A stretch of 64,000 nucleotides of DNA from Flavobacteriia bacterium (lineage in GTDB: Bacteria > Bacteroidota > Bacteroidia > Flavobacteriales > Schleiferiaceae): contig JABXHW010000038.1 in assembly GCA_013373425.1 (NCBI GenBank), forward strand, positions 1 to 64,000, given 5' to 3'. The notes beneath the pieces are model-generated. The model ran no database searches, was not told where the DNA came from, and saw nothing but the letters and a program-made list of their open reading frames with translations. A program made the position numbers and the translations under genes. Positions 1 through 64,000 of this stretch are shown piece by piece; the stretch's first letter is position 1; the number at the start of each line of letters is the position of its first letter.

Positions 1-1
1 C

Positions 2-775
2 AACAATCGCATTCTCAAGGCGTTGGTAGAGAATGCTGGCCTTCAGCGCAAGTTCGAAGACCACCGAGTGCATTGGGGCGAGAATAGAGATATCCTTCAA
101 GGCATCTTCAATAATTTCAGAGAGAGTGAAACTTACGAACGCTACATGAACAGTGGCAGCGATTCGTTGAAAGAGGACAAGCAACTCCTCAAGATTTTCT
201 ACGCTGAGTTTATCACCCAAAACGAAACCTTGCATCAGTTATATGAGGATATCTCCATGCACTGGGCCGATGATTTGGATGCAGCTCAAATGTTCGTGGT
301 AAAGACCTTTAAGTCGTTCCAAGATGTAGAAGGGGCGGTATATTCGAAGCTATCGAAGGAAATGCCTGAGGATGTACAGAATGCGAGTCAACTTCCTGAT
401 GGCTACGACTTAGCCACTGCGAAAATCATCGTAGATCTCTATAAAGATGAGGATGATGCAGATTTCGGTGAGAAGTTGTTGCGCTACACAGTTAGCGACA
501 ACAAGGAGAATGAAGAACTCATTTCGTCTAAAACGCGCAACTGGGATACAGATCGAATTGCTGCTGTCGACATCCTATTGATGAAAATGGCCATCGCTGA
601 ACTAACTCATTTCGACCAAATTCCTGTCAAGGTAACCTTGAACGAATACATCGATTTAAGTAAGGAATACAGCACTCCTAAGTCTGGACAGTTCATCAAC
701 GGTATTCTCGATAAGTTGGTAGCCCAGCTGAAAGAAGAGAAGAAGATCGTCAAAGTTGGTCGTGGACTGATGTAG
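2..775 (+). CDS. nusB: Transcription antitermination factor NusB (5'-truncated)
   Basis: NusB binds boxA RNA together with ribosomal protein S10 and promotes processive rRNA transcription. The frame is open to the left window edge, so the N-terminus is missing and the ATG at base 23 is internal. The 257 visible residues fit the long Bacteroidota form (about 300 aa). The helical core is recognisable near the C-terminus: 'DRIAAVDILLMKMAIAE', 'PVKVTLNEYIDLSKEYS' and 'FINGILDKL'. It heads a same-strand run with DUF1573, yajC, YbbR and coaE, a neighbourhood I know from other Flavobacteriia. Nothing looks damaged apart from the window cut. Confidence 0.93.
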   Translation, partial: NNRILKALVENAGLQRKFEDHRVHWGENRDILQGIFNNFRESETYERYMNSGSDSLKEDKQLLKIFYAEFITQNETLHQLYEDISMHWADDLDAAQMFVVKTFKSFQDVEGAVYSKLSKEMPEDVQNASQLPDGYDLATAKIIVDLYKDEDDADFGEKLLRYTVSDNKENEELISSKTRNWDTDRIAAVDILLMKMAIAELTHFDQIPVKVTLNEYIDLSKEYSTPKSGQFINGILDKLVAQLKEEKKIVKVGRGLM

Positions 776-812
776 ACGTATATTTGATGTCAGAACAATA
801 AAACTCGAAATA

Positions 813-1301
813 ATGAAATATAGAATTGCTACAATCGCTGTCGCTTCCGTGTTTGCACTTGCATCTTGTGATAATGCGACGTCGAGAATTGAAAGCGGTG
901 ACGACAACACTGCAGCAGTAAATTACAACGTAAATGGTCAGCAAAATGCCAACGAAGGTGTTTCTGCTGGTGACGTTGCTTCTGAAGGTTCTGCTCGCTT
1001 TGAATTCAACGAAACGGAGCACAACTTCGGTGATGTAGTGGAAGGAAAGACTGTAAGCACAGTATTTACATTCACTAACACAGGTGATGCGCCGTTGATT
1101 ATTTCAAACGCAGCGGGTAGCTGTGGATGTACGGTTCCAGAATGGCCAAGAAGACCAATCGCTCCAGGTGAATCTGGTGAGATGAAGGTGAGCTTCAGCA
1201 GTGCAAACAAATCTGGCGACCAGCAGAAAACCGTTACGATTACCGCGAACACAGTTCCACAAACGACTGTGCTTAAGATTCGCGCTAACGTTATTCGTTA
1301 A
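813..1301 (+). CDS. DUF1573 lipoprotein
   Basis: This is a 162-aa exported protein of the DUF1573 family, whose function is unknown. A signal peptide ends in the lipobox 'ALASC' with the lipidated Cys near residue 19, so it should be a lipoprotein. A low-complexity Asn/Gly/Ala linker runs to about residue 60. The DUF1573 domain fills the rest, an Ig-like beta fold with the hallmark 'GSCGCTVPEWPRRPIAPGE' and a closing 'VTITANTVPQTTVLKIRANV'. It lies 37 nt after nusB and 19 nt before yajC, which suggests co-transcription. The family call is firm; the role is open. Confidence 0.9.
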   Translation: MKYRIATIAVASVFALASCDNATSRIESGDDNTAAVNYNVNGQQNANEGVSAGDVASEGSARFEFNETEHNFGDVVEGKTVSTVFTFTNTGDAPLIISNAAGSCGCTVPEWPRRPIAPGESGEMKVSFSSANKSGDQQKTVTITANTVPQTTVLKIRANVIR

Positions 1302-1320
1302 TTAGACTACAAAATTCGGA

Positions 1321-1638
1321 ATGAATTCAATTTTTTTACAAGCGGCTGAAGGAGCAGATTACGGTACCCTCATTATGATGGGTGTAATCATCGTAATCAT
1401 GTACTTGTTTTTCCTTCGCCCACAGGCCAAGCGCCAAAGAGAAGAAACCAAGTTTAGAAATGATGTTGTGAAAGGCGCCAAAGTGGTTACCACTTCAGGC
1501 ATTCACGGAAAGATTTCTGAAGTAGGTGACACTTATGTGATCCTCGAACTCGACGGCGGCCGCATCAAACTAGAGAAATCTGCTATCTCAAAAGAGCTTA
1601 GTGCACAGTACAATCCTGACGCTAAGAAGAAGAAGTAA
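1321..1638 (+). CDS. yajC: Preprotein translocase subunit YajC
   Basis: YajC is a small inner-membrane partner of SecDF in the Sec translocon. The 105-aa product has one N-terminal transmembrane helix (about residues 15-35, 'LIMMGVIIVIMYLFFLRPQ'). The family signature 'FFLRPQAKRQRE' follows directly, then a small cytosolic domain with 'VVTTSGIHGKI' and a Lys-rich tail. Length and motif order are typical. It follows the DUF1573 gene closely and is followed by a strong terminator, so it probably ends the nusB transcription unit. Confidence 0.96.
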   Translation: MNSIFLQAAEGADYGTLIMMGVIIVIMYLFFLRPQAKRQREETKFRNDVVKGAKVVTTSGIHGKISEVGDTYVILELDGGRIKLEKSAISKELSAQYNPDAKKKK

Positions 1639-1660
1639 GCATTTCTTTCAGTACGAGAAC

Positions 1661-1696
1661 AACCCCGAGAGTCTTTCGATTCTCGGGGTTTTTTCT
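1661..1696 (+). terminator. Rho-independent terminator after yajC
   Basis: AACCCCGAGA and TCTCGGGGTT form a perfect 10-bp stem around a 10-nt loop, followed by a T-run. It sits 22 nt after the yajC stop and separates the nusB-yajC unit from the YbbR-coaE unit. Confidence 0.93.
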
Positions 1697-1723
1697 TGGC
1701 TAGAACATTCGTAATTTTCAAAC

Positions 1724-2662
1724 ATGAGAAACGAGCGCAAACCATGGAAGTCGGTTCGAAGCCTTTGGCTGACGAGAGTGGGGTTTCTCATGATCGCATT
1801 TCTCCTTTGGGCCCTGATGGAACTGGGACAAGAACGCTTTGAAAGCAGGATCAGCGTTCCGGTAAAGTTGGTTCAAACTCCAGACGATCGACTTATTGTG
1901 AACCCTCCTGAATGGGTTCGCGTCCTCTCCAAAGCGGAAGGTCTTTACGCCTTCCAAGAGCGCTTTAGAGAACAATCCGAATTAGAGCTTCCGTTTGACG
2001 CATTTGAGTCGGATGGAAGAAATAGATACTATCTCACTAGCGAAAGATTCAATCGTTTGGCGAGCTCTATTATCCCTTCCAGCGTGTCTTGGAGTCTGGT
2101 TGGTGATACGCTTTGGTTAGAGACGAGCTCGTTGACCAGTAGATTGGTTCCGGTAGTGGCCAATCTGGATTTGCAGTTTGAGAACCCCTATTATGCCTTT
2201 GGTGACCCAGTTCTCAAACCCGACTCGATCTTCATTTTTGGAAAGGATGAAATTTTGGATACGCTTTCGGCTTTTCGACTCCAGCGCTACAGGCAGACTA
2301 GTGTAAACGCGTTAATCACCTATTATTCTAGCTTGGAAATGCCGGACGGTCTTACAAGTCCAACGGATGTGGTTCAAGTAGAGCAGGATGTACGTCCATT
2401 CACGGAGAAGAATATTGAGATTCGGTTGTTTTCGAATCACCCTGAAGGTCTTTGGGAGCCAAATCCACGGCAGGTAAACGTGATCTGTCGCGTTCCTATG
2501 GAGTATTATTCTCAGCTCTCAGATGTAGACTTTCGAGCGGAAGTTCGGCCTGTAGAGGGAGGGAGTGCAGTTGCACCTGTGCTTCTTACAAAGGTGCCGA
2601 GTTACGTGGAAATCATCGATTGGTCGCCTCATTACGTCGATTTAATTCAAACACAACGCTGA
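1724..2662 (+). CDS. YbbR-like domain protein
   Basis: This 312-aa protein has one N-terminal transmembrane helix (about residues 15-33, 'FLMIAFLLWALMELGQ') and a long extracytoplasmic part. That part reads as beta-rich repeats of the YbbR type ('RISVPVKLVQTPDDRLIV', 'LVPVVANLDLQFENPYYAF'). In Firmicutes, YbbR/CdaR partners the cyclase CdaA; no cyclase is visible here, so that role is not implied. It sits between yajC and coaE as in many Bacteroidota. Its TGA overlaps the coaE ATG by one base (TGATG), indicating translational coupling. The family call rests on position and general pattern more than on a strict motif. Confidence 0.75.
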   Translation: MRNERKPWKSVRSLWLTRVGFLMIAFLLWALMELGQERFESRISVPVKLVQTPDDRLIVNPPEWVRVLSKAEGLYAFQERFREQSELELPFDAFESDGRNRYYLTSERFNRLASSIIPSSVSWSLVGDTLWLETSSLTSRLVPVVANLDLQFENPYYAFGDPVLKPDSIFIFGKDEILDTLSAFRLQRYRQTSVNALITYYSSLEMPDGLTSPTDVVQVEQDVRPFTEKNIEIRLFSNHPEGLWEPNPRQVNVICRVPMEYYSQLSDVDFRAEVRPVEGGSAVAPVLLTKVPSYVEIIDWSPHYVDLIQTQR

Positions 2663-3258
2663 TGCTGAACGTCGGACTTACAGGAGGAATAGGAAGTGGG
2701 AAATCCACCGTTGCCCAGATTTTCGAAGCCTTCGGCATACCATGCTATTATGCCGATGATAGAGCGAAAGAACTCATGCGTTCTGATGAGAATTTGAAAT
2801 CCGACCTCATCGAAGAGTTTGGCGCTGATGTTTATCAAGATGGATCATTGAACAGAAGTTTACTCGCGAAAATCATTTTTGAGGATGATTCGGCAAGAGA
2901 GCGTATCAATGGATTGGTGCACCCTGCAGTGGGACGAGATTATGAGGAATGGCAAGCCAACCAGAATTCGGCGTACGTCCTGAAGGAAGCGGCTATACTC
3001 TTTGAAACCGGAGGCTACAAGGCTAGCGACTACAATATTCTTGTGACCGCTCCCGAGGAGTTGCGCTTACGCCGAGTAATGGAGCGTGATGGAGCGAAGA
3101 AAGAGGAAGTTCTCGCTCGGATGCGAGCGCAATGGAGTGACGAGAAGAAGTCAAAGCTCGCCGATTTCATTATCTTAAACGACGAGGACCATTCTTTAAT
3201 AACCCAAGTCAAGGAAATTCATGAAGCTCTTCTTATCCGAGCAAATTCGTCAAATTGA
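2662..3258 (+). CDS. coaE: Dephospho-CoA kinase
   Basis: CoaE performs the last step of coenzyme A synthesis, phosphorylating the 3'-OH of dephospho-CoA with ATP. The 198-aa product starts 'MLNVGLTGGIGSGKSTVAQ' with the Walker A motif at residues 8-16. It continues with the family motifs 'YYADDRAKELM', 'LVHPAVGRDY' and 'KEAAILFETGGYK'. The ORF track extends upstream to base 2452, but that stretch overlaps the YbbR gene in another frame. The ATG at 2662 gives the usual family length and couples to the upstream stop. Its 3' end overlaps the next gene by 38 nt. Confidence 0.96.
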   Translation: MLNVGLTGGIGSGKSTVAQIFEAFGIPCYYADDRAKELMRSDENLKSDLIEEFGADVYQDGSLNRSLLAKIIFEDDSARERINGLVHPAVGRDYEEWQANQNSAYVLKEAAILFETGGYKASDYNILVTAPEELRLRRVMERDGAKKEEVLARMRAQWSDEKKSKLADFIILNDEDHSLITQVKEIHEALLIRANSSN

Positions 3259-4705
3259 CGAAGCGACCATTCAAAATGAACCTATAGCATCCATTGACTT
3301 AGTTGAGCGTGCATCCCAGGCGTGTTCGGCGTGGATTTTAGAAAACTACGAAGGTCAGTCCTCTTTTCACATCTTCTGTGGAATGGGGAACAACGGAGCT
3401 GATGGGTTAGCCATTGCTCGTCTTTTGGCAGAATCCGACCAAGAAGTATCTGTTCACGTCATAGCACACAGAAGCAACGGATCTTCAAATTTCGATCAGA
3501 ACATCAAGCGACTAGCTGAGGTGGGGATTGACGCGAATTATGTCAATAATCCGAAAGACATGCCCACCGTGCATGAGAATAGCATTGCGATAGACGCAAT
3601 TCTTGGAATTGGTCTCGGCAAGCCCCTTCGTGGGATATTGAAAGAAGTGGTGCAGTCGTTAGGTGAGGCCTATGAGCACATTATATCTATCGACGTTCCT
3701 ACTGGCTTGCCTTCGGATCTGCTCCAAGATTTCAACAGCAAGACCGTTGTTAAAGCCGCACATACACTCACTTTTCAGTTTCCAAAGCTTTCCTTCTTAT
3801 TAGCGGAAACAGGGGAGGTGACCGGTGAAATTCATGTGCTGGACATAGGTCTTGATGGTGTTGCCATACACGATACACCGAGCAATTTTCACATCACGAC
3901 CGAATTTGAAGCAGAGACCTTCCGCCCAACACGCAAGTCGTTTTCGCACAAAGGCACCTATGGACATGCGTTCCTAGTTGCGGGCCATGAAGGAATGATG
4001 GGAGCGGCCGTGCTTGCCACTCGAGCCTGTCTGCGCAGCGGTGCAGGTTGGGTATCTACTCATGTTCCTAAATCCGGACGTGATATACTTCAAATGGCTG
4101 CCCCAGAAGCGATGGTAAGTGTGGATCATGCTAACATGTCATTTACTGGCACAATCCTTTCGGATCGCTATTCTGCCATTGGAATAGGTCCAGGTCTGGG
4201 TAGGGAGACTAAATCTCTGGAAGCCTTGAAGAAGGTCTTGTCGGAAGTGCAGGTTCCCATTGTTCTCGATGCGGATGCACTCCACTTATTGAGCCTTTCC
4301 AAAGATTGGGACTTGTTACCGCCTCAAGCTGTACTCACGCCGCATATCGGGGAATTCAAACGCATGACTGGTAAGGAGTACAGTGGAACAGCCGAAATGC
4401 TTATCGATGCCATGACATGGGCAGAAGAGAAGAAGTGCTTTCTCGTTCTGAAAGGTGCTTTCACGGCAATCTGTACTCCGAATGGCGAGGTGTATTTCAA
4501 TACATCGGGTCACCCCGGCATGGCCACTTCAGGCAGTGGAGACGTATTAACAGGATTACTCACTGGACTGTTAGCTCAGGGAATCCCCATATTAAATGCC
4601 ATTCGATTTGGGGTATGGATGCACGGATTTGCCGGCGAAGAAGCCGCTGGAATAAAAGGCGAGCATGCGATGATTGCTTCAGATATTATCGAGAATCTTC
4701 AATAA
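3221..4705 (+). CDS. nnr: Bifunctional NAD(P)HX epimerase / ADP-dependent dehydratase
   Basis: This enzyme repairs hydrated NAD(P)H (NADHX, NADPHX): an N-terminal epimerase interconverts the R and S forms, and a C-terminal ribokinase-fold dehydratase restores NAD(P)H. The 494-aa product shows the YjeF_N part (residues 1 to about 210: 'SEQIRQIDEATIQNEP', 'CGMGNNGADGLAIARLL', 'IDVPTGL'). The dehydratase part follows ('SHKGTYGHAFLVAGHEGMMG', 'IGPGLGRE', 'VLDADAL', 'LTPHIGEFKRM', 'GSGDVLTGLLTGLLAQ'). The start within the coaE 3' end is supported by the conserved N-terminal motif. Both halves look complete. Confidence 0.96.
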   Translation: MKLFLSEQIRQIDEATIQNEPIASIDLVERASQACSAWILENYEGQSSFHIFCGMGNNGADGLAIARLLAESDQEVSVHVIAHRSNGSSNFDQNIKRLAEVGIDANYVNNPKDMPTVHENSIAIDAILGIGLGKPLRGILKEVVQSLGEAYEHIISIDVPTGLPSDLLQDFNSKTVVKAAHTLTFQFPKLSFLLAETGEVTGEIHVLDIGLDGVAIHDTPSNFHITTEFEAETFRPTRKSFSHKGTYGHAFLVAGHEGMMGAAVLATRACLRSGAGWVSTHVPKSGRDILQMAAPEAMVSVDHANMSFTGTILSDRYSAIGIGPGLGRETKSLEALKKVLSEVQVPIVLDADALHLLSLSKDWDLLPPQAVLTPHIGEFKRMTGKEYSGTAEMLIDAMTWAEEKKCFLVLKGAFTAICTPNGEVYFNTSGHPGMATSGSGDVLTGLLTGLLAQGIPILNAIRFGVWMHGFAGEEAAGIKGEHAMIASDIIENLQ

Positions 4706-4730
4706 AAAAGGAGGACACGAGGCCCTCCTT
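4701..4730 (-). terminator. Terminator of the MBL/rhodanese gene
   Basis: AAGGAGG and CCTCCTT form a 7-bp stem with a 9-nt loop. Read on the minus strand it is followed by TTTTTT, so it best serves the leftward MBL gene ending at 4755. It directly abuts the stop of the rightward nnr gene and may act weakly in that direction too. Confidence 0.75.
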
Positions 4731-4754
4731 CATCAACAACTAACTGTAACACAC

Positions 4755-6164
4755 TTAGGCGTTTGAAGCACAGCTCATGTCTGCGCTCAGAGCTACGCCT
4801 TCAAGCTCTTGTATGGCTTTAAAGCCACCTTCAACGTTAGTGAGGTTCTTGTGACCTTCGCCTTCTAAGATGGAAAGGGCAATCACAGAACGGTATCCTC
4901 CAGCACAGTGTACAAATGCCGGGGTTTCTTTATCGAGGTCTCCCTTGGTTTCCAAAATGTCATCCAATGGGAAGAGTTTAGCATCTTCAACGTGGCGTGC
5001 ATTGAATTCACCGGGCTTTCTCACGTCAATTACATTGCGCTCTCCGGCGGAGAATCGTGCATCGAATTCCGAAGGTGAGATAGATGGAATGCTCATTACT
5101 TCTTCCCCAGCTGCTTGCCAGGTTTCAAACCCACCTTTAAGGTAACCTACTGAATTGTCGTAGCCTACACGAGCTAAGCGCTTTACAATTTCATTCTCGC
5201 GTCCATCATCGGCAATGAATGCGATTGGTCTGCGAATGTCGGTAATCAATGCCCCAACCCACATGGCAAAGTTGCCATCAATTCCAATAAACAAGCTACC
5301 TGGAACGTGTCCATCGGTATATGCTTTTGGCTTGCGGGTATCCAAAATCAAGGCGCCATTTGCCACATGAGATTTGAATTCATCGAGGCTCAAGCCCTTC
5401 ATTCCTTTCTCCATCACCTCATCGATAGAAGAGTAGCCAAACTTGTTCATTTTAGCATTCTCTGGGAAATATTGAGGTGGTGGTGCCAATCCTTCAGTTA
5501 ATTCTTTTACGAACTCTTCTTTCGACATGTCTGCTCTCAAAGCATAATTCGTGCGCTTCTGATTCCCAAGAATATCAACGGTATCACTTGAAAGATTCTT
5601 TCCACAAGACGATCCAGCTCCGTGCCCAGGATAAACAGTGATGCTATCTGGCAAAGTCATGATCTTATTGCGAAGGGAATCGAAAAGGTATCCTGCAAGA
5701 TCTTCTTGAGTTACATCCGACTTGATTGCGAGGTCTGGACGACCCACATCACCAAGGAACAATGTATCTCCTGTGAAGATGGCTCTTTCTTCGTCGTTTT
5801 CATCGAGAAGCAGGTAGGTAGAAGACTCCATAGTGTGTCCTGGAGTGTGAAGTACCTTGATTTTAATATCACCAATGTTGAAGATTTGATTGTCTTCAGC
5901 TTCAATGGCCTCAAAGGATGGTCCGGCAAGCGGTCCGTATACGATAGTTGCTCCAGTCTTTTTTGCAAGGTCGAGGTGACCAGAAACGAAATCGGCGTGG
6001 TAGTGTGTTTCGAAGATGTATTTGAGCTTCACGCCATCGCGCTCCAATCGCTCCAAGTATGGCTCTGACTCACGGAGTGGGTCAATCACCGCTGCTTCAC
6101 CGTTTGAAGTGATGTAATAAGCAGCTTCTGCAAGACAATTGGTGTATATCTGTTCTACGTTCAT
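4755..6164 (-). CDS. ETHE1-like MBL hydrolase with two rhodanese domains
   Basis: Likely a persulfide dioxygenase/sulfurtransferase of the ETHE1-BlhA type, oxidising glutathione or protein persulfides. The metallo-beta-lactamase part fills about residues 1-250: 'THYHADFVSGHLDLAKK', 'HTPGHTMESSTYLL', 'FTGDTLFLGDVGRPDL', 'VYPGHGAGSSCGK'. Two rhodanese domains follow. In the first, the active-site loop reads 'FIADDGREN' with no Cys. The second has 'FVHCAGGYRS' with the catalytic Cys. The start at 6164 (MNVEQIYTNCLAEAAYYI) is preferred over the track's TTTTGT-rich extension at 6194. It lies 66 nt after the Crp/Fnr gene, behind a palindromic operator. The family call is firm; the substrate is inferred. 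Confidence 0.9.
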   Translation of the reverse strand: MNVEQIYTNCLAEAAYYITSNGEAAVIDPLRESEPYLERLERDGVKLKYIFETHYHADFVSGHLDLAKKTGATIVYGPLAGPSFEAIEAEDNQIFNIGDIKIKVLHTPGHTMESSTYLLLDENDEERAIFTGDTLFLGDVGRPDLAIKSDVTQEDLAGYLFDSLRNKIMTLPDSITVYPGHGAGSSCGKNLSSDTVDILGNQKRTNYALRADMSKEEFVKELTEGLAPPPQYFPENAKMNKFGYSSIDEVMEKGMKGLSLDEFKSHVANGALILDTRKPKAYTDGHVPGSLFIGIDGNFAMWVGALITDIRRPIAFIADDGRENEIVKRLARVGYDNSVGYLKGGFETWQAAGEEVMSIPSISPSEFDARFSAGERNVIDVRKPGEFNARHVEDAKLFPLDDILETKGDLDKETPAFVHCAGGYRSVIALSILEGEGHKNLTNVEGGFKAIQELEGVALSADMSCASNA

Positions 6165-6219
6165 AGTGTAGTTTTTTGTTTTATTCTGATGCAAAGATGA
6201 AAAGGATAGTACAGATGAA

Positions 6220-6235
6220 CGTGACTCATATCACG
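6220..6235 (-). promoter_or_regulatory. Candidate Crp/Fnr-type operator
   Basis: CGTGA-CTCATA-TCACG is a perfect 5-bp inverted repeat with a 6-nt spacer. This is the geometry of the CRP site (TGTGA-N6-TCACA), differing in the outer base. It overlaps the regulator's stop codon and ends about 56 nt before the start of the MBL/rhodanese gene. Binding is inferred from geometry and position. Confidence 0.6.
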
Positions 6236-6887
6236 CATCCAATACCTCAACTCTATTGCGCCCCAGACGAACAACGCCATTCTTTTCAAGTTGCTTGAGG
6301 AGTCTACTAATCACTTCTCGACTCGAATGCAAGTCGTTGGCAATCTCTTGATGTGACACCTTGAGCACTGGGTCGCCACCTTGATTGTCGATTCGTTCAC
6401 TGAAATAGCGCATTAATCGTTCATCTAGCTGATGGAATGCGATGGCGTCTATGGTTTCAAGGAGTTCTTGGAATCGATCGTGATAAATTCGCATCACGAA
6501 ACCTTTCCACTCGCTGAACACTTCCATCCATTCATCTACAAATCGTGCAGGTATGGCTAAAACTTGAGTATCCTCTTCTGCCAGAGCTTCAATTTCACTC
6601 GTCGTTTGCCCCATGCAACAAGTGAGACTACTTGCACAGGTTTCACCAGCGCGCAGATAGTAGAGTAGAAGCTCTCTATCGTCATCATCTCGTCGCATAA
6701 TGCGCAAACTGCCTCTCAGCAACAACGGGATGTATTCCACAGGCATGCCTTTGTCCATTACGAGTTCACCTGCATTATAAGATCTCAACTTACCTTCTTT
6801 GAGGAGGGCTTCAATAAGCTTCTCGTCGGAAAATAGCGGGAAAGCTGAAGAGATAACGTCGCGATTGAGCTCGAGTATTCTATCCAT
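6231..6887 (-). CDS. Crp/Fnr family transcriptional regulator
   Basis: This 218-aa regulator has an N-terminal cyclic-nucleotide-binding-like beta roll (about residues 15-120, 'YNAGELVMDKGMPVEYIPLL'). A long dimerisation helix follows, then a C-terminal winged helix with 'KVSHQEIANDLHSSREVISR'. The sensor part carries Cys residues, 'CASSLTCCMGQ' near residues 82-92, which could sense redox or sulfur species; that is inference. It is transcribed toward and directly upstream of the MBL/rhodanese gene. Upstream on the minus strand, TACCTTTA resembles a -7 box. Similar regulator-sulfur gene pairs are common in Bacteroidota. Confidence 0.92.
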   Translation of the reverse strand: MDRILELNRDVISSAFPLFSDEKLIEALLKEGKLRSYNAGELVMDKGMPVEYIPLLLRGSLRIMRRDDDDRELLLYYLRAGETCASSLTCCMGQTTSEIEALAEEDTQVLAIPARFVDEWMEVFSEWKGFVMRIYHDRFQELLETIDAIAFHQLDERLMRYFSERIDNQGGDPVLKVSHQEIANDLHSSREVISRLLKQLEKNGVVRLGRNRVEVLDA

Positions 6888-7044
6888 GAAAACGTAAATG
6901 CATTAGAACATTAAAGGTACGTTATTAGATATGGAGCCGAAGTGGAAGTTACCAACAGATTTTCTATCAAACTGTTGATAGTTCGCCTTTCAATTTCTTT
7001 TGAAACGAACACGGGTTGGTTACCTTTTACCAAACGATATACAC

Positions 7045-8409
7045 ATGCCCACCAAGTCCGCCAAAAGCAAGAATAGCGATAAGAAGATCTTCGTACTCGA
7101 TACTTCTGTAATCCTCTTCGACCATAATGCCATTCTCAATTTCGACGAACACGACGTTGCCATCCCAATCACGGTTCTAGAAGAGTTAGATGAGTTTAAG
7201 AAGGGAAATGATACCAAGAATTTCGAAGCTCGAGAGTTTATACGATTCCTCGATAAAAAAGCCGGAGCCAACAAGGTCAATGAATGGATCAATCTAAACG
7301 GACCGAAACGAGGAAAGTTCAAAGTGGTGATGTCGGTATCAGGTGATAAAGTGGATGCACAAAAAGTGTTTGCTTCCCACAAAATGGACCATCGCATTCT
7401 GAATGCCGCCCTCCAATTGGAGTCAGAAGAACCTGCCCGTTCAATCATTCTAGTCACAAAGGACATCAACCTTCGTTTAAAGGCGAAAGCGCTTGGTTTA
7501 ACAGCAGAAGACTACCAAACAGGGAAGATCCAGGATATTGGCAATATCTACACAGGTAAGGAGCAGATTAGCGCTTTTCCGCAAAAGGTGATCGATAAGC
7601 TTTATGCAGATGGACACATCGAAAAAGATGTGCTCACGAAACTGACAAAGAAGCTAAAGCCAATAGATAACAAGTTCTACATTTTGAAAGGCACAAGAAG
7701 TAGTTCACTTGCATTCTTTAATGCCCACAACGAATCGCTCGAGCATATAGAGAAGAAGTCGTTTTACGGAATCAAGCCGAGGAATGCAGAGCAGACGTTC
7801 GCGCTTCATGCTATTCTAGACGACAATATCAAATTGGTGACGCTCACTGGAGTGGCAGGAACGGGAAAGACACTTCTGGCACTTGCTGGTAGTCTGGAGC
7901 AGCGACGAAACTTCAAGCAAATTTATCTCGCTCGTCCTATCGTTCCCTTGAGCAACCGTGACATTGGATACTTGCCTGGGGATGCGGAGCAAAAGGTAAA
8001 TCCTTACATGCAACCGCTTTGGGATAACCTCAAATTTATCAAGAATCAATTCTCAGAGCGCGACCGTCAGTATAAGCAGCTCGAGGACATGGTGAATACT
8101 GAGAAAATCTTGGTGACGCCTTTGGCTTACATTCGAGGACGAAGCCTTTCAAACGTGATTTTCATCGTGGATGAAGCGCAAAATTTGACGCCTCATGAGA
8201 TTAAAACGATCATCACTAGGGCAGGGGAGAATTCGAAATTCATCTTCACGGGGGATATCAATCAAATTGACACACCTTATTTGGATGAACAATCGAATGG
8301 ATTGAGCTACCTCGTTGACAAGCTTAAAGGGAAACCACTCTACGCACACATCGCGTTGGAGAAGGGCGAAAGAAGTGAGCTTGCGAACCTTGCGAACGAG
8401 CTCCTTTAA
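7045..8409 (+). CDS. phoH: PhoH family protein with PIN domain
   Basis: The 454-aa protein joins an N-terminal PIN-domain RNase module (about residues 12-150: 'KIFVLDTSVILFDHNAIL', 'VLEELDEFK', 'SIILVTKDINLRLKAKALG') to a C-terminal PhoH ATPase/helicase-like domain. The latter shows Walker A 'GVAGTGKTLLALAG', 'RPIVPLSNRDIGYLPGD' and Walker B 'FIVDEAQNLTPHEI'. This is the PhoH2 architecture, linked in other bacteria to RNA unwinding and cleavage. The ATG at 7045 is preferred over the track's TTG at 7000; TACCTTTT at 7021-7028 resembles a -7 box and would lie inside the longer form. Its stop overlaps the convergent hydrolase by 4 nt. Confidence 0.93.
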   Translation: MPTKSAKSKNSDKKIFVLDTSVILFDHNAILNFDEHDVAIPITVLEELDEFKKGNDTKNFEAREFIRFLDKKAGANKVNEWINLNGPKRGKFKVVMSVSGDKVDAQKVFASHKMDHRILNAALQLESEEPARSIILVTKDINLRLKAKALGLTAEDYQTGKIQDIGNIYTGKEQISAFPQKVIDKLYADGHIEKDVLTKLTKKLKPIDNKFYILKGTRSSSLAFFNAHNESLEHIEKKSFYGIKPRNAEQTFALHAILDDNIKLVTLTGVAGTGKTLLALAGSLEQRRNFKQIYLARPIVPLSNRDIGYLPGDAEQKVNPYMQPLWDNLKFIKNQFSERDRQYKQLEDMVNTEKILVTPLAYIRGRSLSNVIFIVDEAQNLTPHEIKTIITRAGENSKFIFTGDINQIDTPYLDEQSNGLSYLVDKLKGKPLYAHIALEKGERSELANLANELL

Positions 8410-9305
8410 TCGAGAATGAATTGAGCGATTACTCCTGCGAGTTCTGGATGCAGGGGTAAGTCTGCTCTTCCATAATAGGATGTTGCCAGTGCTCTTGATG
8501 AAGGCGCTCTTTTGAGCATGTGCCCCATTCCCTCGATGGTTACCAATTCAGCTGAAGGGTCGCACTCATTGAGTCGCTCTGCTTCACTCTGTGCCACTTG
8601 AATGTCGGTTTCACCTGATATAATCAAGACAGGACCATTCAAAGCGGCGATGGCCTCACATGGGTCGTATGAGTCCCAAGATCTGATGAAGCTCACATTT
8701 GGCTCGGAAACCATGCTTCGCATGATGAAGTGTGCTGGCTTCGGAGCATATCCCAAACGAATACTATCGAAATTAGAAGCAATGCCTTCATGATATTGTT
8801 CTGGAATCTGTGCTGTCAATTGGGTATATAGAATGTCATGAATTCGATTTCCCGCACCACAAAGACTAATTACTTTATCCACTTCTGGTCGATTCCCGAG
8901 CAAAAGCGCTGTTAGCGCTCCTTGCGAATGACCAATGATAGTGATGTGATTGTATCCACTATCTACGGCCACATCTACCCATCGCGAAGCAAGATCTACG
9001 AAGGCATCAAAGGTGAGAATCGAATCACTCGTGAATTGTTCAGGTGTTGCATTGAGCTTATCGGTATTCAGGGTGCTAATGCCATGAAGATTCAGACTAT
9101 CCGCAAGATAGAGCAGTGAGTTGCCCGTAACATTTCCAGAATTACCGTTACGATCTACCATGCCTGAACCTGGAATGATAATAGCCACATGACCTCCTTC
9201 GACCTTGTGCCATGCTGCTCTATAGTTACCATAAGGAGTTCGCACCATTACATCCTGTGAAAATGCGGGAAAACTCAGTAGTAGTGCGGCGATGAAAAGT
9301 TTCAT
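8406..9305 (-). CDS. Secreted alpha/beta hydrolase
   Basis: This 299-aa protein has a signal peptide (MKLFIAALLLSFPAFSQ) and an alpha/beta-hydrolase fold. Visible elements are the oxyanion region 'IIPGSGMVDRNGN', the nucleophile elbow 'GHSQGALTALL' and the acid strand 'PVLIISGETDIQV'. The catalytic His lies in 'IEGMGHMLKRAP'. It resembles bacterial serine esterase/aminopeptidase-like hydrolases that act in the periplasm; the substrate cannot be told. It is the last of three leftward genes (with 9337-10197 and 10194-10790) and may share their transcript. Confidence 0.88.
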   Translation of the reverse strand: MKLFIAALLLSFPAFSQDVMVRTPYGNYRAAWHKVEGGHVAIIIPGSGMVDRNGNSGNVTGNSLLYLADSLNLHGISTLNTDKLNATPEQFTSDSILTFDAFVDLASRWVDVAVDSGYNHITIIGHSQGALTALLLGNRPEVDKVISLCGAGNRIHDILYTQLTAQIPEQYHEGIASNFDSIRLGYAPKPAHFIMRSMVSEPNVSFIRSWDSYDPCEAIAALNGPVLIISGETDIQVAQSEAERLNECDPSAELVTIEGMGHMLKRAPSSRALATSYYGRADLPLHPELAGVIAQFILD

Positions 9306-9336
9306 AGTACTGAATTAGAAATAGCTAAAAGACAGG

Positions 9337-10197
9337 TTAGATGCATATGAACAGCCCTAAACTGATACTGATCCAATCTACAACATCGTCGTAAGTGTGG
9401 AGATAACTCGTTTCTTGATAGGTGAAAAGATCTGTCTCGTACTCGTAAAAATCGTAATTGTAGAATGTTCTGAAGTACGTTCCTTGTAGCGTGAACCCAA
9501 AGTTCTCCCAAGGTTTGTAAAGCAAGCGAAGTCCGGCTTGATAGCCGAATCCGTAACTCGATTCATTTTCCGCTTGGAAGTCTACGAAGTAGTAGCGGTT
9601 CGTATTATTCAGCTTGACGGTAGAATACGACTCGATGTGAAAATAATCGGTCATGTGACCTCCGCCTTGGACCGCTAGCGCATATCGACCTCGCGTGATC
9701 TGATAGCCAAGGTTGAGATGAAATGTGGTATTGGAGGCCGTAATTGGAGCATCGTTTTCATCGTCGGTGGGAGAAGGAATGACTAAATCGGTGCTGACCA
9801 CCGTGTAATCTCCTAGGTAATCTCCTAAGGACGCATTGAATTCTGATTCTTTGCCTGGAGCAAATGAGGACAGATTGAATCGCAGATTGGCAAAGAGCCC
9901 TTCACCCTCGTAGAAGCTGAGCTCAATTCCACCAGTAATTTGGCCCAGATTAAACCTTCCACCAGTAAGAAGGTCTGTAGGTTTTCCTATGTCCGTAGGT
10001 GAAAGTGCGTGCATATAACCTCCCCCCATATCCATGAGGATGAAATAATCGAACTGATTGATGGAGTAGATCCTTCTCCAATCATTACGTTCTTTTTGCT
10101 CCGATTCATCCTCATCAAAAATGTCGGGCAATTGCGCCGCGGCACTCACCGATATGATGGTCGCAGCAAAAATGTATAGGGCTTTAAGTGCTTTCAT
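9337..10197 (-). CDS. Putative outer-membrane beta-barrel protein
   Basis: I do not recognise a named family. The 286-aa product starts with a signal peptide ending 'SVSAAAQ'. The mature part alternates hydrophobic and aromatic residues as in a small outer-membrane barrel ('FHLNLGYQITRGRYALAVQG', 'YGFGYQAGLRLLYKPWENFG', 'TLQGTYFRTFYNYDF'). It ends in a short hydrophobic stretch 'ISISLGLFICI', where a barrel's last strand would lie. It overlaps the upstream lipoprotein gene by 4 nt (ATGA), so the two are co-translated. The role is unknown; an envelope protein working with its partner lipoprotein is the simplest inference. Confidence 0.65.
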   Translation of the reverse strand: MKALKALYIFAATIISVSAAAQLPDIFDEDESEQKERNDWRRIYSINQFDYFILMDMGGGYMHALSPTDIGKPTDLLTGGRFNLGQITGGIELSFYEGEGLFANLRFNLSSFAPGKESEFNASLGDYLGDYTVVSTDLVIPSPTDDENDAPITASNTTFHLNLGYQITRGRYALAVQGGGHMTDYFHIESYSTVKLNNTNRYYFVDFQAENESSYGFGYQAGLRLLYKPWENFGFTLQGTYFRTFYNYDFYEYETDLFTYQETSYLHTYDDVVDWISISLGLFICI

Positions 10198-10790
10198 CGG
10201 AGGTAAATCGGTTGAGTGGTAGAGGTAATGACTGAGCCATCAGCCAATTCAACTTCAACAGTAAACTGATGCATGCCTTCAAAATCGAAATCGCCAAGGA
10301 GTAGGGCAGTGGCTCTTCGAGGGGCAATTTCTTCCACTTCGGTCACCTGGAATTGACGCAGCAATGCGCGGTACTCGTTTCCTGTGAATACATAGAATAA
10401 ACTCGAGATATCTGATCCGGCCAAGTACGCCGATGAGAAGTCGTTTTGAGTGATGATGCGCACGTCCACGATTCGTTCTCTCACGACATAAAGTGGAACC
10501 TGCTCTTGATTGGTACAAGCAAATGCTCCGTTCAATAGAAATGGAGTGTTCATCGAACAGACTTCATTTTCGGTCATCTCAACAGCCAACCGAATTGCAA
10601 AGGCTGCTGCTTCGGCTGTATCTGATACTGGAACTGCCGTTGCTCCTGAATTATCGAAATTCTCTGCCGTAACAGTGCAAAACTGGAAGGTTCCAACAAC
10701 GAGGGGATCTTCATCTGCACAACAACTGTATAGCAGGGTATCCACCACCCCAATGGTAAGGGCAAGGAATAAGATGGACTTCAATTTCAT
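10194..10790 (-). CDS. Putative lipoprotein of unknown function
   Basis: This 198-aa protein begins MKLKSILFLALTIGVVDTLLYSCC. The end of this hydrophobic segment fits a lipobox (LYSC), so it is probably lipidated. The mature part has several Cys residues ('CCADEDP', 'FQFCTV', 'NEVCSMNTP', 'GAFACTNQ') and a beta-rich C-terminus. It resembles small Bacteroidota DUF5034-type lipoproteins, but I cannot assign the family firmly. The start at 10790 is chosen because the longer ORF to 10853 lacks a signal peptide. It is translationally coupled to the barrel-like gene downstream. Confidence 0.62.
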   Translation of the reverse strand: MKLKSILFLALTIGVVDTLLYSCCADEDPLVVGTFQFCTVTAENFDNSGATAVPVSDTAEAAAFAIRLAVEMTENEVCSMNTPFLLNGAFACTNQEQVPLYVVRERIVDVRIITQNDFSSAYLAGSDISSLFYVFTGNEYRALLRQFQVTEVEEIAPRRATALLLGDFDFEGMHQFTVEVELADGSVITSTTQPIYLR

Positions 10791-10987
10791 TGGTAGCGCT
10801 AATTTGATTTTCAAGTTTACGAAAATAAGGGAATCACTTGAGCACGTATGCAAGTGAGCAGGTCAGAGGTGTCCACTTGACTGGAACAGGTTGAACCAAC
10901 TCCGTCCCTCGTCCTCCATCCCCATCTCTCCACTCCCGTTTTATCGCGATTGAAATTAATTCTTCCCACTAACGTTAAATCAATTTA

Positions 10988-10995
10988 TATCTTCG
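10988..10995 (+). promoter_or_regulatory. Candidate -7 promoter element for the DUF4836 operon
   Basis: TATCTTCG matches the Bacteroidota -7 consensus TAnnTTTG with one change. It lies 49 nt before the DUF4836 start. No clear -33 TTTG is seen at the right distance. The 134 nt to its left hold no gene. Confidence 0.4.
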
Positions 10996-11044
10996 TGGGG
11001 CTCTCTGTTAGCACACATTTTTAAGTTTCATTTAATACAGTAAA

Positions 11045-12709
11045 ATGACTGTTTCAACTAGACCTACTTTCTCAATGAGCAGGGCACTTATGTTATTGAT
11101 GTCGGTATTCTTCCTGGCATCTTGTACTGACCCAGGACCACAAAACGTGAATGTTGTCCCAAGCGACGCATCTGCGGTAGCAACCTTTGACTTTTACTCT
11201 ATTGCCAAGAAAGGCAAGCTCGATGAATTCAAGGAGTTCAAGACATACCCAAAAATTAGCGAGTTCTTGAATGAAGAAAGCGAAGTACTCGGCGATCTAT
11301 TTTCTCAAATGATTGATGATCCATCTATCAGTGGAATCGACTGGTCGAAGAAGGCCATTTGGTTCATGGAAGGTATTGAATCTCCTTCTGCATACATGGT
11401 GCTTGAGATGGATGATAAAGCCAAGTTCCGCGCAATGTTGGACAAGGTGAAGGAAGAGGCTGCGGCTGATGCTGAAGATATCAAGTCGGGTGAAGGCTTT
11501 GATTACATCGACGGTGGAGGTTCCATCATGGCATGGAACGACAACGTTGTTCTCATGAAAATGGATGGAGCATATGATAGCGAAGCTGCTTTATCAGACG
11601 TTGCTGAGCGCCTTGCGAATACACAAGAGAATTCAATCGCTGCCTCTGAGAAGTTCAATACTTTCTACAATGAAGGTAACGATGTAGCTTTCTGGATGCC
11701 AGTGGCTCAATTTTACGACATCTACTCCAATGCAATGAACAACATGTCTTCGGAAGCTATGCCGAGAATGGACTGGTTGTTCGAAGGTGAGTCTTTTGTG
11801 ATTGCAGCGTTGAACTTCAACAAAGACGATTACAGAATGACTATGCGCCTCGATCCTAGTGATGAGGTAAGAGCCAAACTCGACGAGATTTACACAGGTG
11901 AGCCGTTGGACGCTGACATCCTCAACTACCTTCCTGCTGATGCATACATGCTGATTACAGCACATAGCGCTAAAGATGCGAAGAGCACAGTGATGGAGCT
12001 ATACGGTGAAGACGCTTTTACCGGAATGGACGAAGTGATGGCAAATGCTGGTGTTCCGTTCAAGTACAGCGAAATCCTTGAATCATTCGGAGGAAACTTT
12101 GCAATGAGCATCTCATCTATTGCCATGGAGCCGTACATGCGAGAGCAGTACAACTACTACACTGGAGAAACAGAGATGGTTGAGGATATGCGTCCAAACA
12201 TGGGAATGTCCGCTGTTATCGATCTTACTAACCGTGATGTATTGGACTTTGCAATGGACACGTTGATGGTGATGTCTGAAGGCATGCTCGTTCAAGATGG
12301 TCAACAATACTATTTCGAGATTCCTGACATGGGAACAACTGTACGTGTAACTTACAACGAGGAGCGAGCGTTTATCACAACAATCGATGATGCGATGATT
12401 GCTTATCTCAATGGCGGTTATGGCGATGCGAGCTTGGGTAAGACCGACCTTGGTAAGAAGGCTGCTTCAATGAGCTTCTATATGTACTTCAATGCTGATA
12501 TGTCTACATACCCTGGTCAAATTCAGCAAATGATGAACAACCCAATGACGGCTCAAGCGAAGCCAGTGCTCGATATGTTGAAGAGCATCGAATTGCACCC
12601 AACGGGTGATTACGAAGGGTCATACATCATTAATTTCCACGAAACGGAGGATAATGCTCTCTATGACTTGTTGAGTTTGATGGATGACATGGGTGCTAGA
12701 TTCTTGTGA
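11045..12709 (+). CDS. DUF4836 family lipoprotein
   Basis: This 554-aa exported protein matches the DUF4836 pattern known from Bacteroidota. A signal peptide is followed by the lipobox 'FLASC', so it is probably anchored by lipid. The domain opens with 'VNVVPSDASAVATFDFYSIA' and contains 'WFMEGIESPSAYMVLEMDD' and 'YLPADAYMLITAHSAKDA'. No catalytic motif is apparent; the fold looks like repeated alpha-beta units. Its stop overlaps the GTG start of an ABC ATPase by 4 nt, followed by a permease. The tight coupling suggests the three work together. Function is unknown. Confidence 0.85.
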   Translation: MTVSTRPTFSMSRALMLLMSVFFLASCTDPGPQNVNVVPSDASAVATFDFYSIAKKGKLDEFKEFKTYPKISEFLNEESEVLGDLFSQMIDDPSISGIDWSKKAIWFMEGIESPSAYMVLEMDDKAKFRAMLDKVKEEAAADAEDIKSGEGFDYIDGGGSIMAWNDNVVLMKMDGAYDSEAALSDVAERLANTQENSIAASEKFNTFYNEGNDVAFWMPVAQFYDIYSNAMNNMSSEAMPRMDWLFEGESFVIAALNFNKDDYRMTMRLDPSDEVRAKLDEIYTGEPLDADILNYLPADAYMLITAHSAKDAKSTVMELYGEDAFTGMDEVMANAGVPFKYSEILESFGGNFAMSISSIAMEPYMREQYNYYTGETEMVEDMRPNMGMSAVIDLTNRDVLDFAMDTLMVMSEGMLVQDGQQYYFEIPDMGTTVRVTYNEERAFITTIDDAMIAYLNGGYGDASLGKTDLGKKAASMSFYMYFNADMSTYPGQIQQMMNNPMTAQAKPVLDMLKSIELHPTGDYEGSYIINFHETEDNALYDLLSLMDDMGARFL

Positions 12710-13326
12710 TTATCACGTTAAACAACATACGACCCACATATATGTCAGAAGCCGAGTTATCGGCTTCTGATGTTTATATGTCACCCAGCGTCACTTTCGA
12801 ATCTCCCAAGCGATACCTCATTCGTGCAGAATCTGGACATGGTAAGTCGAGTTTGCTCAACTTCATCTTTGGTTCGAATCCCTCATTTGTAGGAGACATC
12901 AATCCAAAACCAAATAGTAGCGAAGAGTGGAGGAAGTCGATGTTGAGCTATGTGTTTCAAGATTTGAAGCTGTTTCCCGAACTATCTGTGTGGGACAACT
13001 TGCAGTTGAAGAATCGACTCACTCAGCATAAAACAGACGATGAGATCAAAGTGTATCTCAATGAACTTGGGATAGATTCAAAAGCAAATGAGAAGGTAGA
13101 GAAGTTGTCCTTAGGTCAACGTCAGCGTGTGGCTGTTATCCGCGCTTTATGTCAGCCTTTCCACATGCTATTACTGGATGAGCCGTTTAGTCACCTCGAC
13201 GATTCCAACCGTGCTAAGATTGCCGCTCTGATTGAACGTGAGCTCGATTCTCGTAACGCCGGACTCTTGGTGACATCATTGGGGCCGGATGACACATTCA
13301 ACTACGATATAGAATACCGCCTCTGA
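12706..13326 (+). CDS. Degenerate ABC transporter ATP-binding protein
   Basis: A 206-aa ABC ATPase of the LolD/MacB size class, starting with GTG inside the DUF4836 stop. It keeps a Walker A ('ESGHGKSSLLNFIFG'), a Q-loop ('FQDLKLFPELSVWDNL'), the signature 'LSLGQRQRVAVIRAL' and Walker B with D-loop ('MLLLDEPFSHLD'). The switch His is missing: the usual 'VTH' position reads 'VTSLGPDD'. The N-terminal A-loop region is also atypical and carries an unusual insertion. ATP hydrolysis may therefore be slow or lost, so the ATPase could be mainly a nucleotide-controlled regulator. It is coupled by TGATG to the permease gene that follows. Confidence 0.85.
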   Translation: MIITLNNIRPTYMSEAELSASDVYMSPSVTFESPKRYLIRAESGHGKSSLLNFIFGSNPSFVGDINPKPNSSEEWRKSMLSYVFQDLKLFPELSVWDNLQLKNRLTQHKTDDEIKVYLNELGIDSKANEKVEKLSLGQRQRVAVIRALCQPFHMLLLDEPFSHLDDSNRAKIAALIERELDSRNAGLLVTSLGPDDTFNYDIEYRL

Positions 13327-14498
13327 TGTTAGCACGATTACAAATCAAAACATTGATGCCGCTTCAGCTGATTGGATACGCGGTGTCGCTAGTTATTGGA
13401 GTATTCTTAGTGTTAGTGGTGGCTCAGGCCTACATTGATTTACGCCCTGTGCTCTCCGAACAAGCTGAGGTTTTTGAATCTGAATCCGCTATTCTGACGA
13501 AGAAAGTGTCGGTGTTCAGTTCAGTAGATAAAGGCCGAATTTATTTTACCTCGGATGAAATTGATGAACTAAGGGAACAGCCTTATATCGACGAAGTGGG
13601 GGCATTCAACAGTGCATCTTTTCAGATTTGGGCGGTAGCAGAAGTAGGTCAAAGCGGTCAGTCGGTTCGCTCCGATCTCTTCTTCGAAAGCGTTCCGAAT
13701 CGCTTTGTAGATGTCCAGGACGAGGCTTGGAAATGGGAGGATGGCGATACGTTGATTCCTATCATTGTACCGAAAGATTATATTGACTTATACAACTTCG
13801 GCTTTGCTGAGAGTCAAGGTCTGCCGGTAATGTCTGAAAGCACCGTAAAAGGGTTTGCTTTTAAAATCATCCTTAGTGGTGCGGGTAAGAGTAATCAGTA
13901 TTACGGGGCAGTGGTTGGATTTTCGAATAAGCTGAATTCCATACTCGTTCCAGACGAATTCATGCAGTGGGCAAATGCTACTTATGGAATGGGTGAGGAA
14001 AATCGCTCAAGTCGTTTGCTTATTTCGCTAGATGACCCGACGGACGAACGTTTTCTGACTTTGATTAATGAAAACGGATATGTGTTGAATGAAGAGAAAC
14101 TGGAGCAAAGCAGACTGAACTTCTTGTTCAAGTCTTCAATTCAGTTTACTGCGTTTCTAGCATTGGTCATAATGATTCTCTCCATTGGTTTCTTAAGCCT
14201 GAGTATCAATCTTATGATGCAAAAACATGAGAAGGTGATTCGAAACCTATGGCTGATGGGATATTCACACGTTCAGATTTCGAGATTCTACCAGTTGATT
14301 ATTACGGGGCTCACGCTCACAGGAGTAACCATTGCTCTGATGCTCGCTACAATCTTCAGAGCAGAACTTGGAGAGTTGCTGAGCAGCACTTTGAAATCAG
14401 AACTTCAGCAGAATTGGCTATGGCTATATGCGCTGGGAATATTTATAGTGCTCTCCGGATTCTTCAGTTGGAGAGTCTATCGAAAGGTGAAGAGTTAA
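13326..14498 (+). CDS. FtsX/MacB-like ABC permease
   Basis: A 390-aa permease-like protein with one N-terminal transmembrane helix (about residues 14-38), a large extracytoplasmic domain, and three C-terminal helices from about residue 275 ('FTAFLALVIMILSIGFLSLS', then two more). That is the FtsX/MacB four-helix plan. The segment 'QKHEKVIRNLWLMGYSHVQI' fits the cytosolic coupling helix of FtsX-type permeases. Together with the preceding ATPase and DUF4836 lipoprotein it may form an envelope mechanotransmission or lipoprotein-handling complex; this is inference from family and context. A terminator follows. Confidence 0.83.
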   Translation: MLARLQIKTLMPLQLIGYAVSLVIGVFLVLVVAQAYIDLRPVLSEQAEVFESESAILTKKVSVFSSVDKGRIYFTSDEIDELREQPYIDEVGAFNSASFQIWAVAEVGQSGQSVRSDLFFESVPNRFVDVQDEAWKWEDGDTLIPIIVPKDYIDLYNFGFAESQGLPVMSESTVKGFAFKIILSGAGKSNQYYGAVVGFSNKLNSILVPDEFMQWANATYGMGEENRSSRLLISLDDPTDERFLTLINENGYVLNEEKLEQSRLNFLFKSSIQFTAFLALVIMILSIGFLSLSINLMMQKHEKVIRNLWLMGYSHVQISRFYQLIITGLTLTGVTIALMLATIFRAELGELLSSTLKSELQQNWLWLYALGIFIVLSGFFSWRVYRKVKS

Positions 14499-14509
14499 GT
14501 TGTGAAATA

Positions 14510-14540
14510 AAAAAAGCCTCCAGTTCGGGGGCATTTTTAT
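14510..14540 (+). terminator. Terminator of the DUF4836-ABC operon
   Basis: GCCTCC and GGGGGC pair (one G-T wobble) around a 5-nt loop, then ATTTTTATT follows. It lies 17 nt after the permease stop. The next 60 nt hold another short hairpin (CCTCC/GGAGG near 14581-14598) and no gene. Confidence 0.8.
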
Positions 14541-14600
14541 TGGTTGCATCGCTTCACTCAGCGACGATTCCATTTCAAACCTCCTCACTTAGGGAGGGGA

Positions 14601-14638
14601 AAAAACAAAAGCCCCCCAGAATAATCTGAAGGGCTTTT
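14601..14638 (-). terminator. Displaced ancestral terminator of the tRNA-Met gene
   Basis: AAAAGCCC and GGGCTTTT enclose an inner CAGA/TCTG stem. On the minus strand it is followed by TTTTGTTTTTT. It lies 5 nt beyond the duplicated tRNA 3' end at 14644-14660. Before integration it would therefore have terminated the tRNA-Met transcript. It has no other leftward gene to serve until the element's XRE gene. Confidence 0.72.
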
Positions 14639-14643
14639 CCCGA

Positions 14644-14660
14644 GTAGCGAGGACGGGAGT
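14644..14660. repeat. att direct repeat, left end (displaced tRNA 3' end)
   Basis: GTAGCGAGGACGGGAGT is identical to bases 23580-23596 and copies the last 16 nt of tRNA-Met plus one base. Similarity stops after base 14660. From there to 14760 are two hairpins: TTGA/TCAA-based near 14680-14705, and TTCTCAA-AAA-TTGAGAA at 14712-14728. These could be integrase or excisionase arm sites; no gene is seen. Confidence 0.9.
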
Positions 14661-14760
14661 GTTATTCCGCGCTTTTTAAACCGTAAACCCTTGATTATCA
14701 AGGTTTGATTCTTCTCAAAAATTGAGAAAATAGTGCTTTTTCGGTGCCGGCATCTGATTC

Positions 14761-15126
14761 TCAAATAAAGGCCGAAATGTCTTGAAGGACCTTGCTTTTT
14801 GCCTTCTCTTCGGAGCTGTCGGACGTCTTCCAGTTTTCCTCTAAATACCTTTTCATTGTATTGAACACGTGTTTTTGTCCATACAACAAAGGGTTGCTCT
14901 CTGGCACTGGAGCATCCTTTTGATCTTGAATGTAGAAGTGATACATCGACAATCCTGAATCTCTACAGATGTCTGCGAGCTGCTGCACATCGAGTTGAGA
15001 CTCACCTTCTAGAATGCGTCTCAAACGCATATAGCTCATTTGATATTTCTCAGCAAACTCGCGCTGAGTGTAGTCTGAAGCTTTGACAAACTCCACAAAA
15101 AGGCTTGTGTTGAAACGCATATTCAC
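14761..15126 (-). CDS. XRE-like repressor
   Basis: This 121-aa protein has a helix-turn-helix of the XRE/Cro-cI type in its first 60 residues: 'YTQREFAEKYQMSYMRLRRILEGESQLDVQQL'. A short C-terminal helical part is probably for dimerisation. It lacks a LexA-like protease domain, so induction would need another signal. It is divergent from the rightward phage-like genes with a 72-nt shared promoter region holding an inverted ATCAAAA repeat. The likely job is repression of the rightward genes, as a lysogeny-type switch. ATG at 15126 or 15120 could be the start. Confidence 0.8.
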   Translation of the reverse strand: MNMRFNTSLFVEFVKASDYTQREFAEKYQMSYMRLRRILEGESQLDVQQLADICRDSGLSMYHFYIQDQKDAPVPESNPLLYGQKHVFNTMKRYLEENWKTSDSSEEKAKSKVLQDISAFI

Positions 15127-15137
15127 AAGATTTTAGC

Positions 15138-15176
15138 ATCAAAACGATACTGTGAGTTACATTTTTGATACTTTTG
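15138..15176 (+). promoter_or_regulatory. Divergent switch region: operator and promoter
   Basis: ATCAAAA (15138-15144) and its inverse TTTTGAT (15163-15169) are separated by 18 nt. A perfect -7 box TACTTTTG (15169-15176) overlaps the right half-site and points to the gene at 15199. On the minus strand TCGTTTTG resembles a -7 box for the repressor. GATACT also occurs twice, 21 nt apart. Binding by the neighbouring XRE protein is inferred. Confidence 0.6.
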
Positions 15177-15198
15177 GAAAAATTCAAAGTTTTAGCAA

Positions 15199-15411
15199 AT
15201 GTACGAACCTAAGTCAAAGCGAGTCCAAAAGCGTGCCAAGCAGATCACTAATGATTTCGTAGATGGGCTTGAGAGGGGTATGAGTCCTTCAGACATGTAC
15301 CCCATACTAGCGAAGCGATATGAATTTACGGAAGCATATATCCGAAAGCTCATTCCAGTAAAAGAGGCCCGAAAGGCTTTAGCTCTTCGATATGTCGGTG
15401 CGCAGGGTTGA
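15199..15411 (+). CDS. Small basic HTH-like phage protein
   Basis: A 70-aa protein without a recognised family. It is helical and basic, with a segment that could form a helix-turn-helix ('MSPSDMYPILAKRYEFTEAY' followed by 'IRKLIPVKEARKAL'). It is the first rightward gene after the switch, 22 nt after a good -7 box, so it may act as an early regulator or excisionase-like factor. Its last 20 nt overlap the next, frameshifted, reading frame. Being real is supported by position, coupling and lack of a competing frame. Confidence 0.62.
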   Translation: MYEPKSKRVQKRAKQITNDFVDGLERGMSPSDMYPILAKRYEFTEAYIRKLIPVKEARKALALRYVGAQG

Positions 15412-15609
15412 TCTCTCCGCTTTCGGAATGATGGCTTGTCACGGCTGTGGTAAGCCTGTTTCTGTAGATGCGCATCAATTCAAATCAACGGCACGACCAT
15501 TCCTATTCCGTTAGGTGTCGTTTGGCCTATTGAGTCAAGAGACGGCTATTTAGAAGTTGAAATAGTAGATCCTGCAGGCGGAACGATTTGGATGTTGTTC
15601 ACTGATTAA
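15392..15609 (+). pseudogene. Frameshifted small phage gene
   Basis: Frame 2 from the ATG at 15392 reads 'MSVRRVDLSAFGMMACHGCG' and on to 'SVDAHQFK', then meets a stop 27 nt later. Frame 1 continues directly as 'INGTTIPIPLGVVWPIESRD' and 'VEIVDPAGGTIWMLFTD', ending in TAA 14 nt before the next gene. One missing A in the run at about 15482-15484 (TTCAAATC for TTCAAAATC) would join them into a 72-aa protein with a CxxC motif. The site does not match a canonical -1 slippery heptamer. It may be a true mutation, a sequencing error, or unusual recoding. No family is recognised. Confidence 0.6.
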
Positions 15610-15622
15610 CTGATAAGCCAAG

Positions 15623-16813
15623 ATGACACACGTTGAGTTACTAGAGAAGATTTTCATTGGTTACAAAAAGACCTATACCGATCCACGTGAGTTCTGGGAT
15701 GTACTGAAAGAACTAGCAAATGGAACCGGAAATGCCTCTTTGGTTGTAGTGGACAGCATTGCAAACCTTCAGGCGTATGGTGCTGCAAGCGACGAGAATG
15801 TCAATACTTTGATTCTTGGAACGATGGATTCCGATGGCGGAATTTTCTACTACTCCACTGATGCTTTAGTTCCTGACGGGGTTAACATTATTAGCGCAAC
15901 AGGTCGAGGATCAGGCTATTGGGTAAGAGCTGTTCTATCAGGATCGGGCAATTTGTACACAGAAAATCCCGTGACAGAGCCCGGATTCCAATTCATTCAA
16001 GATCAGGACGACAACTATACAGGTTTAGGTCTTGCTCAGGTAGGACTCGCGGCTTACGGTCCAATCGTAACCGGAGAACCTGGAGGCGGGGTTTTTGACC
16101 CTACTTTTACCACAGCGGCTTTGTTCGCTATGGGCATGCTTACTGATGTTCAAGGCTCTGGCGCTGTCGGTATTGGTTCTATTGTGAAGTCTCAGGGACA
16201 AAGCTCGGTCGCAATTGGTACAGGCACGCAAGCGCTGGAAAATCATGATGTAGCATTTGGTCAAAACGCTATTGCTTCAGGTCAGAACAGTGTTGCATTC
16301 CAAGGAGCTAATGCAGAGGCGATTTATAGCTTTTCCCATGGCAACTCAGCGCTTGGAAGATGGGCGGGGGCCTTCACCTACGGCTACGCTCAGAATAATA
16401 ACGACAGAATCACGAATAAACCATATGTGGGTAGAACGCTGCTCAACTACCTCACGAATGATGCTACTCCAGTAGACCTATCTGATGGATCAACGGCTCA
16501 AAGTCCCTTCGTACTGAGAGACAACAGTTTTTGGGAGTTTGTAGTTGAAGTTTCGGCAATAGAAGTTGGGACGTTGACGACTGCTGCAAGGTGGTCATTC
16601 AAGGGTGTGATTTCTCGTGGAGCTGGTGTAGCCACCGTCGCAATTGTTGGTGTTCCAATAAAGACTGTCCATTTCAACGGCCTAGCAACTGCGGATATAG
16701 AAGTCATTGCAGACACGACCCGAGGATCATTGGCTGTTAGAGCTACGGGAGAGGCCGCAACTTCAATTCGATGGATTGGAGAAATTGTTCTAGCTGAATG
16801 CTTAATCGCCTAA
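15623..16813 (+). CDS. Tail-fibre-like protein with YadA-head-like repeats
   Basis: A 396-aa protein of phage tail-fibre or appendage type. The N-terminus ('EKIFIGYKKTYTDPREFWDV') could be an attachment part. Around residues 180-235 are short repeats of the trimeric-adhesin head type: 'GSGAVGIGS', 'GQSSVAIGTGTQALENHDVA', 'FGQNAIASGQNSVAFQG'. These form trimeric beta helices in YadA-like proteins and some phage fibres. The C-terminal 150 residues look like a beta-sandwich, perhaps a receptor-binding tip. It precedes another fibre-like gene and a lysis cassette. The identification is by motif and context, not by a full family match. Confidence 0.65.
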   Translation: MTHVELLEKIFIGYKKTYTDPREFWDVLKELANGTGNASLVVVDSIANLQAYGAASDENVNTLILGTMDSDGGIFYYSTDALVPDGVNIISATGRGSGYWVRAVLSGSGNLYTENPVTEPGFQFIQDQDDNYTGLGLAQVGLAAYGPIVTGEPGGGVFDPTFTTAALFAMGMLTDVQGSGAVGIGSIVKSQGQSSVAIGTGTQALENHDVAFGQNAIASGQNSVAFQGANAEAIYSFSHGNSALGRWAGAFTYGYAQNNNDRITNKPYVGRTLLNYLTNDATPVDLSDGSTAQSPFVLRDNSFWEFVVEVSAIEVGTLTTAARWSFKGVISRGAGVATVAIVGVPIKTVHFNGLATADIEVIADTTRGSLAVRATGEAATSIRWIGEIVLAECLIA

Positions 16814-16822
16814 TAAAGAGCT

Positions 16823-17548
16823 ATGCCAACTACAAATATCATTCAAGCAACCAAAGACTATCTCACAACGAGAAATGAAGTGTATCCAGTGAATACCGCA
16901 ATTTTCGAAACCGATTATGGCTTCGCCAAGATTGCTGATGGCGTGACCGCTTATAATTCACTGCCCTATGAAAGTGTAGGGGGAGGTGGTGGAAACCTAG
17001 AAACCGCCGCTGCTATCAGCTCAATTCCTCAAGTGGTAGAAGACGCGAACACAGGAGACGATTCAGCCTTATTACTCGCTCGATCATTCACGGGAGTTCA
17101 ATATGGAAACTTCTCAGCCGCGGGGGATACTCAATATCTGAGAACTAACCTAATCAAATCCATTGCTGGAGCATCGAGCTTCACAAATGAGGAGATATGG
17201 ATTGGCGGAATCACAGATTTCAACATTCAGGTTCCTGACGGAGAGACTTGTTTCTACAAAATTAGACTTCGTGCAGAGCTTTCGACCGGTGGAGGCCCGG
17301 AAATTACGGTGAGAGATAGCACTATTCAAGGCGCAATGTCGGTTACAGCTGCGGGGGCCAATACAGGAGCATACAGCACCGAGGTTAATATAACGGATAA
17401 CACAACCGGGTTGACCTTCAATGTTGCAGGAGACGCTGCGACAACGCCAAATGAAATTTTAATCAGAGCTTCCTTCGGATCAGCGTTTAACAGCTGTCGA
17501 ATATTCGGATGGGCTGAACTAATGTATCATCCTTACATCGATGCCTAA
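16823..17548 (+). CDS. Phage tail-fibre protein with Mtd_N-like start
   Basis: The 241-aa product carries, near residues 22-47, 'AIFETDYGFAKIADGVTAYN' followed by SLPY. This matches the pattern 'GE.gyEtDtGk.KIGDGvTaWnsLPY' found at the N-terminus of many phage tail fibres and of Mtd-type proteins. A Gly-rich linker follows, then a beta-rich C-terminal domain ('ETCFYKIRLRAELSTGGGPE') that resembles a fibre tip. It starts 9 nt after the previous fibre-like gene and overlaps the endolysin by 8 nt. There is no sign of a nearby reverse transcriptase or variable repeat, so no diversity-generating system is claimed. Confidence 0.7.
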   Translation: MPTTNIIQATKDYLTTRNEVYPVNTAIFETDYGFAKIADGVTAYNSLPYESVGGGGGNLETAAAISSIPQVVEDANTGDDSALLLARSFTGVQYGNFSAAGDTQYLRTNLIKSIAGASSFTNEEIWIGGITDFNIQVPDGETCFYKIRLRAELSTGGGPEITVRDSTIQGAMSVTAAGANTGAYSTEVNITDNTTGLTFNVAGDAATTPNEILIRASFGSAFNSCRIFGWAELMYHPYIDA

Positions 17549-17939
17549 GTATAAGTATTTCAGCAAATCGGATTTTGAGGAGAGCGATATCATTCGTGTT
17601 CCTTGTTCGATCAACGATATCCGACCATCGACGTTGCAGAGGTTTGACCAAGCTCGTGAATATGCGGGTTTTCCATTCGTTGTTACATGCGGAGCACGAA
17701 CCTTAGAACATGAGAAGAGCAGAAATAGAAACGGATTTACATCTCACTTGGTTGATGATGAGAGAGGCATAAAGTGCAAAGCACTTGACCTGAGAATTAC
17801 ACAACCCCGGAAGCGATTTATTGCTACCAGAGCATTAATGAGAGCCGGATTTACAAGAATCGGCATTTACCCATGGGGGCTACATGTCGATGATGATGAA
17901 AAGAAACCTCAAAATGTAATTTGGCATGGGACCCATTAG
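17541..17939 (+). CDS. M15 family peptidase, phage endolysin
   Basis: A 132-aa single-domain zinc peptidase of the M15 (D-Ala-D-Ala carboxypeptidase/L-Ala-D-Glu endopeptidase) type. 'TSHLVDDERGIKCKALDLRI' carries the first metal His and Asp, and 'WGLHVDDDEKK' the last His. The front region 'PFVVTCGARTLEHEKSRNRN' is typical of phage M15_3 enzymes. It has no signal peptide, so it would need a holin to reach the wall. It overlaps both neighbours (8 and 14 nt), as lysis genes often do. The role is cell-wall cleavage, in lysis or entry. Confidence 0.85.
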   Translation: MPKYKYFSKSDFEESDIIRVPCSINDIRPSTLQRFDQAREYAGFPFVVTCGARTLEHEKSRNRNGFTSHLVDDERGIKCKALDLRITQPRKRFIATRALMRAGFTRIGIYPWGLHVDDDEKKPQNVIWHGTH

Positions 17940-18333
17940 AATCGGCCTAAAGAAAGGCAAGTCATACGAAGACGCTCACGGTGTCACTCACAGTAATGCT
18001 GTGATTGTTCCCGGAGTGATAAATCATAACTTAGCTCTGAGAACCATATCCGCTCAGTGGTTCATCTATGCGAATGAGAGCGCTGTCTATTCGAAAGCTC
18101 CGCTCGCGGTGGCCTTTTCTCAGGATTTCAACGCACAGAAAATTCCCAATCACACAGATAAGGACGGAAATGTGCTTTCTTACGGTAAAGCCTCCTACTC
18201 AGAGGCAATTAGCATGTTTGATTTCGCCGACAATGGAATCTTTATTCAGGACCCAGAGGCTCGAGACTATTTAATGAGAACATCTTTCATCGGTAACAAG
18301 CCCTTGACCGAGGATTGGGAAATCACCAAATAG
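17926..18333 (+). CDS. Hypothetical phage protein
   Basis: A 135-aa protein that I cannot assign. It is soluble, with no signal or membrane segment. It contains aromatic-rich beta-like stretches ('ALRTISAQWFIYANESAVYS', 'EAISMFDFADNGIFIQDPEA'). It starts within the last 14 nt of the endolysin gene and ends one base before the DUF1353 start, so it is tightly embedded in the lysis/late run. A structural or lysis-accessory role is a guess from position alone. Confidence 0.6.
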   Translation: MGPIRIGLKKGKSYEDAHGVTHSNAVIVPGVINHNLALRTISAQWFIYANESAVYSKAPLAVAFSQDFNAQKIPNHTDKDGNVLSYGKASYSEAISMFDFADNGIFIQDPEARDYLMRTSFIGNKPLTEDWEITK

Positions 18334-18334
18334 A

Positions 18335-18793
18335 ATGAACTGTAGACAAATTCCTTTAGTTCAACCCTCAATAACTCCGATATCTGAACGCGAGTACGAG
18401 CTGGACGCCTATCATGTTTCCACCTTTGATTACACTGGTGATGGTCAATTTGCAAAGCTGATAATTCAACCAAAATTCGTTTATGACGGTGCCAGTGTCC
18501 CTAGGTTACTGTGGTCCCTCAGTGGTATTCGTCCAGATGGGTTAAATCGTGCCGCCTCTTTGGTCCATGACTACATATACGTGAATAAAGGCGAGCTCCA
18601 TTACTCTGAAATCGAACTGTGCTACCATGGCCAATGGTGCAGAGGGAAGAATATTAAGATTTCAAGGTTGCAATGTGATCGAATCTTCTACCATCAATTG
18701 CGAGAAGCTGGAGTTAGTAAGACAAAAGCAAGAATGGCTTATATAGCTGTTCGCGGATTTGGTTGGATTCCATGGATGAAAAAGAAGAAGTAA
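18335..18793 (+). CDS. DUF1353 phage-associated protein
   Basis: This 152-aa protein matches DUF1353. The hallmark 'FVYDGASVPRLLWSLSG' is followed by 'AASLVHDYIYVNKGELHYSE', 'CDRIFYHQLREAGVSKTKAR' and 'AVRGFGWIPW'. DUF1353 genes are common in phages and prophages next to lysins and tail genes; the biochemical role is not established. Its TAA overlaps the ATG of the next gene (TAATG). Confidence 0.88.
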   Translation: MNCRQIPLVQPSITPISEREYELDAYHVSTFDYTGDGQFAKLIIQPKFVYDGASVPRLLWSLSGIRPDGLNRAASLVHDYIYVNKGELHYSEIELCYHGQWCRGKNIKISRLQCDRIFYHQLREAGVSKTKARMAYIAVRGFGWIPWMKKKK

Positions 18794-19071
18794 TGACGAA
18801 CGAAGAACGCCTGCAGGTGAACTTTTATAAGTTCATTCAGCCCATACTGAGTTCATTAACTACGGTAGCTGTGATTACACTAGCTACTTTTCTGAATAAG
18901 CTCAATACCAACATGGCCGTCATTCAAACTGAAGTCAAGTCAATTAAAGAGGACGTCCATGAAATGAGGTCGAAATATGTTAGCAAGGACGTATTTCAGT
19001 CGCATGAAAGGGAATGGGAGCGTAGAATTATGAACGTTGAATCTCGAATTAGGGTAGTTTCTGGGAATTAA
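18793..19071 (+). CDS. Holin-like small membrane protein
   Basis: The 92-aa product has one clear transmembrane helix (about residues 18-36, 'ILSSLTTVAVITLATFL') and a charged, coiled-coil-like C-terminus ('IQTEVKSIKEDVHEMRSKY'). This plan is found in phage holins and lysis-accessory proteins of the superinfection-holin type. The ATG at 18793 couples to the DUF1353 stop and is preferred over the track start at 18763. A strong terminator follows, so it ends the rightward phage-like operon. The holin role is inferred from size, topology and the nearby endolysin. Confidence 0.65.
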   Translation: MTNEERLQVNFYKFIQPILSSLTTVAVITLATFLNKLNTNMAVIQTEVKSIKEDVHEMRSKYVSKDVFQSHEREWERRIMNVESRIRVVSGN

Positions 19072-19107
19072 TAACTGGTGTATAGTGTGTTAATCGTGGT
19101 GGCCAAG

Positions 19108-19139
19108 GCGTCATATAGGAAACTATATGGCGCTTTTTT
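19108..19139 (+). terminator. Terminator of the phage-like operon
   Basis: GCGTCATATAG and CTATATGGCGC pair over 11 bp (one wobble) with a GAAA tetraloop, followed by TTTTTT. It separates the phage-like genes from the cargo block. Confidence 0.94.
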
Positions 19140-19162
19140 GTATCAACACACCTCTTCAGGTA

Positions 19163-19196
19163 TTGAATAGATACTAAAAAGACTTGAATAAATACT
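19163..19196 (+). repeat. Tandem 13-bp repeats, 21 bp apart
   Basis: TTGAATAGATACT (19163-19175) and TTGAATAAATACT (19184-19196) differ by one base and lie exactly two helical turns apart. They precede the -7-like box at 19215. The region from 19140 to 19387 has no gene, but it also holds TCTTGC-ATGAAC-GCAAGA, a 6-bp inverted repeat at 19249-19266. A role as operator sites for the ImmA/PIN operon is inferred. Confidence 0.55.
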
Positions 19197-19214
19197 GAAT
19201 TTATGATTACTACT

Positions 19215-19222
19215 TATGTTTG
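19215..19222 (+). promoter_or_regulatory. Candidate -7 box for the ImmA-PIN operon
   Basis: TATGTTTG is a perfect TAnnTTTG match, 18 nt after the tandem repeats and about 165 nt before the ImmA-like gene. The long leader contains the 19249-19266 inverted repeat. No good -33 box is seen. Confidence 0.4.
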
Positions 19223-19387
19223 AAAAAGGTTTTGTGGAAATTCCATAATCTTGCATGAACGCAAGATGTCTCACTTTCATTAATCTCTCAATCTCTATTT
19301 TGCTCTTTTAGAGCTTCGAAAGCTACGATTACCAAATTCTTTGATTAACAGCAGAAACATTGTCTGCTTTTGTTCTATCGACAACTC

Positions 19388-20566
19388 ATGCAAAAGGAAA
19401 TTTCAATAAACAACGATAGGTTGAGCTACTTAATCGAAATGTTCGATTTTAGTGAGGACTTTCTATTGGATTACCTGAACGAGTCTAGAAAGAAGTTTAA
19501 GTTAAATAGAGATGACGTTTTTGGTGGGCGTCTCAAATTATCAATCCTTAAAAAAATTGATCTTCTATTCAAGGCTGGTTTGGAGTTTTATTTAGACCCA
19601 TCTCCAATCTTGGACAAACAGTCTCGTAGTGTGTTTTTCAGAAAGTCAGGATTGAATGTAGATTTAAGCCTGGGTGCAAAACAAAGAGTTTTTGAGGGTG
19701 AGCAGTTATACGCCACGCTTCGTGGCCTAGAACATCTTACAGGTCAAAGCACTGAACGTACTTTACCTATTTTTTCAATAAAAGATGACCCTATTGGCGT
19801 CGCGTTGGATGTTGCTACTATCGTAGCGCCCCCTGAGGTGAAACCATCTAATACCAAGCGTGATGTTTTAAAGATTTTTGTGAATCGCTTGGGTGAAGCG
19901 GGTATTTATGTTCATGAATTCATTGACCAAAAAAACAAAATTGAAAAGGCTAATATTGATGGAGCCTTCATTGCCCCGAATTTCATCATAATTAAGCGAG
20001 AGAGCGACACGCAGCTTATCAGTCGAGAAATATTCACGTTAGCACATGAATTCGGGCATTATCTTTTGAATGAAGAAGAGGCTGAAGAAGTAGATCAATC
20101 TGACGTGTTGAAGGAAGATGAACGAAATGATGTGGAGCGGTGGTGTGACATGTTCGCATTTCATTATTTGTTGGGTTCTCACTTTGATGATTTCATGTCA
20201 TTACAACCGCTAACAGCGGATAACGATTTCCAAAATAAGTTGATTGATGATATATATAATCGAACAGGTTTAAGCAAACGTGCATTATTCTATAATCTGC
20301 ATCTTCAAGGCAAGTTGTCTCGGCTTAAATACACAACCATCAAGGAAAGTCTAAATGAAATTCTTGAAATGCGGAGGCAGAAAGCTGCCCTTGAATTGGA
20401 GCAAGAAAAAGCCAGCGGGCAAAAAATTATCCGTATTCCGAAGAGAATATATTCAGAAAAAGTGAGAGGGCTTGCAGAAAGTGCCTATCTATCAGGTCTT
20501 ATCGAGGTGACTGAGTTCAAGCACCTTACAGGCTACACCTTTGATAGAATCAAGAAGTCCTATTGA
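19388..20566 (+). CDS. ImmA/IrrE family metallo-endopeptidase
   Basis: A 392-aa protein with a zinc peptidase domain of the ImmA/IrrE type in the middle: 'REIFTLAHEFGHYLLNEEEA' carries HExxH, and 'DVERWCDMFAFHYLL' gives the downstream glutamate helix region. The N-terminal 150 residues are helical. The C-terminus has a charged helix and 'SEKVRGLAESAYLSGLIEVT', a likely DNA- or partner-binding part. In phages and ICEs such proteases cleave repressors to induce excision; next to a PIN protein they also form toxin-antitoxin-like pairs. The start ATG is preferred over TTG at 19370. Its TGA overlaps the PIN gene by one base. Confidence 0.88.
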   Translation: MQKEISINNDRLSYLIEMFDFSEDFLLDYLNESRKKFKLNRDDVFGGRLKLSILKKIDLLFKAGLEFYLDPSPILDKQSRSVFFRKSGLNVDLSLGAKQRVFEGEQLYATLRGLEHLTGQSTERTLPIFSIKDDPIGVALDVATIVAPPEVKPSNTKRDVLKIFVNRLGEAGIYVHEFIDQKNKIEKANIDGAFIAPNFIIIKRESDTQLISREIFTLAHEFGHYLLNEEEAEEVDQSDVLKEDERNDVERWCDMFAFHYLLGSHFDDFMSLQPLTADNDFQNKLIDDIYNRTGLSKRALFYNLHLQGKLSRLKYTTIKESLNEILEMRRQKAALELEQEKASGQKIIRIPKRIYSEKVRGLAESAYLSGLIEVTEFKHLTGYTFDRIKKSY

Positions 20567-21120
20567 TGAAGTATATCTTTGACACTAACACTCTTGTAAA
20601 CCTATACAGGTACGTCTATCAGATTTGTGAGAACAAGGATGATTTGATTGAGTTTTTTGAAAATATGGTGGCAGACGAAGAAGTTCTAGTATTAGAGAAA
20701 GTACTAGAGGAGTGCAGTTATCACCAGAGAACATTAAAAGGCGAATTGTTTCCAATTTTTGATACGGATGCACATTTTATTGTTAACAAAAGTGGAATCA
20801 TCGCAACTGGAGAATTTATTTCCGAGCTTGACAAACATCTATTAACTCGTGAAGGCGCTTTATTAAAAAAGAGTGAGATAACAGCTTTTGAGGCCCGTAG
20901 AACTAACTTCCTTCGCTCAGCAGATGCTCAAATGGTAATTTATGCGCTTGACCTTATTGCAATGGGTGAGAGTGTTACAATCGTCAGTGAAGAGTCAAGA
21001 AGACAGAACGACGGTAAGGAGTTCAAGAAGTTACCAATAATTTGTGACCATTTTAAAGTAAGCGTTTGCTCCCTTGCTGACTTCCTGAACATTATGAACG
21101 CAAGATTCACTTTTGAATGA
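20566..21120 (+). CDS. PIN-domain (DUF4411-like) toxin candidate
   Basis: A 184-aa protein with PIN RNase features: 'MKYIFDTNTLVNLYRYVY' holds the first acidic residue, 'EKVLEECSYHQ' the second, 'SADAQMVIYAL' the third, and 'VTIVSEESRR' the strand before the last. The domain size and the 'FDTNTLVNLYRYVY' start resemble DUF4411 proteins, which are often encoded after ImmA/IrrE proteases. The likely activity is RNA cleavage, with the upstream protein as controlling partner; this is family-based inference. It is coupled to the ImmA gene by TGATG. Confidence 0.75.
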   Translation: MKYIFDTNTLVNLYRYVYQICENKDDLIEFFENMVADEEVLVLEKVLEECSYHQRTLKGELFPIFDTDAHFIVNKSGIIATGEFISELDKHLLTREGALLKKSEITAFEARRTNFLRSADAQMVIYALDLIAMGESVTIVSEESRRQNDGKEFKKLPIICDHFKVSVCSLADFLNIMNARFTFE

Positions 21121-21195
21121 TTTTAGGAAGAACAACTCTTCGGTACGAAGTATCGATAACAATAAAAAAATCTAAATCTTGCTATCACTGGGCTC

Positions 21196-21996
21196 ATGAT
21201 AAGTGAAAATAGATATAATCTTCCGTCAATTCAGTCATCTTTGGCTATAGGATATGTTATCCTCATCTTACTCTCTTATTATCGACTAGATCACTTTTAT
21301 CGACACTTTGATATCCAAATTTCTAATTACTTAACTCCTACTGAGTATTTGATGCCCGTCTTGCCAGTGGCAAGTCGTTTTATTTGGGTTCTACCAGTCA
21401 TTGTCATCTTCATTTTAATAATGGCATATGGACATCCAGGAGATGTAAAGTCAGATGAGGAAACTTCTGATGATGTTGAAAATTCCCAATTAAAGTATAG
21501 GTTTAATGGAATTGCTTTGATTCTGGCACCACTTGTATTGATCAGTGTAAGTTTTGTTCATCATTATTTACACTTAGAATATCTTTGGATCGGGCATATT
21601 GTGACAGGCGTTTTTTTGGTGTTAGTTTTATTTTATTTAGACATCAGAATGTATGGCAGAATAAAAAGAAAAGGCCCTGTAAGGCACGGAATGACAGTGT
21701 TGTTCTTAGTTGTAGTGATTAGCTCAGTTCTCGCAACTGATTCAACCCGAAGAGCTAAGAAAATACTCATTGACAAAGAGTTGGTTTCAGAATGTCAATA
21801 CTTCTCAGAGACTTTACAAATGTCCACTAGTGAAAGCTTGTTCTTTATTGATGAATCAATGGAGTACATCTTTTTTTACGACTTTGAAAAGTCTGAATCA
21901 GTTATCATCAAGAAGACTTCGGGATATAGAATTCACTATAAGAAAGCATTATCTAAATCAACTACAGAGTTGTTGTTAGAGTCTTTATCCTTTTAA
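21196..21996 (+). CDS. Unknown multi-spanning membrane protein
   Basis: I do not recognise a family. The 266-aa product has about five hydrophobic segments: 'LAIGYVILILLSYY', 'RFIWVLPVIVIFILIMAY', 'GIALILAPLVLISVSFVH', 'IGHIVTGVFLVLVLFYL' and 'HGMTVLFLVVVISSVLA'. A soluble C-terminal domain of about 80 residues follows. The gene is AT-rich like the two before it and lies 75 nt after the PIN gene within the element. It could be a third component of the cargo system (membrane effector or sensor) or an independent passenger. Confidence 0.68.
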   Translation: MISENRYNLPSIQSSLAIGYVILILLSYYRLDHFYRHFDIQISNYLTPTEYLMPVLPVASRFIWVLPVIVIFILIMAYGHPGDVKSDEETSDDVENSQLKYRFNGIALILAPLVLISVSFVHHYLHLEYLWIGHIVTGVFLVLVLFYLDIRMYGRIKRKGPVRHGMTVLFLVVVISSVLATDSTRRAKKILIDKELVSECQYFSETLQMSTSESLFFIDESMEYIFFYDFEKSESVIIKKTSGYRIHYKKALSKSTTELLLESLSF

Positions 21997-22149
21997 TAAA
22001 AGGAGCACAAAGTACATTTAGCAAATGAACGATGGTATTAGCCCCTTATTCATATTTCAAATTCCACTCATCGCCCATAAACTGAATCTATATTTAATCC
22101 CCCTGCCCCCCAAAAAAAAATGCGGAAGGTGCAAGATATTGGTCGAGGG

Positions 22150-22270
22150 TTGGGACATTCACCCCACTTTAAAAGAGGATTTGGACGGGGTTGGGACACT
22201 GTTATAAGCTTGTAAAATGCTGTGAATGATGGTTTTGGGTCAAAAAATTACGTTTGTCCCAATGTCCCAC
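22150..22270. repeat. Four TGGGACA repeats, two direct and two inverted
   Basis: TTGGGACA occurs at 22150-22157 and 22191-22198. TGTCCCAA at 22255-22262 and TGTCCCAC at 22263-22270 are the inverse. The cluster lies between the cargo block and the 3' end of the integrase, in the 323-nt gap 21997-22319. That gap otherwise has only an unconvincing 60-aa frame. Integrase arm sites, a replication iteron set or a regulator array are all possible. Confidence 0.55.
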
Positions 22271-22319
22271 GCATTTTCAGCCTTTGTTGGAGAATTCCAC
22301 TTCGGTAAATAAATTCAGC

Positions 22320-23477
22320 CTATAAGTTTTGAGTGTATCGGAGTAGTTCTGGAGCTGCATTTTGGTTCTCTTTCGGGGTGTATTTATCGGTCACAGAGAT
22401 GTCATAGTGGCCAGCTTGATCTCTGACCACAATAGTAGGGACTCCCATTTGGAGCATCGCAGTAATTCCTGTGTCTTTTAAACTGTAGAACTTATAAGCA
22501 TGATCAAAGCCCAACTCGTTTCTAGTTTTCACCCATGTGTCTGATACTTTTTTAGGTGTCAACTGGATTGCCCCTGGCATGAAGTGATCGGCTGAAAAAA
22601 GGAAGTCTGACGGCTTGGCCTTTTGAGTGTGCTTTTCGAGGACACTTAGAAGGTCATCAGGTACCGTAGTGACTCGATCACGCTTGTTTTTGGTGTCCAC
22701 GGCCGTTACGAATAGTGTCTGATTAGTCAAATTGAGGTGTTCTACCCTGATTTTACACAGCTCAGTTCGTCTAATGAAGGTGTAAAAGATGGTCATGCAC
22801 AAAGCATAATACCCTGGATATGTTTTGAGATGTGTGAATATCTGGGAAAGCACGTCTCTGGGTATCACTTTGCGTTGTTTGATGCTTTCAGGGAGCTTCG
22901 GAATACTATCAGCTGGATTAGACGGTAAATACTTTTTCTGGACCATGTAGACACATAGCCGGTGAAAGAAAGAGAGGTAATTATTCCTGGTCCTAGAGGT
23001 ATTTCCTCGCTCTTCCATTATATGAACCAGGAAATTGTCGATTACAGTTGCGGTCAGTCGAATGGCTGCTTGATCCATTGACTTTTGTCCATACCATGAC
23101 TCGAAATTCTTCAAATAGGACTTGTAAGCTCTTATAGTGTCAGGTCGAATGGCCTTTTGCTTCTCCAGGTTCTTTTTTTCCTTCATGAAGTTGGTAAACG
23201 CATCTCGCAAAGAGATAAACGTCAATTGGCCATCATCTTCTATAAAAGGATTCCACCCTGATGCGAGCTTAATTGTCAAATTACGACAGAGGTTGAGTGC
23301 TTCAGATTCTCTTTTCTTGAGATTCTTAATGCGATTGAACTTGTATCGGACTTCTTTTAGTTTGCCCGTTTCTGGATGACGAACGCGAAACGAAACATAC
23401 CAGGTGGACTTCCCTTTATGTAAAATGGCGGGGGTAAAGTCAACCATGGGGACGAGAGTGGTTAGCTTTTCAGTCAT
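22320..23477 (-). CDS. int: Tyrosine-type site-specific integrase
   Basis: A 385-aa tyrosine recombinase of the Bacteroidota phage/ICE kind. An N-terminal arm-binding-like part ('STWYVSFRVRHPETGKLKEV') is followed by a SAM-like core-binding domain and the catalytic domain. Catalytic elements: Arg in 'FIRRTELCKIR', Lys in 'KNKRDRVTTV', 'FYSLKDTGI' in place of HxxR, His in 'AGHYDISVTDKY', and the Tyr nucleophile in the same motif. The box II substitution is familiar in this Bacteroidota group, so activity is plausible. The 5' end lies about 100 nt from the tRNA-Met attachment site. ATG at 23477 is preferred over TTG at 23486. Confidence 0.93.
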   Translation of the reverse strand: MTEKLTTLVPMVDFTPAILHKGKSTWYVSFRVRHPETGKLKEVRYKFNRIKNLKKRESEALNLCRNLTIKLASGWNPFIEDDGQLTFISLRDAFTNFMKEKKNLEKQKAIRPDTIRAYKSYLKNFESWYGQKSMDQAAIRLTATVIDNFLVHIMEERGNTSRTRNNYLSFFHRLCVYMVQKKYLPSNPADSIPKLPESIKQRKVIPRDVLSQIFTHLKTYPGYYALCMTIFYTFIRRTELCKIRVEHLNLTNQTLFVTAVDTKNKRDRVTTVPDDLLSVLEKHTQKAKPSDFLFSADHFMPGAIQLTPKKVSDTWVKTRNELGFDHAYKFYSLKDTGITAMLQMGVPTIVVRDQAGHYDISVTDKYTPKENQNAAPELLRYTQNL

Positions 23478-23530
23478 GGATATCAAACTCAGGACTCCCG
23501 AAAAAAGTATCGAGTTAGTGCCGTTATGGG

Positions 23531-23574
23531 CAATAAAAAACCCGAAATCCCAGTTTTAATAGGGGTTTCGGGTT
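23531..23574 (-). terminator. Element-supplied terminator of tRNA-Met
   Basis: AACCCGAAATCCC and GGGGTTTCGGGTT pair over 13 bp (one wobble) around a 10-nt loop. On the minus strand TTTTTTATTG follows. It lies 6 nt beyond the tRNA 3' end and inside the element, so it replaces the host terminator displaced to 14601-14638. It also insulates the integrase from tRNA transcription. Confidence 0.9.
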
Positions 23575-23579
23575 ATTTT

Positions 23580-23596
23580 GTAGCGAGGACGGGAGT
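23580..23596. repeat. att direct repeat, right end (within tRNA-Met)
   Basis: GTAGCGAGGACGGGAGT is identical to 14644-14660. It covers the 3' part of the T arm and the acceptor strand of tRNA-Met plus one flanking base. The crossover therefore rebuilds an intact tRNA. Confidence 0.9.
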
Positions 23597-23654
23597 TGAA
23601 CCCGTGACCTCAGGGTTATGAATCCTGCGCTCTAACCAACTGAGCTACCTCGCC
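23581..23654 (-). tRNA. tRNA-Met (anticodon CAT)
   Basis: A 74-nt tRNA folds in full: acceptor GGCGAGG/CCTCGCT (G1-U72 wobble), D stem GCTC/GAGC, anticodon loop TTCATAA, T arm ACGGG-TTCAACT-CCCGT. The anticodon is CAT, and the D loop AGTTGGTTA fits the elongator form. The anticodon stem CAGGA/CCCTG has an A-C mismatch next to the loop, which I recall from related Flavobacteriia. CCA is not encoded. tRNA-Ile2 is a less likely alternative. The gene is the integration target of the element. Confidence 0.95.
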
Positions 23655-23794
23655 GTGTTTTGAGGGTGCAAATATAATCCTCCAATGGTTTCCGACAAGG
23701 GGTAGCAGTAGTTTTTCTTTGAGTTTAAAGTGTGGGATAAATTTCTATATTGCGGCTCGCCGATAAACACATTTGATATACCTAGTTTGCCCCT

Positions 23795-24184
23795 ATGGAC
23801 GATAAGATAAAGTACGAACTTGAGTACCCAGTAAAAGCTTCACCAGCGATGTTGTTCCCATACCTTTCTACGCCTAGTGGAATGAGTGAGTGGTTTTGCG
23901 ACGATGTAAATTCTAGAGGTGAAGTGTTTACTTTCTTCTGGGGAGATTCAGAGGAAGTAGCCAAACTCCTCCGCAAAAAGCAAGATCGTTATATCCAGTT
24001 CCGTTGGATGGCCGATGAGGAAGAAGGGAATAAATACTATTTCGAATTCCGCATTGTAGTAGATGAGCTCACTAAAGACACTTCACTCATGATTACCGAT
24101 TATGCAGAGGAGGATGAGTTGGAAGAAAGCAAACTACTCTGGCAAAGTCAAATCAACGATTTGCTCCATACGATCGGATCATGA
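23795..24184 (+). CDS. START-like domain protein
   Basis: A 129-aa single-domain protein of the START/SRPBCC superfamily, common in Bacteroidota. It opens 'KIKYELEYPVKASPAMLFPY' and continues 'LSTPSGMSEWFCDDVNSRGE', the usual start of an AHSA1/START-like fold, and ends in the long C-terminal helix 'ESKLLWQSQINDLLHTIG'. No catalytic residues are expected; it may bind a hydrophobic ligand. It overlaps the PAP2 gene by 4 nt. The ligand is unknown. Confidence 0.85.
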   Translation: MDDKIKYELEYPVKASPAMLFPYLSTPSGMSEWFCDDVNSRGEVFTFFWGDSEEVAKLLRKKQDRYIQFRWMADEEEGNKYYFEFRIVVDELTKDTSLMITDYAEEDELEESKLLWQSQINDLLHTIGS

Positions 24185-24810
24185 TGTCTAAAGGCGGAAG
24201 AGTTTTTACAATTCTGACCGTATTTTTCGCCCTCGTGGCTATGGCGTTTCTCATCCGATGGGATAAAGGAACGATTCATTTAGCCATGGACGCCTGGCAC
24301 ACGGGAACATCCCCAACCTTTTTCAAGTATTGGACACACCTAGGTGATGGAATCGCTGTAGTTGCAGCTGTAGTTCTACTACTCGCACTCAGAAGGTCAG
24401 GAGCCATGGTCATTTCGACAGCCGTAACAGGTATCACTGTATTAGTGGTTATTGGCCTCCTCAAGAATGTGGTGTTTGAAGATGTCGACAGGCCTTGGGG
24501 CTACTTCGAAGAAGGCACCCTCCGTTTGATACCCGACCTCGAGCAGCACAGTCATAAGAGTTTTCCCAGCGGACATACAACTGCCGCATTTGCATTGTAT
24601 GCCATCCTCGCGTTTTGGATTAACAAGCGATGGGCGAGCATAGGGCTGTTTCTAATAGCTCTAAGTGTGGGCTACAGCAGAATGTACCTCAACCAGCATT
24701 TCCTGATTGATGTGTTTGTAGGTGCTTTGCTCGGAACTGCCATTGCTTGGCTGAACTACTATATATTCAGTAGTTCACGAAGCCCAAGGCTGAGGTCGAA
24801 ACTCTTCTAG
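24181..24810 (+). CDS. PAP2 family membrane phosphatase
   Basis: A 209-aa integral membrane phosphatase with six hydrophobic segments. The tripartite acid-phosphatase signature is present: 'VFEDVDRPWGYF' (first part, degenerate), 'SFPSGHTTAAFALY' (second), 'GYSRMYLNQHFLIDVFVG' (third). Such enzymes dephosphorylate undecaprenyl pyrophosphate, phosphatidic acid or related lipids on the periplasmic side; the exact substrate cannot be told. It is translationally coupled to the START-like gene. Confidence 0.9.
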   Translation: MMSKGGRVFTILTVFFALVAMAFLIRWDKGTIHLAMDAWHTGTSPTFFKYWTHLGDGIAVVAAVVLLLALRRSGAMVISTAVTGITVLVVIGLLKNVVFEDVDRPWGYFEEGTLRLIPDLEQHSHKSFPSGHTTAAFALYAILAFWINKRWASIGLFLIALSVGYSRMYLNQHFLIDVFVGALLGTAIAWLNYYIFSSSRSPRLRSKLF

Positions 24811-24817
24811 AATCTGT

Positions 24818-24852
24818 AGAAAAAGAAAAACGCGTCAGGCCTTGACGCGTTT
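24818..24852 (-). terminator. Terminator overlapping the MarR stop codon
   Basis: AAACGCGTCA and TGACGCGTTT form a perfect 10-bp stem around a 5-nt loop. On the minus strand TTTTTCTTTTTC follows. The MarR stop codon (24835-24837) lies within the stem. Confidence 0.85.
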
Positions 24853-25302
24853 GTAATTCATATTCACTTTGATGTGTGATGTCGGATTCTCTTCGTAGAA
24901 ATCTCGCAGTCGAGAGGCCAAACGAATAAATTCATTTCGGTCTTTTTCATCGAGAACTTCTAAGATTCGATCGTCGGCTTCTGCAAAGGCTTCTCGAATT
25001 TCAGGAAGAATTTCATCCGCCTTTTCTTGAAGAATCACATGTTGCTTTCTTCGGTCGTGTGAATCCACTTGGCGTTCAACATATCCCGCTTCTGTCAAAT
25101 AATCCACCAATCGTACTACAGCTACTTTGTCAACTTGAAGTTGCTCTGCGAGTTCGGATTGAGTTAATGTCTTTTCAGATTTGTCGAGAAGGTAGAGCGC
25201 ATAGTAGTGACGCTCAATGTCAAGATGCTTTAGTTTATCAGTAACCTTGGCTACGTAATCCTTTGAAATGTCGATAAATAGCCTTCCAATTACGTCGTTC
25301 AT
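24835..25302 (-). CDS. MarR family transcriptional regulator
   Basis: A 155-aa winged-helix regulator: 'SEKTLTQSELAEQLQVDKVA' and 'VVRLVDYLTEAGYVERQVDS' followed by HDRRK give the recognition helix and wing of MarR proteins. The C-terminal helices ('EIREAFAEADDRILEVLDEK') form the dimer part. It is divergent from the MacB-like ABC exporter operon, a classic arrangement for a ligand-released repressor of efflux. The start at 25302 is preferred because the track's extension to 25338 overlaps the promoter. Autoregulation is suggested by a palindrome in its own promoter. Confidence 0.92.
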   Translation of the reverse strand: MNDVIGRLFIDISKDYVAKVTDKLKHLDIERHYYALYLLDKSEKTLTQSELAEQLQVDKVAVVRLVDYLTEAGYVERQVDSHDRRKQHVILQEKADEILPEIREAFAEADDRILEVLDEKDRNEFIRLASRLRDFYEENPTSHIKVNMNYKRVKA

Positions 25303-25335
25303 GGGAGGTGTGTTTTGTGTTTTTGTTTGAGTTTG

Positions 25336-25363
25336 CAAAAGTAACGATTGTTACGTTCACAAA
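25336..25363 (-). promoter_or_regulatory. MarR promoter with palindromic operator
   Basis: On the minus strand TTTG (25363-25360) and TACTTTTG (25343-25336) form a full -33/-7 pair 16 nt apart. The palindrome GTAAC-GATT-GTTAC (25341-25354) fills the spacer and touches the -7 box. This is the expected place for MarR autorepression. For the exporter operon, TATCTTCG at 25429-25436 is a candidate rightward -7 box. Confidence 0.68.
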
Positions 25364-25478
25364 TTGTATCATACTCTCTACTATTTAATACGATTTTAAT
25401 GGCGGGTAGGTTGGATATTTTTCTTTCGTATCTTCGATTTTCTGCACTTGAATGGGACAATCGTCCCCACACCACGCT

Positions 25479-26159
25479 ATGATTCAGATTAAAGACCTTC
25501 ACAAGTATTACTATACCGGAAATAAGCCGCTTCATGTGCTTAAGGGAATCGACCTTGAAGTAAAGGAGGGAGAGCTGGTTTCCATCATGGGATCTTCGGG
25601 CTCAGGCAAGTCTACCTTGCTGAATATCCTTGGGATGCTCGATGGTTATGACGAGGGAACATATACACTCGACAATGTCCTTATCAAGGATTTGTCGGAG
25701 AAGAAAGCAGCAAACTATCGCAACAAGTTTCTCGGTTTTGTATTCCAAAGTTTTAATCTCATCAGTTATAAAACTGCCTTAGAGAACGTCGCTATGCCGC
25801 TCTACTATCAAGGTGTGAAACGATCAAAGCGAAATGAATTGGCCGCGGAATACTTAGCTCAAGTGGGGTTGACCGATTGGGCGGATCATCTTCCCAGTCA
25901 GTTGAGCGGGGGACAAAAACAGAGAGTGGCGGTTGCCCGCGCACTCATTACACAACCCAAAGTGCTCTTGGCCGATGAGCCAACCGGTGCACTCGATTCT
26001 ACCACTTCACACGAGGTGATGGAGCTCTTTAAAGAGATTAACAATCGCGGGATGACCGTGGTGATTGTAACTCACGAGAACGATATCGCTGAAATGACAC
26101 AGCGCGTGATTCGCTTGAAAGATGGCCTTGTAGAGAATCAACAAGAAGCCCATGTTTGA
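25479..26159 (+). CDS. MacB-like ABC transporter ATP-binding protein
   Basis: A 226-aa ATPase of the MacB/LolD family: Walker A '[15 protein letters not shown]', Q-loop '[18 protein letters not shown]', signature '[16 protein letters not shown]', Walker B '[12 protein letters not shown]' and switch His in '[10 protein letters not shown]'. All catalytic motifs are intact. It energises a mechanotransmission-type exporter with the two permeases that follow. The start at 25479 ([12 protein letters not shown]) is the family-typical one. The last 8 nt overlap the first permease gene. No HlyD adaptor or TolC gene is in this cluster. Confidence 0.95.
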
Positions 26160-27381
26160 TAGCGATAAATGGCACGAGATATTTGAAACGATTCGCAAGA
26201 ATCCGCTCCGAACGGTTCTTACTGGCTTCTCAGTAACGTGGGGAATCTTCATGTTGGTCATATTGCTCGCGGCTGGAAGCGGACTTGAAAATGGAGCCAA
26301 ATTCGCCTTTGGAGATGATGCAATGAACTCTCTGTGGATTCAGTCTGGAGAGACAAGCATGCCATACAACGGGCATAATGTCGGACGACGAATTCAGTAC
26401 ACCAACGAGGATATGGAGTTCGTCAATCAGGAATACGAAGGGGAAATAGATGCCTATTCTTCTAGGTATGGAATCTGGTCGACCACCGTGAATTACAATG
26501 ACAAGTACGCAACGCACAGCATGCGGGGTGTTCATCCGGGGTATCAAGATGTGGAACGGACCATCATGGTTCGTGGACGGTACATCAATCAGATGGACAT
26601 CGACAATGTTCGCAAAAGCGTGCTTTTAGGGAAAAAGAACGTCCCAATACTCTTTGGAGATGAAGACCCGCTCGGCAAGTACATCCGAATCAATAACATT
26701 CCATTTCAGGTGGTGGGCATCTTTACAGATGTTGAAAATGAAAGTGATGAAGACAACCTGTATGTTCCTATCACCACAGCGCAGCGCGTGTTTAGTGGTG
26801 GACGAAACATTCAGCAGATGATGATTACCCTTGAAGAGGCCAACTTGCCTAAATCGCAAGCGTTGGCTTCAAACATTCGAGGTGACCTGGTACAGAAGTT
26901 TGATGTGCACCCAGACGATGAACGTGCGATTCGTATTCGCAATGTTCAGGAGGACTTTCAGAATATCCAGAACATCCTCACTGGTATTACCTATTTCGTG
27001 GGTTTAATCGGAATCATGACCATCATTGCCGGTATCGTTGGTGTCAGCAATATCATGGTGGTCGTAGTTAAGGAACGAACCAAGGAGATTGGTATACGCA
27101 AAGCCCTTGGAGCTACGCCCGGTTCAATCGTCGGACTCATTATTCAAGAATCTATTTTCATCACGGCTATTGCAGGGTACATCGGACTCGTACTGGCTGT
27201 GTTGTTAATTGAGGCCGTAGGCGAATCGATGGAGGCATCCTTCTTCCGGCACCCTGAAGTGAATTTCGAAGTGGCTATCCTTACTACGGTTATTCTCGTA
27301 ATTGCCGGGGCGCTTGCCGGACTTGTTCCTGCTCGTCGAGCTGCCAAAGTTCAACCTATTGAAGCATTGAGAGAAGAATGA
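26152..27381 (+). CDS. MacB-like ABC permease, first copy
   Basis: A 409-aa permease with an N-terminal transmembrane helix ('[20 protein letters not shown]'), a MacB-type periplasmic core (about residues 50-260), and a C-terminal FtsX domain with three helices. The signature '[20 protein letters not shown]' followed by '[17 protein letters not shown]' is clear, and it ends '[18 protein letters not shown]'. It likely pairs with the second permease as a heterodimer. The substrate is unknown; members export drugs, peptides or lipoproteins. Confidence 0.93.
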
Positions 27382-28637
27382 AGCTATTTGATGCAGATCG
27401 TTGGGCGGAAATTTGGAGTACGCTCGGAAAGAACAGAACACGTACCATCCTAACCGGATTTGGTGTAGCGTGGGGCATTGCTTTGCTCATCATCATGCTC
27501 GGATCCGGTAAAGGGTTGGAGAACGGAATCACGCGTGACATGGGCGGTAGAGCCTCCAATTCAATGGTGGTCTGGTCGCAGCGCACCAGTATTCCCTATA
27601 AAGGATATCAACGCGGACGTTGGTTCAGTTTGAAAACGGAGGATGCCCAAATCGTCACTGAGCGGGTTCCAGAAGTATTACTCACTTCCCCACGCACGCA
27701 ACTCGGTGGTTATCGTGGAAATGCAAATGTGGTTCACAACGAAACTGCAGGCGAGTTTCCTGTGTTTGGCGACATACCGGAATACCGACAGATTGAGCCG
27801 CAGATGGTGATTGAAGGAAGATGGATGAATCAAACCGATATCGTCGAACAGCGGAAGATTTGCGTGATTGGCAAGCGTGTAAAGCAAATGCTTTTCAATG
27901 AAGGTGAAGAGGTTGTAGGTAATCACGTTGTTATTAACGGTGTGTACTTCACAGTTGTAGGTGTATTTGAATCACCCAAAAGAGGGGATAGAGGAGATCA
28001 AGATAATCTCAATATCCACTTGCCTTTGTCGACATATCAGATTGCATACAACGGAGGCGACCGAGTTTCATGGATGGGGATTTTGATGGATCCCAATGCC
28101 AATGATGAAGTCGTGCAGCGAAAAGTGAAGACAGTTCTTGCAGACGTACATAGTGTTCACCCTCAAGATCTTGGAGCTTTTGGTTCATGGAGTATGCAAG
28201 GAGAGTTTGAGAATATCCGCGGACTGTTCACTGGTATTAGTGCGCTATCATTTATTGTGAGCATATTCTCTCTGCTCGCTGGTGCCATTGGTGTGAGCAA
28301 CATCATGCTGGTGGTGGTAAAGGAGCGAACTAAAGAACTCGGTATTCGACGAGCTGTAGGAGCAACTCCTTCACAGATTGTAGTGCAAATTATGAGTGAG
28401 GCACTCGTTCTAACTGTTATTGCTGGATGTATTGGTGTGTTGTTCGGAACCTGGCTGATGGAAGGCATAGATACCCTGATTGGTGAATCGGTTGACAATT
28501 TCTTGCATCCGACGGTTCAGGTTGGCGTTATCTTAATTGCTATGGGCGTATTGACGGTCTTTGGCATCATAGCCGGATTGTTACCTGCGTATCGAGCGGT
28601 GCAGGTGAAACCTGTGGAAGCGCTTAGAGCGGAGTAG
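27378..28637 (+). CDS. MacB-like ABC permease, second copy
   Basis: A 419-aa paralogue of the preceding permease, overlapping it by 4 nt. It shares the same plan: 'ILTGFGVAWGIALLIIMLGS', periplasmic core, then '[20 protein letters not shown]' and 'GIRRAVGATPSQIVVQI' with the ending 'LLPAYRAVQVKPVEALRAE'. The periplasmic cores are much more diverged than the membrane parts. Two different permeases with one ATPase point to a heterodimeric exporter, as seen in many Bacteroidota clusters. Confidence 0.93.
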   Translation: MKLFDADRWAEIWSTLGKNRTRTILTGFGVAWGIALLIIMLGSGKGLENGITRDMGGRASNSMVVWSQRTSIPYKGYQRGRWFSLKTEDAQIVTERVPEVLLTSPRTQLGGYRGNANVVHNETAGEFPVFGDIPEYRQIEPQMVIEGRWMNQTDIVEQRKICVIGKRVKQMLFNEGEEVVGNHVVINGVYFTVVGVFESPKRGDRGDQDNLNIHLPLSTYQIAYNGGDRVSWMGILMDPNANDEVVQRKVKTVLADVHSVHPQDLGAFGSWSMQGEFENIRGLFTGISALSFIVSIFSLLAGAIGVSNIMLVVVKERTKELGIRRAVGATPSQIVVQIMSEALVLTVIAGCIGVLFGTWLMEGIDTLIGESVDNFLHPTVQVGVILIAMGVLTVFGIIAGLLPAYRAVQVKPVEALRAE

Positions 28638-28688
28638 GAATGAGCGGAGAAGTTCGTGAAGGTGAAAGCCCTGAAGTGAAGTTCGTCG

Positions 28689-29255
28689 CTAGATTAGCAT
28701 GTAAATTTTGACCTTCTTGCCTTGAGAGCATTGCTCGTAGAAATCACTTCTATTTCTTCTTACGCAACCGATGATTTCGAGAATCTCCTCTTCACTCAGA
28801 ATGTGGGTGGCATCAATTTGATAGCCGTCTAATTCAGGTCCTAGTCCAAGTTTAATTTGAAGGTTTAGTTGTTCCCCAGATTTAATCTCAAACACAAAAC
28901 TATAGTCATCATACCGTTGATGCGCAAGCTCCATGCGATAGGTGCCGATGGGTATATCGAATACAGCATGACCGTCCCAATCCGTGATGAGCCGGATTTC
29001 AGATTCATCGTAAAGGTTGAGGATGGTACACTGGACAAGAGGGATTGAATCTCCGTTGTTGTCTATTACGCTTATGCTCGAAAACTGGCTAATATCTCTG
29101 GTCAGGTTGTAGGAGCTTGTATCGTCTTCGTTTTGAAACCAAAACCAGTATTCAAATGGATAATCTTGGTTGGTATCCACTCTTTCAAGATGCCACTTCT
29201 GAGCAAGTGTTGATGTGGAAAGAAGCAACAAAGCGATAAGAGAGAAGGAATTCAT
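28689..29255 (-). CDS. Hypothetical exported protein
   Basis: A 188-aa protein with a signal peptide (MNSFSLIALLLLSTSTLAQ). The middle part, 'ISVIDNNGDSIPLVQCTILN' to 'GHAVFDIPIGTYRMELAHQR', looks like a carboxypeptidase-regulatory-like beta-sandwich. That fold is common in Bacteroidota surface proteins. The C-terminus ('CVRRNRSDFYEQCSQGKK') is basic with two Cys. It stands alone, convergent with the ABC operon. No function can be given. Confidence 0.68.
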   Translation of the reverse strand: MNSFSLIALLLLSTSTLAQKWHLERVDTNQDYPFEYWFWFQNEDDTSSYNLTRDISQFSSISVIDNNGDSIPLVQCTILNLYDESEIRLITDWDGHAVFDIPIGTYRMELAHQRYDDYSFVFEIKSGEQLNLQIKLGLGPELDGYQIDATHILSEEEILEIIGCVRRNRSDFYEQCSQGKKVKIYMLI

Positions 29256-29337
29256 TTTATTGTTTCTAGCTGAAGTTTTCCGAGAGTTGGTAAGTAGGTT
29301 ACCTGAGCTAAACGATAGTAGAGTGAGACTTTAGAAT

Positions 29338-29369
29338 AAAAAAAGGCCCCCGCGCTAAAAGGGGCCTTT
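29338..29369 (-). terminator. Terminator of the LuxR-DUF4199 unit
   Basis: AAAGGCCCC and GGGGCCTTT form a perfect 9-bp stem around a 10-nt loop. The minus-strand side is followed by TTTTTTT. It is about 120 nt beyond the DUF4199 stop; that gap holds no gene. Confidence 0.85.
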
Positions 29370-29491
29370 AGTTTTGCACCATTTGGTAGTTGTTCACGTG
29401 CTTCATTCACGTAGGTGGTGCATGTGCGCTACAATACCGTAGCACTCGCTTTACACTTGAGTTTCTAATGTAGAAATTTTTAGTGTAACTG

Positions 29492-30043
29492 TTACACCCT
29501 CGCGTCAATTATTTCATCTGTAACTGAATTTTTTCCTTTTCTCAAGAGTCCAGCAATAATCAAACTGATAATGAAGCCGGTTGGTAAAGGCTCCATAAGG
29601 AAGGTCATGATGGTGTTGGTAACGGGATTCTTCATCATCTCCATATATTGCTCACCTTCAGCGCGCTTTTCTGCCGCTTCTTCTTCGGAAAGTCCTTGCT
29701 TTTCAGCCACTTGTTCGAAGTAAGCCTCCATCATTGCTTCGACTTCATCAGGGTTGTTCTGAGCATAAACTGTCCAGCTAATGCTGTAAATCAGGCCACC
29801 TACTAATACAATACCCATTGAGGCGCCAAAGGCTCTTCCGAAGCCCCAATGGTTAGAACGGTCTCGCAACTGACGAACTCCAAAGTATCCTGCGCCAAAG
29901 GCAAGAACAAAGGACGCATAGCCAATAATTTCCCCTGAAGTGAAATTTACTTCTTCGCCTTCGGCACCGTTTAAGCCGATGAAGAAAACGCCTGTCATGA
30001 TGAGGCCGGCAATGGCGCCCCAGATTAGAATGGTCTTTAACAT
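29492..30043 (-). CDS. DUF4199 membrane protein
   Basis: A 183-aa membrane protein with four predicted helices ('ILIWGAIAGLIMTGVFFIGL', 'IIGYASFVLAFGAGYFGV', 'MGIVLVGGLIYSISWTVY', 'GFIISLIIAGLL'). Between the last two is a charged loop ('EKQGLSEEEAAEKRAEGEQY'). This is the DUF4199 pattern, known only from Bacteroidota and of unknown function. It follows a LuxR-type regulator gene by about 90 nt on the same strand, which may indicate joint regulation. Confidence 0.88.
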   Translation of the reverse strand: MLKTILIWGAIAGLIMTGVFFIGLNGAEGEEVNFTSGEIIGYASFVLAFGAGYFGVRQLRDRSNHWGFGRAFGASMGIVLVGGLIYSISWTVYAQNNPDEVEAMMEAYFEQVAEKQGLSEEEAAEKRAEGEQYMEMMKNPVTNTIMTFLMEPLPTGFIISLIIAGLLRKGKNSVTDEIIDARV

Positions 30044-30132
30044 GGTTTCAATTTTTTCGTTTGCTCAAATGTGGAAAACGATGGCATTTTCGCCGTCATA
30101 CCAAAGTATGAAATCCATCTCCTACTTTAGTG

Positions 30133-30552
30133 CTAATCGTGTAAAAGCCCAATTTCCTTGGCTTTAGAGATAGCTTGGGTTCTTCTCTTGACATCTAACT
30201 TGACGAACAAGTTTTGATTGTGTGTCTTCACGGTGCTCAAGCTGATATGGAGTGAATCTGCAATTTCTTGATTGCTCATGCCTTTGGCCATCAACTCTAG
30301 AATTTCAAATTCACGTGGACGAATGTCCATTTCTTCAGGTGCGATACGAATCGGCAAAGGAGAGTTTACGGTCTGCTTGTTCTTGTTGAGCTGCAGGCCT
30401 GCCCAGATTCCCAGTACCGTAAATAGCAATGCAATACCGAAAAGCACCAGGCTTTTGCTTTCCGGACTAGTAATCCACTCGAATTCGATGAGTGCATAGA
30501 GAAACATGAGTCCGCCTAAAGCGATTCCGTACTTGAGAATGGTCTTGATCAC
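30133..30552 (-). CDS. Membrane-anchored LuxR-type regulator
   Basis: A 139-aa protein with two N-terminal transmembrane helices (about residues 5-22 and 33-53) and a C-terminal LuxR/GerE helix-turn-helix: 'MDIRPREFEILELMAKGMSN' and 'QEIADSLHISLSTVKTHNQN'. There is no receiver domain. Membrane anchoring of the DNA-binding part suggests that a membrane signal controls it. The nearest downstream gene on its strand is DUF4199, a plausible target or partner. It is divergent from the glycosyltransferase gene with a 38-nt gap. Confidence 0.9.
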   Translation of the reverse strand: MIKTILKYGIALGGLMFLYALIEFEWITSPESKSLVLFGIALLFTVLGIWAGLQLNKNKQTVNSPLPIRIAPEEMDIRPREFEILELMAKGMSNQEIADSLHISLSTVKTHNQNLFVKLDVKRRTQAISKAKEIGLLHD

Positions 30553-30590
30553 CTCCCAAAGATAACGGCCCCATTCTTACCTTCGCTCCA

Positions 30591-31592
30591 ATGTCTACTC
30601 AAATCGTCGATCCCCAAGTTTCAGTGGTTATGTGTGTCTACAATGCATGGCCACATCTGCAAGCTGCAGTTGAAAGTGTGCTTGCTTCTGATGGGGTTGA
30701 TTTCGAATTCATTATTGTCGACGATGGCTCTACAGATGATGGAGCAAAGTATCTCAAAGAGTTACTAGATGCTCGGATTCGTGTAATCCATCAAGAGAAC
30801 AAGGGAGTGGCTATTGCCGCAAACGTTGGTGTTGAAGCATCTCAGAGTGCACTCATCGCCCGGTTCGATAGTGACGATATCATGCATCCGCATCGATTGA
30901 AACTTCAATATGATTACCTCAAGTCGAACGCAGAGGTGGGAGTCGTAGCATCTCAAGTGGAATTGATGGAATCAAATTTCGACCAGACCGGTTTGAAGAA
31001 CTTCGTGGAGTGGTCGAATCGACTATTAGCTCATGATCAGATGTACGAGAATCGTTTTCGTGATACACCCGTTATCAATCCATCGGCCATGTTTAGAAAG
31101 ACGATATGGGAAAGATATGGGGGATATCTCAGCGATGCACCTGAAGATTATGAATACTGGATGCGGTTGTTTCATCTTGGAGTGCGCTTCGGTAAGCTGG
31201 ATCAGACTTTGGTTCAGTGGCGAGATTTATCTAATCGACTCACGAGATCTCACAACGACTATTCAGAAGAAGCTTTCCGCGAGGTGAAGCTGAAGTACTT
31301 TGCCTTGGAATGGGAGAGGAGTGAAGATCGACCGATTTACATCTGGGGCAAAAACAAGCAGGCTGCTCGTTGGGTTGAGGGGCTCGATAAAAGGGGAATC
31401 GCCGTTTCTGGTTTTGTAGATTTCAAGCCAGGAGATTGGAAGGGGATAGAGGTACTGGACATCCCGACTGCACTGAATCATCAAAGTGCATTCTTTATAA
31501 TAACCGTGAGGGATTGGAAAGGCGTTCGACTCATTCATGAAGCGATGAAAGAGAACGGCAAGACGCTGCATTCAGATTATATCGTCGTATAA
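30591..31592 (+). CDS. Glycosyltransferase family 2
   Basis: A 333-aa GT2-type enzyme with the GT-A fold in its first 220 residues: 'VSVVMCVYNAWPHLQAAVES' start, 'FIIVDDGSTDDGAKYL' nucleotide-binding motif and 'ALIARFDSDDIMHPHRLKLQ' with the metal-binding D-S-D. The acceptor region includes 'PEDYEYWMRLFHLG'. The C-terminal 100 residues ('IYIWGKNKQAARWVEGLDKR') resemble a small Rossmann-like extension. It transfers a sugar from a nucleotide donor, probably to a surface glycan; there are no neighbouring glycan genes. Confidence 0.92.
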   Translation: MSTQIVDPQVSVVMCVYNAWPHLQAAVESVLASDGVDFEFIIVDDGSTDDGAKYLKELLDARIRVIHQENKGVAIAANVGVEASQSALIARFDSDDIMHPHRLKLQYDYLKSNAEVGVVASQVELMESNFDQTGLKNFVEWSNRLLAHDQMYENRFRDTPVINPSAMFRKTIWERYGGYLSDAPEDYEYWMRLFHLGVRFGKLDQTLVQWRDLSNRLTRSHNDYSEEAFREVKLKYFALEWERSEDRPIYIWGKNKQAARWVEGLDKRGIAVSGFVDFKPGDWKGIEVLDIPTALNHQSAFFIITVRDWKGVRLIHEAMKENGKTLHSDYIVV

Positions 31593-31603
31593 GAGCAGGG
31601 AAT

Positions 31604-31633
31604 AAAAAAGCCCCCCGAAATGGGAGGCCTTTG
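31604..31633. terminator. Bidirectional terminator
   Basis: GCCCCCC and GGGAGGC pair around GAAAT with one mismatch. A-tract lies to the left and CTTTG to the right, so it may serve both the glycosyltransferase gene and the convergent MscS gene. Confidence 0.7.
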
Positions 31634-31651
31634 TCATGATTCTCTCGACGA

Positions 31652-32497
31652 TTACTTTGGTTGAGAGATGATATGAATGTCGCGTTGTGGGAATGGAATG
31701 CCAATGTTCGCTTCGTCCAAAGCTTCCTTGATGGCTTCAAGATTATCAAAGTACACTCCCCAATAATTGCCCGTATCGGTCCAACATCGGACAGATAGAT
31801 CCAAAGAACTGTCACCTAGGTTGGTAAGGTAGACCACTGGGGCAGGGTCTGCGTCGATTCTTTCATCCTTAGACAATACATCGATGATAACTTTTCGTGC
31901 ATCTTTTACACTTGCATCATAAGCAATGCCTACGCTGAAGTCGACACGACGCTTAGGTTGGCGACCGATGTTTATTACGGTGCTATTCGCAACTTGACCG
32001 TTAGGCATAATCACTTCCTTGTTGGTGAGCGTATGAACTGTGGTATGCAGCACATCAATTTTTGCGACGGTTCCGACTTCACCTTCAGCTTGGATTACAT
32101 CTCCAACTTTGAATGGCTTAAAGAGCAATATGAGTACTCCTCCTGCGAAATTGGCCAGACTGCCTTGTAGCGCCAAACCAATGGCCAAACCTGCAGCACC
32201 AAGTACGGCAACGAACGATGTAGTTTGAACTCCAAGAGTCGATACAACTGAGATGATCAGCATGATCCAAAGCATGAACTTCACAATGCCTGTCAAGAAG
32301 CCTCTCAAGCTCTCGTCCACATTGCGCTTGACCATTATTTTCTTGGTCAGTCTAACGAGGTATCCAATAACAATTCGCCCTACAATAAGTGTAACAAGGG
32401 CCAGAAGTACTGACGGGGCGAATTCCAAGACTTTGTCCCATGCCCAATTCATGAGCTCCTGTGCTTGTGTTGTGGTTTCGGTAATTTCTTCCTCCAT
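31652..32497 (-). CDS. MscS family mechanosensitive channel
   Basis: A 281-aa small-conductance channel: three N-terminal helices, with the pore-lining TM3 'AAGLAIGLALQGSLANFAGG' followed by 'VLILLFKPFKVGDVI'. The cytosolic beta domain has 'VGTVAKIDVLHTTVHTLTNK' and 'MPNGQVANSTVINI'. It opens under membrane tension to release solutes in hypo-osmotic shock. It is the last gene of a four-gene leftward operon with a Kef-type antiporter, a TRIC channel and a VOC protein; gap to the antiporter is 10 nt. Confidence 0.94.
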   Translation of the reverse strand: MEEEITETTTQAQELMNWAWDKVLEFAPSVLLALVTLIVGRIVIGYLVRLTKKIMVKRNVDESLRGFLTGIVKFMLWIMLIISVVSTLGVQTTSFVAVLGAAGLAIGLALQGSLANFAGGVLILLFKPFKVGDVIQAEGEVGTVAKIDVLHTTVHTLTNKEVIMPNGQVANSTVINIGRQPKRRVDFSVGIAYDASVKDARKVIIDVLSKDERIDADPAPVVYLTNLGDSSLDLSVRCWTDTGNYWGVYFDNLEAIKEALDEANIGIPFPQRDIHIISQPK

Positions 32498-32507
32498 GGT
32501 AGTTTGA

Positions 32508-34499
32508 TTAAATACGTAAATACTGGTTTAACTGTGATATCATGTCTGGTGACCCTACAACAAACAAGACGTCATCATGTTCGATGACCGTGTCTGGTGT
32601 AAGAGCCGAAAGGTATCGATTGCCACGCTGAATTGCGAGTAAGTTTATACTGAATCTTTGTCGTAAATTGCTTTCATCCAGGCGCCTTCCTACCACGTCG
32701 TTTTTAACTTGAGACACTCTGAGTGTGGCGATTTCCAAGTTGGGAATCGTCAAACTCGACGTGGGTTTAATACCTCCAGCTGATCGTAGCAATTCGTAAT
32801 TTCCCGAGCGAATTTGATGCGTGAACTGCTCAATTTCATCAAAGGGAATCAAGTATTTCCTCAATACTTTGGTGAAGATTTCGATGGAAGTTTCAAACTC
32901 CTCAGGAATTACCTCATCTGCACCGAGTTGAATGATTCTCTCTATTTCCTTTACATATCGCGTTCTCACAATTACAAATGCAGTCTCAGTGTGCTTCCGA
33001 ATGATTTGTAAGATTCGCTTCGTCGCTTCTTGATCGGAAATTGCGATGACAATCACACGAGCAAAACTCACATTGATGCCTTCCAGAGTGTGCTCATCTG
33101 TTGCATCTCCGAAATGAATCGGATGACCGTCTGCCTCTGCCGAACTGATTAGATGTGGATCGAGCTCAAGAATGGTGTAAGGGATTTCAGCACTCCTCGC
33201 AGCTTTCGCCACATTCTTTCCATTAATGCCGTACCCGATGATGATTAGGTGGTCTTTAAGTTCAAGCTTTTCCTCCTGCTGCGTATTCCTAAACTGACTC
33301 ATTCTATCTAATCGAACACGCACTGGACGCGGAATCGCCAAGCGAAGAATCTTGTCGGATATACTTTCCTCATACTTCATGATGAATGGAGTAGCAGCCA
33401 TGGTGAGAATAGAAACCGAAAGGAAATATTGATAAGTTGAATCGCTCAAAAGTCCATAAGCGATACCCGTCGCACTCAACACAAATGCAAATTCACCGAC
33501 TTGAAAGAGGGTCATGCCAGATAGTATGACTGTTCGTGCTGGATACTTTATCACCCCTGCACTGAAAGCGGCGATCAGCCCCTTCACTATGAATGTGAGA
33601 ACACTGAGCAGGAGAATCCAGTGGATGTTTTTCAGGAAGAACTCTACATCGAGTAGCATACCAATGGAGACGAAGAAAAAGCTGATGAAGATCTCCCTAA
33701 ACGGTAGGATTTGAGATGTCGCTTGGTGGCTGTATGATGATTCGGAAATAATCAAACCTGCGAAGAAGGCACCTAGAGCCAGTGATAACCCCACAGAGTA
33801 GGTCATCCAAGCAGTAGCAAAGCAAATGACAACCAAGGTGAGAATAAATAACTCTTTGTTCTTTGTTCGAACCACTCGGTCGAGAATCCAAGGAACGATA
33901 TACCGAGCTAGTACATATGTGAGAGCAATTACCAACAGAACCTTCAACACCAGAAAGAGCAAGTCGTACATCCAATTCTCACTCTGTCCGGCTAGGATAG
34001 GAGTGACGAGCATAAACGGCACTACTATAATGTCCTGAAAGATGAGAATTGCCAGTGCTACTCGTCCGTGGGGAGTGTGCATGGCTTTTTGCTCTTGCAA
34101 TAGTTTAAGCACAATAGCTGTTGAACTCAGAGAAACGAGAAAGCCCAAGAACAGGGCATGAGTAGTTTCTAATCCATACCAGATTCCGATTCCCGTAACG
34201 GCTGCAATTGTAAGCCCTACTTGAAGTGTTCCTCCAATAAAAACGGTGCGCCTAATTTGGGCGAGCTGAGATAATGAGAATTCAATTCCGATGACGAAGA
34301 GTAGAAAAATCACTCCTATTTCAGACATGATTTCCACATCGTGCGCGGCATGTACCAACGATAGTGCATGTGGACCTACAATGATTCCAGCTAGAATGAG
34401 CCCTAGAATGCTAGGGAGCTTGAAACGTTGAAATATGAGAATGAGGGGCACGGATACCCCAAGAATGATAACAATGTCAGTCAGAAGCGGCAGCTCCAT
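32508..34499 (-). CDS. Kef-type cation:proton antiporter with RCK domain
   Basis: A 663-aa CPA2 antiporter. The membrane part (about residues 1-385) shows 'GLILAGIIVGPHALSLV', 'VIFLLFVIGIEFSLSQL' and 'LALGAFFAGLIISESSY'. An RCK/TrkA-N domain follows ('HLIIIGYGINGKNVAKAARS'), with 'GDATDEHTLEGINVSFARVI', and a TrkA-C domain ends the protein. Such proteins move K+ or Na+ against H+ under control of nucleotides or thiol adducts. It sits 3 nt after the TRIC gene and 10 nt before MscS, so the operon handles ion balance. Confidence 0.94.
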   Translation of the reverse strand: MELPLLTDIVIILGVSVPLILIFQRFKLPSILGLILAGIIVGPHALSLVHAAHDVEIMSEIGVIFLLFVIGIEFSLSQLAQIRRTVFIGGTLQVGLTIAAVTGIGIWYGLETTHALFLGFLVSLSSTAIVLKLLQEQKAMHTPHGRVALAILIFQDIIVVPFMLVTPILAGQSENWMYDLLFLVLKVLLVIALTYVLARYIVPWILDRVVRTKNKELFILTLVVICFATAWMTYSVGLSLALGAFFAGLIISESSYSHQATSQILPFREIFISFFFVSIGMLLDVEFFLKNIHWILLLSVLTFIVKGLIAAFSAGVIKYPARTVILSGMTLFQVGEFAFVLSATGIAYGLLSDSTYQYFLSVSILTMAATPFIMKYEESISDKILRLAIPRPVRVRLDRMSQFRNTQQEEKLELKDHLIIIGYGINGKNVAKAARSAEIPYTILELDPHLISSAEADGHPIHFGDATDEHTLEGINVSFARVIVIAISDQEATKRILQIIRKHTETAFVIVRTRYVKEIERIIQLGADEVIPEEFETSIEIFTKVLRKYLIPFDEIEQFTHQIRSGNYELLRSAGGIKPTSSLTIPNLEIATLRVSQVKNDVVGRRLDESNLRQRFSINLLAIQRGNRYLSALTPDTVIEHDDVLFVVGSPDMISQLNQYLRI

Positions 34500-34502
34500 G
34501 TA

Positions 34503-35114
34503 TTATTTCCATTTTCCCAATGCAGGGAGGTACAACTTGTAGCGAACAGCAAGGGTGCGGACAATAGCGATTGAAGCCGCTGAAATGAGAAGGTTCATGT
34601 CGCGTGGGACATCAAACTTCGCCAACAGAAGGTACATAATAGCGCCGAACATGCAGGCGCTTGCATAGATTTCTTTTCGCAAGAGGACGGGGGTGACGTT
34701 GGCAAGCGTATCACGTATCACACCACCCATAACTGCCGAGAAAATCCCCATGATCACCGCCACTTCTTCGGGGGCTCCAAATGAAAGTGCCTTTTCTGTG
34801 CCGAGTACAGTAAACAAGGCAATACCCAAGGTATCGAAGAAGAAGAGCGTTTTTTTTAGTCGAATTACCCACTTGAAAAACAATATGGCCGTAAGTACTC
34901 CAGCGAATACGGCGTACATCACGAAAGAGTCAGCAATCCAAACAAGCGGATGACTGTCGAGGATAAGATCACGCAGCGTTCCTCCTCCAATCGCCGTGAT
35001 GAACCCTGTGAAGCTTGCTCCGAAGAGGTCATTCTCAATATCAGCAACAGCCAAAGCTCCGGAGATGGCAAAGAAGTAAGTACCTATAAGTTCAAGTACG
35101 TATTGGGTTGTCAT
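34503..35114 (-). CDS. TRIC family cation channel
   Basis: A 203-aa, seven-helix trimeric intracellular cation channel homologue (UPF0126/YicG). Two pseudo-repeats are visible, each with the Gly-rich 'GGGTLRDLIL' and 'GGVIRDTLANVTPVLL' motif. Prokaryotic TRIC proteins conduct K+. The gene is between a VOC protein (20 nt upstream) and the Kef-type antiporter (3 nt downstream), consistent with a role in monovalent cation balance. Confidence 0.93.
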   Translation of the reverse strand: MTTQYVLELIGTYFFAISGALAVADIENDLFGASFTGFITAIGGGTLRDLILDSHPLVWIADSFVMYAVFAGVLTAILFFKWVIRLKKTLFFFDTLGIALFTVLGTEKALSFGAPEEVAVIMGIFSAVMGGVIRDTLANVTPVLLRKEIYASACMFGAIMYLLLAKFDVPRDMNLLISAASIAIVRTLAVRYKLYLPALGKWK

Positions 35115-35134
35115 TATTCAAAGGTAGGAAGAGT

Positions 35135-35506
35135 CTATTCGCCTCCCATGAGACCGATGCGATTTCCTTCAGAATCTCGCATGACTCCCATGAATCCAAT
35201 TTGTTCACTCACCTGAGTGGTTGGAACGATTACAGTTCCGCCGATGTGCTCAACGCGTTCCAGGCAATCGGTTACACTGTCGACAGCGAGATAAACCATG
35301 GGACCTGTTTCGCCAGGGTGGTAGAAGGCTGGGAGGCAGGCAAGGGCTCCGCCAATTTCATCAGGACCAACGGGGAAAGTAGATAGGATTAAGCCATTGG
35401 CTAAATCGAGTCGATTGAATTCCACATTGAGGACTTTCCCATAGAATTCCTCAGCTCTGTCGATGTCGGTTACGGGGATTTCAATCCATGCAGGTAGATG
35501 TGCCAT
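35135..35506 (-). CDS. VOC family (glyoxalase-like) protein
   Basis: A 123-aa protein with the vicinal-oxygen-chelate fold: 'WIEIPVTDIDRAEEFYGKVL' at the start of the first beta-alpha-beta-beta-beta unit and 'VYLAVDSVTDCLERVEHIGG' at the second. The closing Glu-type region reads 'GVMRDSEGNRIGLM'. This family includes glyoxalase I and many unassigned relatives. Leading an operon with a Kef-type antiporter is suggestive, since Kef systems respond to electrophiles, but the substrate is unknown. Confidence 0.9.
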   Translation of the reverse strand: MAHLPAWIEIPVTDIDRAEEFYGKVLNVEFNRLDLANGLILSTFPVGPDEIGGALACLPAFYHPGETGPMVYLAVDSVTDCLERVEHIGGTVIVPTTQVSEQIGFMGVMRDSEGNRIGLMGGE

Positions 35507-35523
35507 AGGCTTACGTTTCTACC

Positions 35524-35558
35524 AAAATAAAAAACGTCCCGCAATTATGCGGGACGCT
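35524..35558 (-). terminator. Terminator of the RRM gene
   Basis: CGTCCCGCA and TGCGGGACG form a perfect 9-bp stem with an ATTA loop, followed on the minus strand by TTTTTTATTTTG. It is 23 nt after the RRM gene stop. Confidence 0.92.
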
Positions 35559-35581
35559 TATCAATTCGAATCTAAACCAAC

Positions 35582-35851
35582 TTAATAACGTGGACGTCTT
35601 TCATTGCGTTCTTTCTCGATAGCTTGATTAACACGAATCGGGCGACCGTTAAGATCGTGACCGTTCAATGCATCAATTGCGCTGTTAGCGTCACCGTCGT
35701 CAGGCATTACTACGAATGCGAATCCGCGACTACGACCAGTTTCACGGTCTTTGATGACTCTAGCTGACTCTACTTCTCCGTGTTGTCCGAAGAGAGATGC
35801 CAATTCCTCGTCTTGCACGTGGTAAGAGAGGTTTCCAATAAAAATGTTCAT
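35582..35851 (-). CDS. RNA recognition motif protein
   Basis: An 89-aa single-RRM protein. RNP2 is 'MNIFIGNLSYHVQDEELASL' and RNP1 'GRSRGFAFVVM'; 'LNGHDLNGRPIRVNQA' closes the fold and a basic tail 'KERNERRPRY' follows. Such small RRM proteins are abundant in Bacteroidota and bind many RNAs, perhaps as cold-shock or translation helpers. The track start at 35947 adds 32 residues not belonging to the fold; the ATG at 35851 is right. On the minus strand TACCTTTA near 35900 resembles a -7 box. Confidence 0.95.
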   Translation of the reverse strand: MNIFIGNLSYHVQDEELASLFGQHGEVESARVIKDRETGRSRGFAFVVMPDDGDANSAIDALNGHDLNGRPIRVNQAIEKERNERRPRY

Positions 35852-36024
35852 ACAAACAAAATAACTAATGAGCGGTAAAGGTAATCGTTTGCAAGTTACG
35901 CAGATGTTAAGTGTGTGATTTTCTTGAAGTAAAGCTAATTTTCTCAATATCAGTGCACTTCTTCGTCAAGAGGTTCAAGGGGTTAAACGTTGTATACATC
36001 ACTTCCTTTCTTAGATTTGTTATC

Positions 36025-36570
36025 ATGTTTGTATCTCGTGAAACTCAGGAGCGCATCGATAAACTCGAAGCCGACAATAAAGCTCTTAAAAAGGAGCTTG
36101 GCGAAGCCGAGAGTAATCGTCCCAATACATCGGGCCTCAAGGCGGCCATGGTTATCGGTTGGGTGCTGTTTCTGTTAGCGGCGGCCGCAACGTATTACTT
36201 CTATCAGCAATCTCAAATTGTCATCGAAGAGCCCAAGGATCAAATCCTTACCAAGGACGGTCCAACGGATTGGGTTCCACCTGTAGATAGTGGCATCGTA
36301 TTCCGCGTTCAGGTAGGCGCTTTCGAAGAGTTCAGTCTCGAACCATTCCGCGCTGAACTCGATGGCATCTACAGCTTCAGAAACGACAACCTTGAAAAGA
36401 TAAGCTTGGGAAATTTTAGCTCATTCCGAAAAGCACAGTCCTTTTTGGACTATATGTTTGAGCTCGGATTTGAAGATGCCTATATCACAGCATATCAAGA
36501 TGGAAAGCCCCTTGGCTTAATGATGGCTGTGAAGATGCAAGCCTCGAGTAGTGAGGGTTTACAGGAGTAA
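36025..36570 (+). CDS. SPOR-like domain membrane protein
   Basis: A 181-aa protein with an N-terminal coiled coil ('ETQERIDKLEADNKALKKEL'), one transmembrane helix (about residues 42-61) and a C-terminal domain that looks like SPOR: 'VFRVQVGAFEEFSLEPFRAE' and 'LEKISLGNFSSFRKAQSFLD'. SPOR domains bind denuded peptidoglycan at division sites. The order coiled coil-TM-SPOR is unusual but seen in Bacteroidota. The start at 36025 is chosen over the track start at 35911 because the extra residues are not protein-like. It is followed by fabG after 41 nt. Confidence 0.78.
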   Translation: MFVSRETQERIDKLEADNKALKKELGEAESNRPNTSGLKAAMVIGWVLFLLAAAATYYFYQQSQIVIEEPKDQILTKDGPTDWVPPVDSGIVFRVQVGAFEEFSLEPFRAELDGIYSFRNDNLEKISLGNFSSFRKAQSFLDYMFELGFEDAYITAYQDGKPLGLMMAVKMQASSSEGLQE

Positions 36571-36574
36571 AGCC

Positions 36575-36582
36575 TACTTTTG
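36575..36582 (+). promoter_or_regulatory. Candidate -7 box for fabG
   Basis: TACTTTTG matches TAnnTTTG perfectly and lies 29 nt before the fabG ATG. A TTTA at 36558-36561 is too close for a normal -33 element, so only the -7 box is supported. Confidence 0.5.
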
Positions 36583-36611
36583 AAATTAGTTAATATCGAA
36601 CACCCATACCC

Positions 36612-37358
36612 ATGAAAATTCTGGAAGGAAAGACCGCAATTATCACTGGTGCCTCTAAAGGTATCGGACGTGGTATTGCTGAAACATTCGTAAAGCACGG
36701 ATGCAACGTGGCATTCACATTTTTGTCATCCGTTGAGAAAGGAAAGGCCGTTGAAGATGAATTGGCCGGTGGAGATGTAAAAGTAAAGGGATATCGCTCC
36801 GATGCATCGGATATGGCTCAAGCTGAAAAGCTCATTGAGGACGTTCTTGCAGATTTCGGTCAAATCGATATCGTAATCAACAATGCAGGAATTACCCGAG
36901 ATAATCTCCTCATGCGAATGTCTGAAGACGACTTCAACGAGGTGCTTCGCATCAACTTGAATTCTGTCTTCAATATGACAAAAGCGGTTCAACGCACATT
37001 CCTCAAGCAGCGTTCAGGTTCTATTGTGAATATTAGTTCTGTCGTTGGTGTGAAAGGAAATGCAGGTCAGGCGAACTATGCGGCGTCTAAGGCTGGCGCG
37101 ATTGGTTTCACTAAATCTGTAGCACTAGAGCTGGGTTCTCGTAATATTCGTTGTAATGCTATCGCTCCTGGTTTTATCGAAACTGAAATGACTGCTGTAC
37201 TCGACGAGAAAACGGTTCAAGGTTGGAGAGATGCTATTCCTTTGAAGCGTGGTGGTTCTCCAGAAGATGTGGCAAACGCATGTTTGTTCTTGGCATCTGA
37301 TCTATCTGGATATATTACAGGACAAGTATTGAACGTTGATGGAGGGATGCTTACCTAA
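36612..37358 (+). CDS. fabG: 3-oxoacyl-[acyl-carrier-protein] reductase
   Basis: FabG reduces 3-oxoacyl-ACP with NADPH in fatty-acid elongation. The 248-aa short-chain dehydrogenase has the cofactor motif 'TGASKGIGRGIAETF', 'VINNAGITRDNLLMRMSEDD', the catalytic Ser in 'SIVNISSVVGVKGNAGQ', Tyr and Lys in 'NYAASKAGAIGFTKS', and the C-terminal 'YITGQVLNVDGGM'. Length and motifs are those of true FabG. It is followed 3 nt later by a VWA-like membrane protein. Confidence 0.96.
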   Translation: MKILEGKTAIITGASKGIGRGIAETFVKHGCNVAFTFLSSVEKGKAVEDELAGGDVKVKGYRSDASDMAQAEKLIEDVLADFGQIDIVINNAGITRDNLLMRMSEDDFNEVLRINLNSVFNMTKAVQRTFLKQRSGSIVNISSVVGVKGNAGQANYAASKAGAIGFTKSVALELGSRNIRCNAIAPGFIETEMTAVLDEKTVQGWRDAIPLKRGGSPEDVANACLFLASDLSGYITGQVLNVDGGMLT

Positions 37359-37361
37359 TCT

Positions 37362-39410
37362 ATGACGTTCGAATCTACATACGCACCGTTATTTATAGCG
37401 ATGATCATAGGGGTGGCCGCATTGGTCACCTTTTTTGCTTACCGCAAGAGCGCATTCGACAAACCGTATAAGTATGTGCTTCCCGGACTTCGTTTCCTCA
37501 CTCTAGTTTTCATAGGAATTCTACTGCTCAATCCCATCATCAAGGAAACGGCTATCGAGGAGGAGCGGCCATTGCTTATTTGGCTTCAGGATGAGTCAGA
37601 ATCGGTAATGCAACATGTAGATTCTGCAGAGTATCAAGCCAACTATTCGACTTGGAAGAAGCAGGCGATAGAGCAGCTGGAGGAGAAATACGACATAGTT
37701 TCACTTGCATTCGGTGAAACGGTTCATAGTCCAACCGAGAAATACGCTGATCAAAGCTCCGCTATTCAAGATGCCCTCTCACAAGTTGCGCAACAAACCC
37801 TAGGGAGGAATTCAGCGGGAATTATACTGGCAACTGATGGGATTCTCAACAGCGGGACTCGTTTATCCACTCGGCAATCGGCGATACAGGGTTTGCATGT
37901 CTTGGCGCTCGGAGATAGCACACAGTATTTTGATGTAGCTATTAGTCAGGTACTCAATAATCGCATTGCATACACAGGCAACACGACACCTATTCGAGTG
38001 GCCGTTGAGGCGAAAGGCGGTACAGCGCGTAATGTGAGCGTATCATTAAAAGGTACAAATGAGAACTTCACTCAAGTAGTTTCACTCAATGGAGGTAAAG
38101 CTCAAATAACCTTTGAAGTGGGTAGCGATAGTGCTGGAACACAGCGCTATGAAGTGGAGGTAGGTGCCCTCGGAGGGGAGCGCAATGTCTCAAATAACCG
38201 CGCATCAACATTCATTGAGTTCGTTGAGAAGAAGCGCACGATTCACATGGTTTATCAGGCGCCACATCCCGATATCAGTGCATTCCGCCTTCCACTCCTT
38301 GATGACGAAGCGAATGACGTACGACTATTCGCTCTTTCGGATTGGAGCATCGAAGATTCTAAAGAAGCCGATTTGTTGGTTTTTCACAGTGTCAACCCGA
38401 CCAATGATGTGGAAGAAGTGATGCAAGAGGCTTCTCAAAGCGTCCTATTTATCACTACTCCAGAAGAGCCGTATTCAAACTGGGATTTGGCGGCGAGATA
38501 CCTTCGTCAAGCGCCTAGTCCGGATCGTACGGCGGATGTTACCCCACGAATCAATCCTTCGCTTTCTGCTTTTCAAGTAGACGAAGATTGGATAGAAAGA
38601 GCTGTTGATTTTCCACCTATCAATGGAGAAGTTCACTCAGAACAGAACTCCGGAATCTGGGAAGCTGTGATGTTAGCCAATGTTGGATCTGTTAAAACGA
38701 ATACTCCAATTGTTTCTGTTTACACGAATGATAATCAGAGAGTTGCTTGGGTGAACGGCGAAGGTTGGTGGAGATGGAGAAGCTACAGTTATTCGCAATA
38801 CAGCTCTCACCAAATGTTTGATGGTTTTGTTCAATCGCTGTACCGATGGTTACTCACTAATTCGGTGGGCGATCGCTTAGAAGTCGACTTCCCGGAGCGC
38901 GTAAATCAAAATGAATCCATTCTCTTTACAGTTCGACCAAAAGATGCAGCGATGAATCCTTTGGAGGATGCCAGAGTCAATCTGCAAATCACGAAGGAAG
39001 GTCAGGTGGTATTTGATCAGCGTCTAACCGAAAATCGTCCAGGAAGATATATTTCTAATGTTCAGGGATTGAATGCGGGTGATTATCGCTACAAAGTATC
39101 TTCTCAGTATGGAGATGAGGTTCTAAGTGAAACAGGTGAGCTGTTCGTTGAGAATCTTCAACTTGAGCGCATCGATACAAGAGCACGTTTCGGACAACTT
39201 CAAGGATTGGCCAACGCCAACGGCGGTCTATTTGGCACATATTCCACACGCGATGAATGGCTGAATGAACTTATGAATCAAGAGGCGCCTACTGTCCTTC
39301 ATGAAGTGGTGTCAACCGATTCACTCCTCAAAAAATGGTGGCCTTACTTGCTCATTGCACTCCTGCTAACCGCAGAGTGGGCCCTGAGAAAAAGAGAAGG
39401 GCAAGTGTAA
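37362..39410 (+). CDS. VWA-like membrane protein
   Basis: A 682-aa protein with two N-terminal transmembrane helices (about residues 10-27 and 43-60) and one at the C-terminus ('WWPYLLIALLLTAEWAL'). After the second helix a von Willebrand A-like part begins: 'LLIWLQDESESVM' contains a DxSxS metal-site pattern and 'IILATDGILNSGTR' the second motif. Later parts are Ig-like beta domains ('IRVAVEAKGGTARNVSVSLK', 'VNQNESILFTVRPKDAAMNP'). It belongs to a Bacteroidota group often placed after fabG; function unknown, possibly a surface-directed receptor or chaperone. Confidence 0.8.
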   Translation: MTFESTYAPLFIAMIIGVAALVTFFAYRKSAFDKPYKYVLPGLRFLTLVFIGILLLNPIIKETAIEEERPLLIWLQDESESVMQHVDSAEYQANYSTWKKQAIEQLEEKYDIVSLAFGETVHSPTEKYADQSSAIQDALSQVAQQTLGRNSAGIILATDGILNSGTRLSTRQSAIQGLHVLALGDSTQYFDVAISQVLNNRIAYTGNTTPIRVAVEAKGGTARNVSVSLKGTNENFTQVVSLNGGKAQITFEVGSDSAGTQRYEVEVGALGGERNVSNNRASTFIEFVEKKRTIHMVYQAPHPDISAFRLPLLDDEANDVRLFALSDWSIEDSKEADLLVFHSVNPTNDVEEVMQEASQSVLFITTPEEPYSNWDLAARYLRQAPSPDRTADVTPRINPSLSAFQVDEDWIERAVDFPPINGEVHSEQNSGIWEAVMLANVGSVKTNTPIVSVYTNDNQRVAWVNGEGWWRWRSYSYSQYSSHQMFDGFVQSLYRWLLTNSVGDRLEVDFPERVNQNESILFTVRPKDAAMNPLEDARVNLQITKEGQVVFDQRLTENRPGRYISNVQGLNAGDYRYKVSSQYGDEVLSETGELFVENLQLERIDTRARFGQLQGLANANGGLFGTYSTRDEWLNELMNQEAPTVLHEVVSTDSLLKKWWPYLLIALLLTAEWALRKREGQV

Positions 39411-39453
39411 TCAGTGGGGACGTAGGGACGCGGGGGGCGTTCAGACGTAGGTC

Positions 39454-39489
39454 AGTGCGGAAGTGTTGAGGTGGGAAAGTGCGGAAGTG
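39454..39489. repeat. 12-bp direct repeat in intergenic G-rich tract
   Basis: AGTGCGGAAGTG occurs at 39454-39465 and 39478-39489, within a G-rich gap between two convergent genes. CACTTCCAC at about 39517 is near-inverse. No T-run terminator is seen; the sequence could act as one of several convergent hairpins. Confidence 0.5.
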
Positions 39490-39546
39490 ATAATGTTCAA
39501 GTGTTTTGACATCCTCACTTCCACAAGCCCCAAAGTTCTTATGTTC

Positions 39547-40653
39547 TCAGAACTGTTGTTCAAGCCATTCGCCCAATTCTTCTCCTCGTAGATTCTTGGC
39601 AACGATGATTCCGTTTTCATCTACTACAAAGTTGGCCGGAATGGAACGAACGCCGTATGCGCCAGCTGGTGCGCTATCCCAACCTTTCAAGTCGCTCACA
39701 TGAGCCCAAGAAAGCTGATCATCGTCGATCGCCTTGAGCCATGGATCCTTATTCTGGTCGAGTGACACTCCAATAATATTAAAGCCACGGTCTTTGTAAG
39801 CGTTGTACTCTGCAACTAAATTAGGGTTCTCTTGGCGGCAAGGGCCACACCAAGATGCCCAGAAATCGATGAGAGTATACTTGCCGTCCAACATGCTTGA
39901 AAGAGCAACCATGTTACCATCGCGGTCGGGTACTTCCATATCAATCATAGGCTGACCAATAGCAGTTTTGCGCATGAGTTCAATCTTGTTGCTCATATTT
40001 ACCGCAAGGGCATTGGTGCGATACGATTCAGGCAGGTTCTCTTGGATGGTTTCTAGAACTTCCAACTCTGGATTCGGGAACTCGATCAAGGCGAGCACGG
40101 TTCCGTAAATTGGATTTTCATAGGCCAATTCAATGAACGCCTCTTCCTGCTGGTCGTAAGCCTCTTGGAACTGAGCCGAAATTTCCTGCATCAATTCTTC
40201 ATCCTCGTTGTCTCTAGCTTCGTAGTACGGTTCTAGTAAAGCGCTAGTCGTCTCTTCTGTTTCTTGTCCAATCTCGATGTACTCTGCAATGATATCGCTG
40301 TACTCGCCACTCTCAATATTCCAAACAAACGAACCGCCAGAAACGGTGTCAAAACCCACCTCGATGTGATCGTTATTCGCTAGAAGAGGAAGACGAGTTC
40401 TATTTCTACCGATTTGTGTGGTGAGTAAGAGGAACTGAGGCTGTTCTGTCGCTTCAGCTGTGTAGGTGAACTTACCGTTCTCAACAAGTGATTCATGCAA
40501 GTTTACGTACCCACCATCTTGGAATGTGTACACAGAAAAGGATTGACCATCCCAACCTTCTGCAGACAGTTCGATATCGGCTTGAGCCCAGGAGTTAACA
40601 CTGCTAAGTGCAAGTCCAACGCCCAATAGAGCTTTCATATAATTCATATTCAT
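39547..40653 (-). CDS. TlpA-like thioredoxin with DUF4369-like region, second copy
   Basis: A 368-aa exported protein. The signal peptide is in MKALLGVGLALSSVNSWAQA. A DUF4369-like N-terminal domain ('FSVYTFQDGGYVNLHESLVE') is followed by a helical linker. A C-terminal AhpC/TSA-thioredoxin fold has 'YTLIDFWASWCGPCRQENPN' (active site WCGPC) and the cis-Pro region 'GVRSIPANFVVDENGII'. It likely reduces disulfides in the periplasm. It is a paralogue of the preceding gene (40709-41824), sharing the ending 'DENGIIVAK.LRG..L..WL'. Start codons at 40653, 40647 and 40638 are possible. Confidence 0.9.
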   Translation of the reverse strand: MNMNYMKALLGVGLALSSVNSWAQADIELSAEGWDGQSFSVYTFQDGGYVNLHESLVENGKFTYTAEATEQPQFLLLTTQIGRNRTRLPLLANNDHIEVGFDTVSGGSFVWNIESGEYSDIIAEYIEIGQETEETTSALLEPYYEARDNEDEELMQEISAQFQEAYDQQEEAFIELAYENPIYGTVLALIEFPNPELEVLETIQENLPESYRTNALAVNMSNKIELMRKTAIGQPMIDMEVPDRDGNMVALSSMLDGKYTLIDFWASWCGPCRQENPNLVAEYNAYKDRGFNIIGVSLDQNKDPWLKAIDDDQLSWAHVSDLKGWDSAPAGAYGVRSIPANFVVDENGIIVAKNLRGEELGEWLEQQF

Positions 40654-40708
40654 GTTTTTAGGTTCTACAATGTAGCAAAAGAAAGAGCTCAAAGTCCTCT
40701 GAAAGTAC

Positions 40709-41824
40709 TTAGAGTCTTTCTGCAAGCCAATCTTGCAATTGCTGACCGCGCAAGTCTTTCGCTACGATGATTCCATTCTCATCGACCATCACATTGTAAG
40801 GAATACCATTGAAGCCATACTTTGAAACCGCTTCACTTTCCCAGTACTTGAGGTCACTCATGTGCGACCAAGTAAGCTGGTCTTGCTCGATGGCTTGTAC
40901 CCAAGCTTGCTGTTGACCAGGGCGATCTAGTGACACGCCCACAACAGAAAATCCCTTGTCTTTGTACGTGTTGTAAGCTGCAACCACATTTGGATTCTCA
41001 GCTCTACATGGTCGACACCATGATGCCCAGAAGTCGATAAGCGTGTAAGAATCGCCAAGCTCTTCAGATAGACGAACTTGCTCACCAGAAGGTGAGGGCA
41101 TCATTAAATCAATCAATGGTTCTCCAATTGCGGTTCTAGACTTCTGATCTACGAGCTGTTTAAACTGCTTTACCATTTCACCTTTTCCCTGAGTTACAGG
41201 AACGTTTTCGTAGATGGCGGTAAGATCAGCTGCTTCGTTATCTCCTAAATGCGCCAAGGCGATAAACGCGCCGAAGCCTTTCGAGCGCTTTGCAAGCTCA
41301 ACGAGGTCGGTATTGAACTTCTGGTGAGCTTCCATCAATGAGTTGTTCAGCATCATTTGGGTGTTGAAATCGTTCGCCTGTTGGGCTGTTCTCATCTCGT
41401 TTTGAACCGACATATTGAGGTTCTGGAAGTCGGTAACAATCTTGTAGTACTCATTCATCACATCGGCATATTCACCACCTTCAATGGTTACTCTACCATT
41501 GTTAATGGCTGGATCAACGGTGACATTCATTTCGCCTGTGCTGCCGAAAACATAGAATTGACGCTGCATGGCAGGAACTTCTATTCGCAGCAATTGAGCG
41601 TATTCGAGTGAGTCAACAGTGAGTTCTGCAACTCCCTTTTCGAATAGATCCATAGTCACTTCTTGTGGACCGTTCGGACCGATAATAGATACCTTCGCCT
41701 CGACGTCGCGTGCCTCAGGCATATTGAGGGTAATTTGCAATGCATCAGAAGATGAACTGCTATTGTTCTCGCCATTACAAGCTGCCAAAATCAGCAAGGG
41801 GAGAAGAAGAAGAAACTTTCTCAT
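40709..41824 (-). CDS. TlpA-like thioredoxin lipoprotein, first copy
   Basis: A 371-aa lipoprotein: signal peptide and lipobox 'LILAAC' then an Asn/Ser-rich linker. The N-terminal domain is of the DUF4369 kind. The C-terminal thioredoxin fold has 'YTLIDFWASWCRPCRAENPN' with active site WCRPC, and 'GFNGIPYNVMVDENGIIVAK'. It differs from its downstream paralogue in the active-site pair (RP versus GP), which should shift redox potential, and in lipid anchoring. The two genes form a leftward tandem with 55 nt between them and may have complementary roles. Confidence 0.92.
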   Translation of the reverse strand: MRKFLLLLPLLILAACNGENNSSSSSDALQITLNMPEARDVEAKVSIIGPNGPQEVTMDLFEKGVAELTVDSLEYAQLLRIEVPAMQRQFYVFGSTGEMNVTVDPAINNGRVTIEGGEYADVMNEYYKIVTDFQNLNMSVQNEMRTAQQANDFNTQMMLNNSLMEAHQKFNTDLVELAKRSKGFGAFIALAHLGDNEAADLTAIYENVPVTQGKGEMVKQFKQLVDQKSRTAIGEPLIDLMMPSPSGEQVRLSEELGDSYTLIDFWASWCRPCRAENPNVVAAYNTYKDKGFSVVGVSLDRPGQQQAWVQAIEQDQLTWSHMSDLKYWESEAVSKYGFNGIPYNVMVDENGIIVAKDLRGQQLQDWLAERL

Positions 41825-41858
41825 TAGAATTCAATTTGCTCAAAAATAGGTCTACAAC

Positions 41859-41888
41859 TTTGACCACCCAAACACAGGTGTATCTTTG
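41859..41888 (+). promoter_or_regulatory. Promoter of the S46 peptidase gene
   Basis: TTTG (41859-41862) and TATCTTTG (41881-41888) match the Bacteroidota -33 and -7 elements with an 18-nt spacer. The ATG at 41912 follows by 23 nt. The track's GTG start at 41888 would lie within the -7 box and is rejected. Confidence 0.78.
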
Positions 41889-41911
41889 TGAACCTAGCAA
41901 AAACATTTACC

Positions 41912-44065
41912 ATGAAGAAACAAATTGTACTCCTTGGATTGATCCTACTCGGTTCGTATTCAATGAGAGCAACGGAAGGCATGTGGCTTCCTTACATGTT
42001 ATCCGATAGAGAAGCGGATATGCAGAATATGGGCATGCTCATCAGCGCAGAAGAAATTTACTCCGTAAACAATGGGAGTTTGAAGGATGCCATTGTGAGC
42101 TTTGGAGGCTTTTGTACTGGAGAGATTATCTCAGATAACGGACTTGTTCTTACCAATCATCACTGTGGATATGGAGCGATCCAATCTCACTCTTCTGTGG
42201 AGCATAATTATCTAGAGGATGGCTTTTGGGCTATGTCGAGAGCGGAAGAGCTTCCGAACGAAGGTCTCTTTGTACGATTCGTAAAATACATTGAGGACGT
42301 ATCGGTCCCTATGCTTGAAGGCGTACACGATGGAATGACAGAAGAGGAGAAGCGTGCGCGTATGCAGTCTAATATGAACGCTATTCTCGAAAGACGTTCA
42401 TCCAGTGAAGATTTTGAGTTTGAAATTAAGGAGATCTACTACGGAAATCAGTTCATTTTAATTGCATCTGTACGTTACACGGATGTTCGTTTGGTAGGTG
42501 CACCACCTAGCAGCATTGGCAAGTATGGAGCGGATACCGACAACTGGGTTTGGCCTCGTCACACTGGCGATTTCAGCATGTTTAGAATCTATGCTGATGC
42601 GAGCAATAACCCTGCTGATTTCGCAGATAACAACGTTCCATTTAAGCCATATCGCAGTCTGAATGTATCTATTTCGGGTACTCAACCGGGCGACTTCACA
42701 TTCGTTTATGGTTTCCCTGGTCGCACAGAGGAATATTTACCGGCGATTGCTGTAGATCAAATGATGAACGAGCTCAACCCAATGAACATCGCCATACGCG
42801 ATATCATTCTTCAAGGGATGAAGTCGTATATGGTGGAGAGCGAAGAAATTGACATCCAGTATGCGTCTAAATATGCATCTACTTCAAATGCATGGAAGAA
42901 GTGGATTGGTCAGACGCAGGGTGTGGATAAAACGTTTGGTATTGACTCTATCCGCCGAGCGGAAGCACGCTTTCAATATGCTTTGGCACAGGATAATAAT
43001 CTGTGGAATATGTATGGCAATATCCTGCCGTCGCTCGAACAACGATATGCGGTTTCACTTGATTTATTCAAGAAAAGAGATCGGTTTATTGAGATTGGCT
43101 ATCGTGGAAATGAAGTGATTCGATTCTTATGGGGGATGAATCGCGAGTTATCAGCGGCGGAGAATGGGAGTGAAGAAGCTGTGAACAAAGCGGCAGAATC
43201 AATGGCTCAACGCTTATCAGGCTTTATCAAGAATTACAATGCCTCGGTAGACAGTACCATTACGTACAACTTGTATCGTCATTGGATGTCGACTGCTGAA
43301 GAGGTTCCAGCGTTCCTCATTGACGCTTACGGCTCTCCGGATGGCGTCGATATCAGCGGCATGTATTCAGCTGATGCCTTCTTCCGTCCTACGAATTATG
43401 ATGCGTTCATTGCTTTGCTTGAAAGCGACCCAGCAGCCGCGATTGATACAGTCTTGAACAGCGAGATTTATACGATGATGAAGGCTGCCTTTGGCTACTA
43501 CATCGGTGAAGTTGCACCACAGCTCGGTGGTGTGATGAGTGAAATCAACAATCTACAGAAGGATTACATGGCCGCACAGATGGTGGTAGGTGATCCGTCA
43601 GAGCTCTATCCTGATGCCAACAGCACAATGCGCATTACTTATGGTAGAGTAGAAGGCTTTGTGCCAAGAGATGGTGTTCGTTACAATACGCACACGTATC
43701 TCGATGGCGTGATTGCCAAGTATGTCCCTGGTGACTACGAATTCGACTTACCGGAGCGCATGCTCGAGCTTTACGCAGAGAAGAACTATGGCAGATATGC
43801 TACGGAAGACGGACGTTTACCTGTGTGCTTTATCGCTTCAAACCACACTTCTGGTGGAAATAGTGGTTCTCCAGCTTTGGATGCAAATGGTAACCTTATC
43901 GGATTGAATTTCGACAGAGTTTGGGAAGGTACTATGAGCGATGTGTACTTCGATGAAGCCATATGTAGAAACATCATGGTTGACATTCGCTATGTCCTAT
44001 GGGTAGTGGACGTTTACGCTGGTGCTGGACACTTGGTAGAAGAGATGAATCTAGTCAGCGAATAA
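41912..44065 (+). CDS. S46 dipeptidyl-peptidase, DPP11-like
   Basis: A 717-aa exported serine peptidase of family S46, removing dipeptides from the N-terminus of peptides in the periplasm. The signal peptide is followed by the mature start '[10 protein letters not shown]'. The catalytic triad fits: His in '[13 protein letters not shown]' (near 84), Asp in '[12 protein letters not shown]', and Ser near 651 in '[15 protein letters not shown]'. Eighteen residues after the Ser, '[13 protein letters not shown]' has Arg. In characterised enzymes Arg at this position marks DPP11 (acidic P1) and Gly marks DPP7. Specificity for Asp/Glu is inferred from that residue. Confidence 0.93.
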
Positions 44066-44102
44066 AAGAGCCCACAAATTTCAAAATTGAGTGTCAGTTG
44101 GC

Positions 44103-44110
44103 TACTTTTG
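44103..44110 (+). promoter_or_regulatory. Candidate -7 box for sucD
   Basis: TACTTTTG matches TAnnTTTG perfectly and lies 26 nt before the sucD ATG. The -33 element is not convincing. It makes sucD independent of the peptidase gene. Confidence 0.5.
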
Positions 44111-44136
44111 CCGTGCCTCAAAAACGAGAAAATACC

Positions 44137-45006
44137 ATGAGTGTACTTGTAAATAAAGACTCTAAAGTGATCGTGCAGGGTTTCACCGGTAAGGAAGGAA
44201 CTTTCCACGCAGAGCAAATGATTGAATTCGGAACCAACGTAGTAGGTGGTGTAACTCCAGGAAAAGGAGGACAATCACACCTCGATCGTCCAGTTTTCAA
44301 TACAGTAGCCGACGCTGTTAAGGAGACCGGAGCAGATGTTTCTATCATCTTCGTTCCACCAGCATTTGCAGCAGACGGTATCATGGAAGCGGCTGATGCA
44401 GGTATCAAAGTAATCGTTGCTATTACAGAAGGTATTCCTGTTGCGGATATGATCAAAGTAAAGGACTACATCAGCACTAAGGATGTAACCTTGATCGGAC
44501 CTAACTGTCCAGGTGTTATCACCGCTGGTCAGGCTAAAGTGGGTATCATGCCAGGCTTTATCTTCAAAGAAGGAAAGATTGGTATCGTATCTAAGTCTGG
44601 TACTTTGACCTACGAAGCAGCTGATCAAATTGTGAAAGCTGGTTTGGGCATTACAACTGCTATTGGCATTGGTGGCGACCCAATTATCGGAACTACCACT
44701 AAGGAAGCTGTAGAGCTTTTGATGAATGATCCAGAAACAGAAGGTATCGTTATGATCGGTGAGATCGGCGGTAACCTCGAAGCTATTGCAGCAGATTGGA
44801 TTAAGAAGAATGGAACGAAGCCAGTTGTTGGTTTCATTGCAGGGGAAACTGCTCCAAAAGGGCGTACAATGGGCCACGCAGGTGCGATTGTAGGTGGAGC
44901 AGAGGATACAGCACAAGCGAAGAAAGCAATCATGCGTGATTGTGGAATTCACGTGGTTGATTCTCCAGCTGAAATCGGAACCAAAATGGCGGAAGTAGTG
45001 AAGTAA
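44137..45006 (+). CDS. sucD: Succinate-CoA ligase, alpha subunit
   Basis: SucD with SucC converts succinyl-CoA to succinate in the TCA cycle while making ATP or GTP. The 289-aa product begins '[20 protein letters not shown]' and shows the CoA-binding fold, '[20 protein letters not shown]' and the phospho-His region '[16 protein letters not shown]'. The ATG at 44137 gives the standard length; the track extension from 43999 overlaps the peptidase. sucC is not adjacent. A strong terminator follows. Confidence 0.97.
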
Positions 45007-45027
45007 TCACTGTATTCGAAATATAGA

Positions 45028-45063
45028 AACCCCTTCTAGCATATGCTGGAAGGGGTTTTTTCT
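45028..45063 (+). terminator. Terminator after sucD
   Basis: AACCCCTTC and GAAGGGGTT form the outer stem; AGCATATGCT continues it inward, giving about 14 pairs. A run of T follows. It lies 21 nt after the sucD stop. Confidence 0.94.
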
Positions 45064-45153
45064 TTTGCGGAAACTACGTACACATTCGGGTGGTTCTACT
45101 TACATAACTGTGCTTTGGAAGTTTCAATTTTACTCCATCAAAACCATGAACCT

Positions 45154-45276
45154 ATGATGAGAGAATTGGAAACCATGTTAAGCGCACACAGTCATATTTT
45201 ACTTCCAGAAACGATGGATGCGGAACTGATGAACTTCGAAGAAGTTGAACAACCCGAACATCCTCTCTTCATTTGA
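45154..45276 (+). CDS. Possible small ORF between two terminators
   Basis: A 40-aa frame reads MMRELETMLSAHSHILLPET and ends 'EEVEQPEHPLFI'. It is acidic and hydrophilic, with no recognised family. It is listed because the stretch 45064-45310 is flanked by two strong rightward terminators, which implies its own transcript. The frame continues upstream to 45043, but those residues overlap the sucD terminator. No convincing -7 box was found. A small RNA is an equal alternative. Confidence 0.35.
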   Translation: MMRELETMLSAHSHILLPETMDAELMNFEEVEQPEHPLFI

Positions 45277-45310
45277 AGGCGAACTAACCTAACCAACTTG
45301 TGATTGTGGA

Positions 45311-45339
45311 AAGCCGTGCATTAGCGCGGCTTTTTTTAT
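45311..45339 (+). terminator. Terminator of the unit between sucD and the 4-TM gene
   Basis: AAGCCGTGC and GCGCGGCTT form a 9-bp stem (one wobble) with an ATTA loop, followed by TTTTTATT. The T-run on the plus side is the stronger one; on the minus side it is weak. It is adjacent to the stop of the leftward gene at 45336. Confidence 0.85.
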
Positions 45340-45788
45340 TCCCTTACTTCTGAGATGTCCTCCGAGTAAATCTTGAAGTACTGCATGGATGCATAACTTA
45401 TCACTACTGTGCTTGCCAAACCTTCAAATACGATGGCGATGACCGATTGGAATAAGGTGAGCTTACCGCCCCAAACGCCACTCGACTCAAGTACTTCTAT
45501 AAAGTTAGGGTCGATGATCGAAGCGTAAACACTCATAAATGCAAGGAATAGTAAAATGGAAATCGATCCCATTCTCATTCCCGCAAACAGTCCTCCGATA
45601 TAAGAGTGGTGCTCATCCGTACGGAACATCTTTCTGTGCAGTGCTACTGTACCGGCGAGAATGATGGCAAAGTTGAATAGACGGAGTTGGTGCATCTGCT
45701 CCAATCCCAATAACTTCATCAGAAGGAAATAGGCAATCAATCCAGCGGCGGTCTTTAGGGCATAGCCCCAAGCATATCTATAATACAT
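45336..45788 (-). CDS. Four-helix membrane protein (DUF4199-like)
   Basis: A 150-aa membrane protein with four predicted helices: 'KTAAGLIAYFLLMKLLGL', 'LRLFNFAIILAGTVAL', 'SISILLFLAFMSVYASII' and 'SVIAIVFEGLASTVVISYA'. The layout and the pattern 'YIGGLFAGMRMGSI' with 'DPNFIEVLESSG' resemble DUF4199-type proteins, but I cannot assign it firmly. The start at 45788 is preferred, as the extra 11 residues of the track lie across a likely promoter. Function unknown. Confidence 0.68.
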   Translation of the reverse strand: MYYRYAWGYALKTAAGLIAYFLLMKLLGLEQMHQLRLFNFAIILAGTVALHRKMFRTDEHHSYIGGLFAGMRMGSISILLFLAFMSVYASIIDPNFIEVLESSGVWGGKLTLFQSVIAIVFEGLASTVVISYASMQYFKIYSEDISEVRE

Positions 45789-45858
45789 ATCGTTGATTAT
45801 TAGTGAGTTATATTTAATCAACGTGTCAGATGCTATATTGTTCAGAGGAGAGCGTCGT

Positions 45859-46551
45859 TCAATTCTGGTTCAATTCATCAAAAGAGATGTCCATAACAGG
45901 GTAGTCCTTCCACCCTTTAAAGTCGAAGTGCCACCATTCATGCGGATAGGGTTCAAAGCCAAAAGCAATCATCACTTCTCGAAGAATGATCTTGTTTTGT
46001 TCAGCTTCACGATTGAGTGATACCACTGCCTGATGCGCATCTTCCGAAAAATCGTCGTACCCAGTCGGCATGATTAAAGCCTCACCGGTTTCCAAGTCAT
46101 ACAGTCCAATGTCTACCGCGCAGCCTCGATTATGTCTACTTCCGGAGTAGGGAGAGGCCACGTAGGTAGTGTCCTGATAAACCTCATAGAACAACACGGT
46201 TGCGGCATAGGGTCGGTAACCATCGTAGAGAATGAGTCCTAGATTAAGGGCTGAGAGACTGTCTTCTACTGCTTTCAAGGCTTTAGCAACCGGTTTACGA
46301 GAAAAGCAGTCTGCCGTTGGGTAAATAACCTGTCCGGTAAAGTTGTTAGAAGTAGCGTAACGGATATCCATCTTCTCAAACTCAAGTAGCTGCTCGAGGT
46401 TGAGCAACGCCATATTCGAATCTAAACTGACCGATTTTGAATACTCCGACCATTCCATTGGCTCAATTCCGTACGCATACTTTGGCTCTTCAGAACATCG
46501 AGCAACCAAGAGGAGAATAACAACGTAATGGAGTAAGCTTTTCATAATCAA
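45859..46551 (-). CDS. D-Ala-D-Ala dipeptidase-like lipoprotein (VanX/DdpX family)
   Basis: A 230-aa zinc peptidase of the M15D family. A signal peptide ends in 'LLVARC', so it is probably a lipoprotein. The family motifs are complete: 'MDIRYATSNNFTGQVIYP', 'LILYDGYRPY', 'SRHNRGCAVDIGL' (metal His and Asp) and 'YPHEWWHFDF' (catalytic Glu and metal His). It cleaves D-Ala-D-Ala released from peptidoglycan turnover. There are no van ligase genes nearby, so the role is recycling and not vancomycin resistance. ATG at 46551 or 46545 may start translation. Confidence 0.93.
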   Translation of the reverse strand: MIMKSLLHYVVILLLVARCSEEPKYAYGIEPMEWSEYSKSVSLDSNMALLNLEQLLEFEKMDIRYATSNNFTGQVIYPTADCFSRKPVAKALKAVEDSLSALNLGLILYDGYRPYAATVLFYEVYQDTTYVASPYSGSRHNRGCAVDIGLYDLETGEALIMPTGYDDFSEDAHQAVVSLNREAEQNKIILREVMIAFGFEPYPHEWWHFDFKGWKDYPVMDISFDELNQN

Positions 46552-46654
46552 TCAATTTGTGATTTCCGCAGAAGCAAGTGCAAGTTAAATGTTTTCAAAT
46601 GGAGGTATTTGGCACGTGAATTGAGTTATGGCGGATATCAATTTAAAACTAACT

Positions 46655-47671
46655 ATGATGAAGAAATTACTCTTCGCAATGTTGCTCCCAGCAACGATGG
46701 TCGCACAAGACAAATTTGACTTGAGCGAGTTTGAATCAACCTCTAACGGTACAGAACAAGCCTTCATTTACAACTTCACGCAATACTCATCTGCTTACCA
46801 AGATGTAGTAAACCCTGACTTTGCAGTGAATGCGGTATGGGACGATACCACGCTTATCATTGAGAATCCATTCGGTAAGTCGTACGCAGGAGTGATGCAA
46901 GACACTATGATCACCGATCTTGGCGCTTATCTTCTTGGAATCTCACCAAGTTTCTCATCTACCGATGCTTTTATTCTTGCACCAACCACTGCCGACTTAA
47001 TTGACCGTGGATACAACACGAATATGGCCATGTCGCCGATCAGCTATGTGACTGAAGGAACAGCTCCAAACCGAATCTTTAAGATGGAGTGGAAGAATGC
47101 GGGCATCTATGAAGAAGTGATTTGGAATGGAACAAACAATGTGTCTTTGAACGTTCAAATCTGGCTTCATGAGAATGGTGATGTTGAGTTCCACTACGGA
47201 CCGAATACAATCACTCAAGACTGGGTAGATACCTTGTTTATGTACGAGGAGATGACCATTGGATTGGCAGGTATCGATCTGATTAACGACAATATTGAAG
47301 ACGGTCACTTCCTAACGGGAACAGCCGCAAATGCAACGATGGTGGATACGCTCACTCAGTTAAGCACATGGCCTACCAACGGGACTGTGTACAAGTTTGC
47401 GTTGCCTTCTGTTGGAATCAATGAGATTCAGACCCTCGAAGTAAAGCTTTATCCGAACCCTGCAGTTAATGAGCTCAGAATTAACGCTGAAGCAGGAGAG
47501 GTATACGATGTAGCTCTTATCGATTTGAGCGGTAGAACAGTGAAGCGCGGACAGCTTACTTCAGATTCATCAATGGATTTGATGGGAACCCCTGCCGGCG
47601 TGTATCTCGTTAGATTGAAAGAATCTGTGTCAGGAATTACTCAGACCGTTCGTCTTGTAGTGACACAATAA
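46655..47671 (+). CDS. T9SS type A sorting-domain protein
   Basis: A 338-aa secreted protein with an N-terminal signal peptide (MMKKLLFAMLLPATMVAQ) and a C-terminal type A sorting domain: 'LEVKLYPNPAVNELRINAEA', 'YDVALIDLSGRTVKRG' and 'AGVYLVRLKESV'. The middle 230 residues are a beta-rich domain with no known family ('VNPDFAVNAVWDDTTLIIEN', 'VSLNVQIWLHENGDVEFHYG'). It would be exported by Sec, moved across the outer membrane by the type IX system and attached to the surface or released. The track start at 46628 lacks signal features. Confidence 0.9.
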   Translation: MMKKLLFAMLLPATMVAQDKFDLSEFESTSNGTEQAFIYNFTQYSSAYQDVVNPDFAVNAVWDDTTLIIENPFGKSYAGVMQDTMITDLGAYLLGISPSFSSTDAFILAPTTADLIDRGYNTNMAMSPISYVTEGTAPNRIFKMEWKNAGIYEEVIWNGTNNVSLNVQIWLHENGDVEFHYGPNTITQDWVDTLFMYEEMTIGLAGIDLINDNIEDGHFLTGTAANATMVDTLTQLSTWPTNGTVYKFALPSVGINEIQTLEVKLYPNPAVNELRINAEAGEVYDVALIDLSGRTVKRGQLTSDSSMDLMGTPAGVYLVRLKESVSGITQTVRLVVTQ

Positions 47672-47693
47672 AGTGGAATACCAACCCAATAGG

Positions 47694-47722
47694 AACCCTG
47701 ACCTTCGCGTCAGGGTTTTTTA
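47694..47722 (+). terminator. Terminator of the T9SS cargo gene
   Basis: AACCCTGAC and GTCAGGGTT form a perfect 9-bp stem with a 6-nt loop, followed by TTTTTATTTA. It abuts the stop of the convergent xseB. Confidence 0.93.
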
Positions 47723-47723
47723 T

Positions 47724-47930
47724 TTACTCCAGTCCCAGGTCTTTTAGGATTTGGTCGACCTTCTTTTCGGTTTGGTCGAGGCGCTCGTAGCAATACTTAA
47801 TCAGCTTTGATGCTCGCTCAACCTTTTCGGCTAGTTCGTCGACACCAATTTCTCCCGACTTCATGCGCTCAAGGATGACATCGAGTTCTTCCGCAGCCGC
47901 TTCATATGTGAGTTTCTCTTCTTTAGGCAT
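47724..47930 (-). CDS. xseB: Exodeoxyribonuclease VII small subunit
   Basis: A 68-aa helical protein, subunit of exonuclease VII, which degrades single-stranded DNA in both directions. The family signature 'LTYEAAAEELDVILERMKSG' and 'EIGVDELAEKVERASKLIKY' is complete. Several small subunits wrap the large subunit's coiled coil. It overlaps xseA by 8 nt, which supports coupled translation. Confidence 0.95.
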   Translation of the reverse strand: MPKEEKLTYEAAAEELDVILERMKSGEIGVDELAEKVERASKLIKYCYERLDQTEKKVDQILKDLGLE

Positions 47931-49311
47931 CTTTCTCTTTTATCTTTTGAACTACTGCTTCTATCTCGTGAGCTTCTGTGATAATTTCAATCATATCATT
48001 CTTTACAAGCGCATCACCTGAAGTGACAATTAGCTTGCCTTTGCGAAGATAGGAATAGCCTCTTTTTAATGTAGATTGTGGGTGATACACATCCACGAGT
48101 TTCTCTACCAAATCGAGATGTGACTTAGCTCTGACCGTAATTTCTGTGGCGTATCGATCCAGGGAATGTCCAAGATCCTGCATTTCGTGCTTTCGATCTA
48201 CCAACTGTTCCTTGGAAAGTCGGGATATCGAATTACTAATCTGAGCTAAACGCTCACGCTTGGTGTTGGAATAACGTTCATAGAGCATGGAAAGCCCTCT
48301 CGACATCGACTCGAGGTCGTGCAACGTCTCGTTCAAATTAGAGCGAGAATAGTGGACAATCTGATTTAATCTTTCCTGCGAGCTTGCTTTTGCTGATTCT
48401 ATCTGAGCGCGATACAGTTCCATGATACCTTGATAGGCAGTAGAAATAGCGACTTCGTAATCCCTTGCTCTCTCAACAATCCAAGCTCCAACAGCGGAAG
48501 GGGTCTTTAGAGATTTGGCAGCCCACTCGTCTATAACTGTACGATCGGTTTCGTGACCAATTCCCACGAGAAAGGGGAGTTTACTTTCGGCTAAAACACG
48601 GTTTAATTCAAAATCGTTGAATGCATCCAGGTCCAATGCAGATCCTCCTCCACGAATCAAGACCACAGCATCATATTCCGAAAGAGGAATCGACTCATAG
48701 ACCTTAAGGATAGAGCTTGGCGATCCTGCCCCTTGAACTAAAGCATTAAAATGGGTCCAGTTGAATTTGAAGCCGTAAGAGTTCGTTTCGAGTTGATTCT
48801 GAAGGTCGGCTAAACCGGCGCTGCCTTCCGCTGCTATGATTGCGATATTCTGAATGACACGAGGTAGCCTCAACTGACGGTTCAAATGGAGGAGGGAAAG
48901 CTTCTTTAGCTTGGCAATGGTCTCTTGCCGACGTTTTTCAATCTCACCCAAAGTAAAGTTTGGATCGATATCCGTAACGTGAAGTGAAAGTCCAAATACT
49001 GGATGAAACACAAGTCTACACAAGCAAAGCAGCTCCCGTCCATCTTCCATTAACTTACTCAGGTCGAGTCCTGTTCTAGCCTCAATGATATCCGCCTGAC
49101 CTCTCCATAAATTCGCCTTGCAACGGGCTACAATGGATTGATTGCGCTCCTCAACAAAGTCTAAGTAATGATGTCCGGACGCATGCTTTCGATAAGAACT
49201 GATTTCGGCCTTCACCCAAACCTCATGAGGTGAAATTTGCTCTTCAAATACCTGTTGAACTCTGCTGAGAACCTTGCTGAGTGAATGTCCTTTGCGAAGG
49301 GGAGTGCTCAT
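47923..49311 (-). CDS. xseA: Exodeoxyribonuclease VII large subunit
   Basis: The 462-aa catalytic subunit. An N-terminal OB fold ('VWVKAEISSYRKHASGHHYL') is followed by the nuclease domain ('IAIIAAEGSAGLADLQNQLE', 'VVLIRGGGSALDLDAFNDFE', 'PFLVGIGHETDRTVIDEWAA'), then a long coiled coil and the C-terminal 'LKRGYSYLRKG'. All family motifs are present. The gene is flanked by DUF4260 (4-nt overlap) and xseB (8-nt overlap), so the three form an operon. Confidence 0.97.
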   Translation of the reverse strand: MSTPLRKGHSLSKVLSRVQQVFEEQISPHEVWVKAEISSYRKHASGHHYLDFVEERNQSIVARCKANLWRGQADIIEARTGLDLSKLMEDGRELLCLCRLVFHPVFGLSLHVTDIDPNFTLGEIEKRRQETIAKLKKLSLLHLNRQLRLPRVIQNIAIIAAEGSAGLADLQNQLETNSYGFKFNWTHFNALVQGAGSPSSILKVYESIPLSEYDAVVLIRGGGSALDLDAFNDFELNRVLAESKLPFLVGIGHETDRTVIDEWAAKSLKTPSAVGAWIVERARDYEVAISTAYQGIMELYRAQIESAKASSQERLNQIVHYSRSNLNETLHDLESMSRGLSMLYERYSNTKRERLAQISNSISRLSKEQLVDRKHEMQDLGHSLDRYATEITVRAKSHLDLVEKLVDVYHPQSTLKRGYSYLRKGKLIVTSGDALVKNDMIEIITEAHEIEAVVQKIKEKDA

Positions 49312-49664
49312 TCTTTTTTACCGATATAGCCCAGGTGTGTATGCTGAAAGCTGTCGGGATATTTAAGTCCGTACCCCATGAAGCGATCCATTGCTGAGTG
49401 TCCAAAGAGAATAATTCCACTGAAAAGAACCCAATCATTGAGGGTATAAAATCCAATAGCTGCAACTATCAAGGCTATTCCCTTGTGATGAAACAGATTG
49501 TAGGTGATGGCGCCGATTCGAGTATTGATGGCATAACCAATCATTCCAATATCTGGCAAGAGAATGACCGCCCAGAATAGCCACCAGCTGTGCTCTAAGT
49601 GAAGCGTTAGGAGGTAGGCGAAAATGAATTGTGCCAATTCCTCCAGTTTGATTTGAAAATTCAT
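49308..49664 (-). CDS. DUF4260 membrane protein
   Basis: A 118-aa membrane protein with about three to four helices. The pattern 'LLPDIGMIGYAINTRIGAIT', 'YNLFHHKGIALIVAAIG', 'FGHSAMDRFMGYGLKYPDSF' and 'QHTHLGYIGKKE' is that of DUF4260, including conserved His and Asp residues near helix ends. The function is unknown. It is the first gene of the xseAB operon by overlap, which may be only co-transcription. Confidence 0.9.
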   Translation of the reverse strand: MNFQIKLEELAQFIFAYLLTLHLEHSWWLFWAVILLPDIGMIGYAINTRIGAITYNLFHHKGIALIVAAIGFYTLNDWVLFSGIILFGHSAMDRFMGYGLKYPDSFQHTHLGYIGKKE

Positions 49665-49751
49665 CGATGAATAAGTTTAAGGTAGGTCAATTATTGTCGC
49701 ATTGTGGAATATCGTAAATTCAGCCTGGAATTCAACTAAACTAAGTAAAGT

Positions 49752-50774
49752 ATGAAAGCAGGAAGAATCATCCTTATCGTCATCGGACTTATTATCGTTC
49801 TGGGAGCGGTAGGGTTCTTTGTACAAAAAGACTTTGAAGTGACACGAACAGTGACTATCGACGCGGATCAAGAGACCGTTCACGCAGTCCTAGTCGACTT
49901 CAACCAGTTTGCCAAGTGGAACCCATGGGCCGACATGGATTCAGCTATGACCTTTGAGGTTTCAGGTGAGCCAGGAACTGTAGGTCATCAGTACTCATGG
50001 AGATCTGAGGATCCTATGGTGGGTAATGGTATCATGACCATTCAAGACATCGGAGACGACTATGTTTCCATCAAGGTATCTCTAGGTGATGGAGCTTATG
50101 AGGTTGCATCTAGCCACACAATCAGTACTACCGACGCGGGAACCGAAGTTTCTTGGTACGCTGGAGGAAGTATGCCATACCTCTTTGCAATGTTCGCCGA
50201 TATGGAAACCACCCTTGGTGGCACCTATGAAGCCGGTTTGTCGAACCTACAAGGCATGATCGAAACTATGGAACCAGCAGCGGCTTCAGTTGATGTTTCT
50301 GTGGTTGACCTAGAGCCAATGACATTCGTGGGCTATCGCATGGAAGTGCCGATTGATAATATGGATGCTGCTTACGATGAGGAGAAAATTGGAGCGCTTT
50401 ATGGTGCTGTGATGGCCGTAACTCAAGATGTGGGCAGCATGGTTACTCTATATTATGTTTGGGACGAAGAGAATAATGTAACTGACTTAGCAGTAGCTGT
50501 AAAAGTGCCAGCTGGAACTGAAGTTGAGGGTTATGAGACTTTCGAAACTGGTTCGATGATGGCGGCTAAGGCTACGCACAGTGGATCGTACGACAATATC
50601 GGAATGACTCATGAGGCGATTCTAGAGTATATCAGCACGAACGAGTATGGTTGGGATATGGAAAATCCTTCAATGGAGGTGTACACTGTAGGTATGGGTG
50701 ACACTGAAAATGAGGATGAGCTTATGACGGATATTTATCACGCCGTTACAATGCCAACAGAAGCGGCTGAATAA
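49752..50774 (+). CDS. SRPBCC plus GyrI-like effector-binding protein
   Basis: A 340-aa protein. An N-terminal membrane anchor ('IILIVIGLIIVLGAVGFFV') is followed by a polyketide cyclase/SRPBCC domain (about residues 32-170, 'VTRTVTIDADQETVHAVLVD' and 'FAKWNPWADMDSAM'). A GyrI-like domain follows (about residues 180-338, 'VVDLEPMTFVGYRMEVP', 'EGYETFETGSMMAAKATHSG', 'EAILEYISTNEYGWDMENPS'). The combination is common in Bacteroidota. Both domains bind hydrophobic or charged small molecules. No target is known. Confidence 0.88.
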   Translation: MKAGRIILIVIGLIIVLGAVGFFVQKDFEVTRTVTIDADQETVHAVLVDFNQFAKWNPWADMDSAMTFEVSGEPGTVGHQYSWRSEDPMVGNGIMTIQDIGDDYVSIKVSLGDGAYEVASSHTISTTDAGTEVSWYAGGSMPYLFAMFADMETTLGGTYEAGLSNLQGMIETMEPAAASVDVSVVDLEPMTFVGYRMEVPIDNMDAAYDEEKIGALYGAVMAVTQDVGSMVTLYYVWDEENNVTDLAVAVKVPAGTEVEGYETFETGSMMAAKATHSGSYDNIGMTHEAILEYISTNEYGWDMENPSMEVYTVGMGDTENEDELMTDIYHAVTMPTEAAE

Positions 50775-50799
50775 TACGCAGTTGTAAATCAAAATTTAG

Positions 50800-50831
50800 A
50801 AGGGATGTTCATTTGAGCATCCCTTTTTTTT
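50800..50831 (+). terminator. Terminator after the GyrI-like gene
   Basis: AAGGGATG pairs with CATCCCTT and the stem continues inward (TTC/GAG-type pairs, one wobble) to about 11 pairs, followed by TTTTTT. It precedes the acyltransferase operon. Confidence 0.92.
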
Positions 50832-50891
50832 GAACAATAGGCATTGAAAAAGGTGATGTATATTCCTCAAATTCTTGAAGGATGAATTCTT

Positions 50892-50899
50892 TACCTTTG
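50892..50899 (+). promoter_or_regulatory. Candidate -7 box for the amino-lipid operon
   Basis: TACCTTTG matches TAnnTTTG and lies 20 nt before the GTG at 50920. It lies inside the longer track frame from 50875, which argues for the GTG start. Confidence 0.5.
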
Positions 50900-50919
50900 C
50901 CCATTCAACACCCGCACAC

Positions 50920-51753
50920 GTGAGTACTCCTGAAAAGTATATCGACATAGAAAAGGTCATTGAGAGCAAGAATCCAAAGCTGCTCAAATGGCTACCTGGG
51001 TTTATTCTCAGATACGTGAAAAGGATGCTTCATGAGGATGACATCAACCGCGCCATGCGTGAGAATGGACATCTTAAAGGAGTGCCTTTTGTCGATTCAG
51101 CTGTTGATCACATTGGGGCTCAGGTAGAAACAGAAGGGCTGGAAAATATTCCGGCTTCAGGCGGTGTTATTATCGTTGCTAATCACCCACTCGGAGGCTT
51201 GGACGGTATTGCCTTGATGAAGGCAATAGGGAAGAGGAGAGAAGACATGCAGGTTTTGGTGAATGACATTCTCATGAACATCGAGAACTTCGAGCCGTTG
51301 TTCATTCCAGTGAATAAGCATGGTTCCAATCCTAGAGCTGCAATGAAAGTAATCGATGAGGCATATGCATCGGATAGTGCAGTGGTGATTTTTCCAGCTG
51401 GATTAGTTTCACGGAAAATTGATGGGGTAATTCAAGATTTAGAATGGACGAAGAGTTTCATCGCTAAGTCTATTAAATATGGCAAAGACGTAGTACCCGT
51501 ACATATTGGCGGAACGAACTCCAAGTGGTTCTACAATTTGAGCAGATACAGACAAAAGCTTGGCATCAAAGCAAACCTTGAGATGTTTATCTTGGTGAAT
51601 GAGATGTACAAGCAAAACGGCCAAACTATCAAAATGACGTTTGGCGAACCGATACCAGCGTCTACTTTCGACAAGAGTAAATCTCATGTGGAGTGGGCGA
51701 ATTACGTTAGAGACAAAGTGTATGCTTTGGCAGAAAACGGTGAAGACAAATGA
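50920..51753 (+). CDS. PlsC-like acyltransferase of amino-acid lipid synthesis
   Basis: A 277-aa acyltransferase (PlsC superfamily). The motif 'IIVANHPLGGLDGIAL' has HxxxxD, and 'VVIFPAGLVSRKIDGVIQDL' replaces the usual FPEG motif. The N-terminal part 'LPGFILRYVKRMLHEDDI' is typical of OlsA/GlsA-like proteins. It overlaps by 4 nt a GNAT-like N-acyltransferase. In Bacteroides the pair GlsB/GlsA makes glycine lipids, and OlsF fuses both for ornithine lipids. The O-acylation role is thus inferred from family and neighbour. GTG start preferred because the -7 box overlaps the longer N-terminus. Confidence 0.87.
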   Translation: MSTPEKYIDIEKVIESKNPKLLKWLPGFILRYVKRMLHEDDINRAMRENGHLKGVPFVDSAVDHIGAQVETEGLENIPASGGVIIVANHPLGGLDGIALMKAIGKRREDMQVLVNDILMNIENFEPLFIPVNKHGSNPRAAMKVIDEAYASDSAVVIFPAGLVSRKIDGVIQDLEWTKSFIAKSIKYGKDVVPVHIGGTNSKWFYNLSRYRQKLGIKANLEMFILVNEMYKQNGQTIKMTFGEPIPASTFDKSKSHVEWANYVRDKVYALAENGEDK

Positions 51754-52715
51754 TTGACATGGAGAAAATTGCCGATGCAGCAGAGCATGCATCGGTAAAG
51801 GCTGAGCTTAACGAGTCTACTTTCTTGCGTTACACGAACAAGGGACAAAATGAAGTCCATGTGTTGACCGCCAAGGAGGCTCCAAATGTAATGCATGAAA
51901 TCGGTCGGTTGCGCGAAGAAGCTTTCCGCGCAGCGGGCGGCGGTACTGGCAAAGCCCTCGATATTGATCAATACGACGTATCCGAATTCCCATATAGCCA
52001 GCTGATTGTTTGGAATCCTGAAGAGGAAGAAATCATGGCTGGATATCGGCTTCTCGACTGTCGTGAACTTCACGCTCAAGGTAAAGGCTTCGGACTGTTG
52101 GCCACCTCACATTTGTTCGAGTTCTCTGAGAGATTTCAAAATGAGTACTTCGCAAACACTTTAGAATTAGGACGTTCGTTTGTTCAACCCAAGTATCAGA
52201 AAGGCGTTTTGGCCAAGAAGGGTCTTTTTGCTTTAGATAATCTTTGGGACGGACTTGGCGGAGTAATTGCGCGCAATGAGGGCATTGATTTCTTACTTGG
52301 AAAAGTAACGATGTACCCGAGTTTTAATCGTGAAGCACGCAATGCAATCCTGGCTTTCCTTCATGTATTCTTCCCGGATAGAAATGAACTAGCAACGGCG
52401 ATCCATCCATTGATTACTCCAGTAGAGTTGAAAGAATGGATCGATATGTATTCGGGTAAAAGCTATAAGGAAGCTTACGTGATTTTGAACACCTATGTTC
52501 GTGCACGTGAGCACAATATCCCGCCGCTCATCAATAGCTACATGAACTTGTCAAGTACTATGCAAACATTCGGTACCTCGATAAATGACGAGTTCGGAGA
52601 TGTTGAAGAGACTGGGATTTTAGTGACCGTTGAAGATGTTCATGAATCGAAACAGGATCGATACTTCAGAACGTTCGAACGCGACTGCCACTATGGTGTC
52701 AAGCACTGGGAATAA
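51750..52715 (+). CDS. GNAT-like N-acyltransferase (OlsB/GlsB-type)
   Basis: A 321-aa protein of the OlsB/GlsB/hemolysin-like N-acyltransferase family. It shows the GNAT-like core 'VMHEIGRLREEAFRAAGGGT', 'YSQLIVWNPEEEEIMAGYRL' and 'ANTLELGRSFVQPKYQKGVL' with the conserved ELGRSFV, plus 'LWDGLGGVIARNEGIDFLLG'. It would link a 3-hydroxy fatty acyl group from ACP to the amine of glycine or ornithine. The coupled PlsC-like gene would add the second acyl chain. Which amino acid is used cannot be told. Confidence 0.87.
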   Translation: MIDMEKIADAAEHASVKAELNESTFLRYTNKGQNEVHVLTAKEAPNVMHEIGRLREEAFRAAGGGTGKALDIDQYDVSEFPYSQLIVWNPEEEEIMAGYRLLDCRELHAQGKGFGLLATSHLFEFSERFQNEYFANTLELGRSFVQPKYQKGVLAKKGLFALDNLWDGLGGVIARNEGIDFLLGKVTMYPSFNREARNAILAFLHVFFPDRNELATAIHPLITPVELKEWIDMYSGKSYKEAYVILNTYVRAREHNIPPLINSYMNLSSTMQTFGTSINDEFGDVEETGILVTVEDVHESKQDRYFRTFERDCHYGVKHWE

Positions 52716-52720
52716 ACTTC

Positions 52721-53425
52721 TCAGCAATTTGGATCATCTGTACTGCAAGACTCGCCTTCTGAACTTGAGGTGAGAACCTCTGGTTGTTCGACCTCTTCAG
52801 ATTTCACCTTCTCCAAGACTTCAACAAAAGTGCTTATAGGCTGAGCACCTGAAAGCGCATACTTTCTATTGAATACGAAGAATGGAACACCTCGTATTCC
52901 GAACTGTTGAGCCCATCCGAGATCCTCACGGAAATGCTGATCAGCTTCGTCTGATCCGATAAATGAAGAGGTCGCATTGCCATCTAATCCCATTTCTTCA
53001 GCGAGCTCTAGCAATACTTCCTTTGAGTTCATATCCTTGCCCTCAATAAAGTAAGCTTTGAACAAGCGTTCCTTCATTTCGTATTGAACTCCTTTTGCCT
53101 TAGCAAAATGGAGCAGGTGATGCGCTAATCGTGTGTTGGCAACAATTGCATTGTCGAATTTGAAATCAATTCCCACAGCGCCGCCACGTTCTTCAACGCC
53201 TGCGCTCATCTGTTGGGCTTGCTCTAAGGTGATACCCTTGCTCTTCGAGAGATAGTCGTGTAAATGCATTCCAACATAGGCATCAGCCCCTGGATCTAGC
53301 TGAAAGCTCTTCCATTCAATATCCACTTCAGTAAGCATGTCGCTATCACGAAGTGCAATTTCGAGGTGTCTCTTTCCTATGTAGCAAAACGGACAAACTA
53401 CGTCCGACCAGATTTCGATTTTCAT
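52721..53425 (-). CDS. FrnE-like DsbA family oxidoreductase
   Basis: A 234-aa thioredoxin-fold protein of the DsbA/FrnE type. The N-terminal 'KIEIWSDVVCPFCYIGKRHL' holds the CPFC active site; the helical insert and 'GVPFFVFNRKYALSGAQP' with the cis-Pro follow. There is no signal peptide, so it acts in the cytoplasm. The C-terminal tail 'SEGESCSTDDPNC' has two extra Cys residues that could bind metal or form a second redox site. It lies 76 nt after the TonB receptor gene on the same strand. Confidence 0.9.
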   Translation of the reverse strand: MKIEIWSDVVCPFCYIGKRHLEIALRDSDMLTEVDIEWKSFQLDPGADAYVGMHLHDYLSKSKGITLEQAQQMSAGVEERGGAVGIDFKFDNAIVANTRLAHHLLHFAKAKGVQYEMKERLFKAYFIEGKDMNSKEVLLELAEEMGLDGNATSSFIGSDEADQHFREDLGWAQQFGIRGVPFFVFNRKYALSGAQPISTFVEVLEKVKSEEVEQPEVLTSSSEGESCSTDDPNC

Positions 53426-53501
53426 ACTGCAAAGATACGATTGTTGTTACAACATAGAAAATAACTCCGCGCGCGAACATTTCGAGCGCGGAGTAGTGGT
53501 G

Positions 53502-55721
53502 TTACTTCGACAGATTGTAGTAGAAACCAGCGTAGAGCATTCTTCCGAAGATGGGGCCATAGACAGCGTTAGATTCGAAATCACTGCTGTAGGGGCGATC
53601 TGCCGCTTGAATGGGATTGTCCTGACGGTAGTCGAGTAGATTATCGACACCTACATAGACTTCCCAGTTCTCTCCAATAGTCTTATTCACTTGAGCGTGA
53701 ATCAAGCTGAAGCTCGGTGAAAGATGCGAGCCAGTATTTTCATTGTATGTCCAAGTTGGAACACGCTGAGCACCAAACCAATTCCACGTAGCGTCTGCTT
53801 TCCAACCCGATTGTCCGAATTCGTAACCTACATTCAGGAATGCACGGTGGTTAGGCACGCGGTAGGACGTCTGAATTCCATCGATGAAGGCATCTCTCGC
53901 ATCTAGGTATTTGTACGCAACTCGAACGTTTAGGTTTTCCATCGGTTCGAAATCGAGCTGTGCGATAGAGGACAATGAACTCGAAGCTCCAAATTGATTA
54001 TTGAAGTACGCGATGAACGTTTGATTTGGGTAGAAGTCACCGATCATCTTATTGTTGAATCGAGTATAGAAACCATCAACAGAGAATGTTGCGCCTTTGT
54101 CGAAGAGCAAGAATGCTTGTGAAAAGCTCAACCCAATGTTCCAAGCTCTTTCTTGTTGAATACCATTGCCGAAGACTTGAAATTCCCTGCCGGAGGCTAA
54201 GGCACTCATGTTCTCGCTGAGGATATTCGCAGTGCGCATGCCGCGGCCTCCACCAAGACGGATTACAGATCCTGTGGCAGGCTCGTACTTGATATTGAGC
54301 CTTGGTGTAACTAACCATCCGAACAAATTATGATAATCGACGCGAGTACCCAGAACTAGCGTCACAGGCGCATCACTAGAGTAGGTGTACTCCACAAAGG
54401 CACCAGGAACGCTTTCCATTCGGTCGAAGGTGAACAAATTCGGACCCTGTACTGAGTCTAAGCGCTCTTCAATATTGTCATATTGATAGCTTAAGCCCGC
54501 CTTGATTCCGTGATCCACACTTCCGAGCACATCTTGATAAATGGCATTCACATACGCTGAGTTCTGATTGGACGTCAAGTTTCTCAAGCCGACTTGTGCA
54601 TCGCGGTTCTGCATGTTCACGCTGTAAACGACACCAATAGAGCGATTCAAGTTGGAAGGGTCCACGTACCCAGTCTTTCCGAATATCTCGTACCGGTTGT
54701 TCGTTTGATCAAACTGCCATGGCCCCGGTGCTGGTACTGAATTGTCAAATTCTGGCCCAGTCTGACCACTAAAACGGTCATCTGCCGTGATCGAAAAGCC
54801 AAGCTGACCTCCCCATTTTTCATTGAGAAAATACTTCCAACGGTTATGCACGCTGATTTGCTGACCTGCAGGCATATCGGCGAATCCGTCGTCGTTTCGG
54901 TCTTGAGTGAATGGCACATTGCTGTAATGGAGCAGTGTACCTACTTCCACCTTGTCTGATACTTCTGTTCCAAACCAAGCATTGGTTTCAAATCGGGCAC
55001 CCTGATTGACAAATCCGTTGAGCATAAAGTATTTGTCGTCTGAAGGCTGCAAGAACTCAGCATTGATTTGCCCAGAGATGCTCTCGTATCCATTCACTAC
55101 AGAACTCAATCCTTTCGTAAGCTGAATGGATCCAATGAATGGACCTGGGATAAAAGAAATCCCGGTGGTAGAATTGAGACCTCGTGCAAATGGTATATTC
55201 TCTCTTTGAATGAGCACGTACCTTCCTGAAAGTCCGAGCATTTCAATTTGCTTAGCACCGGTAACGGCATCTGTGAAGCTCACGTCCACCGATGCATTCG
55301 TTTCAAAGCTTTCACTGAGGTTACAGCAAGCTGCTTTTCGCAGCTCTCGCTGATTGATGTTGATTTGAAGCGTAGGGGAACCGAAATCATGTCCAGTTCC
55401 ATCCGATTCAGCTACCACGTCTACTCCGGAGATGTCCGATTGAGATACCAATTCGAAATTAATGGTGCCGCTTCGTGAAATCACGCTTTTATGCACCATA
55501 GCAAACTCTGGAGCACTGGCCATGAGCAAAGTTGCTCCCGAAGGCTTTTCAATGGTGAAGATTCCATCGAAATCGGTAGAGGTCTTGATATCCGTATCGT
55601 GCCATTGAATCAACGCTCCCGGAATGGGGTCGCCAGTGGAGGCATCAACTACGGTTCCTGTAATTTGTGCAAAAGTGAGTAGGCTCACCATGCACAAAAG
55701 TACTGTGAGTCTGAAATTCAT
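53502..55721 (-). CDS. TonB-dependent receptor, copper-related type
   Basis: A 739-aa outer-membrane receptor. A signal peptide (ends 'SLLTFAQ') is followed by a carboxypeptidase-like regulatory domain ('TGTVVDASTGDPIPGALIQW'), a plug and a 22-strand-type barrel. The plug carries 'LRKAACCNLSESFETNASVD' and 'AVTGAKQIEMLGLSGRYVLI', which I associate with the Bacteroidota receptors encoded next to HYC_CC_PP and HMA genes. The Cys pair near the plug start fits metal transport. It is 11 nt after the HMA gene. Copper is inferred from neighbours only. Confidence 0.9.
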   Translation of the reverse strand: MNFRLTVLLCMVSLLTFAQITGTVVDASTGDPIPGALIQWHDTDIKTSTDFDGIFTIEKPSGATLLMASAPEFAMVHKSVISRSGTINFELVSQSDISGVDVVAESDGTGHDFGSPTLQININQRELRKAACCNLSESFETNASVDVSFTDAVTGAKQIEMLGLSGRYVLIQRENIPFARGLNSTTGISFIPGPFIGSIQLTKGLSSVVNGYESISGQINAEFLQPSDDKYFMLNGFVNQGARFETNAWFGTEVSDKVEVGTLLHYSNVPFTQDRNDDGFADMPAGQQISVHNRWKYFLNEKWGGQLGFSITADDRFSGQTGPEFDNSVPAPGPWQFDQTNNRYEIFGKTGYVDPSNLNRSIGVVYSVNMQNRDAQVGLRNLTSNQNSAYVNAIYQDVLGSVDHGIKAGLSYQYDNIEERLDSVQGPNLFTFDRMESVPGAFVEYTYSSDAPVTLVLGTRVDYHNLFGWLVTPRLNIKYEPATGSVIRLGGGRGMRTANILSENMSALASGREFQVFGNGIQQERAWNIGLSFSQAFLLFDKGATFSVDGFYTRFNNKMIGDFYPNQTFIAYFNNQFGASSSLSSIAQLDFEPMENLNVRVAYKYLDARDAFIDGIQTSYRVPNHRAFLNVGYEFGQSGWKADATWNWFGAQRVPTWTYNENTGSHLSPSFSLIHAQVNKTIGENWEVYVGVDNLLDYRQDNPIQAADRPYSSDFESNAVYGPIFGRMLYAGFYYNLSK

Positions 55722-55732
55722 AATGAACAATC

Positions 55733-56080
55733 TCAGTGATTGGCTTGAACTTCAGGGTCTCGGTAATGGCAGCAAGCGTGAAGTGCTTCGTAAGCCTCTT
55801 CCGGTGCTGTACTGTACTCGGTGTCGTAGCCCGATTCGTTGATAGCTGTGTTAATCAACTCGAGGGTTACCTCCGCCGGGTCGAATGATAAAGCGAGGAC
55901 TTTGGATTCAACATCCCAGGATGCTGTTTCAACACCATCAAGTTCGCAGGCTTCCTCAATAACTGACTTACACATTTCACACACACCATTTACGATTATA
56001 GTGGTGTCTTGTGTTTGTGCAGAAGAGAAGAAAGAAAAGCCAATGAGGCTAAGTGTGATAGATAATTTACTGATATTCAT
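55733..56080 (-). CDS. Exported heavy-metal-associated (HMA) protein
   Basis: A 115-aa periplasmic protein with a signal peptide (ends 'FFSSAQ') and one HMA ferredoxin-like domain: 'TTIIVNGVCEMCKSVIEEAC' carries the CxxC metal site, then 'GVETASWDVESKVLALSFDP'. A C-terminal 'LHACCHYRDPEVQANH' adds Cys and His residues. It most likely carries copper or another soft metal in the periplasm and hands it to the TonB receptor or another protein. It is 48 nt after the HYC_CC_PP gene. Confidence 0.92.
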   Translation of the reverse strand: MNISKLSITLSLIGFSFFSSAQTQDTTIIVNGVCEMCKSVIEEACELDGVETASWDVESKVLALSFDPAEVTLELINTAINESGYDTEYSTAPEEAYEALHACCHYRDPEVQANH

Positions 56081-56128
56081 TTCTTTAAGATTTTTATTGA
56101 ACCATACTTTATGCGTAGGGGCTCAATC

Positions 56129-56533
56129 TTAAAGAAGGTATCTCTCATAGCGGATACAAAGTTCAACACCGCTCTGTTGGGGTGGACCTCTAGTTTCAAC
56201 ACAATGGAGAGTAGGGGCGATTTCTATGGATAGAGAAAGCTCACTAAAGTGAGGAGCATCAATAAATACAGGTGAAATGGTGATGGATGGTAGACTTAAA
56301 CCATCATCGTACGATTCAAAGCTGAACTGATCGAACTCACAGGTGGTTGCTTCCATGGTAGGCTCTGAAGATGTACTCTCTTCAACGCTGCAACACGGCT
56401 CAAATCGTTCGGTAAAACTGGCGTCCATGAGCTCGCCACCACAGTAATGCAACGAGAGTGTTGCTGGTGCTGCGGACGTGAACAGGGTAGTCGCTAAGAC
56501 CAACCCAACTATGGCACGTAGTTTTGCTTTCAT
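56129..56533 (-). CDS. HYC_CC_PP family protein
   Basis: A 134-aa exported protein. An N-terminal signal peptide is followed by the family signatures: 'LHYCGGEL', 'EPCCSVE' and near the C-terminus 'GPPQQSG'. The family is named after these His-Tyr-Cys, Cys-Cys and Pro-Pro motifs and occurs in Bacteroidota beside HMA and TonB-receptor genes. The Cys and His residues suggest metal binding; function is otherwise unknown. It follows the histidine kinase gene by 44 nt. Confidence 0.88.
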   Translation of the reverse strand: MKAKLRAIVGLVLATTLFTSAAPATLSLHYCGGELMDASFTERFEPCCSVEESTSSEPTMEATTCEFDQFSFESYDDGLSLPSITISPVFIDAPHFSELSLSIEIAPTLHCVETRGPPQQSGVELCIRYERYLL

Positions 56534-56577
56534 CGATTACAAAGTTAAGACAAAGGTCTTCACTTCCAAAGAGACGA

Positions 56578-57630
56578 TTAGGCAGCGAATTCCTTTCGCA
56601 TCGTTAACGTGAATGTAGAACCTTTATTGAGTCCATCACTTTCGGCAGTTAACGTGCCGCTTTGCTTCGCGATTAGTGTTTTCGTGAGATAGAGTCCGAG
56701 TCCGGTACTTTCTTCCCCACTCGTACCCTTCATTTGTTCCTTTAGCGTACGATTGAATATTTCTTTCAGTTTCTTTTCACTCATCCCGATGCCGCTGTCT
56801 GAGATTGAGAGCACAAAGTGGTCATCATTTATAGTCTGACCACAGATTGCAATACTCCCACCTGTTGGACTGAATTTGATTGAATTCGATAGGATGTTAA
56901 CCACGGCCTGAGTCATCATCGTTTCACTTCCGAGTATCAGAGTGTCAGATTCTAGATCCACATTCAGTTTGAGGTCTTTCTTGTCAAGTTTTGACTTCAC
57001 CTGAGCAGTAGCTTTGGCAATAACTGAGCTTACACTAATTCTATCCAGCGATTCGCCGCTAGATAGGTTTTCATATTTCTGAATCTGCAACATCACATCG
57101 ATGAACGAGAGTTGGTTCGTCAGGAATTGCTTCAAGTTGTCTATTTGCTCTTTGCGTTCTTCAGCATTCGAACTTTCAAGTAGATCGAGCGCATTGATAG
57201 CAGTACCAATGGGGCTGCGCAGGTCATGCGTAAGGAGCATGGCTAAATCTTCTTGTTTGATACGTTGGTCCTCCAATGAGAACAGTGCCGATTCAACATG
57301 CCTTCTAAGTTGTGCTATTTCATCAGCACCAGAAATTTTCCATGTGGGCAAGCGACGGTGGTTCTGATATTCAGCTACGTCATGAGCCACTTCACGAATG
57401 GGTTGGGTGAGCTCTCTAAGAATATACAGGGTGATAATAGAAGAAACCAAAGTTACCCCAGTTACAATGGCTACAATGGTCCAAGGCTTATCCTCCAATC
57501 TGGCCATCTGCAGAGTAATGACAAGTCCAATGACGGGGAGATGAATTCCTAAAAACGCCACCGAAAGAAACTTAAGAGAGTAGCTCTTTTGTAGCGCCTT
57601 GATTTTATTCAAACGGTGATACAGGGACAT
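56578..57630 (-). CDS. Sensor histidine kinase
   Basis: A 350-aa membrane kinase with two transmembrane helices (about residues 21-40 and 52-71) and a very short periplasmic loop, so the sensing site may be within the membrane. A HAMP-like helix precedes the H-box 'LLTHDLRSPIGTAINALDLL'. The catalytic part has N-box 'QAVVNILSNSIKFSP', 'SDSGIGMSEKKLK' and 'TGLGLYLTKTLIA'. No response regulator lies nearby. Being the first gene of the HYC-HMA-receptor run, it may sense metal, but that is inference from position. Confidence 0.92.
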   Translation of the reverse strand: MSLYHRLNKIKALQKSYSLKFLSVAFLGIHLPVIGLVITLQMARLEDKPWTIVAIVTGVTLVSSIITLYILRELTQPIREVAHDVAEYQNHRRLPTWKISGADEIAQLRRHVESALFSLEDQRIKQEDLAMLLTHDLRSPIGTAINALDLLESSNAEERKEQIDNLKQFLTNQLSFIDVMLQIQKYENLSSGESLDRISVSSVIAKATAQVKSKLDKKDLKLNVDLESDTLILGSETMMTQAVVNILSNSIKFSPTGGSIAICGQTINDDHFVLSISDSGIGMSEKKLKEIFNRTLKEQMKGTSGEESTGLGLYLTKTLIAKQSGTLTAESDGLNKGSTFTLTMRKEFAA

Positions 57631-57697
57631 GCTGAAGTTTATTGGGATTTACGTAAAGAGGTTCGGATTGGTTTTGAGGAAGGTACAATATCTCACT

Positions 57698-57728
57698 TAA
57701 AAAAAATGGCGCCTCGATGGGCGCCATT
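57698..57728 (-). terminator. Terminator of the 57753-58412 gene
   Basis: ATGGCGCC and GGCGCCAT form a perfect 8-bp stem with a 6-nt loop, followed on the minus strand by TTTTTTTT. It lies 25 nt after the barrel gene stop. Confidence 0.93.
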
Positions 57729-57752
57729 AATCAGGTCTCAAAATCTCAAGTG

Positions 57753-58412
57753 TTAAAACGCGTAGCTAACGCCAACTGTAGCCATCCAGATGTAATCTTT
57801 GGTATCGGTAACTCCCACAACACCGTCCAATTGATCAGATCCAGTAGCTGAACCAGAGAGGCGCATATTCACACCCCAGTTGTAATCGATATAATATTGC
57901 ATACCCAAAGTAGCAGTAGCGATTGGAGTTACTTCAGTTTGTCTAACCAAAGTAGTGTTGCTCAAATTGTCACCGGTTGCTGGTGGGTATGTAGTTTGAA
58001 ACGAAATCATTTGTGCACCTGCCGCACCTTCAATATAAGTGAGGAATGCACCTTTCATAAATCGCATGTCGTCTCTACCTGTCATGATGTAGCGGATACT
58101 TGCTTGAGCGTTGAATCCCATTCCAGACACCTCATGACCAGATAGCCATTCTTTAGAATTGTCACTGAAATCGCCTTGCATGGTGAACGTGCTAATGCTT
58201 CCTCCGAACGCGAAGCTATTGCTATTGTGAGCACGTGTGTGAAGCGATACAGTCAGCGCAGGGTTGATGTTATTGGCACCAACTTCAGTGATCTGCATTT
58301 CGCCTTGTACCAAATACGTACCTGCATTTACTTCGAGTTCTGTCCAAGACTGCGCTTGGCTTGTAAGTGACATTCCTAAGATTGCAAACAATGTGATTTT
58401 GAGTGATTTCAT
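57753..58412 (-). CDS. Outer-membrane barrel protein, paralogue A
   Basis: A 219-aa protein with a signal peptide (ends 'SLTSQAQ') and a beta-barrel pattern through to the C-terminal 'WMATVGVSYAF', whose final aromatic is typical of Bam substrates. The C-terminal block 'GMQYYIDYNWGVNMRLSGSA' followed by 'TGSDQLDGVVGV' matches paralogue B at 60371-61033 ('GAQYYI...W...TGNDYLDGVAGI'). The start at 58412 is chosen by the signal peptide; the track's 36-residue extension covers the promoter. The two flank a large barrel gene and may serve the same machinery. Family unnamed. Confidence 0.78.
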   Translation of the reverse strand: MKSLKITLFAILGMSLTSQAQSWTELEVNAGTYLVQGEMQITEVGANNINPALTVSLHTRAHNSNSFAFGGSISTFTMQGDFSDNSKEWLSGHEVSGMGFNAQASIRYIMTGRDDMRFMKGAFLTYIEGAAGAQMISFQTTYPPATGDNLSNTTLVRQTEVTPIATATLGMQYYIDYNWGVNMRLSGSATGSDQLDGVVGVTDTKDYIWMATVGVSYAF

Positions 58413-58545
58413 TGTGGTGAGTTTTATTATGTAGCCAATTTCGGTAGAGTGATTCAAAATTTTCGACTGTTCATTCTTACAGAATATCCTTACAGTTGGT
58501 CTATGTACGAAGCAAATCAATGTTCGGATTCGCAGAATTTGAACT

Positions 58546-58553
58546 TATCTTTG
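58546..58553 (+). promoter_or_regulatory. Candidate -7 box, possibly leaderless
   Basis: TATCTTTG matches TAnnTTTG perfectly and ends only 4 nt before the ATG at 58558. If used, transcription would start at or near the start codon. The -33 element is unclear. Confidence 0.4.
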
Positions 58554-58557
58554 ATTC

Positions 58558-60267
58558 ATGAGAAAACTCCTCGTATTTGCCCTCATTTTCAGCGCGCTTC
58601 AGATGCGTTCTCAGGATGATACCACCATCGTAGAAATCGATCCAGTTGTCACCCGATATTTCAGGGTGAGTGGATTGCCTTTTGCTGGATACTCTGAAAG
58701 AGCTGCCATTTTGGGTGCTCCTTACCTCGATCATCCAAGTATCATTGGCGGACCAAGCCAGGTGTATTATACCGTTTGCGAAATAGACACTTCTGCGAGC
58801 TGGTACTACCGCAAAACTTTCTACGATCCCCTTTTCGTTTTGACTGGCGATGATAGTACCACCTACTACCGAATTGAAGCCAATCCATTCTTTCAGACTA
58901 CTGCTGGCGTAGAACTCGATGCATCTAGCAGTAATCGAACGCTCTACGAAAATGAAAGAGGAGCATTTATCAGAGGCCAAATTGGTCGCCAACTCTTTTT
59001 CAATACTACGATCATGGAGAGCCAAACGGTGACAACCCGCTACATGGACTCCTACATTGAAAATAGGGAAGTCGTTCCCGGACAAGGTATAGCCAGACGA
59101 TTCGGTACCAATGGTTGGGACCATCGCTGGGCTAGCGGTAACATCAGCTACACTCCAAGTCAATATTTCAATTTTAGTCTGGGTCAAGGCCGCTTTTTTT
59201 ATGGGAACGGGTATCGTTCCTTATTCTTAAGCGACAATTCTCTCAACTATCCGTATTTCAGAATTGAATCCACCTTTGGTCCTGTGAAATATGTGAACCT
59301 GTGGACGCAGATGTACGACATCAGAAACTCAGTTATGGCGGGCGATGGCAATCGCAAGAAATGGTTGTCTACACACTATTTGAGCTGGAATGTCACAGAC
59401 CGGCTCAACATTAGCTTTTTTGAATCAGTGATGTCTGGTTCGGATACAAACAACACTGGGTTTGATGTCTCTTATCTTAATCCAATCATCTTTTACAGGC
59501 CTATAGAGGATCAAATTGGTAGTCGTCTGGGGAACGCAGTTCTAGGAATAGGAGGCTCTTATGATATCCTTAAACAAGTTCGGAAACCCAACCGCCTCGA
59601 TGATGTCTATCGCCTACGCGCTTATGGGCAGTTTGTCCTCGATGAATTCAATGTAGCGGCTCTTCGAGACAATAGTGGAAGTTGGCTAAATAAGTTTGGT
59701 TATCAACTTGGTGTTCGATATAGCCATGTGATTGAGCGGTATAATGGTGATATGATTGGAATTTCTCTACTAGCGGAATACAATCATGTTCGTCCTTTTA
59801 CTTACACACATAGAGAGACTCTTACGAATTACGCCCACTATTCTCAGCCACTCGCTCATCCGTTGGGAACCGATTTTAAAGAATGGGTGTTCCGAGCTCA
59901 AGCTACTTACAACCGTTGGATGCTTACATTGCATTACTCTGTAGCAGAGAGAGGAGTGAGTGAGATAATCAATGGAGAGTACTTCGGACAAGGAAGTGAC
60001 CTATGGGTGACGTATAATAATAGGAGTAGAGATGAAGGGTATTACGCTGGTGGAAGTCCATCCGTTATGATCAATAACTTCAGAGTCGAAGCATTCTATG
60101 AGTTTAATCCGAGCTGGAAGATGGGGCTATTCGCTTCGTTGGGCTATCGCTCGGGACCTATGTATCCATTGGTTACTGAAGATGTAAACCCGCTTCAAAC
60201 TTCGGATTCCTGGTGGATCAACTTCGGATTGAGAACCGATCTATTCCGTTCATTTAGCGACATCTAA
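58558..60267 (+). CDS. Large outer-membrane barrel protein, RemB/Wzi-like
   Basis: A 569-aa protein with a signal peptide (ends 'LQMRSQ') and a beta-barrel pattern through most of its length. Features such as 'GRQLFFNTTIMESQTVTTRY', 'YTPSQYFNFSLGQGRFFYGN' and 'SLFLSDNSLNYPYFRIESTF' resemble capsule-assembly Wzi-like proteins and the Flavobacterium gliding protein RemB, which share this pattern. The RemB role (gliding or surface adhesion) is a candidate only. It is flanked by two paralogous small barrels on the opposite and same strand. Confidence 0.75.
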   Translation: MRKLLVFALIFSALQMRSQDDTTIVEIDPVVTRYFRVSGLPFAGYSERAAILGAPYLDHPSIIGGPSQVYYTVCEIDTSASWYYRKTFYDPLFVLTGDDSTTYYRIEANPFFQTTAGVELDASSSNRTLYENERGAFIRGQIGRQLFFNTTIMESQTVTTRYMDSYIENREVVPGQGIARRFGTNGWDHRWASGNISYTPSQYFNFSLGQGRFFYGNGYRSLFLSDNSLNYPYFRIESTFGPVKYVNLWTQMYDIRNSVMAGDGNRKKWLSTHYLSWNVTDRLNISFFESVMSGSDTNNTGFDVSYLNPIIFYRPIEDQIGSRLGNAVLGIGGSYDILKQVRKPNRLDDVYRLRAYGQFVLDEFNVAALRDNSGSWLNKFGYQLGVRYSHVIERYNGDMIGISLLAEYNHVRPFTYTHRETLTNYAHYSQPLAHPLGTDFKEWVFRAQATYNRWMLTLHYSVAERGVSEIINGEYFGQGSDLWVTYNNRSRDEGYYAGGSPSVMINNFRVEAFYEFNPSWKMGLFASLGYRSGPMYPLVTEDVNPLQTSDSWWINFGLRTDLFRSFSDI

Positions 60268-60305
60268 TTCTGTCAGAACATTCTGTTCGCAATTAACTGA
60301 CAGAA
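60268..60305. repeat. Nested inverted repeats after the RemB-like gene
   Basis: TTCTGTCAG (60268-60276) and CTGACAGAA (60297-60305) form a 9-bp stem. The loop begins with AACATTCTGTTC, holding GAACA-TTC-TGTTC across the edge. It is not followed by T on the plus strand, so a terminator is unlikely; a regulatory site for the next gene is plausible. Confidence 0.55.
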
Positions 60306-60325
60306 AAAACAGGCGAATCGGTTTA

Positions 60326-60370
60326 GGCAGACATCGTTACTTCCCACTTGTAACGTTAAATATGTCTGCC
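60326..60370 (+). promoter_or_regulatory. Long inverted repeat up to the start codon of paralogue B
   Basis: GGCAGACAT (60326-60334) pairs with ATGTCTGCC (60362-60370), and CGTTAC (60335-60340) with GTAACG (60350-60355). The hairpin ends at the base before ATG 60371. As DNA it is a two-part operator; as RNA it could block initiation. The track's start (60362) lies inside the repeat. Confidence 0.65.
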
Positions 60371-61033
60371 ATGAAAAAGAATTTACTTTTCAGCATGGTG
60401 ATCTTTGTTATCATCAGCGTACCTACAGCTGCCCAAGAGATTGGCCTTTCATCCGGTGCGCAACTCATAAGAGGTGAGCTCACTGCTTACGGTAACAACT
60501 TCACTTCAATCACATCCCTAAGTGCATTCTGGGATATTCCAAAAGCTCGAAACTTTCGATACGGCGCGGAACTCCGCTATGCAAGCATGAATGTGAGTCC
60601 AGAGTTTGAAAACAGCTGGCTCGATACTTATGAATCTAGAGGATCAGATTTCTCAGCTATGCTCAGCATGAGATACTACTTTAACACCCCTAAGTACACA
60701 ACAAAACGTGCACAATCCCTTCTTTTCTGGACTCATTTTGGAGCAGGCTTACACATCGCTCAGTTTGAAAGCGTGAACATGGGCGTTGGACCTAAAGTGG
60801 GTGATGCCATCCAAGGAGATTTCAATGAATCTCGTACGATTCATACTGGAGCACTGGAGGTTGGTTTCGGCGCACAGTATTATATCACTGATCGATGGAG
60901 CATGAGCTTCTCAAGTGGTGGTCAATTTACAGGCAATGATTATTTGGATGGAGTTGCTGGCATTGGGAATGGAAAAGACTTTCCATTCTACATGATGCTC
61001 GGCGGATCTTATCTATTGCCAAACTTTAAGTAG
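60371..61033 (+). CDS. Outer-membrane barrel protein, paralogue B
   Basis: A 220-aa protein with a signal peptide (MKKNLLFSMVIFVIISVPTAAQ) and a beta-barrel pattern ('FWTHFGAGLHIAQFESVNMG', 'EVGFGAQYYITDRWSMSFSS'). It shares with paralogue A the closing 'TGNDYLDGVAGIGNGKDFPF'. The ATG at 60371 rather than 60362 begins the signal peptide and lies just after a long inverted repeat. Function is unknown; a common job with the RemB-like protein is inferred from position. Confidence 0.78.
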   Translation: MKKNLLFSMVIFVIISVPTAAQEIGLSSGAQLIRGELTAYGNNFTSITSLSAFWDIPKARNFRYGAELRYASMNVSPEFENSWLDTYESRGSDFSAMLSMRYYFNTPKYTTKRAQSLLFWTHFGAGLHIAQFESVNMGVGPKVGDAIQGDFNESRTIHTGALEVGFGAQYYITDRWSMSFSSGGQFTGNDYLDGVAGIGNGKDFPFYMMLGGSYLLPNFK

Positions 61034-61069
61034 CCAATTACACGCAATTGGTTAGCCCTGAGGGGGGTG

Positions 61070-61096
61070 AAGGGGGGCAGTTATTGTCCCCCTTTC
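61070..61096 (+). terminator. Terminator after paralogue B
   Basis: AAGGGGG and CCCCCTT form the stem, then TCTTAATTTG. The stop codon and last residues (KKGGQ) of the convergent exosortase F-associated gene lie inside it. A further CCAATT-ACACGC-AATTGG hairpin is at 61034-61051. Confidence 0.7.
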
Positions 61097-61542
61097 TTAA
61101 TTTGTTTCTCCCTTTCCATGACATACAAATAGGGAATCAACATCATCATCAACACCGGATTTAAGATGATTCGATGAAAGCTTGATACCAAGCTGGTATA
61201 ACCTTCAGGCATGTAATATACCATCGCGAAGTAGCTAGGTAGTAGGATGAGCAACCCAAATAAAAGGAGGCCTACCGCAAAGCGAGTGTACTGTCTATTC
61301 TGAAAGAGCGCATGAATGACGATGATACTGAAAATGTCATTCAAGATGTAGCGCAGCGTCTTATTGAAAATGACCATCTCTGGTTCAAAGGAGGATATAT
61401 TCTCAATGGTGTTGTGCCAAGTGTAGTGTTCACCGTGCATCCATGCCCAAGGGTTTATCTGATCTTTGAACACATACACGAAGCCCAGTCCAATCAAACC
61501 GGAGAACAACAGTGACCAATTGGGCTTCAGTAAACCGGTCAT
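61081..61542 (-). CDS. Exosortase F system-associated membrane protein
   Basis: A 153-aa integral membrane protein with about four helices. The pattern 'GLGFVYVFKDQINPWAWM', 'LRYILNDIFSIIVIHALFQN' and 'SSFHRIILNPVLMMMLIPYL' is that of the protein always encoded beside exosortase XrtF in Flavobacteriia. It overlaps xrtF by 4 nt. Its role is thought to be accessory to XrtF; the details are unknown. The stop lies in the hairpin at 61070-61096. Confidence 0.92.
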   Translation of the reverse strand: MTGLLKPNWSLLFSGLIGLGFVYVFKDQINPWAWMHGEHYTWHNTIENISSFEPEMVIFNKTLRYILNDIFSIIVIHALFQNRQYTRFAVGLLLFGLLILLPSYFAMVYYMPEGYTSLVSSFHRIILNPVLMMMLIPYLYVMEREKQIKKGGQ

Positions 61543-62117
61543 GCTTCCGGCTTCTTAGTGTTTCCATACTGATTAATCCACCAAATCCACAAGAGGAAGA
61601 TAGCTCCGTAAATGATGGCGGTAAACAGGTACTTGTGGAAGAAGTGAAATCCACTTCCATCAAAATCAACGTTGATAACGCCAAGGAGCAGAATCCTCCC
61701 CACATTGGCCACGTGAATGAAAGCCAAGCCCATTGGGATAAACCAAAGCATATTCTTCCACCGTCCACCGAAGCCAATAATAAAGGCAAGGAAGATGATG
61801 ATATTGGAAATGGAATTGCATCCTTCTTCAACACTCAAGGCGTATTCATTGCCAAAGTAGAGCGTGTCCATAGTTTGCTCATCCTCCGTAGCGTAATACC
61901 ATTGATGGTCTTCCAATACACTAGCGTCATAACCGATGAGATCAGCTGCATAGCGCACTTGATAGCTTACAAAACGGGTGATAGGATCGGTTTGCGGAGG
62001 TTCAGCAGTATCATACTTGTGGATGAACCACGAGGAGTAGAGAAGCGTGAGACCTGCATAAACCAGCAAGAATCGCAAAACGAAGAAAGCAGCACTTTTC
62101 ACTTCGGAAAGATACAA
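61539..62117 (-). CDS. xrtF: Exosortase family protein XrtF
   Basis: A 192-aa integral membrane transpeptidase-like protein. The exosortase catalytic residues are visible: Cys in 'SVEEGCNSISNIIIF' near 99, Arg in 'VANVGRILLLGV' near 137, and His in 'GFHFFHKYLFTAIIYG' near 160. Exosortases process proteins with PEP-CTERM-like sorting tails; the target of XrtF is not known to me. It is coupled by a 4-nt overlap to its associated protein and is 24 nt before the PorP/SprF gene in the leftward direction. Confidence 0.95.
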   Translation of the reverse strand: MYLSEVKSAAFFVLRFLLVYAGLTLLYSSWFIHKYDTAEPPQTDPITRFVSYQVRYAADLIGYDASVLEDHQWYYATEDEQTMDTLYFGNEYALSVEEGCNSISNIIIFLAFIIGFGGRWKNMLWFIPMGLAFIHVANVGRILLLGVINVDFDGSGFHFFHKYLFTAIIYGAIFLLWIWWINQYGNTKKPEA

Positions 62118-62141
62118 ATACAGACCTTCCCAGAATAGCGT

Positions 62142-63257
62142 TTACTGACGCCAATAATTTGAAGATCTTTCTGTGCTTCCCCATCCTAAACTGAAACAGT
62201 CGAGTGCACGTGGACGTCTTCTACCTCTTCTACAGATGTATGAATCTTTGAAAGTGTAAACGACGCCGAATTCATGCGTCCCAGCGGTATTCTCCACTCC
62301 CAGGTGAGGCAAGGTGAGATCATAGCTGTAACCCAAGGTCAAATCGCCAATAGAGTACATGAAGCTCACAATGAAGGCATCAAAATCATTATCCACCATG
62401 AAGACGTGCTTCTTGCGGTAAGAGAGACCAATGAGCATATTTGACATCACGTCGTAGTTGATATTGAAGGTGTTCGTTCTTAACACTTGTTGGTAATCGG
62501 CTACCCATCCAATACTCAGATAGTGGGGGTCATTAGTAAACCGACTGGTTTGAAAATGTGTGTAGGCGTACGCGGTTGTCCTCGGAAGCAAACGCGTCTC
62601 CAATCCGAAGAAGGACTCTACGGGTTGATTGATGTGGAACATGGCTAACCCGAGACTCACGTGACTACCGCGACTGCCAAAGTTGAATCGGAACCTCGTT
62701 CCAGCACCTAGATCAACTACCAGATTACTCACCTCGTTTTGTGGGTTCACCTGGCTCTGATTCAGATACAGACCCAAGTAAGGGTCAAGTTGATCTGAGA
62801 AGACGAGATCTTCCCAATCGAGCCGGCGCTGACCAAAGGCCACCTGCATTCCGAAGCTCCAGATGAACTTCTTATGTCGGAGTGCTCTCAATCCATTCCC
62901 AAATCGTCCAGGTAGATGCACGGCTACTAAAGCCGCAGCATTGGTGTTTCTCATGTATCCTTCACCTTCTGTATCATCGAATACACGAAGTCCGAACCCC
63001 ATATTCCAATTCGGACATGCTCCGGTAACATGGGCCATGTTGGTTTGGAACCTTGATGGAACTCGCGTCCATTGAGCGCGTGAGTTCAGGCCAACTGTGA
63101 GATCGCCATTCGAGCCGGCAAAGGCTGGGTTCAGGTAAATCTGATTGATGTTGAATAGGGAAAATGCAGGATCCTGTGCGCTGGAAGTAAATGCCAGGCA
63201 CATCACTGCTGCTATCGCAACAAGGCGGATCTTAACGTATGAGTGTAACTGTTCCAA
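62142..63257 (-). CDS. PorP/SprF family type IX secretion membrane protein
   Basis: A 371-aa outer-membrane barrel protein of the PorP/SprF family. The signal peptide ends 'FTSSAQ'; the family opening 'DPAFSLFNINQIYLNPAFAG' follows, with 'AQWTRVPSRFQTNMA' and the repeated '.VSLGLAMFHINQPVESFFG' and 'GDLTLGYSYDLTLPHLG' blocks. SprF-like proteins work with type B sorting-domain cargo. The upstream gene (63232-64000) is such a cargo and overlaps by 26 nt, so the two form a secretion pair. Confidence 0.94.
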   Translation of the reverse strand: MEQLHSYVKIRLVAIAAVMCLAFTSSAQDPAFSLFNINQIYLNPAFAGSNGDLTVGLNSRAQWTRVPSRFQTNMAHVTGACPNWNMGFGLRVFDDTEGEGYMRNTNAAALVAVHLPGRFGNGLRALRHKKFIWSFGMQVAFGQRRLDWEDLVFSDQLDPYLGLYLNQSQVNPQNEVSNLVVDLGAGTRFRFNFGSRGSHVSLGLAMFHINQPVESFFGLETRLLPRTTAYAYTHFQTSRFTNDPHYLSIGWVADYQQVLRTNTFNINYDVMSNMLIGLSYRKKHVFMVDNDFDAFIVSFMYSIGDLTLGYSYDLTLPHLGVENTAGTHEFGVVYTFKDSYICRRGRRRPRALDCFSLGWGSTERSSNYWRQ

Positions 63258-64000
63258 ATCTCAAAACTCTTCCATCCTTATATCGCTTCCCTGGCCAGAT
63301 GTAACCGTCGATGAATCGAGCGCTAATCTTCCAGACATAAGCCCCTGCGGGCAATTCCTCAGCACCATCATTGAAGAAAGTGCCGTCCCAAGCTTCAGTT
63401 GGTATTCCTTCTTCTGAACTCAATTCAGTCGACTCAAATACCTTATTACCGTATGCATCGAATATCTCCAAGTAGTACGATTCGATATTGTTTCCTTTAG
63501 GCAAGAATACATTTCCATCACCAACGCCAGTCAAGTCAGGAGCGAATGCATTTGGAACTTCCAAGCGATAGGCCAAGAGCTCAACTGTAATGCAAATGCT
63601 ATCCGGACAACCGTAAGGATTCCCAACGTACAAGCATACCTCGAAATACAAATCCTGTTCGTAACGCACGGCATTGAAGTCGTGTAACGGACTAAAATCC
63701 ATGCTCGTCCTCCCATCACCAAAATCCCAGAAGAACGTAGTATTCGCATCTACGAATTGTGATTGATTGATGAATTGAATCGTGCCGTCGCCATTAATTT
63801 GATAGGTGAATCCCGCTTCAGGTCTAGGATACACCTCAATCATTCGAGTAACAGTAATAGAATCTCTACATCCGAAGGACGTAACAATCAACAATGTCAC
63901 ATCATACACCCCAGGATCCGTGTAGGTGTGAGTGACCGTGCCAGTATTGGAGGTTGTGGTGGAGCCGTCTCCAAAATCCCAAACATAAGTGTCAATTCCT
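63232..64000 (-). CDS. PKD-repeat protein with T9SS type B sorting domain (5'-truncated)
   Basis: The frame is open to the right window edge, so the N-terminus is missing; the track start at 63909 is internal. The visible 256 residues show two PKD domains ('VWDFGDGSTTT', 'FFWDFGDGRTS'), each with the WDFGDG strand. A C-terminal gliding-motility-associated (type B) sorting domain follows: 'VPNAFAPDLTGVGDGN', 'YYLEIFDAYGNKVFES', 'AWDGTFFNDGAEELPAGAYV'. These proteins are exported by the type IX system with a SprF partner and often reach thousands of residues. It overlaps the PorP/SprF gene by 26 nt. Confidence 0.95.
   Translation of the reverse strand, partial: GIDTYVWDFGDGSTTTSNTGTVTHTYTDPGVYDVTLLIVTSFGCRDSITVTRMIEVYPRPEAGFTYQINGDGTIQFINQSQFVDANTTFFWDFGDGRTSMDFSPLHDFNAVRYEQDLYFEVCLYVGNPYGCPDSICITVELLAYRLEVPNAFAPDLTGVGDGNVFLPKGNNIESYYLEIFDAYGNKVFESTELSSEEGIPTEAWDGTFFNDGAEELPAGAYVWKISARFIDGYIWPGKRYKDGRVLRFGTVTLIR

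Follow-up and report, generated by a model that had tools for sequence, protein, structure and literature searches.

A DUF4836 lipoprotein, an ABC ATPase without the switch histidine and a four-TM permease as a probable type VII ABC machine of the Bacteroidota envelope

Three genes at positions 11045-14498 (+) of the window (the whole 64,000-nucleotide stretch of DNA analysed) code for a DUF4836 lipoprotein, an ABC ATPase of 206 aa and a permease with four TMs, and we propose that their products probably work as one type VII (mechanotransmission) ABC machine in the envelope of Bacteroidota. A more tentative idea, with less than even odds, is a further kind of type VII machine in which DUF4836 is driven by an ABC ATPase family, presumably homodimeric, that is devoid of the switch His on both sites and acts either as an ATP-latched switch or by D-loop-His catalysis. 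We found no description of a DUF4836-ATPase-permease system in the literature searched. The DUF4836 gene (11045..12709, +) codes for 554 aa with a lipoprotein signal that includes Cys27; the ATPase gene (12706..13326, +) has a GTG start and overlaps it by 4 nt; and the permease gene (13326..14498, +), coding for 390 aa, shares 1 nt with the ATPase gene, exactly as had been claimed in an earlier reading made from the sequence alone (the sequence-only reading). Alignments of homologues run from residue 1 of the 206-aa ATPase. We also considered the trio as cargo of a neighbouring integrated element and ruled this out, the att repeat beginning 146 bp past the permease stop.

The first protein is a member of the DUF4836 family (PF16120, E-value 4e-44, 151.8 bits against a gathering cut-off of 27), and its lipobox LASC, with Cys27, can be read off the sequence at 11114-11125 (+). 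In the AF2 model (pLDDT 89.5), residues ~36-298 and 296-554 form two similar halves with an identical order of strands and helices, and since HHalign also aligns the two halves, albeit weakly (E 1e-4, probability 57%), an internal duplication is likely, though unproven. The sole PDB fold match with an E-value below 1e-3 was TP0453 (3k8j, prob 1.0, TM 0.50 on target), a remote one with an rmsd of 7.3 Å, 10% identity and a TM of 0.26 on the query. No enzyme family match was seen for DUF4836, and no paper mentioning it was found in the library searched. The DUF4836 alignment has 38 members, each of which matches PF16120. Asn537 and Leu539 in the C-terminal helix are among the best conserved residues, and this helix is a candidate contact site. 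The majority of the relatives are lipoproteins, while several (those of loci L089, L094, L098 and L144) lack a lipobox and have a TM helix at the N-terminus instead, which argues for their placement at the inner membrane.

The ATPase is a clear ABC_tran match (1.5e-23), and it scores below the cut-offs of both the FtsE equivalog TIGR02673 (80.8 bits; cut-off 264.85) and the LolD model TIGR02211 (67.4 bits; cut-off 307.75); searches of Pfam, NCBIfam and PDB sequences assigned neither the ATPase nor the permease to a named family beyond ABC_tran/FtsX. Its Walker A motif AESGHGKSS (12826..12852, +) has Ala in place of the first Gly, and its signature LSLGQ (13105..13119, +) has a bulky hydrophobic residue at the third position, the first Gly of LSGGQ. 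Walker B, LLLDEP with the catalytic Glu, is followed by the D-loop SHLD (13168..13200, +), and the H-loop region reads VTSLG (13270..13284, +), with the switch His missing at and beside its position. The Walker A Lys, Q-loop Gln, Walker B Asp and catalytic Glu are each invariant among the 96 family ATPases, and the signature Ser and second Gly are kept throughout. The D-loop S-H-D is likewise invariant (96/96), although SHLD was partly selected, as it belonged to one search pattern; it is also seen in homologues found via DUF4836 and permease searches. The first Gly of Walker A is Ala or Ser in 95/96, and the third LSGGQ residue is Y/F/L/M/I in nearly all 96. Because they are family-wide, these changes are real features rather than chance or sequencing error. 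The earlier view that Walker A, Walker B and the signature are all retained is thus correct for Walker B and the Walker A Lys, but not for the signature or the first Gly of Walker A.

Allowing for a one-residue uncertainty in the H-loop alignment, the switch His is missing in 95 of the 96 family ATPases; it is kept in all 10 unrelated ABC ATPases of the same loci, one of them within the window. Hence the sequence-only reading was right about VTSLG at the switch-His position, and the finding that it held would count against it, a His retained in close homologues, did not materialize. In the ATPase of locus L057, a His lies one position past the H-loop site. That of L110 has a normal SHD, and since it falls within a Saprospiraceae-rich clade of the tree, its switch His looks like a reversal, or else a MAG error. 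Our literature search turned up no direct account of His-less FtsE-like ATPases.

In its AF2 model (pLDDT 88.2), the permease consists of TM1 and a stalk (residues 12-48), a periplasmic domain (~50-255) and C-terminal TMs (256-389), so that by predicted fold and Foldseek search it has the type VII architecture of TM1, a large periplasmic domain and three C-terminal TMs. Alone, it matches FtsX PF02687 weakly (23.3 bits, just below the 25.5 cut-off), and 47 of the 68 family permeases match this domain at E<=0.001. YtrF (4e-6) and FtsX (5e-4) rank first by sequence profile. Foldseek searches of the model returned LolE (6e-12), MacB (8e-12) and FtsX (1.6e-4), with chains of LolE, MacB, YbbP and BceB spanning 1e-12 to 1e-8, and the modelled fold resembles LolC/E and MacB more than it does FtsX. 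FtsX_ECD (PF18075) was matched by none of the 68 family permeases, and the same genome has a separate FtsX with an FtsX_ECD match of 7e-15. The permease gave no match to the lolCE model TIGR02212, to which two other permeases of the genome are nearest (6e-49 and 3e-42, both below the curated cut-off). Hence, of the proposal that the trio is a diverged FtsEX or Lol-like system, the shared type VII fold superfamily stands, but the trio is distinct from the separate FtsX and LolC/E of its genome. Owing to fast permease evolution, a single-sequence search in relatives returned almost no matches, and profiles were required.

The trio recurs in Bacteroidales, Flavobacteriales, Chitinophagaceae and Saprospiraceae. 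DUF4836 is rare in the host's own GTDB family (4/88 genomes) and absent from two congeners; the order DUF4836-ATPase-permease is kept in three genomes of that family and in six more distant ones. We scanned the genomes of 84,980 species with an ATPase profile and took the best 80 loci, which come from Bacteroides, Alistipes, Prevotellaceae, Capnocytophaga, Winogradskyella, Mesoflavibacter, Chitinophaga, Ferruginibacter, Saprospiraceae and others. DUF4836 lies directly upstream in about half of these 80 loci, and the rest are mostly ATPase-permease pairs with other surroundings or loci truncated where a contig ends. In a sample of the phylum (297 genomes), PF16120 was found in 11 genomes, the permease in 8 and both in 8, adjacent in 7 of the 8; in genome G354 the two genes lie on different contigs, that of DUF4836 extending past the start of one and that of the ATPase beginning at the end of another, and the corresponding neighbourhood in relatives has the intact operon. 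Among 149 Bacteroidales genomes, 16 have PF16120 above cut-off, 19 the permease and 15 both, 14 of these with adjacent matches separated by ~680-820 bp, which leaves room for one ATPase gene. A partial DUF4836 match in G542 was checked directly, DUF4836 and the permease are 4 kb apart in G482, and one genome has DUF4836 but no permease. Four Bacteroidales genomes that apparently have only the permease encode an exported protein of 493-558 aa just upstream of the pair; three of these proteins are weak matches to the DUF4836 profile (27.9-37 bits), and the fourth, lipoprotein L145, is below detection. Of 198 Flavobacteriales genomes, 6 have the permease, and in each of these a DUF4836-profile match lies close by on that contig. 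Fisher's exact p-values, which ignore relatedness, are 1e-13 (phylum), 4e-16 (Bacteroidales) and 4e-6 (Flavobacteriales), for samples that partly overlap and whose members are related to one another.

These counts uphold the suggested coupling: of the genomes with PF16120, 15/16 in Bacteroidales and 8/11 in the phylum sample also have the ABC pair. The possibility that DUF4836 genes mostly occur without the pair, which would speak against the coupling, does not apply to PF16120 proper, but it does to distant Flavobacteriales relatives, since DUF4836-like proteins of this kind lack a permease in 21/27 Flavobacteriales genomes; such proteins are also present in the phylum sample, where PF16120 does not match them. 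Of 20 genomes in which the first profile detected no DUF4836 next to the pair, 19 have a DUF4836-like gene (that of L089 proved adjacent), and where the ATPase had no permease beside it, one was found elsewhere in 8 of 9 genomes. We thus rejected the idea that the Saprospiraceae loci are permease-less, the permease being elsewhere in the genome. In two lineages the ABC pair stands apart from DUF4836, next to other genes. In one Flavobacteriales group it follows an MltF-like lytic transglycosylase and miaA; this group lends weaker support, since its unlinked DUF4836-like gene is of the widespread distant kind. Neighbour clustering across the loci found no further partner common to all lineages. 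Lineage-specific neighbours, named by eye, include hisS, rsmE-like, thiolase and rlmN-like genes.

The four type VII systems described in E. coli have EnvC, LolA, MacA/TolC and TesA as periplasmic partners, and as a rule ATP binding closes the ATPase dimer, whereupon the periplasmic domains move and act on the partner (PMC12646458). DUF4836 as the putative extracytoplasmic partner, as suggested earlier, is strongly supported by the co-occurrence, and fits the TM-anchored versions. In the proposed machine, two ATPase copies would dock onto two permease copies, ATP binding would close the ATPase dimer, and the stalk helices would pass this movement on to the LolE/MacB-like periplasmic domain, which may then act on DUF4836, tethered nearby via its lipid or TM anchor. 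We infer both the ATPase and permease homodimers and a physical contact between DUF4836 and the permease. Since both sites lack the switch His yet retain the catalytic Glu, one would most simply expect hydrolysis to be slow and the ATP state long-lived, and the machine would then be an ATP-latched switch or a low-turnover loader instead of a fast pump. Loss of this His reduces ATPase activity to <0.1% in HlyB H662A and <2% in HisP H211D/R/Y and MalK H192R (PMC6222333). The rate presumed here is carried over from such other ABC proteins, and the invariant D-loop His might compensate, so we give the slow-switch mode about even chances. That DUF4836 handles lipid or lipoprotein is a speculative first guess, and a doubtful one.

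The main rival to a slow switch is a relocated His in the D-loop, by which the ATPase would be fully active, SHLD having taken over the job of the switch His, and the trio a conventional type VII transporter or extractor with high turnover. The D-loop His is present in all 96 family ATPases and in none of three aligned non-family ATPases, and the catalytic Glu, Walker A Lys and Q-loop Gln never vary within the family; however, SHLD was in part selected for, and in the published view the D-loop makes no contact with MgATP in the closed dimer (PMC7756269). Furthermore, the same loci encode ABC-F proteins in which a D-loop His (NHLD) coexists with the switch His, so a D-loop His is by itself no substitute, and we regard a fully active ATPase as unlikely. 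At the other extreme, ATP might be bound to hold the complex together and never be hydrolysed. The near-dead His mutants of other ABC ATPases (PMC6222333) and the further motif changes fixed in the family are in line with such a pseudo-ATPase, but the catalytic Glu and Walker B Asp, which would be expected to drift if hydrolysis were lost, are invariant in 96/96, making it distinctly unlikely.

As for what the machine does, a diverged FtsEX that steers a cell-wall enzyme via DUF4836 would agree with the FtsX-type C-terminal domain of the permease and with the MltF-like lytic transglycosylase and miaA that precede the pair in one Flavobacteriales group. Nevertheless, the periplasmic domain is LolE/MacB-like, about twice the size of that of FtsX and unmatched by FtsX_ECD, a separate FtsX with FtsX_ECD exists in the genome, and the MltF neighbour is confined to that one group and absent from DUF4836-linked loci; we set MltF/miaA aside as a wall-hydrolase clue, DUF4836 not being adjacent there, and consider this function quite improbable. 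A narrower form of our preferred explanation is a LolCDE-LolA-like extractor of lipoproteins or lipids with DUF4836 as carrier or acceptor, to which LolE as the top fold match of the permease (6e-12) and TP0453 as the only fold match of DUF4836 below 1e-3 would point. The latter match is remote, however, two LolC/E-type permeases are already present in the genome, and LolA is soluble whereas DUF4836 is lipid- or TM-anchored, so this form is possible but doubtful and the lipid-handling idea weak. TP0453 has been linked to the outer membrane of Treponema pallidum (PMC7521688). That the three genes merely share a neighbourhood, with no joint function, would accord with surroundings that differ by lineage beyond the trio and with counts uncorrected for relatedness, but since the association survives rearranged neighbourhoods and unlinked genes, we find it very improbable.

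DUF4836, a Pfam domain whose function is unknown, gains a functional context from the single type VII machine that we favour, an envelope system whose carriers include members of Bacteroides, Alistipes, Capnocytophaga, Winogradskyella and Chitinophaga. That a whole family has lost the switch His but retained the catalytic Glu also amounts to a natural experiment on a contested step in ABC catalysis. The degenerate site of type I exporters is one of a pair, with loss of the Glu as the hallmark and H-loop changes following (PMC7756269; PMC7544095).

Among known systems, MacB of MacAB-TolC shares with the trio a four-TM permease, a MacB-like periplasmic domain and a probably homodimeric state, but the ATPase of the trio is a separate gene without the switch His, and no recurrent MacA adaptor lies beside it. 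FtsEX-EnvC also has its ATPase and permease on separate genes, an FtsX-type C-terminal TM domain and an extracytoplasmic partner; the permease of the trio differs in its larger periplasmic domain without FtsX_ECD, the true FtsX being elsewhere in the genome. FtsE keeps the switch His (H197 in S. pneumoniae; PMC7468199), whereas the ATPase of the trio does not. YbbAP-TesA, for which extraction of hydrophobic compounds has been proposed (PMC12646458), is likewise a type VII ABC system with a dedicated periplasmic partner, but YbbP has 10 TMs in one chain and TesA is a hydrolase, whereas DUF4836 matches no enzyme family. TP0453 of Treponema pallidum is, like DUF4836, a lipoprotein and has a remotely similar fold, at about half the size and 10% identity. 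Finally, LolCDE-LolA has in common with the trio the type VII ABC design, the periplasmic domain fold (LolE being the best Foldseek match) and a periplasmic partner, while the trio differs in its single permease gene, set apart from the LolC/E-type permeases of the genome, in its ATPase without the switch His, and in its partner, an anchored DUF4836 for which no relation to LolA was detected.

In one Flavobacteriales group, the ABC pair of this family (the ATPase lacking the switch histidine, and the permease) lies in a conserved row made up of an MltF-like lytic transglycosylase, miaA, the ATPase and the permease, with a DUF4369/thioredoxin protein usually next after the permease. None of the nine loci with this row (L053, L060, L065, L069, L073, L076, L088, L093 and L113) has a DUF4836 gene adjoining the ABC pair. 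The title of the record for L053 names Glaciecola amylolytica, which would make it a gammaproteobacterium; it has this typical row of Flavobacteriales genes, and its taxonomic label is possibly wrong. The same may hold for L105, which bears the label Opitutia.

At the hisS-DUF4836 locus L027 (5123-7357), the DUF4836 protein is enlarged to 744 aa and the ABC pair, which relatives carry in that neighbourhood, is absent, possibly through secondary loss. Two genomes of the same genus have paired, neighbouring matches to the DUF4836 profile in separate frames directly before the permease (G583:C4:223378-226239 and G626:C6:28032-30848). Among the ATPases, a Saprospiraceae member (L110:2380-3021) has a switch histidine (VSHD) and otherwise retains the changes that mark the family; this combination makes it a natural test case.

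An 8.9-kb integrated element (14644-23596) begins 146 bp downstream of the permease gene in the window. Its tyrosine integrase (22320-23486, PF00589) adjoins a tRNA-Met (23580-23654), and a 17-bp copy of the 3' end of this tRNA (GTAGCGAGGACGGGAGT) is present at 14644 and 23580. The GC content is 41.7%, against about 45% in the surroundings, and the element encodes a YadA_head-repeat protein, an IrrE-like M78 protein, an HTH protein and a weak peptidase M15 match. Further along, the window also harbors an ordinary MacB/DarD-like ABC system (25452-28637), consisting of an ATPase and two permeases, in which the SGGQ and THE motifs of the ATPase are normal.
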